40,854 bases of DNA from Paenarthrobacter nitroguajacolicus JCM 14115 (lineage in GTDB: Bacteria > Actinomycetota > Actinomycetes > Actinomycetales > Micrococcaceae), in NCBI GenBank assembly GCA_001313365.1, contig BBFS01000039.1, forward strand, positions 1-40,854, given 5' to 3'. Numbering within the stretch: the first letter of the stretch is position 1; each line of letters begins with the position of its first letter. Shown in pieces: positions 1 to 40,854 of the stretch. The notes below the pieces were generated by a model. That model saw nothing but the letters and a program-made list of their open reading frames with translations. It was not told the DNA's origin and made no database searches. Made by a program: the position numbers and the translations under genes.

Positions 1-988
1 CGCCGCGGTGGCGGTGTCCGTCCCGTCCACATGCTGTTCCACTCCGCGGCCGCTGAGGATATAGCTGCCGCCAGCGCGGGCTCCTTGCGCCAAGCGGCGG
101 GCGGTCTCGCGGATCAGGGTGGCAGGGACGCCGGTGATGGACTGCACGCGCTCGGGCCAGAACGCGGACAAGCTGCGCACCACCGCGGCGTAGCCGCTGG
201 TGTTGGCCGCGATGTACTCAGCATCGGCCAGTCCTTCGTGGACCACCACATGCTAATGCCCAAAAGGAGAGCCAGATCGGTGCCGGGCGTCGGTTGCAAG
301 TGGAGCCCGCCGCCGTCGGACGTGAACGCCGCAGTAGCCGAGCGGCGGGGGTCCACCACAATCAGCCCACCGGCGTCGCGTGCGCCCTGCAGGTGCTGGA
401 CGAACGGAGGCATGGTCTCGGCAACGTTGGAACCGAGCATGAGGATCACGGACGCGGTGTCCAGGTCCGTAACAGGGAAGGGAAGGCCGCGGTCCACGCC
501 GAACGCCCGGTTGCCCGCAGCTGCGGCCGAAGACATGCAGAAGCGGCCGTTGTAGTCGATCCGTGAGGTGCGCAAGGCCAGCCGGGCGAACTTGCCCAAC
601 AGATATGCCTTCTCGTTGGTGAGGCCGCCGCCGCCGAATACGCCCACGGCGTCATTCCCGTACTGCTGCTGGGTGTCCTTGACGCAGCGGTGATGAACAT
701 GAGTGCTTGGTCCCACGAGATGGGCTGATGCACGCCGTCGGAACCTTTGAGCATCGGTTCGGTGACGCGGCCGTTGTGACGCAATAACGACGCCGATGTC
801 CAGCCTTTGCGGCACAGCCCGCCCCGGTTGGTGGGGGGGAAGTCGCGCCCGGATACTTCCAAGGGCGGGGGGGCGGATGCTGCCTCCGGCGCGGGCACTG
901 CCCCGGCTGCAGGTGCAGCCGGGGGGGTCAGCGTCATGGCGCACTGGAGCGCGCAGTACGGGCAGTGGGTATCGGCGCCGTTGGGCAT
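1..988 (-). CDS. Assimilatory nitrate reductase, molybdopterin catalytic subunit (N-terminal part, runs off the window)
   Basis: Molybdopterin oxidoreductase that would reduce nitrate to nitrite in the cytoplasm. The N-terminus begins MPNGADTH and continues with CPYCALQC and a later GLCRKGW, which together supply the four cysteines of the N-terminal [4Fe-4S] cluster of NasA/NarB-type enzymes. Further in, the segments FGGGGLTNEKAYLLGKFARL, GSNVAETMPP and LIVVDPRRSATA are standard molybdopterin-domain motifs. The ATG at 988 directly follows the narK stop codon (TAG ATG), so the two genes are one operon. The frame breaks near 700 and again near 255; both look like sequencing indels because the protein continues in the next frame. 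The C-terminal portion lies beyond base 1. A periplasmic or respiratory enzyme is less likely because no Tat signal is seen and the gene is paired with a single NarK. Confidence 0.85.
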
Positions 989-2407
989 CTAGATGTGTCC
1001 GATCGTGTTGCGCTTCCGGGCGGGGGCGGATGTAGCAGACCCAGCAGACGGTGAGCATGAGGACATAGCTCCAACGAATCCGTAGAACGCCGGGGTATAG
1101 GAGCCGCTGGCCGTGTTGGAAGCGTTGAGCACCTGAGGAATCACGAACCCGCCGTAGGCGCCGATCGCGGAGATCAGGCCCAGTGAGGAAGAAGCGAGTC
1201 GTGCGGTGGTGGCGCTCGGGGCGCCCGCACGGGCTGCCCGGCTGGATGTTGCGAAGATGACCGGGATCATGCGGTACGTTGCACCGTTTCCGAAGCCGCT
1301 GGCCAGGAAGAGCAGCAGGAACAAGGTGAGGAAGAGCCAGAAGTTCTTCAGGGGGCAGCGTCCAGATCATGGTCAGCGTGATGACGGCCATCGAAGCGAA
1401 CGATGCGATGGTCATCCGGGCACCGCCCATGCGGTCTGCCATGCGTCCGCCGTAGGGGCGGGCCAATGAACCGACCAGCGGGCCCAGGAAGGCCAGCGAG
1501 AGTGCCACCGCGCCGACGTGGATGGAGGAGAAGTCCGGGAAGTAGTCCTTGATCAGCTTGGGGGGGAAGACGCCCGCGAAGCCGATGAACGAGCCGAACG
1601 TACCGATGTAGAGGAACGCCATGATCACAGGTGCGGTTCCTTGAGGCAGCCAGGGAACCAGCCACATCACCCTTGGCGCTGGTGAGGTTGTTCATGTATT
1701 TGTAGGCGCCGAAGGCGGCGATGATGATCAGGGGGATCCAGATGATGCCTGCCATCGGCAGGTTGACGGTCCCGGCAGCCAGCAGCGTGATGGCGATAGG
1801 GACAACAAGCTGTGCGACGGCGGCACCGAGGTTACCGCCGGCAGCGTTCAGGCCCAGTGCCCAACCTTTTCACGGGCAGGGTAGAAGAAGGTGATGTTGG
1901 CCATTGAGCTGGCAAAGTTGCCGCCACCGAAACCGGCGAGGCCGGCCATAAGGAGCATGACGCCAAAAGGTGTTTCCGGATTGGATACGCAGATGGCGAG
2001 GCCTGTGGTGGGGGATCAGCAGGAGCAGCGCCGAGACGATGGTCCAGTTCCGGCCACCGAACTTGGGAACCATGAACGTGTAGGGGATGCGGAGCGTGGC
2101 GCCTACGAGGCTGGGGGATGGAGATGAGCCAGAAGATCTGGTTGGTATCGAACTGGAAGCCGGCTGCGGGGAGCTGGACCACCACGATGGACCACAGCTG
2201 CCAGACGACGAATCCGAGGAATTCGGCGAAGATCGACCAGTAGAGATTGCGTTTGGCGATGGACCGGCCTTCGGCTTCCCACTGGCCCTTGTCCTCGGCA
2301 TCCCAGTTGGCAATCCAGCGGCCGGGGCGGTGTTCAAGGGCGGGGGGGGCGGCGGTGGCAGTGGACTGGACGGGGGCCAGTTCATCTGCGGAGCGGTCAA
2401 CAGTCAC
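989..2407 (-). CDS. narK: NarK-type nitrate/nitrite MFS transporter
   Basis: Major facilitator membrane protein that imports nitrate or exchanges nitrate for nitrite, feeding the reductase encoded immediately downstream. It starts MTVDRSADELAP, has a hydrophilic leader with the NarK-like stretch IANWDAEDKGQWE, and then a first membrane segment (FAEFLGFVVWQLWSIV). Typical family pieces follow: GGRNWTIVSALLLLIP, the glycine-rich GFGGGNFASSMANITFF, MAFLYIGTFGSFIGFAGVFP and SGFGNGATYRMIPVIF. The length, about 470 residues, fits the family. The reading frame is broken at roughly 1340, 1670, 1870, 2010 and 2115, but the pieces join into one collinear protein, so the gene is judged intact. The start at 2407 is the first start codon before the conserved region. 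Confidence 0.88.
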
Positions 2408-2701
2408 GGAGTGCCTCCTTGGTGGGGGACGTTGTTATTCCAAGGTAGGTTTCGCGCATTTCGTGGACGGGCGCCGTTTGTAAACGTGCTGTGACATTTC
2501 CCTATCGGCGGGGTCACCGGCGCGTGAGGCGATGGTGAGGTAATGTGGCGCGGACCACAAGATGAGATTTTTCCGTTCGTCCGCATATTGGACTTTGTTG
2601 TCCATTCAATGGACAGCGGGAACTATTATTGAACTCTCGAATAATCCTTCGCCGGGTGGCCTCCTGGAGAATCGGCCGGCGTGAAAGAAAGCTGCAAATA
2701 C
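2408..2701. other. Divergent intergenic region between narK and the MHS transporter
   Basis: About 290 bases without a convincing gene. It must carry the promoters of both divergent transporter genes. The only strong structure seen is the perfect 8+8 palindrome at 2599-2615, listed separately. A weaker inverted pair (attatt/aataat) lies around 2625-2650. Confidence 0.6.
2599..2615. promoter_or_regulatory. Perfect palindrome, probable operator of the MHS transporter gene
   Basis: TGTCCATT, a single C, then AATGGACA: two perfect 8-base arms around one centre base, about 87 bases before the transporter ATG. Its size and symmetry fit an operator for a dimeric regulator, with GntR or IclR families the likeliest by analogy. 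No regulator gene lies next to it, so the family assignment is inference. Confidence 0.5.
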
Positions 2702-4121
2702 ATGTCTTCCACTGCACCATCCAAGGAAGGCGAGTCCACTAAGCCAGTGAACTCGCGGGGGGGCAAGGTGATCTTCGCGAGCCTGATAGGCACGACGATC
2801 GAGTTCTACGACTTCTACGCCTATGCCACCGCGTCGGTACTCGTCTTCCCGAAGCTCTTCTTCCCGGACGCCACTGACATCAACGCGCTGCTCAGTGCGT
2901 TCGCCATCTTCGGTGTTGCCTTCTTCGCACGTCCCGTCGGCGCCGTGGTCTTCGGCCACTTTGGTGACAAGATCGGCCGAAAGGGCACCCTGGTTGCATC
3001 GCTGCTGACCATGGGTATTGCAACGTTCCTCATCGGCCTCCTGCCACGGCCTCCATGGCGGGATGGGCCATCCTGGCGCCGATCATGCTGGTCATCCTGC
3101 GCTTCTTCCAAGGCCTGGCCCTGGGTGGAGAATGGTCCGGCGCGGCGTTGCTCGCCACGGAGAACGCACCCGAGGGCAAGCGCGCCATCTACGGAACCTT
3201 CCCTCAGCTGGGCGCGCCCATCGGCTTCATCATCGCCAACGTCATCTTCATCTGGATGAACGTGTCCCTAAGTGCCGAGGAATTCCTCGCCTGGGGGCTG
3301 GAGGGTTCCGTTCCTGCTCAGCGCGGTCCTGGTCATCGTGGGCCTCTACGTCCGTTTGAAGCTGGTGGAGAGCGTGTCCTTCACCAAGGTGATTCAGCAG
3401 GAAAAGGTGCAGAAGCTGCCCCTCGCGGCTACCCTCAAGAGCCACTGGCGCCCCCGTGGTGGCCGGTACGTTCATCATGTTCGCCACCTACGTGCTCTTC
3501 TACATCATGACTACGTTCACGCTGTCCTACGGCACCAAGCCCACGCTGGCCGGCGCCCAGGCAGCAGCGGAGAAGGCCGGTACGCCCATGACGCCGGAGC
3601 AGGTCGCAGCATTCGTCCCCCGGCCTGGGAATCACCAGGTCCGACTTCCTCTGGATGCTGATCATCGGCGTCGTCTTCTTCGGTATCTTCACGATGGTCT
3701 CCGGGCCGCTCGCCGAGAAGTGGGGGGGCCGACGCAAGTTCCTGCTGGGCGTCACCGTCGGCATCTTCGTCTTCGGTGCGCTCTGGTTCACCATGTTTGG
3801 CCCCCGGCCAGGCAGCGGCCATGGTTGGCCTCATTGTGGGGGGGTTCACCCTCATGGGCCTGACCTTCGGCCCCATGGCGGCCATTCTTCCCGAGCTGTT
3901 CCCGGCCAACGTCCGTTACACGGGTTCAGCAGTGCGTACAACCTGTCCTCCATGATCGGAGCGGCACCGGCCTCCTTCGTAGCCATTGCCCTCTGGTCTG
4001 TAGCCGACGGCAGCACCTGGCTGGTGGGCGCTACATGGCAGCCGCCGCTGTGGTCACCTTCGTCGCGCTGTGGCTCACGCGTGAAACCAAGGACACGGAC
4101 TACGAGAACAACGTTGCCTAA
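2702..4121 (+). CDS. MFS transporter of the metabolite:H+ symporter (MHS) family
   Basis: Twelve-helix proton symporter, probably for a small organic acid or a related compound such as a dicarboxylate, proline/betaine or an aromatic acid. Diagnostic features are the first helix IGTTIEFYDFYAYATASVLV, the helix 2-3 loop motif GHFGDKIGRKGTL, the helix 4 stretch LRFFQGLALGGEWSGAALLA and the helix 6-7 region. The C-terminal half contains SGPLAEKWGGRRK and GPMAAILPELFPANVRYTG, also typical. The chosen ATG begins MSSTAPSKEGES; a GTG at 2681 in the same frame would add seven residues. Frameshifts near 3045, 3295, 3455, 3615, 3800, 3935 and 4035 split it, mostly one base gained in CCCC/GGGG or one lost in GG/CC. 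The reconstructed protein is about 470 residues, normal for the family. Confidence 0.88.
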
Positions 4122-4130
4122 GTAGCCAAA

Positions 4131-4176
4131 TAACGACGTCGGCCCCGCACCAAACGGTGCGGGGCCGACGTCGTTA
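4131..4176. terminator. Perfect 21-bp hairpin terminator between convergent genes
   Basis: The arm at 4131-4151 is exactly complementary to 4156-4176, with a four-base AAAC loop. It lies between two convergent genes (the MHS transporter ending at 4121 and the carboxylase subunit ending at 4191), so it can stop transcription from both sides. Confidence 0.85.
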
Positions 4177-4190
4177 AGAGGTTCTTGGCG

Positions 4191-6020
4191 TTAGTCCTCG
4201 ATGGTGGCGATGACTGCACCTGCGGCGACGGTCTCGCCTGCGGTGGCAGCGAGGCCGCGCACGGTACCGGCCTTGTGGGCGGTCAGTGGCTGTTCCATCT
4301 TCATGGCTTCGAGAACCACGATCAGGTCGCCCTCAGCCACAACGTCGCCTTCCGAAGCTGCCACCTTGACGATGGTGCCCTGCATGGGGGGGACGTCAGT
4401 GCGTCGCCGCCCGCAGCCGCAGCCGTTGCACCAGCTGAACGGGAGCGCTTCTTGGACTTGCCGGACTTGGTGCCCGTACCGCCGGAAACCGCGGCGATGC
4501 TACCGCCCAGGCCGGACGGCAGGACGACCTCAAGCCGCTTGCCGCCGACCTCGACGACGACGCGCTGGCGCTCACCGGCGTCGGACGTTTCAGCGCCCGC
4601 GCGTTGGCAGACCATGCCGGGATGCTGTTGACGAACTCGGTCTCGATCCAGCGGGTGTGAACCTTGAAGGGTCCTTCCGCCGGAGCAAAGTCGGGATCGG
4701 TGACTACTGCGAGGTCGAAGGGGATGACAGTGGGGATGCCCTCAACCACCATCTCCTCCACGCCCGGCGTGAACGCTGGAGGGCTTGCTCGCGGGTGGCG
4801 CCCGTGATGATCAGCTTGGAGAGCATGGAGTCGAAGTTGCCGCTGATGACGTCGCCCTGCTCAATGCCGGAATCGATCCGGACGCCGGGGGGGCCTGTCG
4901 GGTTCTTCAGTGTGGTGATGGTGCCGGGGGGGGCGGGCATGAAGTTGCGGCCCGGGTCCTCGCCGGTGATGCGGAACTCGAAGGAGTGGCCACGGACTTC
5001 GGGGGGGTCGTCGTAGCCCAAGGCTTCACCACGGGCTATGCGGAACTGCTCACGGACGAGGTCGATTCCCGTGACTTCTTCAGACACGCAGTGCTCCACC
5101 TGGAGGCGGGTGTTCACCTCGAGGAAGGAAATGGTGCCGTCCTGACCCACCAGGAACTCGCAGGTGCCGGCGCCGAGGTAGTTGGCTTCCTTCAGGATTG
5201 CTTTGGAGGACTCGTACAGGCGCTTGTTCTGCTCGTCGCTGAGGTACGGAGCCGGGGGCTTCCTCAACGAGTTTCTGGTTACGGCGCTGCAGGGAGCAGT
5301 CGCGGGTGGAAACCACCACAACGTTGCCGAAAGCATCGGCCAGGCACTGGGTTTCGACGTGCCGCGGAGCATCGAGGAAACGCTCAATGAAGCATTCGGC
5401 CGCGACCGAAAGCGGCCACTGCTTCACGGACGGCTGATTCGTAGAGCTCGGGAATCTCGTCCATGGTGCGGGCGACCTTGATGCCGCGTCCACCGCCGCC
5501 GAAGGCAGCCTTAATCGCGATGGGAAGGCCGAATTCCTCGGCGAACTTCAGGATTTCGTCGGCGGACTCCACAGGGTCGGCCGTGCCGGGGGACGAGGGG
5601 GGGTGCGCCTACTTTTTCGGCGATGTGGCGGGCCTGGACCTTGTCGCCCAGGGCCGAGATGGCCTCTGGGGGAGGGACCGATCCACGTGATGCCGGCGTC
5701 GATGACCTTGGCCGCGAACTCGGCGTTCTCGCGAGGAAGCCATAGCCGGGGTGGATACCGTCGGCACCTGACTGCTTGGCGACGTCGATGATCTTGTCCA
5801 TCACCAGGTACGACTCGGCTGCGGTGTTGCCGCCCAAAGCGTAGGCTTCGTCGGCGAGGCGGACATGGAGGGCGTCACGGTCGGGGGTCGGCGTAAACGG
5901 CTACGGAGGCGATGCCTTCGTCCCGGGCGGCTCGGATGATGCGGACCGCGATTTCGCCGCGGTTGGCAATCAAGACCTTGGTGAGAGGGCTGGAAATGGC
6001 TGCGCCGGGTTAGCTGACAA
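4191..6020 (-). CDS. accA: Acetyl/propionyl-CoA carboxylase alpha subunit (biotin carboxylase plus BCCP)
   Basis: Carboxylates its own biotin with ATP and bicarbonate, then serves the AccD carboxyltransferase for acyl-CoA carboxylation in fatty acid and branched-chain metabolism. In order it shows the biotin carboxylase N-domain ([20 protein letters not shown]), an ATP-grasp domain with the glycine loop [38 protein letters not shown] in the active site, and a C-terminal biotinyl domain with the lysine motif EAMKMEQP. The likely start is TTG at 6018-6020, preceded eight bases away by a strong GAAGGAG ribosome site, but it needs one indel near 5985 to join the frame. No ATG fits. Other breaks fall near 5740, 5600, 5420, 5260, 4610 and 4440. 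Some G/C runs add whole codons inside conserved blocks (for example DDPPEV where DDPEV is expected). Size, about 600 residues, matches AccA3-type proteins. Confidence 0.9.
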
Positions 6021-6112
6021 GTTGTTGACTCCTTCTGTCCTTGAGGAGCCTAGCGCGATTGTGAGGGTTCCGCCATATTGATGGGGGGATTCCGTGTGTG
6101 ATGCGATGTTCC

Positions 6113-6131
6113 TTTGTAGGTTTGCTACAAA
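6113..6131. promoter_or_regulatory. Small inverted repeat between maf and accA
   Basis: TTTGTAG, a five-base GTTTG loop, then CTACAAA, ending seven bases from the maf stop codon and about 95 bases upstream of the accA start. It could be an operator for accA or a weak terminator for maf. The arms are only seven bases and no T-tract follows, so function is uncertain. Confidence 0.35.
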
Positions 6132-6137
6132 CTACTT

Positions 6138-6812
6138 CTATTGGTTATCCGTGTCCCACAGCTCCGTGATGCCCACGTTCGCATGGACCAGCAGGTCCCG
6201 AAGGGTGGAGATGGAAAGCCCGACGACGGCGTGCGGGTCGCCGTCGACCTTGCGGATGAAGGCCCCCCCGCCCAAGCCATCGATGGTGAAGGAGCCGGCA
6301 CAGTGAAGGGGTTCTCCGGTGGCGATGTAGGCATCGATGTCGTTCGTGCTCATCCGGGCGAAGTGGACCTCAGCGCTCGATACCGCGCCAACGGTGGCGC
6401 CCGTGCCTTCGGGAGTTTCATCTGCGCCTGCTTCTTCGTCCGCGTCAGCGGCGGTGTCCCGGCAGTCAACCAGCCAGTGGCCCGTGTGGAGCACTCCCTG
6501 CGACCCGCTCATCCGCAGCATTCGTTCCCGCGCCACCTCCGCGGTGTAGGGCTTGCCGTGGGACTCGCCGTCGAACTCGAACACCGAATCGCAACCGATC
6601 ACTAAGGCACCCTCGGCTTCGGGCAGGGCGGCAACGGCCTCGGCCTTGGCGCGGGCCAGCAAGAGCGCGGTGTCGTGGGCGTCAGTCACACCGTACTTTG
6701 CCTGCACCGCATCCTCGTCGACGTCGGAGACCAGGACGTGATGCCGGATCCCGGCTTCCGTGAGGAGCTTGGTGCGGGCGGGGGACTGGGAGGCAAGGAT
6801 CAATCGGGTCAC
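6138..6812 (-). CDS. maf: Maf family nucleoside triphosphate pyrophosphatase
   Basis: Cytoplasmic house-cleaning enzyme that hydrolyses non-canonical nucleoside triphosphates to monophosphates; older literature calls it a septum formation inhibitor. The start MTRLILASQSPARTKLL carries the family loop with S, R and the downstream K. GCDSVFEFDGESHGKP holds the catalytic Asp region, and FTIDGLGGGAFIRKVDGDP is the conserved C-terminal block. At 224 residues it is the usual length, with a short Asp/Glu/Ala-rich insertion around residues 120-135. It is one of the few long genes here with an unbroken frame. Its place in front of accA on the same strand matches the actinobacterial accD-accE-maf-accA neighbourhood. 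Confidence 0.93.
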   Translation of the reverse strand: MTRLILASQSPARTKLLTEAGIRHHVLVSDVDEDAVQAKYGVTDAHDTALLLARAKAEAVAALPEAEGALVIGCDSVFEFDGESHGKPYTAEVARERMLRMSGSQGVLHTGHWLVDCRDTAADADEEAGADETPEGTGATVGAVSSAEVHFARMSTNDIDAYIATGEPLHCAGSFTIDGLGGGAFIRKVDGDPHAVVGLSISTLRDLLVHANVGITELWDTDNQ

Positions 6813-6832
6813 GGTCCCAGCCTAATACGGCC

Positions 6833-6918
6833 CTCGATCACATCCCGCGCGCTTCCCCCTGACGCTCGATCACATCCCGCGCGCTTCCCCCTGACGCTCG
6901 ATCACATCCCGCGTGCTT
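6833..6918. repeat. 32-bp tandem direct repeat, 2.7 copies
   Basis: Two identical 32-base units (6833-6864 and 6865-6896) and a partial third (6897-6918, one change) beginning CTCGATCACATCCCGCG. They lie 20 bases upstream of the maf start codon, between maf and the palindromic repeat at 6923. They contain no plausible coding frame. The unit length and perfect identity suggest recent slippage or a regulatory array, but function is unknown. Confidence 0.85.
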
Positions 6919-6922
6919 AAAC

Positions 6923-6995
6923 CGAACGCTCTCTCACTTGCGTCACGCAAGTGGGAGAGCGTTCGAGAATATTGGCTGTTACGTGAGAGAGGGTT
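6923..6995. repeat. Palindromic intergenic repeat (copy 1), possibly terminator for the MMPL gene
   Basis: A 20-base arm (6923-6942) pairs with 6946-6965 with one mismatch around a three-base loop; the core is CGCTCTCTCACTT. A third related block (GTGAGAGAGGGTT, about 6983-6995) overlaps the stop codon of the MMPL gene. The same arrangement of three blocks recurs at 22095-22196, so this is a dispersed REP-like element, not a unique terminator. It may still end transcription of the MMPL gene. Confidence 0.7.
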
Positions 6996-9521
6996 AGTGG
7001 ACGAGTTCCTCGGCATGGGCGTTCCGGCGATCACTGCGGTCCAGCTTGGCGCCTTCCACATCCACATCCGGGAGGACCCGTTCCAGCCACTTGGGCAGCC
7101 ACCAGGCCTTCTCGCCCAGGAGGTACATCACGGCGGGAACAATCGTCATGCGGACCACGAAGGCATCAATCAGCACACCGAATGCCATCGCGAAGCCGAG
7201 TGGTCGGACCATGGTGAGGTGGCTGAAGATGAAGCCGGAGAACACGCTGACCATGATGATCGCGGCCGCGGTGACCACTGCTGCAGCGTGGCTGAACCCG
7301 GAGCGGACAGCATGTTTGGCGGACTCACCGTGCATGAAGGACTCCCTCATGCCGGAGGTAATGAACACCTGGTAGTCCATCGCCAGGCCGAACAGCACGC
7401 CGATCAGGATGATGGGCAGGAAGCTGAGCACAGCACCCGGATTGCGACGTCGAAGATGCCTCCCAGCCAGCCCCCCCACTGGTACACGGCAACCACGGCG
7501 CCGAAAGCAGCGGCCAGCGAGAGCAGGAATCCGCCGGTTGCAGCAGGGGCACAACGATGGAGCGGAATACCAGCAGCAACAGCAGGAGGGAGAGTCCCAC
7601 GACAATCGCCAAGTAGGGCGGCAGAGCCGCGCCGAGCTTGTTGGACACATCGATGTTGCCTGCGGTTTGGCCCGTCAGGCCGATGGTCGCATCCAAGTCG
7701 TCATGAATTGCTGAGCCCTTGGCGCGGAGATCGGACACCACCTGCACGGTGCCGGCGCTGGCGGGACCCTCCTTCGGGATGACCTGGAAGACGGCGGTGC
7801 GGCGGTCTTCGCTCAAGCAACCGGCACAGCGGCGATGACGTTCTCAACGCTGCGAAGCTGGTCCGCGACGTCGAACTGCTTGTTCTTGGCATCGTTCTCG
7901 CTGAGGCCTTCGGGGGGGAATTCGCCCACAACGACGATCGGCCCGGTTACGCCTTCGCCGAAGCTGCTGCGCGTGAGGTCGTACGCTTGAAGGCTTGCGA
8001 ATCCACCGGCTCGGAGCCGCCGTCGGGAAGTGCCAGCCGCAGCTGCGATGCCGGCAACGCCAAGGCACCCAGCAGGGCGACGCTTGCCACGAGGGCAACC
8101 CACGGGTGACGCGTGACCATACCGCCCCCCCAGCCACCGCTGCTGCGCTTCTCCTCGCGTTCCCGGTCCGCAGCTTCGTGGCCGGGCTCGGCGTTGTGCT
8201 TTGCAGCCTTGGCCCAAGCGCGCTTGGAAATGAGTCGGCGGCCAATCAAGGCCAGGACGGCGGGCGTCAGGGTCAAAGCTACGACGACGGCTACACCGAC
8301 TGTCGCTGCGGCCGCAACACCCATCACTGCGAGGAACGGCAACCCGGGAACCACCAGTGCGGCGAGGGCGATGATGACCGTGAGGCCGGCAAATAGCACG
8401 GCGTTACCGGAGGTACCGGTGGCCAAGGCCGCAGATTCCTCGGCGTCCATACCGGACAGGAGCTGCGTGCGGTGGCGGTTGACGATGAAGAGGGAGTAGT
8501 CGATGCCAACCGCGAGGCCGAGCATCAGGCAAGCATGGGCGAGATGGAGCTCATGTCGATCACACTGGTGAGCGCGAACGTTCCGCCTACGCCCACGGCA
8601 ACGCCGATCAACGCCATCAAAAGTGGCAGGCCAGCGCGATAAGCGTGCCGAGCATCAGAATCAGGACAAGGGCAGCCACTGCGACGCCCACGATTTCTGC
8701 AATGCCGAAGATCTCAGAGACGTCCTCGGTGATTTCCTTGCTGGCGTAGGCAGTGACACCGGCGGAAGAGACTCCGTGGACGATCTCCTGGACTTCCTCG
8801 CGGACGGCGGGGTCAACGGCGTTGATGGAGGTCTTGAACTGGACCTGCGCGATTGCAGCTCTGTTGTCGCTGGAGACAAATCGCATGCCCTCAGAGGCCT
8901 CAAGCTGTCGCTTGCCGAGGGCCAGCGTGGCGGCGCCGTCGGCTGCTTCCTTGGTTCCGGCGTCGAGCTTTTCCTTCCCTGCGGCGAGTTCGGCGCGCTG
9001 CGGAGCCAGCTGCGCTTCAATCTGTGCCGGAGTGAGGCCAGCTGCGGCCAGTTGCTGCTCAGCCCCCTGCGAGTTGGGCTTCGCCTGCAGTCAGCTGGGC
9101 GCGCGCGGCGTCCAACTGGGTTTGGCCCTCGGCAGCTTGGCTTCGCCGGCGGCGATGTCCGCGGCGGCTTATCCAGTTGCTCCTGCGTGGTGAAGGGGTT
9201 TACCGTGCCCTGCACGTCCGGCATGGCTTCCAGCTTGGTAAGCGCAGCCGCAACTGCATCCTTTTTGGCTTGGTCGAAGCCGGCATCTCCGGCGTCGAAA
9301 ACTACGCTGGCCGAGCCGCCTGACGAATCGGGCAGGGCCTCCTTCAGCTTGTCCGCCATCTGCTGGGTTTCGGTGCCCGGGATGGTGAAGTTGTTGGACA
9401 TGGTGCCGTGGAACGCTGCGGCCGAGCCGCCCACTGCCACCATGACGGCCAGCCAAATGGAGATGACCAGCCAGCGGCGGCGATACGAAAATTTTCCGAG
9501 ACGGTAGAGGAACGAGGCCAT
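6994..9521 (-). CDS. MMPL family (RND superfamily) membrane exporter
   Basis: Proton-driven multi-helix transporter, probably exporting a lipid or a hydrophobic toxic compound. The N-terminus LGKFSYRRRWLVISIWLAVM is the family's first helix. It is followed by an extracytoplasmic loop containing TIPGTETQQMADKLKEALP, a coiled Ala/Gln/Glu-rich stretch, and two RND helix bundles. The functional motif GLAVGIDYSLFIVNRHR occurs in the first bundle, and its counterpart GVLFGLAMDYQVFITSGMRE in the second. The reconstructed protein is about 840 residues, and the Asp-Tyr pairs expected in the proton relay are present. Frames break near 7440, 7545, 7815, 7990, 8525, 8630, 9060 and 9165. The start ATG lies one base beyond the stop codon of the tetR gene, so the exporter is translationally coupled to its regulator. 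Confidence 0.87.
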
Positions 9522-9522
9522 G

Positions 9523-10249
9523 TCAGAACCGATCTTTGGTGGTTGAAACGGAAGTTGAGGCTGCTGAGGCGCGTAGGGAAGCGTCCGACGGCGGCGCGAA
9601 GCCGGTGCCGAGAAGGCCCATCGCATCGATGAGGTGCTGGCGGAGGACGGCGAGGGATTTGGGGGGAAAGGTCCGGTCCGTGTTCGGCGAACCAGACGGT
9701 CATTGCCGCTTTGCCGCAGGAGATGACGGAGCCTGCGAGGGCATGGAGGTAGAGCTCGCTGATGCCGGCGCCGAGCCGGCCGCGGGCAGCGTCAATGATC
9801 TGCTCGGTGCAGTGCTCCCAGGCTTCGAGCTCGGAGCGGGCCAGCTGGCGGTTGTCCTGCGTCAGACTGAACAGCTCGGCCATGGGAGCCACGGACATGG
9901 GATCGGCCAGCGCCATGAGGGCGGCCTGCGCGGATTCGAGGATGGACTCATCTGCGGGACGCAGCCGGAACTGCTCCAGCGCGTGGTCCATAAAGCCGTC
10001 GGCAACGGAGGCCAGGGCAGCTTCGAGGCTGGGGAAGTAGTTGAAAAAGGTTCGCCGTGAGACACCCGCGCTGGCCGCGATGTCTTCTACGGTGAAATTT
10101 CCGGGCCCGTTGCTGCGCAAAAGGTCCAGGGCTGCGGAGGCGATGGAGCTGCGGGTGGCCGCCTTGTTGAGTTCGCGCCGTGAAGGGGTAGCGGGCTCAG
10201 CAGTGGTGGACGACTCCGCAGTGGCTTCCTGGCTACTGGTTTGGGTCAC
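9523..10249 (-). CDS. TetR family transcriptional regulator of the MMPL exporter
   Basis: Dimeric repressor expected to control itself and the downstream exporter. After a Ser/Thr/Ala-rich leader, residues of about 30-75 form the TetR helix-turn-helix: AATRSSIASAALDLL, FTVEDIAASAGVSRRTFFNY and FPSLEAALASVADG. The remainder is an all-helical ligand domain ending in a Ser/Thr-rich tail. The start is GTG at 10247-10249. A frameshift at the G-run near 9660 makes the literal frame run on; in the corrected frame the protein ends at the TGA at 9523-9525, one base from the exporter ATG. Palindromic half-sites directly upstream (10252-10277) support autoregulation. The ligand is unknown. Confidence 0.85.
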
Positions 10250-10251
10250 AT

Positions 10252-10277
10252 ACTTACACTAAGTGCAAGTTTGCACT
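10252..10277. promoter_or_regulatory. Triple half-site operator upstream of tetR
   Basis: Three consecutive copies of an AGTGYAAGT-like half-site in alternating orientation: ACTTACACT (10252-10260), AGTGCAAGT (10262-10270) and TTGCACT (10271-10277). The first pair is a 9+9 inverted repeat with one mismatch; the second pair shares AGTGCAA/TTGCACT. They start three bases from the GTG start, the position expected for an autoregulatory TetR operator. Confidence 0.6.
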
Positions 10278-10303
10278 CTGCGCAATTTGGCGGTCACGCG
10301 AAA

Positions 10304-10366
10304 AGTCCCGCCCTGGTTCGTCAAGCCCACCGTTGAACGGGGTGGCGGACGAACCAGAGCGGGACT
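10304..10366 (-). terminator. Intrinsic terminator of the YbjQ-like gene
   Basis: A 19-base arm at 10304-10322 pairs with 10348-10366 with one mismatch. On the minus strand the stem is followed by TTTT. It begins 14 bases beyond the corrected stop codon of the YbjQ-like gene. Confidence 0.75.
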
Positions 10367-10379
10367 CGGAAGCGTGGGG

Positions 10380-10822
10380 CTAGAACTGTGTTGGGGGCGC
10401 CGGGGGGGAGTGGGTGGAGTCGGCTGACCCTGCTGGGATGACTGTTGGGCTGCGGTTTTGGTCAGGTAGATGGACTGGCCCGTTGCTCCGGGCTCACCCT
10501 CACCCAGCGGCAGCACGTAGACCGCGGTTCCGTAGGCACACACTTCGGTCCAGTTGGTGCCCATTTCCGAGGTGTCGAAGCGCATGGCCACAATGGCGTT
10601 GGCTCCACGCTGCTGCGCTTCGTTGACCATGCGTGCCATGACTTCCTGGCGGCTTTCGTAGAGGGCTTTGGTCATTTCGGGCAGCTCGCCTCCGCCAAGG
10701 GAGCGGAAGCCTGCAAGCATTTGCGACCCGATATCGCGTGAACGGACAGTGAGGCCCATGACTTCGCCGAAGACGGCATCGATGCGGTGGCCTGGGATTT
10801 CGTTGGAGGTGACGATCAACAT
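10380..10822 (-). CDS. YbjQ/UPF0145 family protein
   Basis: Small cytoplasmic protein of the YbjQ (DUF74, proposed heavy-metal-binding) family; the biochemical role is not established. The body MLIVTSNEIPGHRIDAVFGE, GLTVRSRDIGSQM, then GGELPEMTKALYESRQ and GANAIVAMRFDTSEMG is the complete family domain of about 105 residues. It is followed by GTAVYVLP and a low-complexity Gln/Pro/Thr tail. The literal frame runs past the natural end because a C-run of seven occupies a place where five would give a stop after PPTQF at 10380-10382. That corrected stop is followed at once by a terminator. The gene has its own transcription unit. Confidence 0.82.
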
Positions 10823-10859
10823 GGTCCGAGCCTATCCAGACTCGACCCCTTAAACGGGG

Positions 10860-10899
10860 AAATCCCCCCCGGGGGAGAACTCCCCCCCGGGGGGGATTT
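10860..10899. terminator. GC-rich hairpin between the DAACS symporter and the YbjQ-like gene
   Basis: AAAT plus a C-run, GGGGGAG, an AA centre, then CTC plus a C-run and a G-run plus ATTT: a nearly perfect hairpin 25 bases beyond the symporter stop. Run lengths are unreliable here, but the symmetry holds whatever they are. Likely terminator of the symporter gene. Confidence 0.6.
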
Positions 10900-10923
10900 G
10901 TGCCCTTGCGAAGCGGCTGAGTC

Positions 10924-12364
10924 TTAGGCCTTTGAATCGGCCAGTTCGCGCTCGCTGACTTCTGCCGCTGCCTTGTCGGCTGCGAACTCATCCGCGAACG
11001 CTGCACCGTTGCGGGGGTGCGTTGTACAGCGACTCATCCAGGATGCCTGGCGCTTGGCCACGATGGCGGGGGGGACCAGTGCCTGGCCCGCGACGTTGAC
11101 GGCGGTGCGGCCCATGTCCAGGATCGGGTCGATTGCCAAGAGGAGGCCGACGCCGGCAAGCGGGAGTCCCAGCGTGGACAGGGTCAGCGTGAGCATGACG
11201 ACGGCGCCGGTGGTGCCTGCCGTAGCGGCGGAACCGAGGACGGAGACCAGAACGATCAGCAAATACTGGCTGAAGTCGAGGTTGATGCCGAAGAACTGTG
11301 CCACGAAAATCGCAGCGATGGCCGGGTAAATCGCTGCGCAGCCGTCCATCTTTGTGGTGGCGCCCAGCGGCACGGCGAAGGAAGCATAGCCGGAGGGGAC
11401 GCCCAGGTTCCGCTCGGTGACGCGCTGCGTGAGCGGAAGCGTGCCGATCGAGGAACGGGAGACGAACGCCAGCTGGACCGCCGGCCAAACACCGGAGAAG
11501 TACTGCTTGACGGACAGGCCGTGGACGCGGACCAAAATGGGGTAGAGGACGAAGAGCACCAGTGCCAGACCAATGTAGATAGCGGCAGTGAACTTGCCCA
11601 ATGAGCCGATGGTGTCCCAGCCGTAGATGGCCACAGCGTTACCGATCAGGCCGATGGTGCCCAGCGGGGGCGATGCGGATGATCCACCACAGGACCTTCT
11701 GGATGACTGCCAGTGCGGATGCGTTGAAGGTCAGGAAGGCCTCGGCCTGCTTGCCCACCTTGAGGGCGGCAACGCCGATTGCGATGGCGATCACCAGGAT
11801 CTGGAGCACGTTGAAGTTCACGGCGGTGCTGACGGTGGTGGCGGCGTTGGCGCTCTCGGTGACGGTGGAGCTGGCGCCGAGTCCAAGGAAGTTCTTGGGG
11901 AACAGGCCGATCAGGAACGCCCACCAGTCACCGGTCTTGCCGGCGTACTTGGCTTCTTCGGTGATGCCGGTTGCTGCACCAGGCTGCAGAAGTACACCCA
12001 GGCCGATGCCGATCAGTACCGATACCAGCGAGGTAATGGCAAACCACAGCAGAGTGTTCCACGCCAGCCGCGCGGCGTTGGAGACCTGGCGCAGGTTCGC
12101 AATGGAGCTCACTACGGCGGTGAAAATCAGAGGAACGACGGCGGTCTGCAGCAACGATACGTAGCTGGAGCCAATCGTCTGGAGAGTAGCGCCGAGGCCG
12201 TTGGAGCAGTCTTGGTGCTGCCCGTGTACTTGGCGATGAGGCCAAGGACGAGACCGATGATAAGGGCTGCGATGATCTGGACGCCGAAGGAACCGGCCCA
12301 CTTGGGGGAGCCGGAAGCCGGTCTTGCCAGCTGCTGGGGGGGAAGTGTTGGTTGAGGTGCTCAC
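10924..12364 (-). CDS. Dicarboxylate/amino acid:cation symporter (DAACS family)
   Basis: Sodium- or proton-coupled uptake carrier of the glutamate/C4-dicarboxylate/alanine-serine family, in the plasma membrane. Family marks are the serine-rich re-entrant loop FVSRSSIGTLPLTQRV, the motif PLGATTKMDGCAAIYPAIAA (where many relatives have NMDGTA), and the substrate-site helix AIDPILDMGRTAVNVAGQ. A short Ser/Thr leader precedes the first helix. GTG at 12362-12364 is the likely start, without a clear ribosome site. The frame is broken near 12310-12210, 11670, 11070 and 11035. The Lys in place of Asn in the KMDG motif and the Cys in place of Thr are unusual but lie in an unbroken stretch, so they look real. 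The actual substrate cannot be told from sequence. Confidence 0.85.
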
Positions 12365-12898
12365 CGGAACACGTTAGGTGCATCGCAAATAACATAGCGA
12401 ACGGACGTTGAGAAATGTTACGTGCCCTCGGAACGGCGGTGCAGGCTGATCCCTGAATTTCCGGCCCTGAGCGGGGGGTGTATGTGAAGTTATTCCCGCT
12501 CGACGTGTGGCGATGATCTCGAATGCCGTAGGGAAATGGAGCCGAGATCTGATCCGGCAGCGCTTGTCGTTTCAGGACATGCGCTGGCGCATGGAACTGG
12601 TGTCCATCTCGGAGTGGCGGATTCCCGGGCTTCTCGACTCGCTGGGCCTTGGGCAAAGACTTCCTAGGATATACGTGGTAGCAACACGCGAATCGTGACG
12701 CCAAAACTTCAGTATTTCCTATTTATGAAGCGCAAAAAAACTTATTTTCCTGTGATTCATGTGATTTATATACAAAGTTGGGAACTAACAGTAGGTTCAG
12801 AATGAGCATCGACTCCCACCTCTTGCTGCATTTTTGAGTGAGTGATGTAGTCCATGTTCAACTAGTAGTTTCTAACTGATAATCTTTGGGGGATTTTC
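12365..12898. other. Intergenic region with a sharp fall in GC content
   Basis: About 530 bases between divergent genes. The part up to roughly 12690 is GC-rich like the backbone; short open frames there have no recognisable content. From about 12700 the sequence becomes AT-rich (A-runs, TTATTTT, TTTATATACAA), marking the left edge of the low-GC island and probably containing the promoter of the gene at 12899. No unambiguous -35/-10 pair can be assigned. Confidence 0.6.
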
Positions 12899-13346
12899 AT
12901 GGAAAATCGTTTGACACCTCTTACAATTCATAAAGCAGGTAGGGGGGGCAGGCTGGTCATTCTTCTCATGGCAGCATTCCTTGCGCTTGTATTCGTCATC
13001 CTTGCTTCCACTGCAGCGCAAGCATATATCCGCCGATATCACTCGGATTATAACTATGCGAATCAGATTCGCGGTAGCGGTTTTATTGACTATCTGACAG
13101 GCGGACGGACCAATGTCGGGTACACGCCTCCGCTAGGATTTCAAGCCTGGTCATATGGGGGGGGTACCTACAACTATTACAGCGGCGATGCTGTAAGCAC
13201 AGGTGGGGGCCACCGGGGGGGAAGCATGGTCGCATTACTCTCATGGTCCAGCCTACCGTTACGGTGAGAGTAAATGCTGGTGGAATACCAGTTACCCAGA
13301 GGCGTTTCATAATCCGCAACTTCTTTGCGAACAGTACGTCGGCTAA
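12899..13346 (+). CDS. Small exported peptide, possibly lactococcin-972-like bacteriocin
   Basis: Not a firmly recognised gene. A charged N-terminus and a strong hydrophobic segment (VILLMAAFLALVFVILASTA, residues about 22-41) followed by AQA form a good secretion signal. The mature part is rich in Tyr, Gly, Ser and Trp. The literal frame stops early, but shortening the seven-G run at about 13215-13221 to five gives a longer C-terminus that includes EAWSHYSHGPAYRYGESKCW and two cysteines and ends at TAA 13344-13346. The GGGTYNY followed by WSHYSHG pattern recalls lactococcin 972 family peptides, but the match is by eye and the usual immunity/ABC genes are absent. A GGGGGAT ribosome site precedes the ATG. 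Alternative: a species-specific surface peptide. Confidence 0.6.
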
Positions 13347-13370
13347 GTGGACTCGATTTAGGGGGGGGAA

Positions 13371-13988
13371 ATGAAATTTTCTAAAACATCTTCAATACTC
13401 TTTGTCGGAGGAGCTGTCATTGTTTCCGCACTTGCTATCGGGGGGGTCTCTCCTGCACTGGCTGGTGAGCAGCGAAGCGTCCGTGGAGACGACCTAGTCC
13501 CGGTTCTCACGGCAAGTCAGGAACAAACTGATTCCGCATCTGCTGACAAAATGGACAAGTCTACGGCAGGACATGTGGATCGGTCCTCACTTAGGATTAT
13601 CGCGATCGATGAAAAGGCAACCTACTCGGCTGGTCGAGACCACTCCGGTCGCGAGATATGCCTGATAGTACAGACGACAAGCAAAGAACAAGCAAGCACA
13701 GCTGCCTGTATTGCAGTTGAGAAGTTTGTGCACAGTGGCCTTAGTGCCATGGCCTCAGGTTCCGACCCGGGAACAAAAGTTGTTGCTCACCTCCTGCCTG
13801 CGGATGTGGACACCAGCAGCCTCGCTTCTGTGGCTGCACGCACAAAGTCCGGGTCACTGCATCAAGTAAGGCCGGAAGGAATGAAGCAACTTGTTATCCA
13901 ACACCAGGAGGATGACCTTCCCGATGTAAGTAGGCTGCCCATTCGAGGTGGATCCAATACGTTTCATCTCGTCAGATTTCCTGAGTAG
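13371..13988 (+). CDS. Secreted hypothetical protein, 205 residues
   Basis: Function not recognised. MKFSKTSS, a hydrophobic core (ILFVGGAVIVSALAIGGV) and a probable signal peptidase site at PALAG-E give a classic secretion signal. The mature part is hydrophilic, with a Ser/Asp/Lys-rich linker (residues about 45-75) and a more ordered region containing two cysteines (GREICLIVQ and STAACIAVEKF, about 17 residues apart) that may form a disulfide. The frame is intact. A purine-rich AGGGGGGGGAA ribosome site lies before the ATG. It follows the small peptide gene by 24 bases and is followed after 7 bases by a membrane protein, so the three genes look like one operon with codon use and base composition unlike the flanks. 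Confidence 0.75.
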   Translation: MKFSKTSSILFVGGAVIVSALAIGGVSPALAGEQRSVRGDDLVPVLTASQEQTDSASADKMDKSTAGHVDRSSLRIIAIDEKATYSAGRDHSGREICLIVQTTSKEQASTAACIAVEKFVHSGLSAMASGSDPGTKVVAHLLPADVDTSSLASVAARTKSGSLHQVRPEGMKQLVIQHQEDDLPDVSRLPIRGGSNTFHLVRFPE

Positions 13989-13995
13989 GAAGTAG

Positions 13996-14469
13996 ATGGT
14001 AGTCAGAACGATACTGTCTAGCCTGATTTGCCTCGGTGCTCTCGCCGGCGTTGGATATGTGGGCGTTTTCATTGAAGCCAGCGCTGGTGGCTACACAGCT
14101 GACCTTCTTGGTAGACCCATCGCCGGAGTTGCACCGCGATTTCCCTGGGAATTGCAGTTCGCCATAGTGGTTATCTCTTTTGCCGCCGTCCTGCTGCTAC
14201 GTCAGGTATTGGATGGCTTAGGGGGAAGGGCTAGATTCTCCGCCTGCATGGTTCCCACCTTGCTTTTGGCAGTCGCGTACGTCATAGGTGCGAATCTCCA
14301 AGGTGAGGTCCTCGTTGGTAACGTTCTTCTCCGGAGTTTCGCCATCGGGGGGGCACAGTCGCAGATGGTACTGCTCGGGGGGGTGGGAGCTTTCCTGGTT
14401 CTGGTTTTGTCTTCAACACGTCAGGTACAAGTGCCTGATGGGACCTCCACGAATAGCCCTGTGGGTTAA
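13996..14469 (+). CDS. Hypothetical four-helix membrane protein
   Basis: No family recognised. The 157 residues contain four hydrophobic segments, near residues 5-28, 50-72, 85-103 and 115-140: ILSSLICLGALAGVGYVGVF, FAIVVISFAAVLLL, MVPTLLLAVAYVIGANL and MVLLGGVGAFLVLVL. The C-terminus is short and polar. The ATG lies seven bases after the stop of the preceding secreted protein, and an AGGAAG site overlaps that stop, so translation is probably coupled. By position it could protect against, or help export, the small peptide at 12899; this is inference only. A hairpin terminator follows directly. Confidence 0.72.
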   Translation: MVVRTILSSLICLGALAGVGYVGVFIEASAGGYTADLLGRPIAGVAPRFPWELQFAIVVISFAAVLLLRQVLDGLGGRARFSACMVPTLLLAVAYVIGANLQGEVLVGNVLLRSFAIGGAQSQMVLLGGVGAFLVLVLSSTRQVQVPDGTSTNSPVG

Positions 14470-14475
14470 TAGAAC

Positions 14476-14515
14476 AAGGAGCCCGCACCCCCCCGGAAAG
14501 GGCTGCGGGCTCCTT
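14476..14515. terminator. Hairpin terminator at the right edge of the island
   Basis: AAGGAGCCCGCA (14476-14487) pairs perfectly with TGCGGGCTCCTT (14504-14515), and TTATTCTT follows on the plus strand. It ends the three-gene plus-strand operon and, being symmetric, may also end the minus-strand DUF885 gene that stops at 14536. Confidence 0.8.
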
Positions 14516-14535
14516 ATTCTTACGCCGTCAGGGCC

Positions 14536-16234
14536 TTACCCCAGCAACGCCCGGCGCAGCACGTCCAAACCTACGGAACCGATGTTCAACGCCTTGCTGT
14601 GGAAGGACTTGAGGTCGAAGCCTTCGCGGGATTCAAGCTCTGTACGGATTTGCTCCCACAAACGCTGCCCCCACTTTGTAGGACGGGGGGCCTGGCCCGG
14701 CCATCCAAGGTAGCGGGTGAATTCGAACTGGAGCTGGCCTTCGCTGATGTCGAGGTTGGCTTTGAGGAAGTCGAAGCCTTTGTCGGGTGTCCAGGTGCCG
14801 GTGCCCCAGCGTTCGGGGGGGACGGGCAGTTCCAAGTGGACGCCGATGTCGAACACCACGCGCGCAGCACGCATGCGCTGGCCGTCCAACATACCCATGT
14901 GGTCGCCCGGGTCCTTGAGGTAGCCGAGTTCAAGCATGAGCTGCTCGGCGTAGAGCGCCCAGCCTTCGCCGTGTCCGGACACCCAGCAGACATTGCGGCG
15001 CCAGTTGTTGAGGAGTTCGCGGCGGTACGTGGCCGTAGCTACCTGGAGGTGGTGCCCGGGAACGCCTTCGTGGAACACCGTGGTGGTTTCGGACCATGTG
15101 GTGAAAGTGTCTTCGCCTGCCGGCACTGACCACCACATGCGGCCGGGCCTGGAAAAGTCGTCGGAAGGGCCGGTGTAGTAGATGCCGCCTTCATCGGTGG
15201 GGGGGCGATCATGCATTCGAGGGTTTTCATGACGTCGGGGGGGATGTCGAAGTGGACGTCGGCGAGCTCAGAGACTGCACGGTCGGAGAGTTCCTGCATC
15301 CAGGCCTTGAGGGCGTCCGTGCCCTTGATCTGGCGTGCCGGATCGCTATTGAGAATGTTCTTGGCTTCTTCAATGGAGGCGCCCGGTTTAATCTGGCCGG
15401 CAACCTTCTCCTGCTCGCTGATGAGCCGCTCGAGCTCTTGGACGCCCCCCCAGGCGTAGGTTTCTTCCAGGTCGACTTCGGCGCCAATAAACGAACGAGA
15501 CGCCAGGGCATACCGTTGACGGCCCACGCGTCCTTCTCCGGGGCTACGGGGGAGGAGCTCGTCCCGAAGGAAGTCGCCCAAGGCACTGTACGCAGAACGC
15601 GCGGCCGCTGTTCCGGCGTCGAGCTTTGACTGAACGTCCGCAGGCAGCGGCTGATCACCAACGGCGGCCGTTGACGCCATCTTGGCGAAGAAGCCATCCT
15701 CTGCCGCGTACCTGCCGGTCTGCTCAATGACGATCCGCACTTGGCGGGCGGCGGATATTTTTCCGGCGGCAGCAGCCGAGCGAAGTGATGCAATATAGCC
15801 TCAATCGCACCAGGAACGTTCGCAGCACGGCCGGCGATGTGTTCCCACTGTTCCACCGTGTCCGTGGGCATGAGGTCGAAGATGGCGCGAATGTCCTGGG
15901 CGGGGGGGAGGCGATGTTGTTGAGGTCGGCCTCATCCCAGCCGGACTCGTGGATCTCCAGGTCCAAGCCGAGCCGCTCGCGCATGGCGTCCAGGGTGACG
16001 GCGTCCACATCATCGGACGGTTCAAGGCCTGCCAGGCATCCAAGGCCAATCTTGTGGCCTCCGCATGCGCCTCAGCCCCCCCGGCAGGCGAGTAGTCCTG
16101 GTATTCCGTTTCGTGTCCCGGCAAGCCCAGCGTGGTGGCGAAGCTGGGATTGAGTTCGATCAGCTTTTCTGTGTACGCGTCAGCCACGGCATCGATGGCG
16201 GACTTAGGCGTACGGGAGTGTTTGCAGTAGTCAC
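14536..16234 (-). CDS. DUF885 family protein (putative zinc metallopeptidase)
   Basis: Predicted cytoplasmic protein of the DUF885 family, whose members resemble zinc-dependent peptidases. The key block is VFHEGVPGHHLQVATATYR, an HExxxH-like metal site, followed about 40 residues on by SGHGEGWALYAEQLMLELGY, which would supply the Glu ligand. The N-terminal region IDAVADAYTEKLIELNPSFA is typical of the family start. The reconstructed protein is about 565 residues. Breaks occur near 16025, 15910, 15745, 15540 and 15210. The start is uncertain: GTG at 16234 (reading VTTANTPVR) requires one missing C near 16210, and TTG at 16256 is the longest literal start. It lies downstream of accE on the same strand, with a small gap, and may be cotranscribed with accDE. 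Confidence 0.8.
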
Positions 16235-16299
16235 CCACAGAGCCTAGCCGCGACAACGCTTACGTGAAAGGGTTGTTGAACTTTCTACAGAGGAGGGAA

Positions 16300-16557
16300 T
16301 TAACCCCCCCGGCTGCGCTTCCAAGCACCTGGACCCGGCGTGGGGTCCAGGCGGAGTTGTTGGCGACGCACCCAGTGCCGGACGTTCGGCTTGGACGAGG
16401 CCTCTTCCTGCCGGACTCCCAGCGAAACCACGACGGCGGCAAGCGCCGCGAGCTCTTCGGCCGTCGGTTCGCCCTTGACCACCGAGAACATCGGTTCGGC
16501 AGGCGATGCGGCGGCTGCTCCGTCAGGCGCCAAATCGGCGCGATGCTTGGGCGCCAT
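16300..16557 (-). CDS. accE: Acyl-CoA carboxylase epsilon subunit
   Basis: Small actinobacterial subunit that binds the AccA-AccD complex and stimulates it. After an Ala/Pro-rich linker comes MFSVVKGEPTAEELAALAAV, the hallmark of the AccE/PccE domain, and then a basic C-terminus ending in the usual PGPGAWKRS motif. Length, 85 residues, is normal. The ATG at 16555-16557 overlaps the TGA of accD (TGATG), so the two are translationally coupled. The last two or three residues are uncertain because a seven-C run lies just before the stop. Confidence 0.88.
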   Translation of the reverse strand: MAPKHRADLAPDGAAAASPAEPMFSVVKGEPTAEELAALAAVVVSLGVRQEEASSKPNVRHWVRRQQLRLDPTPGPGAWKRSRGG

Positions 16558-18149
16558 CACAGCGGGATGTTTCCGTGCTTCTTGGTGGGCAGGCTCGCGC
16601 GCTTGTCCCGGAGGGCCCGGAGTCCGCGGATGATCTGCAGGCGGGTATCCGAGGGAGCGATGACTGCGTCAACATAGCCCAGCTGCGCCGCCTGGTACGG
16701 GTTGAGCAGCTCTTCCTCGTAGCCCTGGATGATTTCGGCGCGCTTGGCCTCCACGTCGCCGCCGGCTTCGGCAACGGCAGCTAGATCGCGGCGGTAAAGG
16801 ATGTTCACTGCCCCCCCCTGGCGCCCATGACGCCGATCTGGGCCGTCGGCCAAGCGAGGTTCAGGTCAGCGCCCAACTTTTTGGAGCCCATCACGATGTA
16901 CGCGCCACCGTAGGCCTTGCGGGTGATGACGGTGAGCTTGGGAACGGTTGCTTCAGCGTAGGCGTAGAGGAGCTTGGCGCCGCGGCGGATGATGCCTTGG
17001 AACTCCTGGTCCTTGCCGGGCAGGAAGCCGGGGGGGACGTCAACCAGCGTGATGATGGGGGGGATGTTGAAGGCGTCGCAGTGACGGACGAAGCGGGCAG
17101 CCTTCTCCGAGGCAGAGATGTCCAGCGTTCCCGCGAACTGCATGGGCTGGTTGGCCACGATGCCCACGGTGTGTCCCTCAACGCGGCCGTAGCCGATCAT
17201 CACGTTGGGAGCGTAGAGCGACTGCATTTCCAGGAAGTGGGCGTCGTCCACGATCTGCTCAATGACCTTGCGCATGTCGTAGGGCTGGTTGGCGGAATCG
17301 GGGGATCAGCGAGTCCAGCGCGTGGTCGTCGTCGTTCAGTTCCAGTTCCTGGTCGTGCTCCACCACGGGGCTCGGACAGGTTGTTGGAGGGCAGGAAGTC
17401 CAGGAGTTCGCGGACGAATTCGATCGCGTCGCTTCGTCGGAAGCCAGGTAGGTGGAGGTGCCGGTGGTGGCATTGTGCTGCCGCGCGCCACCGAGGGTTT
17501 CCATGTCCACGTCCTCGCCGGTGACTGTCTTGATGACGTCAGGTCCGGTGATGAACATGTGGGATGTCTTGTCCACCATGACCACGTAATCAGTCAACGC
17601 GGGGGGAGTAGGCAGCGCCGCCGGCGCACGGCCCATGATGAGGGAGATCTGGGGGGGGACCACGCCGGAAGCGTGCACGTTGTTGCGGAAGATGTCCGCG
17701 AACATCGCCAGCGAAGCAACGCCTTCCTGGATGCGTGCGCCGCCGCCGTCGTTGATCCCGACAACCGGGCAACCGTTCCGGAGGGCGAATTCCTGGACCT
17801 TGACGATCTTCTCACCGTTGACTTGGCTCAGCGAGCCGCCGTAGACGCTGAAGTCCTGGCTGTAGATGGCGATGAGGCGGCCATCCACGGTTCCGTACCC
17901 GGAGACCACGCCGTCGCCGAGCGGCTTCTTCTTTTCCATGCCGAAAGCGGTGGAGCGGTGGACTGCGAGGGCGTCGAACTCGACGAACGATCCGGGATCG
18001 ACCAGGAGGTCGATGCGTTCGCGGGCGGTATTCTTGCCGCGCGCGTGCTGCTTTTCGATTGCTTCCGGGCCGGAAGGCTGTTCTGCACGGGCCTGGCGGT
18101 CGCGGAAGTCGGCAATCTTTCCCGCTGTCGTTGTCAGATCGTGGCTCAT
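16557..18149 (-). CDS. accD: Acyl-CoA (propionyl-CoA) carboxylase beta subunit
   Basis: Carboxyltransferase that moves CO2 from biotin on AccA to acetyl- or propionyl-CoA. The N-terminal half has the family start ([15 protein letters not shown]), [20 protein letters not shown] and the crotonase-fold oxyanion loop [16 protein letters not shown]. The C-terminal half has [24 protein letters not shown] sequence, [20 protein letters not shown] and the terminal KHGNIPL typical of AccD5 proteins. The start ATG at 18147-18149 has a GGAG site about eight bases upstream. Frame breaks occur near 17430, 17370, 17305 and 16820, and extra Pro codons (VPPQ, PPGF) mark over-long C-runs. Length, about 530 residues, fits. 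Confidence 0.92.
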
Positions 18150-18330
18150 CAAGTGTCTCCGGCTCTGTAGCTGATATTCGCTGGCGCAATCCCCCCCGGC
18201 ACGGACAAGTAGCTGACTTAAGTAGCTTCCGTACAAAGAACAGGCCCCCCCGCAGGCCAGTCTAGTGACGCCTTTGCCGCGAACCGCTGTAGAAACCCTA
18301 CAATTTTCCGTGCCCAAGCCAAAGCCAACA

Positions 18331-18354
18331 CTATGTTACCCGCCAGTAACATAG
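18331..18354. promoter_or_regulatory. Perfect 9+9 palindrome between accD and the SDR gene
   Basis: CTATGTTAC, six bases CCGCCA, then GTAACATAG. It sits in the 226-base divergent region, about 22 bases before the SDR start and 180 bases before the accD start. Its form suits a TetR-type dimer. Regulation of the SDR gene, and possibly accDE, by a fatty acid or CoA-ester responsive repressor is inference. Confidence 0.6.
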
Positions 18355-18375
18355 TTGGGTTAGAGTGTCCCCCCC

Positions 18376-19266
18376 ATGACTTCAAGCAACGGCGCTTCCT
18401 CCGCCTCAACAGAGGGTCACACGCAACGCACCAGCCTACGTTGCCTCCGCTTCGCTCAAGGGCAAGACCATCCTTATGTCCGGCGGCAGCGTGGCATCGG
18501 CCTGGCCATCGCCACCCGTGCGGCCCGCGACGGCGCCAACATCGTGCTCATGGCCAAGACCGGCGACCCCCCACCCCAAACTCGAGGGGGGGACCGTCTT
18601 TACCGCCGCGGAACAGTTAGTCGAAGCGGGCGGCCAGGCGCTGCCGCTCGTCGGGGACGTCCGCAATGATGACGACGTCGCCGCAGCAGTCGCCGCCGCC
18701 GTCGAGCGTTTCGGGGGCATCGACGTCGTGGTTAACAACGCCTCGGCGATCGACCTTTCCCGCACCGACGCGTGGACATGAAGCGCTACGACCTCATGCA
18801 GGACATCAACGTCCGCGGCACGTTCCTGTTGTCCAAGCTGGCCCTGCCCGCCTTGCGCGAATCCAGCCACGGCCACATCCTCACCCTGTCTCCTCCCCTT
18901 AACCTGGACCCGAAATGGGCCGGTATGCACTTGGCCTACACCATGGCCAAGTACGGGATGAGCCTCACCACGCTGGGACTCGCCGAAGAGCTGAAGAACG
19001 ACGGCGTCTCGGTCAATTCACTCTGGCCATGCACCTTGATTGACACGGCCGCGATCCGGAACATGCCCGGTGGGCAGCAGATCGTGCAGGCGGCCCGCGG
19101 ACCGGAGATCATGGCCGATGCCGCGCACGCCGTGCTGACGGGTTCGGGTGCTACCGGGAATTTCTATACAGACGAAGAGGTGCTGCGCGCCGCCGGCGTT
19201 TCGGACTTCACTCCGTACAGTCTCGGCGCGCCCGAAGATCGCTTGGTGCCGGACATCTTCCTTTAG
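18376..19266 (+). CDS. SDR family oxidoreductase (HSDL2-like)
   Basis: NAD(P)-dependent short-chain dehydrogenase, probably acting on a lipid or acyl substrate. After a Ser/Thr-rich leader the Rossmann loop reads SGGSRGIGLAIATRAARDG once one missing C near 18488 is restored. GGIDVVVNNASAI gives the NNA motif, and the active site is AYTMAKYGMS with Tyr and Lys four residues apart. The stretch LTLSPPLNLDPKWAG, with TLIDTAAIRNMPGG, resembles the hydroxysteroid dehydrogenase-like 2 subgroup. Other breaks are near 18440, 18570-18595 and 18770. The reconstructed length is about 295 residues. It diverges from accD across the palindrome at 18331, which could serve either gene. Confidence 0.88.
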
Positions 19267-19336
19267 GGAGATTCATAGCCGTTTTTCAGCGCAGCCATCA
19301 TCCGGGGGGGACGTCGCAACTGGATAGGATTCAGCT

Positions 19337-20293
19337 ATGGATGCCGAACAGCCAGAGAGCAGCGAACCCCAGGTCTTGTCCGGAGAGGTCACGTCCGGGC
19401 ACTCCCGTTCCTCTGTGGATCGTAGGGCGTTGGACCGTGATGCTCTGCTCCAGTCGGATTTCTTGTCGGCTACCGGCATCTCCCAGCTGAAGATTGTCGA
19501 TTCCACAGGATCCACCAACCAGGACCTCGTAAGGGCTGTGACGGTGGAACCGAAAAAGTGGGCCGACCTTTCCGTGTTGACCGCCGAACACCAGACGGCG
19601 GCGCGCGGCCGGCTGGACCGCCACTGGGAATCACCCGAGCGGTCGGCGGTGTCCGTTTCCATGGTGCTGCGCCCCCCCGTAACGGCAGAAGGAATGCCGG
19701 TCCCGACGCAGAGCTACTCCTGGCTGTCGCTCCTTGCTGCGGTTGCCCTGCGTGAGGCCCTGCAGGAAACCGCCGGAATCACCGCGGAGATCAAATGGCC
19801 CAATGACGTGCTGGTCAACGGGCGGAAGGTGGCTGGCATCCTGGCCAGATGACTCCGCTGGGCGATGGCTCCGTTCCGGCCGTCATCTTGGGTGTTGGCC
19901 TCAACGTGTCCTTGGCCGAGGAGGAACTTCCGGTTCCCACAGCGACCTCGCTTGCCCTCGAAGGGGGGGCCACGACGACGGACCGCACCGCGCTGCTGAA
20001 AAGCTACCTTTCCCGCTTTGCCAGGTTGTACCGCAGTTTCTGCAACTCCGAGGGAGATCCTGCGGCCGGTTTGGTAGGTGGCCCGTCCCTGCACAAGCGC
20101 GTCGAGTCGGCCATGGTGACGTTGGGCCGGGAAGTGCGCGCTCACTTGCCTGGGGGACCACGAACTCGTGGGCCACGCCTCGCGCTTGGACGAGCATGGC
20201 TCGTTGTTGGTGGTGGACCACGGCGGCAGGGAGCACGTAGTGACAGCCGGAGATGTGGTGCACTTGCGCGCCACAGAAAGCGGTTATGCGTAA
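19337..20293 (+). CDS. birA: Biotin-[acetyl-CoA-carboxylase] ligase
   Basis: Activates biotin with ATP and attaches it to the AMKM lysine of the AccA BCCP domain encoded at 4191-6020. The catalytic domain shows VDSTGSTNQDLVRA, then TAEHQTAARGRLDRHWESP (the biotinyl-AMP binding loop, GRGR in many relatives, here ARGRLDR), SYSWLSLLAAVALREAL and IKWPNDVLVNGRKVAGIL. The C-terminal small domain follows, with LPGDHELVGHASRLDEHGSL after correction. There is no N-terminal DNA-binding domain, so this is a monofunctional ligase. Breaks are near 19850 and 20155. The stop TAA at 20291-20293 overlaps the next gene's start by eight bases. Confidence 0.92.
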
Positions 20294-20888
20294 AGAGTTA
20301 CTTCCGGGGGAGCAGGTCATCACGATTACGCGCCAACAGGGCCGTTCGCTCTTCTTTCCGGTGCTGGCCTTCATCGTGGTACCCGCCCTGACAGGTTTTG
20401 CCTGTGCCTGGATCGTCAGGGAAAACCCCCCCCAGCGTCTGGCGCCGTTCATCACTGCCGAATGGACGCCTTGGCTAGTGGGGGGGACCGTTGTTGTGCT
20501 CGCGGGGGGGTGGTTCCTCGCCGCGTACAGCCTCAAGCGTGTGTTGCGGTGGCGGTCGATCAAGTACGTCCTGACGAGCAGGCGTGTACTTGCCAGGAAC
20601 GGAATGTTTCGGCGGAGTGATTGGCAGGTATCGCTGATGGCCGTCCGCAACGTTGGTGTCCAGCAGAGCATGCTCCAACGGGTATTGCACTCAGGGAATA
20701 TATCCTTGGATACCGGGCACTCCGGAATAGCCGTCCTGGCCGATGTTCCGAAGTGGGGGAAGTTCCGGGGATTCATTCTTGACGCGATGGACGAACTCCC
20801 GCAAGGTGAGGTTTTTGAGGGTGAAGTACTGAGGGATTTTGAAGAATTGCCATGGGAGTTGAGAGAAGGTGGAAGAGATGAGCGTTGA
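20286..20888 (+). CDS. PH domain-containing membrane protein
   Basis: Integral membrane protein with a bacterial PH (bPH_2/YdbS-like) domain; cellular role not known. Start MRKELLPGEQVITITRQQGR leads into two hydrophobic hairpin helices (LFFPVLAFIVVPALTGFACA and WLVGGTVVVLAGGWFLAAY). The PH domain follows: RSIKYVLTSRRVLARNGMF, VSLMAVRNVGVQQSMLQRVL and GNISLDTG. The C-terminus is acidic. At 200 residues it is of normal length and its frame is intact. It overlaps birA by eight bases and the cyclase gene by eleven. A PH-type membrane protein also follows birA in mycobacteria (Rv3278c), so the pairing is ancestral. Confidence 0.85.
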   Translation: MRKELLPGEQVITITRQQGRSLFFPVLAFIVVPALTGFACAWIVRENPPQRLAPFITAEWTPWLVGGTVVVLAGGWFLAAYSLKRVLRWRSIKYVLTSRRVLARNGMFRRSDWQVSLMAVRNVGVQQSMLQRVLHSGNISLDTGHSGIAVLADVPKWGKFRGFILDAMDELPQGEVFEGEVLRDFEELPWELREGGRDER

Positions 20889-22065
20889 GGATCAGCAGTC
20901 CGGCGAGGACCTGGACCAGGAGTTCGACGCCGTACCGGAACCTTCCGTCGACGAGGAGACTGAGGTCGGGCCTGCTCCGGCGTCGGTGCAAACAAGTCCG
21001 CCCACTGGTGTGATGTCCGCGGAGCGCCTGGCTATTAAAGCCCTTGAGGCGAAGCTCCTGGGCGGAGAACGCAAGCTGCGGCGTCGTGAAGTTGCTGCTG
21101 GCGCGGGCGTGTCCATCCTGTCGGCACGCAAAATCTGGCGCGCCTGGGATTCCCTAACTTTGGGGGACGAGGACGTGGCGTTTACTGAACGCGACCAAGC
21201 TGCCCTATCCAGCATCCTGGACTTGGTGCGTGCAGGGCTCCTGACAGAGGAAGCCGCGATCTCAGTTACCCGTTCCATCGGCCAAATGACGGACCGCATG
21301 GTGGTGTGGCAAATCGAAGCCTTGGTGGAGGACATGGTTTCCGAACAGGGAATCCCTGATGCCGTGGCCCGAAAACAGTTGGTCGGGCAACTCCCCGCCC
21401 TGGTGGATTCCCTCGAAGAGATCCTGGTGTACTCCTACCGCCGCCAGCTCAACGCCGGCGTTCAGCGGCTTGCCGTTCGGGCGGAAGCGGGGGGGCTGCA
21501 GGCCAGCGAGGAGGGTCGGGAGGGTGACGAAGACGATTCACCGTTGCCCTTGGCCCGTGCCGTGGGATTCGCTGACCTGGTCTCTTACACCAGCCTGTCG
21601 CGCCGCATGAACGAGAAAACGCTCGCCCAGCTGGTGCAGCGTTTTGAGAACAAATGCGCCGAGATCATTTCCGTGGGTGGCGGACGACTGGTCAAGACCG
21701 TGGGCGACGAAGTCCTCTACATCGCTGAAACCCCCCCCGCTGCCGGAGCGGAGATTTCCTTGGCATTGGCGCAGGCCTTCACTGAGGATGAGATCCTGCC
21801 ACAGTGCCGTGTATCCATGGTGTGGGGCCGCATCCTTTCCAGGCTTGGCGATATCTACGGGCCCACCGTCAACCTTGCCGCACGGCTGACCACCCTGGCG
21901 CAGCCCGGGACGGTTCTCGTAGACGCCATGACTGCGGCCGCCCTTGGACAGGATGACCGCTTCGTCCTGGTTCCCCCCCAGAAGTCGGAGAACGTCCGTG
22001 GCTTCGGTGAGATCCATCCCGTGATGCTCGCACGCGGACGCGGCAAGGGTCTGGTGCTGGACTAG
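20878..22065 (+). CDS. Class III adenylate cyclase with N-terminal regulatory domain
   Basis: Makes cAMP from ATP in the cytoplasm. An acidic leader (residues 1-35) precedes a helical regulatory domain, residues about 45-190 (AERLAIKALEAKLLGGERKL through RKQLVGQLPALVDSLEEIL), like the autoinhibitory, pH-sensing domain of mycobacterial Rv1264. The catalytic domain has the first metal Asp in VGFADLVSYTSLS, the substrate Lys and second metal Asp in GGRLVKTVGDEVLY, and GDIYGPTVNLAARLTTLAQP with the adenine-selecting Asp and transition-state Asn and Arg. All expected catalytic residues are present. ATG at 20878 overlaps the PH-domain gene and has an AGAAGG site about ten bases upstream. The frame is intact at about 395 residues. 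Confidence 0.92.
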   Translation: MSVEDQQSGEDLDQEFDAVPEPSVDEETEVGPAPASVQTSPPTGVMSAERLAIKALEAKLLGGERKLRRREVAAGAGVSILSARKIWRAWDSLTLGDEDVAFTERDQAALSSILDLVRAGLLTEEAAISVTRSIGQMTDRMVVWQIEALVEDMVSEQGIPDAVARKQLVGQLPALVDSLEEILVYSYRRQLNAGVQRLAVRAEAGGLQASEEGREGDEDDSPLPLARAVGFADLVSYTSLSRRMNEKTLAQLVQRFENKCAEIISVGGGRLVKTVGDEVLYIAETPPAAGAEISLALAQAFTEDEILPQCRVSMVWGRILSRLGDIYGPTVNLAARLTTLAQPGTVLVDAMTAAALGQDDRFVLVPPQKSENVRGFGEIHPVMLARGRGKGLVLD

Positions 22066-22094
22066 GCAGGCTGCTGACAGCCTGTCTGGGCCGC

Positions 22095-22196
22095 ACGCTC
22101 TCTCACGTCCCTCGGGCTTCAGCCGTTCGCTCTCTCACTTTCTTCAGGAAAGTAAGAGAGCGATCGGGCTTAAGGGCGGTTATATGAGAGAGCGTT
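22095..22196. repeat. Palindromic intergenic repeat (copy 2)
   Basis: Copy of the element at 6923-6995. ACGCTCTCTCACGT (about 22095) is followed by the hairpin CGCTCTCTCACTTTC (22129-22143) with its complementary arm AAAGTAAGAGAGCG ending near 22162, and then TATATGAGAGAGCGTT (about 22181-22196). The outer blocks are also mutually complementary. It lies between the cyclase stop and the first giant gene and may end the upstream operon. Confidence 0.7.
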
Positions 22197-22232
22197 GGAA
22201 AAATCTGCGGTTGCTGAGAACTGCGTCACGAC

Positions 22233-22263
22233 TTAGCAAAACGATGGATTAACCCGGTAGTCT
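22233..22263 (+). promoter_or_regulatory. Candidate promoter of the first giant surface protein gene
   Basis: TTAGCA and TAGTCT separated by 19 bases, with TAGTCT about 75-80 bases before the start codon. The nine-base string TAGTCTTAG (22258-22266) recurs upstream of the paralogous gene at 28663-28671, the reason for proposing it. The -35 box is weak. Confidence 0.35.
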
Positions 22264-22336
22264 TAGCGTTGTTTGTGTCGTATTTTGCCGTGGGGGTCGG
22301 CGGCGGCTGCCTCGGGCTGCCTAATTTGTGGGGGGA

Positions 22337-25300
22337 ATGTGGATGGCTCTGCCTGACGGGTCCGGGAACCGCCGTGCCAAGAATCGCCGGCGGAAGGCCA
22401 TCGCGGCAACCGCATTTTCCCTTGCTGCCGCAGTCCTGGTGACCGGCGCGATCCTCTACCCGGGGGGGTTCAAGACCACTGAGGTGGACCTCAATGATGG
22501 CGGCGTCTGGGTGGTCAGCAAGTCCAAGAATGCCGCCGGCCGGCTCAACTACCCTTCCAAGTCCTTGGACGGTGCGGTGACACCGGCAAGCAAGGATTTC
22601 GACATCCTCCAGCAGGCCGGTGACATCTTCATTGATGACCCTGAAGGTGCCACCATCAACCCGGTCAGCGCCGCAAATATGCGCCTGGGCGGAGACCAGA
22701 AACTGCCAGGCTCCGCGGATGTAAGTTTCGGCCACAAAGTGCTGGCAGTCACCGACCCGTCCAAAGGCAAGGTCTGGGCACTGTCGCCCGGCTCAGTGGG
22801 CGGCTTCAGCGACGAATCAGAGCCATTGTTCGAGCAATCGCCCGGAATTGTTTCGGTGGTGGGCGCAGACGACACCATCCACACTGTGATCCGGAGTCCG
22901 GCAGCGTGACCGCAACCAAAGTGGACGCCAACGGCAGGTCAGTGGATTCGCAGGTCCGCAAGGATGATGCCCTCAAGGGCGCCGGAGACCTGCAGCTCAC
23001 CGCCGTGGGTGACAAGGCCGTTGTGCTCAATGAAGTTACCGGAAACATCGTTCTCCCTGGCGGCGCAACCGTTCACCTGGATGACGCCCGGGACGCGAAG
23101 CTCCAACAAAGAGGACCCGCCGCGGATTTCGTGGCCATCGCCACCACCAACGCCCTTCTGCTTCAGCCGTTGGATGGGGGTACAGCCAAAACCGTCCGGC
23201 CCGACGGCGAAGGCATTCCCGCGGCGCCCGTGCAGCTGGGCACCTGCACTTACGGAGCATGGTCCGGTGCCAACAAGTACATTCGCGAATGCAGCAATGA
23301 GGCTGACAACCGCCGCGCCGACGTTCCCAAGGCGAGTGCGTCGCCGTCGTACGTTTTCCGCGTAAACCGCGACCTTGTGGTTCTGAACGACGTCAATTCC
23401 GGCAACGTCTGGATGGTCAACCAGAACATGCAGTTGGTCAACAACTGGGACGACGTTATCCCGCCCCAGCAGACATCGGACGACGCCGACAAGGACTCCG
23501 CGGATGAAGTCCAGCAGACGGTCCTGCCGGACCGCAGCAAACCCAACACCCCGCCTGTGGCCAAGCCGGACGCCTTTGGCGTGCGCGCCGGGAAGACGAC
23601 CCTCCTGCCGGTTTTGGACAACGACGCCGATTCCGACGGCGATGTCCTGACGGTCTCCGCTGACCAAGCCGTGAAGTCGGGGGCGTTGGCGCCTGTCTAC
23701 GGCGGGACGGGTTTTCAGATCTCCGTCCCTGCGGAGCAATCCGGGGGCCGAGACTTTCAAGTACTCCGTGACGATGGCCGTGGCGGAACCGGCGCAGCGA
23801 ACGTTGACCTCCGGATCGTGCCGTCCGGTGAGAACAACGCACCGCAGCAGAAGCCAAACAGGAACAACGCCTTGGTGGTGCAATCCGGGAAGATCGCAAA
23901 CCAGTACATCCTCAGTGACTGGATAGATCCCGACGGCGATGACATCTTCGCGGTTGCTGCCAGCAGCAGCGATCCCGCCGACCAAGTACGCATCAGGCCG
24001 GACGGGCTACTGACGTTCCAGGACTCCGGGGGGGCAGGGCCGGGCAAGAAGACCATTTCCGTGACGGTCTCGGATGGCGCATTGAGCACTGAGGGGGGGC
24101 GCATCGGTGTGGACGTTCGTGCCCCCCCTGGTGCCCTGCCGCCCATCGCCAACGCCGATCACGTGGTGGCGGTGGCAGGCCAGGACACGGTGATCGCCCC
24201 CCGCTCAAAAACGATACTGATCCGCAAGGCGGCACTCTGCGGCTGGCACAGGCCCAGCCGGATGAACAAGCCACGGCTGTCATCGGTCCGGACCAGCAGA
24301 CGTTTACCTTTAACTCCACGACTGCCGGCCCTCACTACGTCACCTATATGGTCACCAACGGCCCCCGCGAGTGCGCAGCAGCTTGTGCGCGTGGATGTAG
24401 TGTCCGGAAATAACGACGGCGCTCCCGTTGCGGTTCGCGACATCGCGCTTCTGCCCAGCGGCGGCAGCACCGTGGTGGACGTGCTGGGCAATGATTCGGA
24501 TCCGGCCGGCGGCGTGCTGGTTGTCCAGTCGGTCACTGCGGAGGACGGCCTGCCGGTTACGGTAGCGGTTCTGGACCATTCAGTGGTCAAGGTCACCGAC
24601 ATCCATGCGACCGGACAATTGTCCTTGAAGTACACGATTTCGAACGGCAAAGCGTCGGCCACGGGAGACATCTCGGTGCAGGTGGTGCCGGCGCCGAGCA
24701 AGCTGCAGGCCCCCCCGCAGGCCAAGCCCGACGAAGTATCGGTACGCGTCGGCGACGTTGTGACCATCCCGGTCCTGGAGAACGATTCGGACCCCAACGG
24801 CGGAGAGCTCACCCTTGATCCCGCACTGGCGCAACAGCCCGACGCCGCGGACGGCAGGACGTTCATCGCTGGCAATTCCCTGCGCTTCATCGCAGGCGAG
24901 GTTCCCAAGACCGTCTATGCCATTTACAAGGTCAGCAACGCCTCGGGCCAAACCGATTCGCAGCAAGTCACTATCCGTATCCGCGCCAGGGACGACGCCA
25001 CGAACACCCGCCCCCCCGAGCCGCGAAACCTGACCGCACGTGTGGTGGCGGGCATGACCGTCAAGATCCCCCGTACCGTTGGACGGCATCGATGCGACGG
25101 CGACTCGGTGCAGCTCATTGGCGTCGACAAAGCGCCCGCACTTGGCACAGCCGTAGTGCGGGATGGATACATGGAGTTCACTGCTGCCGCCAATTCTGCC
25201 GGGACTGACACGTTCAGCTATCGCGTTCGGGACCGAATCGGAGCCGAAAACACCGGCACCGTGATTGTGGGCATCGCACCGGCAGAAGCGAACAATCAGA

Positions 25301-28300
25301 AGCCGATTGCCGTGGACGATGCAATTGACGTCCGGCCAGGTCGTCGGATTGCAGTAGATGCGTTGAAAAACGACTCGGATCCCGACGGCGATCCCCTTGG
25401 CCTGGTGAATTCCTTCGAAGCCAATCCGGAACTGCAGGTTGAGGCTGCCACCGGCAAGATCCTGTTGACGGCGCCCGGCGTTGCCGGAAACGAGAGCATC
25501 AGCTACAGGATCCAGGACGACAAAAAGGCTGAAGCAAGCGCCGTTGTCAGGGTTCAAACAAGCCCGACGGCGGCCCTCCACATTCCGATTGCGGTAGACG
25601 ATCGCATCACCCTGGCTGAGACGCTGGGCAAGACCGCCGTGGACGTCCCGGTACTGAAGAATGACTCTGATCCGGACGGCGTTGCGGAAGACCTGACCAT
25701 CACGTTGCCGGATGCGAATCCGAACGCCAGGGTAGGGACCGCCGGCAACGTTGTGGTGACTCTTACTCCCCCCCAGGACCAGCTGATTCCGTACACCGTG
25801 ACGGACATGGATGGGCAGTCAGCAACAGCAGTGATGTGGATCCCCGGACAAGGCCTGCAGTATCCAACGCTTGCCAAGACCGAGCCCGTTGAGGTCATGT
25901 CCGGCAAGGAAATCACGCTATCGCTCCAGGAATACGTCCGCGTGCGGGACGGGCGCCAACCCCCCCGGCTTACGGTGGCGGACAAGATCCGTGTACAAGG
26001 AGCCGACCCCCCAACAACGTTATTTCGGGCGATGGAAATGCTCTGCGGTATGCGGCACAGACGGACTACGTTGGCCCGGGGTCCATCACCTTCGAGGTGA
26101 CTGACGGATCAGGCCCGGACGACTCGCAGGGGCTGAAGTCCACGTTGACCATCATCACCAAGGTGATCCCGGACCCCCCCAACGCGAACCACATCCCCCC
26201 CACTTTCAGCGGCGCTTCGATCGAGGCACCCAAGGGGGGAAACCACGGACTTGGAATTGGCAAACCTCGCCAAGGACGTGGACGAGCGGGATCAGGGAAA
26301 CCTCAAGTTTGAGCTCGATGGACAGCAACCCGCGGGCTTCCAAACCAAGGTGGAGGGAACCGTCCTCAAAGTCACCCCCGGACCTTTCTGCTAATCCGGG
26401 CGTGGTGGGCACCTTCCCGCTAAAGGTCACGGACGGCCGCTCTGACGCTGTTCGTGCCACGGTGACGGCCACGGTTGTCTCGTCCAACAGGCCGCGTCCT
26501 GCAGCCAACGACGACGCTGTTGAGAAAGCCAACGCCGGGCGGTCCGAGACCATCAACGTGCTGGCCAACGACTTCAACCCCTTCAATGACTCACCGCTGA
26601 CCATCGAGAGCGCCGCCGTGGAAACAGGCTCTGCGGCTGGTCAACCGACGGTCTCGGGTGATTCAGTCACAGTGACTCCTGCTGACAGCTTCAAAGGCGT
26701 CATGGTGGTGCGGTACACCGTGCTGGACAAGACCAAGGACCCATCCAGGCAGGCCGTGGGGGGGCGTGTCCGGATCACAGTCCGGGACAAGCCCGACGCT
26801 CCGTCGGCGCCCGTAGCAACCGATGTGCGTAGCCGCACCGCAGTGCTCAAGTGGGCACCGCCGTCGGACAATGGCGCAGCCATCACCAAGTACACGGTGA
26901 AGGCGGCCGGCTTTGAGCAGGCGTGTCCCACCACTACCTGCACGCTCTCGGGACTGACCAACAACGTGAAGTACGTGTTCACGGTATTCGCCACCAATGA
27001 GGTGGGAGACTCGCCTGCGTCAATCGCGTCCAATGAGATCCGCCCGGACGAGAAACCGTCGCCGCCGGACGCCCCCCCACGGTCAAAGCCGGGGGACAAG
27101 AACATGGCTATTGCGTGGACCCCCTGCGAAGACCGAGGGCTCTCCTGTGAAGCATTACAACCTGGAGATCTCGCCGCCTCCGGCCAACGGCATAGCCGTC
27201 AAGAACGAGGTCACCGGCCTGAGCTACACATGGCCCGGGCTCAGCAATGGCGTGAAGTACAAGGTTCGTGCCCAGGCCGTCAATGAGCTCGGACCGTCGG
27301 ACTGGGGCATGTACTCCCTCGAGGACAACCCCGCTGGCCTTCCGGCGGCCCCCCCGGCTGCCCCCCCACCACCGCTGTGGTGGAGTCCGTGGGAACAAGT
27401 AACCAGATCCGCGCGGATTGGGCCGAACCGGACATCAATGGTGATCCCATCAAGACGTATTACGTCACCATGAGCGGTGGAAACGGCGTGCCCCCCCAGA
27501 CCCAAACAATCCCGGGGAACGTCCGGTCAGCCACCTTTACCGCCCAGAACGCCGAAGCCGGCTACACGTTCACAGTGCAAGCTGAGAACAAGGCCGGGAA
27601 GGGCGGCGTTAGTGCCGCCTCAGCCCCTCGCCGTGCCACAGGCAAGCTCGGCACCGTTAACAACGTCACAGCGACGCCGGCAAATACCGGGGGGAGCGGG
27701 CCGGGCAGTCACCATCAACTTTGCGGTCCTTGACGACAAGCAACGAAACGGATCCACGCAGAGCGAAGTCAGCTACCGCTACCTGGCGAGTACCGGCCAG
27801 TCAGGTCCCATCACGCCCGGGCAAACGGTGGGTGGTTTCGCCAATGGGCAGGCTACCTCCATCACGGTCACGGCCGTGTCCTCCGTGGCGCCAAGTTCCA
27901 ATGCCAGCGCACCGGCAACAACCACGCCGTACGGGTCGCCTGGTACGCCTTCTGCTTCAGGTGCAAACGGCGGCCAGAACCAGACCACACTGACGCTGAA
28001 CTGGTCCTCCCCGTCAACGGGCAGCAACGACGTAGCTGTAACCAAGATCAGGATCACCGGCGGTGGAACGGATACCGGATGGATCAACGAATCCGCCTCC
28101 GGCAGCCGGGTAGTCAACACCGGTGGCTACAACCAGACCCGCACCATTGAGGTCCAGACGTTCAACTCCATAGGCCAAGGCGGAGGCGTGGCTTCCGCGA
28201 GTGCTCAGAGCGGGCCGCAGAAGACGTCGTGGGAAACCACGGTAAAGCCCGGCAGTTACAGGACGTGTACCGATACTGCTCCCTCGGGGCAGACATCGTG

Positions 28301-28528
28301 GGATCAACGTCCCTGGTCACACCTGTGGTGGGAAGGACTACGGGGCACCTTGGCATTACGAGTTCAATGGCACGTTCACGGTCGACTGCTATATCGACCG
28401 CAGCACCCCCGTACATCAACCTCGGTCCTTGGTACCACATGACGAGTGGTCCCAATGCCGGCCGGTACATTGCCAACGGCAACACCGCGCTGGGTGGCCC
28501 CGGACCACACCAGATCCCACGATGCTGA
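22337..28528 (+). CDS. Giant membrane-anchored Ig-like/cadherin-like and FN3 repeat surface protein, paralog 1
   Basis: About 2,060 residues after correction. A basic cytoplasmic tip and one membrane helix (residues about 20-43, AATAFSLAAAVLVTGAILYP) precede an exported domain of about 370 residues starting [18 protein letters not shown]. That domain contains the Cys-flanked [16 protein letters not shown]. Then come seven or eight cadherin-like (Big_9/tandem-95 type) repeats marked by [70 protein letters not shown] and LANDFNPFNDSPLT. About five FN3 domains follow from roughly 26785 (PDAPSAPVATDV..., PSPPDAPTVKAG...). The Cys-containing C-terminus ends in an SH3-like WYHMTSGPNAGRYIANG. No LPXTG or other sorting signal is seen. 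Start is ATG 22337 or 22343. More than a dozen indels, nearly all at G/C runs, break the literal frame. The exact C-terminus is uncertain within about 90 bases. Confidence 0.85.
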
Positions 28529-28793
28529 CTCAACCGATGCCGGGGGGCGCCGGGCAGTTGTCCCCCCCATCGCGCCCCGGGGGGGCAGGGAGACAGTACG
28601 CTGTCAAAGCCAATGGATAGCCCGGTCTCGGGTTTCCTTGGCCGGTCGTGGGGCGCGTGGGATAGTCTTAGGGACTGAAATTTCCGCCGCCGCACGGGGG
28701 GGTACTGCGAAATGTACGGCCGCCGGCGTCTGCCGGTTGGCTTGGAAGCCACTGGGGGGGGCGGCTGAACACAAAGGGAATTCTGGGGGGGCT
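28529..28793. other. Intergenic region between the two giant paralogs
   Basis: About 265 bases with several over-long G/C runs. No gene is supported; open frames here are continuations of broken frames. It carries a candidate promoter for paralog 2 (28638-28668). Confidence 0.5.
28638..28668 (+). promoter_or_regulatory. Candidate promoter of the second giant surface protein gene
   Basis: TTGGCC and TAGTCT are separated by 19 bases. TAGTCTTAG (28663-28671) is identical to the string upstream of paralog 1, though the rest of the two upstream regions differs. The start codon follows after about 125 bases, so a substantial leader would be transcribed. Confidence 0.4.
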
Positions 28794-31700
28794 GTGACAA
28801 CTTTCTTCGGCAAGCTGGGGCTGAAAAAGCGTCAAAACAAGAAATTCATAGCGGGAACTGCCGCTACCGCGGCGGGCGCTTTGCTGATCACCGGGGCAAT
28901 TCTGTACCCGGGGTTCAAGACCACCGAGGTGGACTTGAACGACGGCGGCGTGTGGGTCGTGAGCAAAACCAAGAACGCTGTGGGCCGGTTGAACTATCCG
29001 TCCCGCGTGCTGGATGGCGCCGTCACACCCGCTACCACTACCTTTGATGTGCTGCAGCATGATGGCAACGTCTTCGTGGACGACGAATCCGGCTCAACCA
29101 TCAACCAGGTATCGGCAGCAAACCTGAAGCTGGGTGGCGACAAGCAGTTGCCGTCGTCGTCGCAAGTCAGCTACGGCTCCACCGTTCTCTCGGTGACCGA
29201 CCCGGCCCGGGGGAAAGTGTGGGCACTGTCTCCCTCCACCGTCAACGGCTTCGACGAAGAAGGAACCGAACCCGTACTGACAGGTTCCCCCCCGGGCATG
29301 GTCTCTGCCGTGGGATCCGACAACCGGATCTACACAGCAGACCCGGGTAAGGGCGAAATCATAGTCACCACGGTGGACCCTAACGGGGAACGCACTGACT
29401 CACAGGTCAGCAAGGTGGACGAGCTCAAGGGCGCCGGCGACCTTCAACTGGCCGTGGTGGGCGATAAGCCCGTGGTCCTTGACGCCGCTTCCGGCAACCT
29501 CTTCCTGCCTGGCGGCCGCAAGCTGCAACTTCAGGATGCCCGCGAAGCCAAGCTCCAGCAGAGCAGTGAAGACAGCAGCTACGTCGCCATTGCCACACGA
29601 AAGGCCCTGCTGAAGCAGCCCTTGGACGGGTCCACAGCCGCAACCGTGAATGCTGACGGTGAAGCGTCCCCCGCAGCTCCGGTTCAGGTCAGCAAGTGTG
29701 TCCACTCAGCGTGGTCCGGCGCCAACAAGTATGTCCGCGACTGCGACAACGACGCCGACGACAAGAAAAACGACGTTCCCAAAGCCAGTGCCTCCCCAAG
29801 CTACGTTTTCCGCGTCAACAGGGACCTGGTTGTCCTTAACGACGTGAACTCGGGCAGCGTGTGGCTGGTCAACCAGAACATGCAGCTGGTGAACAACTGG
29901 GACGACGTTGTCCCGCCCAAAAACCAGTCTGATGACCAGGACCAGGAGTCCGCGGACAACAACACCATCAACGTCCTCCCTGACCGCACCAAGCCCAACC
30001 GTCCGCCGGAGACCAAACCGGACGAGTTCGGTGTCCGACCGGGCCGGACTTCCATCCTGAGCGTGCTGGACAACGATTCAGATCCCGACGGCGATGTCCT
30101 CACCGCGTCGGTAGGCGCCAACGGCCCCCCCAAGATGGGTGCCCTGGAAAACATCTACGGAGGATCCGCCTTCCAGATCAAGGTCCCGGCAGATGCGAAA
30201 CCGGGCACGGAATCTTCGACTATAACGCCGCCGATGGCCGCGACTTGTCCGCCGGCGGCAAGGTCACACTTCGGGTAGTGGCTCCGGAAGAGAACAAACC
30301 CCCGTCCTTCAAGCGAGGCGAGCCCACCACCATGCTGGTGGAGCAGGGCAAGTCCGTCAGCCAGAACATCCTGACCGATTGGATGGACCCCGACGGCGAT
30401 GATCTCGTCCTGCTGGATGCAAAGTCTGACAACGACCAGGACCAGGTGAAGGTACGCCGCGACGGCTCCTGACGTACCAGGATTCCGGCGCAGCACCGGG
30501 CAAGAAGAACGTCACCATCACAGTGTGGGACGGCCGGGCCACCACCACCGGCCGCATCGTGGTCAACGTGCAGCCGCCGGGTGCCCTCGCACCCGTGGTC
30601 AACGCTGACCACGTCACCGCAGTGGTGGGCCAGGACCTGGTCATCGCACCGTTGAAGAACGATGTGGACCCCCCCAACGGCGGCGCCCTACGTGTTGCTC
30701 ATGTTGAGGCCGCGGGCCCCCCGCTGAGCTCGGCCCCCCCGTAACCGACGGCGGCACGTTCACGTTCCGGAGCACCACCCTGGCCCGATCTACTTGACCT
30801 ACATCGCCAGCAATGGCCCCCCCCAGAGCAGCCAAGGGCTGATCCGTGTGGACGTCGAGTCCGGCAAGGATGCCGGAGCTCCCGTCGCAGTCCACGACGT
30901 CGCACTGCTCCCGGTGGGTGGCAGCGTGCTGGTTGATCCGCTGGCCAACGACTCCGATCCTTCGGGCGGCGTGTTGGTCCTCCAATCCGTCACCGTCCCC
31001 CCCGACGGCTCCTCGGCATCCGTGAGCGTGATCGACCACAGCGTCCTTCGCGTTACGGACGTCCTCGGAGCCAAGGAACCATTCGTCTTCAGCTACACGA
31101 TGTCGAACGGCCGCGCGTCTGCCACCGGCACAGTGGGCGTTGTCCCGGTGCCGGCTCCCGCCGTCGTCGAGGCTCCCCCCCAGCCAAAACCCGACGAAGT
31201 CAACGTCCGCGTGAACGACGTCGTGACCATTCCGGTCCTGGACAACGACACCCACCCGCAGGGTGAGGAACTGTCCGTGGATCCGGTGCTGGCGCAGAGC
31301 ATCCCGGAAGAGGACGGCAAAGCGTTCATCTCCGAGAAGACCTGCGCTTTATTGCCGGGCCCACGCCCAAAACCGTGCGGGCCATTTACAACGCGGTGGA
31401 TCCTCAGGGGCAGAAGAGCGCCGCGGCAGTCACCATCCACGTCCTTCCGCTGGAAGTACCCAGAATTCGCGTCCGCAGCCGCAAAACCTGACGGCACGAG
31501 TTGTGGCGGGCGGCAGCGTCCGGATTCCGGTTCCGCTGGACGGCATAGACCCCCGACGGCGACTCGGTACAGCTCACCGGCATCGACAGCACACCCACCA
31601 TGGGAACCGCGACGGCGGGCAGCAGCTTCATTGATTTCGTCGCCGCCGGTGACGGCGCCGGTACCGACACGTTCCGGTACAAGGTGATCGACCGCCAAGG

Positions 31701-34700
31701 TGCGGTCAACACCGGAACGGTGACGGTGGGCGTCGCGCCACGTGGCGAGGACAACCAGAAACCAGCTCCCGTCGATGACGAAGTCAAGGTCCGCCCTGGC
31801 CGCCAGATCGCTGTGGACGCGACCGCCAACGATACCGATCCCGATGGTGACATCATCCGGATCCTGACAGACAGCCTGGAGCTGACGCAGGCCTCGACGC
31901 CAAGGTCAGCCAGACCAGTGGCCGGATTCTGGTAACCGCTCCCGCTGCGGAGGGCACCGTCAACGTTCGTTATTCCGTTGCCGACGACCGCGATGCCGTA
32001 GGTCAGGCCAGTATCCGTGTGGTAGTCCAGAACGACCTGCCGTTGCAGGCGCCGATTGCCCGCGACGACCGCGTGACCTCGGCACAAACGCTCGGCAAAA
32101 CGGCCGTGGATGTTCCCGTCCTGAAGAACGACGAAGATCCGGACGGCGTGGGGGGAGAACCTCAAGGTCGCTACCGGTTTGGAAACCGCGCGTCCCGGTC
32201 CCGAGGGCAACGTCATTGTTGACCTCACCGAGCAGCCGCAACTGGTGCCCTACACCGTGGAGGACGTGGATGGACAGAAGTCCACGGCCATCATTTGGGT
32301 TCCCGGTATTGGCCAGCAGGTTCCCACGCTCGCCAAGGACGAGGTAGTGGAACTCGTCTCAGGCCAGTCCGTCACGGTGAACCTCTCGGAATGGGTCAAA
32401 GTCCGTGAGGGACGCTCACCACGCCTGACCCAGACCGACCGCATCAAGCTCATCGGTGCCGACGGCAGCGACCCCCGTGGCCAACGGTGGCACTGCCCTG
32501 AAATACACGGCCGGCGCGGAGTACGTTGGCCCCGGCTCCATCAGTTTCGAAGTCACTGATGGAACAGGTCCGGACGACCCCCAACGGTCTGAAGTCGACG
32601 CTCAGCATCCGAACCAAAGTGCTGCCGGACCCCAACAAGAACAACCCGCCGGTTCTGCTGGGCAGCGACGTGGAAGTTCCCAAGGGCGACTCTGCAAGCC
32701 TCGACCTGGAGAAGCTGACGTCGGATCCGGACTCGGATGACGTACAGAACATGAGCTACGAGCTGGTGGGCGCAGCCCAGGGCGGCTTCAAGGTGAACGT
32801 GGACGGCAAGACGCTCAAGGTCTCCGCGGATGACTCCGTGCAGATCGGGCAGTCGGGCACCGTCCAGGTGAAAGCAAAGGACCGCCGCGGGCTCGAGGCT
32901 GTCGCAACGTACAAGCTGTCCCTGTCGGCCTCCAACCGGCCAAAACCGGTGGCAAACGACGACGCTGAACCCGAGGCGCAATCCGGGAAGCCTGTGACGG
33001 TCAACGTGTTGGCAAATGATTCCAACCCATTCCCGGAGACACCACTGAAAATCGTCTCAGCCGTCACCGAAACGGGCCAGGGAACGGCTGAAGCCGGCGG
33101 GGACAGCGTGACCGTCACACCCGCAAGCGGATTCACCGGAACCATGGTGGTTGCATACACGGTGGAGGATAAGACCGGCGAGATCTCCCGGTATGCCACT
33201 GCCCGCATCCGTTTGACCGTCAAGGACAAGCCGGCAGCACCAACCACGCCGCTTGCACAGTCCGTGGGCGACCAAACCGCCCTGCTCACATGGAACGCGC
33301 CGGCTGATCGTGGCTCGCCGATCACCAAGTACACGGTGTACGGAGAGAACGGCTTTAAGCAGGACTGCCCCCGCGAATACCTGTACGCTGACCGGCCTGA
33401 CCAACAATGTGAAGTACCACTTTGCCGTCACTGCCACGAATGCGATCAATGAATCCGAGCGGTCTCCGGTGTCGGCCGAGGTCCGTCCGGACGTCAAGCC
33501 CGACACCCCGGTTGCGCCCACGCTGAAGTTTGGCGACAAGCAGCTGTCCGTGGCTTGGGTTCCTCCTGCAAGCAAGGGCTCGCCCATCAAGTCCTACGAC
33601 CTCGAGATCTCGCCTGCTCCTGCCGGCCAGAACCCGCAGATCCAGAACCTGACGGCCAACAGCCATGTTTGGACCGGTCTGACCAACGGGGGGGTGGCTA
33701 CAAGGTCCGGTCCTGGCCAGGAATGACGCCAAGGAGCCTTCGGAATGGAGTACGTACTCTGCTGCCGAAACTCCTGCTGGAGTGCCGGCGACCCCTGCGG
33801 CTCCTTCAGTTGCGGGTGCCGGATCCGTAGGTACGCAGAGCCAGTTGCAGGTCAGCTGGGCAGCACCGAACAACAACGGTGACGCTGTGTCCGCCTACAC
33901 GTTGACCACCTACATGGGCGGCGCCGTCGTAGCTACCCAATCCGTGGCAGCGACCTCGCAGAATGTCACCGTGGCGAACTCCGAAGCGGACTACACGTTC
34001 ACGGTCTCGGCTACCAACAAGGCCGGGGTCAGTGGTGCCAGCCAACAGTCGGCCCCCCCGATCCGTGCGGCAGGTAAGCCCGGCATGGTGGGCACCCCCC
34101 CATCGGCTGCCTTGGTGGAAACCAACGCTGATGGCGGCAAGATCCAAGTGACGTTCAATCCCTTGACGGCAGCGGACCGAAACGGAGCCAACGTCAACGA
34201 GATCAGCTACCGGTATGCACTGACGTCCGGAGGCGGCAGTGGCGCGATTCCATCCGGGGGGGAGCCGTAGTGCCGGCCGCCAATGGAACCGACACAGCAG
34301 TAGTGGTGTGGGCAGTGTCTTCACGGAACCCCCACACCCGGGGACAGAAGCCCGGCATCAAACACCGTCAATCCCTATGGGCTTGCCGCTGCGCCGGTGG
34401 TGACCGGAAGTAAGAGCAGCGGTGTTGGCGACAAGACGGTGTCGTGGACCTGGAGCGCTCCCAGTGGCAATGGACGTCCCGTGACGGGCTACCAATACAG
34501 CCTCGAGGGTGGCGCGTGGACTGACACCGGCCAGAGGAGTTTCTCCACCACGGTGGGCTTCGACGAGACAAAAACTTTGCGAGTCCGCGCCATCAGTGGC
34601 GGCCAGGCTGGCCGGGTGGGCAGTGACACGTCACGGAGCGGGTCTGCACCTCCGCCGCCGCCTCCGCCCCACTCCACCCCAGATCCAGGCACACAACAGC

Positions 34701-34949
34701 ACGTGCCCTGGCCAGCCGGGAAGGCCGGACACGTACAACCCGAGCGGCCCCCCCACGTGTGGCGTTGGCTGGGTGGAACGGTCTTGGGGATGGATTGACG
34801 TCACCTGCAGGCAGGATATCTACAACAACGGGACGCCATGGTACAAGCTCAACGGCTCGCCGAAGAGCGGCTGGTTCGTGAAGTCCACCACCGTGGACCT
34901 TCGCAATGGCATGCCCCCCCTGTCTGCTGACTCCTCGCCTGGCTCTTAG
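28794..34949 (+). CDS. Giant membrane-anchored Ig-like/cadherin-like and FN3 repeat surface protein, paralog 2
   Basis: About 2,050 residues, collinear with paralog 1. Start GTG 28794 gives [18 protein letters not shown], a membrane helix ([20 protein letters not shown]) and [20 protein letters not shown]. The N-terminal exported domain keeps [16 protein letters not shown]. Repeats with [42 protein letters not shown] and [18 protein letters not shown] motifs follow, then FN3 domains from about 33230 ([20 protein letters not shown]) to about 34640. A Pro-rich linker leads to a C-terminal module with two cysteines (PTCGVGW, DVTCRQD) and SH3-like [18 protein letters not shown]. Identity to paralog 1 is high in the first 350 residues and visibly lower in the repeats, so this is an old duplication. 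Many indels break the frame (near 30210, 30475, 30740, 31345, 31895, 32150, 32475, 33370, 33695, 34255, 34335 and 34690). Confidence 0.87.
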
Positions 34950-35000
34950 CAACAACTTCAACCCAACACTCCGAACACACCCAAGGAACAGGATCAACCG

Positions 35001-35974
35001 ATGACCATGACAAACGAGCAGGCCGCGTGGTTTGCAGAAACGTTCGAGAAGCTCGTTGCCAACGTGGGCAAGGCCGTGTTGGGCAAGGAACACGTCATCC
35101 GGCTGACGTTCACGGCGATGATGGCCGAAGGCCATGTCCTGTTTGAAGACGCGCCGGGTACGGGTAAGACCTCCCTCGCCCGTGCCTTGGCCGCGACAGT
35201 CCAGGGTTCGCATAACCGCATCCAGTTCACGCCTGACCTCCTGCCGTCTGACGTGACCGGTGTGACCATCTACGATCAAAAGACCCAGAAGTTCGAATTC
35301 CACAAGGGCCGGTGTTCAACAACATCGTCCTGGCTGACGAAATCAACCGTGCTTCTCCTAAGACGCAGTCCGCGTTGTTGGAAGTCATGGAGGAATCCCG
35401 CGTAACCGTGGACGGCACTACGTACGAGGCCGGCCGCCCGTTCATGGTCCTGGCAACCCAGAACCCCCATCGAACAGGCCGGCACCTACCGCCTGCCCGA
35501 GGCCCAGCTTGACCGCTTCCTGATCAAGACCTCCATTGGCTACCCGGATCACGCTTCCACCGTCCGGCTGCTGGGCGGGGGCCAACCTGAAGGACCGTTC
35601 GAAGGACCTCAGCGCGCTGATCACCACTCAGGCCGTAGCGGACATGGCAGACCTGGCAGCCACCACCCACGTGGACACCGCGGTGCTCGAGTACATTTCC
35701 CGCCTCTGCGAAGAGACCCGCAATGCCTCTGAAACGCGGCTTGGTGTTTCTGTTCGTGGCGCTTTGGCCATGGTCCGTGCTGCGAAGGTGTGGGCCGCCA
35801 GCCAGAGCCGCAACTTCGTTCTGCCGGATGACATCAAGGAGCTCGCCCCAGTGGTGTGGACGCACCGTTTGGTGATGGACCCCGAAGCCGAATTCTCCGG
35901 CGCAACACCCGAGGTGGTGCTCAACCGCGTCCTCGCTGACGTCGCGGCCCCCGCAGCAACGCGCGAGCGCCTAA
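35001..35974 (+). CDS. moxR: MoxR-family AAA+ ATPase
   Basis: AAA+ chaperone-like ATPase of the MoxR group, cytoplasmic, commonly paired with DUF58 and von Willebrand A proteins to help assemble or activate protein complexes. Walker A is [15 protein letters not shown]. Walker B and the following block read [20 protein letters not shown] and [12 protein letters not shown]. The sensor 1 region is [20 protein letters not shown] (after removing one C), and [15 protein letters not shown] follows. The C-terminal lid has [20 protein letters not shown] at 35001 is preceded by AGGA. Frame breaks near 35310, 35465, 35575 and 35950; removing one C near 35950 gives the natural end PQQRASA-stop at 35974. 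Length is about 320 residues, normal for the family. It lies 51 bases after the second giant gene. Confidence 0.93.
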
Positions 35975-36017
35975 ACACTACTCCCCCACCGCACCCAGCT
36001 CGAACAAAGGCCCAGAC

Positions 36018-37434
36018 ATGTCCTCCAGCACACCCCTGAACAGCTGCTGACTCGTTGAAACGCGCTACGTCCGCTCTTGGCGGCAAGATGCGTTCCCTGC
36101 GCGGCCCTGGCAACGAGCCGGGCAAGCGCCCCCCCGGCCGGTCAAGCCAACGCGGCAAAACCAGCAAGCTCCACCCCCCCGCAGCCGTATGGTCGGAAGC
36201 AGTCGGAACTGCAGGCGACTTCCTTGCGCCAGGGTGGAGCAAGGTCAGGGCTGTCTGGCTGAAGTACGTGTGGCCCGTCTCGCGGTAGTGAGCCTGCTCG
36301 GGTGGGTAGTGTTGGCTGCCTCGATCGGGCTCTGGTGGGCGGGACAGGCGTGGGGTTGGCAGGAAGCCAAGTCAGCGGCCATGGTGGCGTTCCTGCTGTT
36401 CCTCCTTGCCATCGGCTTCATCGTGGGCCGCTCGGCCTACGGCGTGGTTCTGGACCTCGCCCGCACACGGGTGGCTGTGGGGGGGATGACGCTGTGGGCA
36501 GCATTGCCGTGTCCAACGTGTCCACGAGGCCGTTGTTGCCTGCAGCGTTGGAGCTGCCGGTGGGTTCCAACACGGCCGTTTTCCATTTGCCCCCGCATGA
36601 AGCCGGCACAGGTGCACGAGGATCTCTTCACCATCCCTACGGCCCGGCGTGCAGTGATTGTCGTGGGTCCGGTCCGCTCTGTTCGCGCCGACCCACTCCA
36701 CTTGCTGCGGCGCCGCGTGATGTGGACCGATCCGGTGGACCTGTTCGTACACCCTCGGACCGTATCGCTGGGGAGCTCGGCCGCAGGTTTCATCCGCGAC
36801 CTTGAGGCATGCCCACCACGGAGTTGTCCAGCGCGGATGTCTCCTTCCATGCTTTGCGCGATTACGTTCCCGGGGACGATCGGCGACACATCCACTGGAA
36901 GACCACGGCCCGCACCAATAAGCTCATGGTTCGCCAGTTTGAGGAGACCCGGCGCGCACACCTGGCCATCTCGCTCTCTATCAACACGGACGAGTATGAC
37001 TCCGGGCCCGAGTTCGAAATGGCCATTTCTGTGGCCGCTTCCATTGGCAGGCAGGCCATCCGCGAGCAGCGTGAGTTGGATGTCCTGACCCAGAAGGGGG
37101 GCCGCTCCGCTGCGAAACCGGCCGGAACTTGCTGGACGACATGACCCGCATTGTCGGGGGGGCACCCATGCGGAAGACCGCCGTCGACCTCGCCCGCACC
37201 CTTTCGGACACTGTCCCCAACGCCTCCGTGGTGTTCTTCGTAGTGGGCAGCCACGTGACAGCCACGCAACTGCGCTCCGCGGCCTCGTCCGTTCCCCCCC
37301 CGGGCGTGCGGAGCCTGGCGGTCCGTGTCCAACCCGGAGCGGCGCCGTCGAGGGCCAACATCGCGGACCTGACGGTCCTCACGGTCGGCGACCTGGACGA
37401 TCTCGCCATAGTTCTTCGAAAGGCGGCAGCATGA
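36018..37434 (+). CDS. DUF58 domain-containing protein
   Basis: Membrane-associated partner of MoxR; DUF58 proteins have a von Willebrand A-like fold. The N-terminus MSSSTPLN is followed by a long basic, Pro/Gly-rich region (residues about 15-75), then two helices (VVSLLGWVVLAASIGLWWAG and AAMVAFLLFLLAIGFIVGRS). The hallmark is in the C-terminal half: FHALRDYVPGDDRRHIHWKT, directly followed by TARTNKLMVRQFEETRR. AFSLSINTDEYDSG-like sequence and a final FFVVGSHVTATQLRSAASSV block close the fold. Breaks occur near 36045, 36275, 36480, 36590, 36810 and 37100. The ATG is preceded by AAAGG. The stop codon overlaps the next start (ATGA at 37431-37434). Confidence 0.85.
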
Positions 37435-39944
37435 GCACCGCTCCCCCATCTCAGGGTGCGTCCCCGCGCAGCTAAGGCAACCCGGTCCGCCGCCCGCGCG
37501 CCGGAGGATCGATATTCGACGACGGCAGGCCAGCCTGGCATTTCGCCGTCGACTGTGGGGGGGCGCTCCTGGTGCTGCTGTTCCTTGGCGTCCTCGGTTT
37601 CACCCTAAGCTTCGGGGGGGAGACGCCCACTACCTCATCGCCGGTCTGGGTGGTGTGCTGCTGGGGGGGCTGGGCATCGCTGTCCTCAACGTGCGCTTCC
37701 GCCTGGGACTGCTCATCACTGCTGCCGTGACCTTAGGCGCCTACATGGTGTTTGGCTCGGCGTTGGCCGTGCCGGATTCGGCTGTCTTCGGATTCCTGCC
37801 CAGCCTCGACTCCTTGCGTACGCTCCTGCTGGGCATCGTGTTTGCCTGGAAGGACATGCTCACCGTTGGCGTTCCTGTGGGCACAGCGAATGGCATGCTC
37901 ATTGTGCCGTTCCTCAGTTCACTGGTGACCGCTCTGGCCGCTGGTCTGCTGACGTGGCGTTTGAAGAGCCCGTACTGGCCGTTGCTGCCGGTGCTGGTCC
38001 TCTTTGTCACGGGCATCGCTTTCAGTACCAGCGCGGGCTTCCTCAATGTGGAGCGCGGCGTCTCGCTGACCATTGTGTCCATCGTGTGGGCGACGTTCCG
38101 CCGTGATGTGCTCCGGCGGAACAGCACCAAGGCCGTTTCGGCCAATAGGCCGGGTTCCGACGCCGCCACAGCCCGCCGCGGCCAGCTCCGCCGCCTGGGG
38201 GGGACTGCTGCAGCCGTGATCGTTGTTGCGGTGGGCGTCACCGCCATCGCCTCGCCGTTGGTGACCGCCAGCGATGACCGGAAGGTGCTTCGCAACACGA
38301 TTGTCCCGCCGTTCGATCCGCGGGAGTACGTGACACCCCCCCTTGCAAGCTTCCGTAACTTCGTCAAGGACGAGAAGGACAGCACGCTGTTCACGGTCAA
38401 GGGGCTGCCCAAAGACGCCCGCGTCCGGTTGGCGGCACTGGACGCCTTCAACGGTGTGAACTACAGCATGGATCCCAACAGCTCCGGCAACTTCAGCAAG
38501 GTGGGTGATGCCCGGTCGCTGAACACCCTGGCCGATTCCGGGAGCCCGGTGGAGGGCACCAACTACACACTGGACATCACCGTAGAGGATTACCAAGGCT
38601 ACTTCGTGCCTGGTGGCCGGCACACCACGGGTATGAGTTTCGCGGACACTTCGGGGGGGCCGCTTCCGGGCTCTACTTCAACGCCGGCACGGACACAGCC
38701 GTGACCACCAAGGGCCTGTCCAAGGGCGAGAACTACACCGTGCAGGTCTCGGACCCCGGGACGCTGGAGCACGGCCAGCTCACGCAGTACGACTTCGCGA
38801 AGCTCACGTTGCCGGAAGCGGAGGAAGTGCCACCGATCGTGGCTTCCCAGGCGAACCAGATTTCCGCGGATGCACCGACTGCCATTGACCGTGTCCGGCA
38901 GATTGAGGCACATTTCCAGAAGAGCGGTGCTTTCAGCAATGGCCTTGTGCCGAAGGGCAGCTCCCGAGCCTTCCCGGCCACAGTGCTGCGCGCGTCCGCA
39001 ACATGCTCTCGGCCAAGCAGATGCTGGGGGGGGACGACGAGCAATACGCCGTGTCCATGTCCCTCATGCTCCGCCACCTTGGTATTCCTTCCCGCGTGGT
39101 CATGGGGGGGTTCTATCCTGACCCCAAGAGCCCTGAGAACGGCGCCGGGGGATATCAAGATCACGGGCAAGGACGTCCACGCCTGGGTTGAGGTGGCGTT
39201 TGACCGCGTGGGATGGGTTGCCTTCGATCCCACCCCGCCCAAGGACAACGTGCCCATCCCGCCGGACCCGGAAAACAAGTCCAAACCCAAGCCGCAGGTA
39301 CTCCAGCCGCCGCCCCCCCCGCCGCAGGAGCCCGCTGACCTGCCGCCGGATTCCACCCCGGATGCCTGGATGCAGACGAGAAGAAAAACAACCCGTGGCT
39401 TTTCTGGGGTCCGCTGCTCGCGGCTATTGGCGTGGCACTGATTCCGTTGGGGGGGATCCTCGCCTTGCCGCTGCTGCTGATTCTCCTGCTGAAATCACGA
39501 CGCCGGAAGGCCCGTTTCCGTGATGGCCACCCGGCCCAGCGGGTTGGCGCCGGATGGAACGAAGTGCTGAGCCTGGTCACCGATATGGGTGCCTCGATTG
39601 ACACCAAGTCCACCAGACGCGAGTCGGCCTCGGTCATTGCTGACGCGTTCCCCACTACCGGAACTACCACCACCCTGCTTGCCCACCGGGCCGACGCCGC
39701 TGTGTTCGGCGCGGGCCAACCCAGTGAGGACCAGGTCAAGGAGTACTGGGAGATCGTTGATACATCGCTGACGGACATTACGGGAAGCGTCGGATTCTGG
39801 AAACGGCAGCAGGCACGGTTCTCGCCGCGCTCGTTGCTGTCCGATGGCCGCGCGGCCCTTCGTCGCCGTCAACAGGGCACCACCGATCCTGCGAAGCGCC
39901 GCTTCACGTTGCCGTTCAAGAAGGACACCACTGATGAGCAATGA
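37431..39944 (+). CDS. TgpA-like membrane protein with transglutaminase-like domain lacking the catalytic Cys
   Basis: About 830 residues. A Pro/Ser-rich N-terminus and FDDGRPAWHFAVD precede about seven membrane helices (for example LGGVLLGLGIAVLNV, LLITAAVTLGAYMVFGS and LLPVLVLFVTGIAFSTSAGF). Then comes a large exported region from about residue 280 and a transglutaminase-like core (MLSAKQML, DEQYAVSMSLMLRHLGIPSR and VVMGFYPD). HAWVEVAFDRVGWVAFDPTP keeps the His and Asp of the triad. A Pro-rich linker, a further helix pair (LFWGPLLAAIGVALIPLG, LALPLLLILLLKS) and a basic cytoplasmic tail follow. The residue before EQYA, where active enzymes have Cys, is Asp, so catalysis is not expected. Start ATG overlaps the DUF58 stop. 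Breaks occur near 37475, 37560, 37620, 38660, 38965, 39150 and 39375. Confidence 0.87.
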
Positions 39945-40211
39945 GACAGAACTTTGTCCGGCTTGCCGGCATCCGGTTCGCCCGGGCGCGACGTTCTGCA
40001 CGCAGTGCGGTTCACCCCTGAATAACCGTGGTGCCCGCAAGGAAGGCAACATCAACCATGCTCAGAAGGCGGCGTTGGAGTTCGCCAACCGGCATGGTTT
40101 CTCCGATCCCGGTAGTATCTCGGTAGTGTCGGCTCCGGCGTCGCCGATGCAGCACGGAGCAAAAACCATGCCGGACCGTATGCCTGGGCCAGGGGGGAGG
40201 GACCACAATGA
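39934..40211 (+). CDS. Small zinc-ribbon protein
   Basis: About 91 residues. The N-terminal zinc ribbon has two CxxC pairs, ELCPACRHPVRPGATFCTQC, which should bind one zinc ion. The remainder (HAQKAALEFANRHGFSDPGS) is Ala/Ser/Pro-rich and without a recognised domain. The ATG overlaps the upstream stop by eleven bases. The literal frame continues past the natural end because of a six-G run near 40192; a run of four would give a stop TGA at 40209-40211 overlapping the next ATG (ATGA), the pattern seen between its neighbours. Role unknown; such ribbons often recruit partners or regulate membrane complexes. Confidence 0.72.
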
Positions 40212-40854
40212 CCACCAAGCTCGAATTGGCGCCCGCCTCTGCCGGGAAACGCCTGGGCGCAGCTGTGCTGGATTGGCTGGGACTTTGCCGTGCTTGCCAC
40301 CACGTTCGCTCTGGGAATTGCCGGCATCACGCAGACCCGCCGGAACGGCTTCATTGTCTATGACACGGGCCTGTTGGTTCTCCTGGGGGAGCATCGGTTT
40401 AGGCGTGACCGTGGTGTATACCTTCGTCCTCCTTGGTCTGGAGGCGAAGTCTGGAAATACCATCGGCAACCAGCTCATGGGCATCCGCAGTGCGGATTCT
40501 GATGGCTATGCTCCGGGCGCAGGTGTTGTTTTTGTTCGGGGGGGGATCCTTACTGGCGGCCTCTTGCTGCTGGGGGTCCATTGTTGCGGTCATCTTGTCG
40601 GCGCTTGGACAGATCGGACTGGTGTTGTGGATCGCCCTGCCGCTGATGTTCCTCGGTGCAGTTTGGGCTTTCCTTGTAGTCGTATCCAACGCCTGGGACA
40701 CCAATGGCAAGCTGCGTGGCTGGCAGGACAAGGTGGCAAAGTCCTTGGTGTTCGATGTGAACGCCGGTCGCAATCCGGTAACCACGGGTGGCATCCAAGG
40801 TCCCTACAGTTTCGCGCCTATGGATCTCCCACCGGTTCAGCCCGTCGCTTCCCC
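40208..40854 (+). CDS. RDD family membrane protein (3' end beyond the window)
   Basis: RDD-domain integral membrane protein. It starts MTTKLELAPASAGKRLGAAV, then LDWLG, the usual entry into the first RDD helix (Arg/Asp positions). After correction of indels near 40283 and 40390 the helices ATTFALGIAGI, GLLVLLGASIGLGVTVVYTF and LLLLGSIVAVILSALGQIGL follow, with the conserved loop SGNTIGNQLMGIRSADSDG between helices. NAWDTNGKLRGWQDKVAKSLV is the typical final RDD block with its Asp-Lys. The protein continues past the window end with a Pro-rich tail (YSFAPMDLPPVQPVAS). It is the last visible member of the moxR operon; RDD proteins are thought to act in transport or as membrane adaptors. Confidence 0.83.

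Follow-up and report, generated by a model that had tools for sequence, protein, structure and literature searches.

A putative Micrococcaceae form of the PFNA locus, with tandem giant proteins beside MoxR, DUF58 and transglutaminase-like genes

What do two very large exported proteins, encoded in tandem, have to do with the MoxR, DUF58 and transglutaminase-like genes that follow them directly? The question is raised by the window, by which we mean the whole stretch of 40,854 nucleotides of Paenarthrobacter nitroguajacolicus DNA that was analysed. The combination of genes proves to be real, widespread and already named, and it has new, testable features: assignment of the giants' exported domain to a predicted beta-propeller, homogenisation of that propeller between tandem copies, a predicted SH3b-like end that is variable, and a transglutaminase-like (TGM) protein without its catalytic Cys. 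The features of the window are these:

22337..28528, + strand: giant 1, the upstream copy, with N-terminal TM helix, predicted beta-propeller, Ig/cadherin-like repeats, FN3 repeats and Cys-containing end; pieces in frames 2, 1 and 3; intact 2053-aa ORF in L002; end mapped via the L002 alignment
22337..23466, + strand: giant 1 TM helix and propeller region; fold predicted on the giant-2 counterpart
28794..34930, + strand: giant 2, the MoxR-adjoining copy, same architecture, artefact-broken; intact 2066-aa ORF in L002; end mapped via the L002 alignment
28794..29918, + strand: giant 2 TM helix and propeller region; model and fold matches from the L002 counterpart
34091..34640, + strand: giant 2 last FN3-like module; sequence matches in relatives
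34676..34930 (start approximate), + strand: giant 2 predicted SH3b-like C-terminal end (tip); model of the L002 counterpart
35001..35974 (end approximate), + strand: MoxR-family AAA+ ATPase, artefact-broken; PF07726 and PF17863 on two pieces
36018..37434 (start approximate), + strand: DUF58 membrane protein, artefact-broken; PF01882 in L002; two window pieces
37431..39944, + strand: TgpA-like multi-TM protein, transglutaminase-like domain without catalytic Cys, artefact-broken; PF01841 in L002; three window pieces; catalytic site scored in relatives
39934..40854, + strand: zinc ribbon-RDD(-FHA) protein, truncated at the window end; PF13240 in the window, PF06271 just below cut-off; PF06271 and PF00498 in L083

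The frameshifts in the window are systematic sequence artefacts. G/C runs of 7 occur at 2.2 per kb in the whole window (2.1-2.4 per kb in each half, with runs of 4 depleted) and at 0 per kb in the related loci L002 and L004. The giant-2 N-terminus of the window is 98% identical to that of L002, from Arthrobacter sp. M2012083, and likewise to that of L001. Alignment of the window with L002 has 145 gaps, of which 96 are not multiples of 3 and thus change the frame; many are G/C runs grown from 4 to 5-7. The frame changes many times in both giants, MoxR, DUF58 and TGM, and the longest pieces are 1,064 and 610 aa when counted from a start codon, or 1,151 and 611 aa from stop to stop. Such repeated interruption is what would be seen if the giants of this organism had decayed into pseudogenes, a reading that we find hardly credible and reject, because the G/C-run inflation spans all 40 kb here and is 0 per kb in L002 and L004, and because the giants are intact in relatives at 89-93% DNA identity (in L002, 2,053 aa for giant 1 and 2,066 aa for giant 2, counted between stops). 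Of the two collinear proteins of about 2,050 residues described in an earlier note on this DNA, collinearity and domain layout therefore stand, and ORFs of that length exist intact only in relatives. Since the window's frames are broken, the intact gene arrangement was taken from relatives, and frameshifts or odd short ORFs anywhere in window 1-40854 deserve distrust. Elsewhere in the window, GC falls to 0.53 at 12001-14000, compared with 0.61-0.66 in the rest, and two ORFs tested there had no Pfam match at E 1e-3; searches for Rfam families (at the gathering threshold), tRNA and tmRNA found none in the window.

The architecture of the giants is well supported. In both, a TM helix leads into an exported domain, and Ig/cadherin-like repeats (Pfam Big_9, Cadherin_4/5) are followed by FN3 repeats and an SH3-like end. 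By a length-based estimate, each carries about a dozen Ig/cadherin-like and about five FN3 repeats; Pfam marks 9 Big_9 and 3 FN3 stretches on an L002 giant, and a search of NCBIfam with L002 giant 1 gave the tandem-95 repeat as its sole match. Because the N-terminal residues are basic and there is one TM helix, the protein should sit N-in, and its orientation is probably type II, with the repeats outside. The exported domain, once described as unique, is now predicted to be a beta-propeller; the model, of L002 giant 2, has a mean pLDDT of 59 and is confident only in part (core about 112-318).

The opposite end is predicted to be an SH3b-like domain and is highly variable. Its best Foldseek E-value, 0.1, is not significant, VIA Z is below 8 throughout, and two of five tip models reach only 61-65 pLDDT. 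Variability is wider than the tip, identity declining across the FN3 region already. The last FN3-like module of giant 2 has matches of 74-84% in the relatives L003, L004 and L006-L010; in the closest ones, L001, L002, L005 and L014, it has none at E 1e-5. The notion of a tether from membrane to outer wall draws some support from the fold of the outer end, which is suggestive.

Behind the giants the genes are tightly packed. In L083, overlaps amount to 4 nt between DUF58 and TGM, 8 between TGM and zinc ribbon, 4 between zinc ribbon and PP2C, 14 between PP2C and FHA and 4 between FHA and kinase. The tight packing with overlapping starts and stops was thus described correctly from DUF58 onward, and at the MoxR/DUF58 junction an overlap is not clear. 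Overlapping genes suggest a single operon, in which the locus would be co-transcribed. The genes themselves were recognised by Pfam, partly via L002, since the broken window pieces matched neither DUF58 nor transglutaminase and the intact L002 proteins did; what fails is the supposed end at the RDD gene, as L083 and L086 continue beyond it. In both loci the genes after TGM encode a zinc ribbon-RDD-FHA protein (with FHA at its C-terminal end in L083), PP2C, an FHA protein about 616 aa long whose domain is at the C-terminus, a single-TM Ser/Thr kinase, a protein of 234 aa and an ATPase resembling EssC/EccC that is about 1,485 aa long; Pfam for these downstream genes was run on L083. The FHA-FtsK ATPase gene lies 3' of the kinase at L083:12539-16999 and L086:12496-16950, and in L083 it is followed by an ORF that we take to be DNA ligase-like.

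The ATPase motifs of MoxR are preserved; the active site of TGM appears to be gone. The AAA_3 domain and lid of MoxR are present, and among rows longer than 300 aa taken from the fetched giant loci, Walker A is found in 105 of 105 and Walker B in 104. DUF58 matches PF01882 in L002 (E 1.9e-12); at the aligned site that we take to be the MIDAS-type Asp of D-x-S (vWA-type), 79 of 103 rows, mostly from near relatives, have Ser, 18 have Asp and 6 another residue. The one PDB sequence match of TGM is 6g49 (E 2.4e-5), which we take to be TgpA of Pseudomonas aeruginosa (PDB title: protein-glutamine gamma-glutamyltransferase). This alignment, which serves as the anchor, begins just past the presumed catalytic Cys site, which was placed from established knowledge. 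The catalytic Cys is missing from all 98 order-wide rows and from all 120 in a search centred on Bifidobacterium, partial ORFs being included. Order-wide, the position holds D (49), E (17), A (14), S (13), G (3) or Q (2), with His kept in 30 rows and Asp in 48; in the Bifidobacterium-centred set it holds S (118) or D (2), and both His and Asp are kept in 0. Motif scoring over near-relative and order-wide loci, in which 74 of 107 rows were scorable, likewise found Cys in none. The earlier term pseudo-transglutaminase gains support, and the absence of the Cys, in the Bifidobacterium-centred set as well, contradicts the label of transglutaminase or presumed cysteine protease given to TGM.

The association between giant and helper genes is strong. 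At E 1e-3 or better, 103 of the 198 genomes sampled from the order have the giant N-terminal domain; with a wider profile and a limit of E 1e-8, so do 31 of 197 class genomes and 7 of 198 phylum genomes, more than 10 of the class matches sitting in ORFs shorter than 1,200 aa that may be other propellers. Database names of the matches are 'Ig-like domain-containing protein', fibronectin type III protein and hypothetical protein. Among the matches listed, 96 of the 103 genomes were placed; one of these, G001, is the genome of L002, and the loci of the other 95 were examined. All three genes, MoxR, DUF58 and TGM, share the strand of the giant in 86 of the 95. Two more, G127 (L169/L160) and G155 (L170/L154), have the reversed order PP2C-FHA-STPK-234aa-MoxR-DUF58-TGM and then two giants, so that MoxR-DUF58-TGM is directly upstream of the tandem giants and the genes are adjacent in 88 of 95. 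The remaining loci run into contig ends (G199, G131, G044, G116), have DUF58 and TGM with no MoxR found by tblastn (G074, G024) or, in G123, show no MoxR, DUF58 or TGM in the DNA read either side of the giant. The neighbourhood comparison suggested in the earlier note thus came out in favour of the link: giants are seldom found without the operon.

Near relatives give the same picture, with MoxR, DUF58 and TGM in 66 of 72 loci; of the other six, five (L053, L065, L066, L067, L069) are cut off ahead of the operon or shortly past the beginning of MoxR, and in L041 the ORFs are broken and DUF58 is not called separately. L041 comes from the complete genome of Pseudarthrobacter sp. Fe7, and its giant ORFs are broken too (1444 and 1310 aa), perhaps through sequence quality again. 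An 11-kb contig of G199 (C137, locus L197) carries two giant ORFs on opposite strands. A plasmid collection yielded 172 matching records; one, a 1.35-Mb record of Arthrobacter sp. StoSoilB13, matches over most of the query (82.4% identity, 86% covered), and in the other records shown the match is confined to the MoxR part.

Where giants occur in tandem, their propellers behave differently from the rest of the protein. Two propellers are present in 36 of 72 near-relative loci and one in the other 36, with contig ends or flank setting a limit for some of these. Within the 36 tandem pairs, amino acid identity is 0.59 to 1.00 (median 0.92) in the propeller, which is 67% identical between giants 1 and 2 of L002; it is 0.52-0.58 in the Ig region and 0.38-0.46 in FN3, and the tips, some with very short alignments, have a median of 0.31 versus 0.32 for shuffled tips. 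Propeller DNA identity exceeds 0.90 in 19 of 40 tandem pairs, many at 0.97-1.00, and is intermediate (0.76-0.88) in three further pairs; that of the body is 0.629. All 19 homogenised tracts have their right edge inside the peptide NNWDDV(V/I)PPKN, at the propeller end, and left edges that vary among pairs. The stop at the propeller edge may simply be the end of homology. At seven loci (L025, L036, L041, L045, L052, L070, L072) same-genome propellers are nearest or near-nearest to each other in the tree, which indicates that gene conversion recurred. Pairs from Paenarthrobacter, the lineage to which the window belongs, are not homogenised (DNA about 0.65), nor are tandem pairs L139, L154 and L160; homogenisation is therefore not needed for function.

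We lean, if only slightly, toward a PFNA-type locus in which a MoxR-DUF58-pseudo-transglutaminase chaperone complex docks on the propeller of a wall-spanning tether with an SH3b-like end. The most likely role of MoxR, DUF58 and the dead transglutaminase scaffold is to assemble or gate this membrane-to-wall tether, presumably through a chaperone step. The N-terminal helix would anchor the giant and place the propeller at the membrane face; the Ig/cadherin-like and FN3 repeats, of a length that would suit crossing a Gram-positive wall, would span the wall; and the SH3b-like end would probably grip a wall glycopolymer or an external ligand. MoxR, whose Walker motifs are intact, would join DUF58 and the polytopic pseudo-transglutaminase in one membrane complex, docking on the propeller and controlling folding, insertion or release of the tether. 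Being kept identical in many tandem copies, the propeller is the best candidate docking face. The kinase, phosphatase and FHA proteins of the locus may control the complex; passages of PMC8430577 report that the Bifidobacterium kinase Pkb2 phosphorylates the MoxR protein. So understood, the operon would build or remodel the giants, as was first supposed. Against this model stand the three genomes with enough DNA and without MoxR beside the giant (G123, G074, G024). A tentative extension, which we think less likely than not, is that tandem giants repeatedly copy the propeller base by gene conversion so as to share one platform of MoxR, DUF58 and pseudo-transglutaminase, with exchange and diversification going on in the SH3b-like tip and the last FN3-like modules; a cell would then have two tethers of differing grip, and the dead transglutaminase would be an assembly receptor conserved order-wide and no enzyme.

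The same genes could be read as a signalling device, with the giants as receptors: the tip would sense wall or outside ligands, the propeller would pass the signal to the Ser/Thr kinase of the locus, and MoxR-DUF58-TGM would tune the receptor. The variable outer end, the PP2C and FHA genes of many loci and the extracellular propeller of M. tuberculosis PknD, which is among the fold matches of the giant propeller, would fit, as would the Ser/Thr kinase that 63 of the 95 genomes carry on the giant's strand within the fetched DNA. We nevertheless think it unlikely: the L083 kinase, with a TM helix of its own, need not touch the giant, and 32 of the 95 fetched loci have no same-strand kinase, though many end before its expected place. 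Arthrobacter, Paenarthrobacter and Pseudarthrobacter are largely free-living soil bacteria, so that host cytokines cannot be the general ligand. This counts against the distinctly unlikely reading that the giants serve host or surface adhesion as proposed for Bifidobacterium FN3 proteins, for which sections of PMC8430577, PMC6803598 and PMC10688814 report adhesion and TNF-alpha binding. A variable outer end is compatible with adhesion, and the tip fold, through its weak resemblance to wall-polymer binders, is a further point against it.

It is very unlikely, in our estimate, that MoxR-DUF58-TGM serves the EssC-like ATPase and type VII substrates, the giants being co-carried or part of an export machine. 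The ATPase resembles EssC/EccC in its FHA and FtsK/SpoIIIE domains and reaches 534 bits to TIGR03928, under the cut-off of 778; scores against two other families are also below cut-off (339 vs 509 and 291 vs 347). EssC-like matches at E 1e-60 occur in 133 of 198 genomes, and the Bifidobacterium-like G157 is not among these. Among the matches listed, an EssC-like gene (at least 41% identity) and a giant share a contig in 38 of 60 places, and in 30 of the 38 the ATPase is within 25 kb on the giant's strand, which favours this reading; in the other 8 it is more than 100 kb away. The survey of five Arthrobacter-type genomes, with YukD in one and EccB in none (14 control genomes being equally silent for EccB), is counted on the same side as the 30. 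WXG100 genes lie away from the giant locus in the five genomes searched, and together with the 8 distant places they weaken the link to a type VII core. A limited literature search found no paper linking type VII secretion with MoxR-DUF58-FHA, or EssC-WXG100 in Bifidobacterium. In G003 and G004, a WXG100 gene is near a groEL-like ORF and far from the EssC-like gene (L166:8359-8709 and L168, respectively).

The chaperone-tether reading can be set beside systems already described. No named function had been known to the earlier note for this combination; that position is rejected, since its gene order matches the PFNA cluster of bifidobacteria treated in parts of PMC8430577 and PMC6803598, and on gene order the giant locus is a Micrococcaceae form of a PFNA-type locus. 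Limited literature searches found no paper on PFNA in Micrococcales or on FN3 with MoxR in Arthrobacter, nothing apparently related on gene conversion in FN3 or propeller bacterial surface proteins and, for MoxR with transglutaminase and catalytic cysteine, only a mycobacterial NlpC_P60 review. Sections of PMC8430577 and PMC6803598 describe PFNA as species-specific to bifidobacteria and discuss it around host immunity. The wide occurrence of the giant base domain in the order, soil Arthrobacter relatives included, argues for an older cell-envelope function of the PFNA-type locus, and the conserved base and variable outer end offer sites at which the target of MoxR-DUF58 systems can be tested.

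Among wall-binding SH3b domains, the tip was compared with the Lactobacillus SlpA LTA-binding domain, autolysin repeats and InlB, the Foldseek matches being non-significant; it differs from these in being Cys-containing and highly variable. TGM is like TgpA in joining several TM segments to an extracytoplasmic transglutaminase-like domain and unlike it at the Cys position, with His and Asp drifting too. The order of MoxR, DUF58 and transglutaminase-like genes is shared with MoxR Proper (MRP) operons. PFNA is compared with the mycobacterial moxR operon in sections of PMC12067865, whose account of the moxR1 operon has a vWA protein downstream and mentions no giant.

As outlined in portions of PMC8430577, PMC6803598 and PMC10688814, the PFNA order in Bifidobacterium is pkb2-fn3-aaa-atp-duf58-tgm, often with prpC, a hypothetical gene and fha; PMC12607495 is a further paper on PFNA. 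The present locus differs in its two tandem giants (36 of 72 near-relative loci), in its zinc ribbon-RDD-FHA protein and EssC-like ATPase, and in the predicted SH3b-like end of Micrococcaceae. It differs too in its kinase: the gene directly before giant 1, read in the same direction, is adenylate cyclase-like (window 20869-22065, kept in L002) and not pkb2, the Arthrobacter kinase being downstream in L083 and L086, whereas elsewhere in the order many genomes have the kinase before the giant. What it shares with PFNA is the consecutive order giant-MoxR-DUF58-TGM on one strand (in pieces in the window, intact in L002), an anchored giant that contains FN3, kinase, PP2C and FHA genes in the Arthrobacter-type locus, and a TGM without catalytic Cys in the order-wide and Bifidobacterium-centred sets alike. 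In G157, whose TGM matches are to Bifidobacterium in every named organism among the matches listed, giant and MoxR are fused, as is also reported for B. breve in a passage of PMC8430577.
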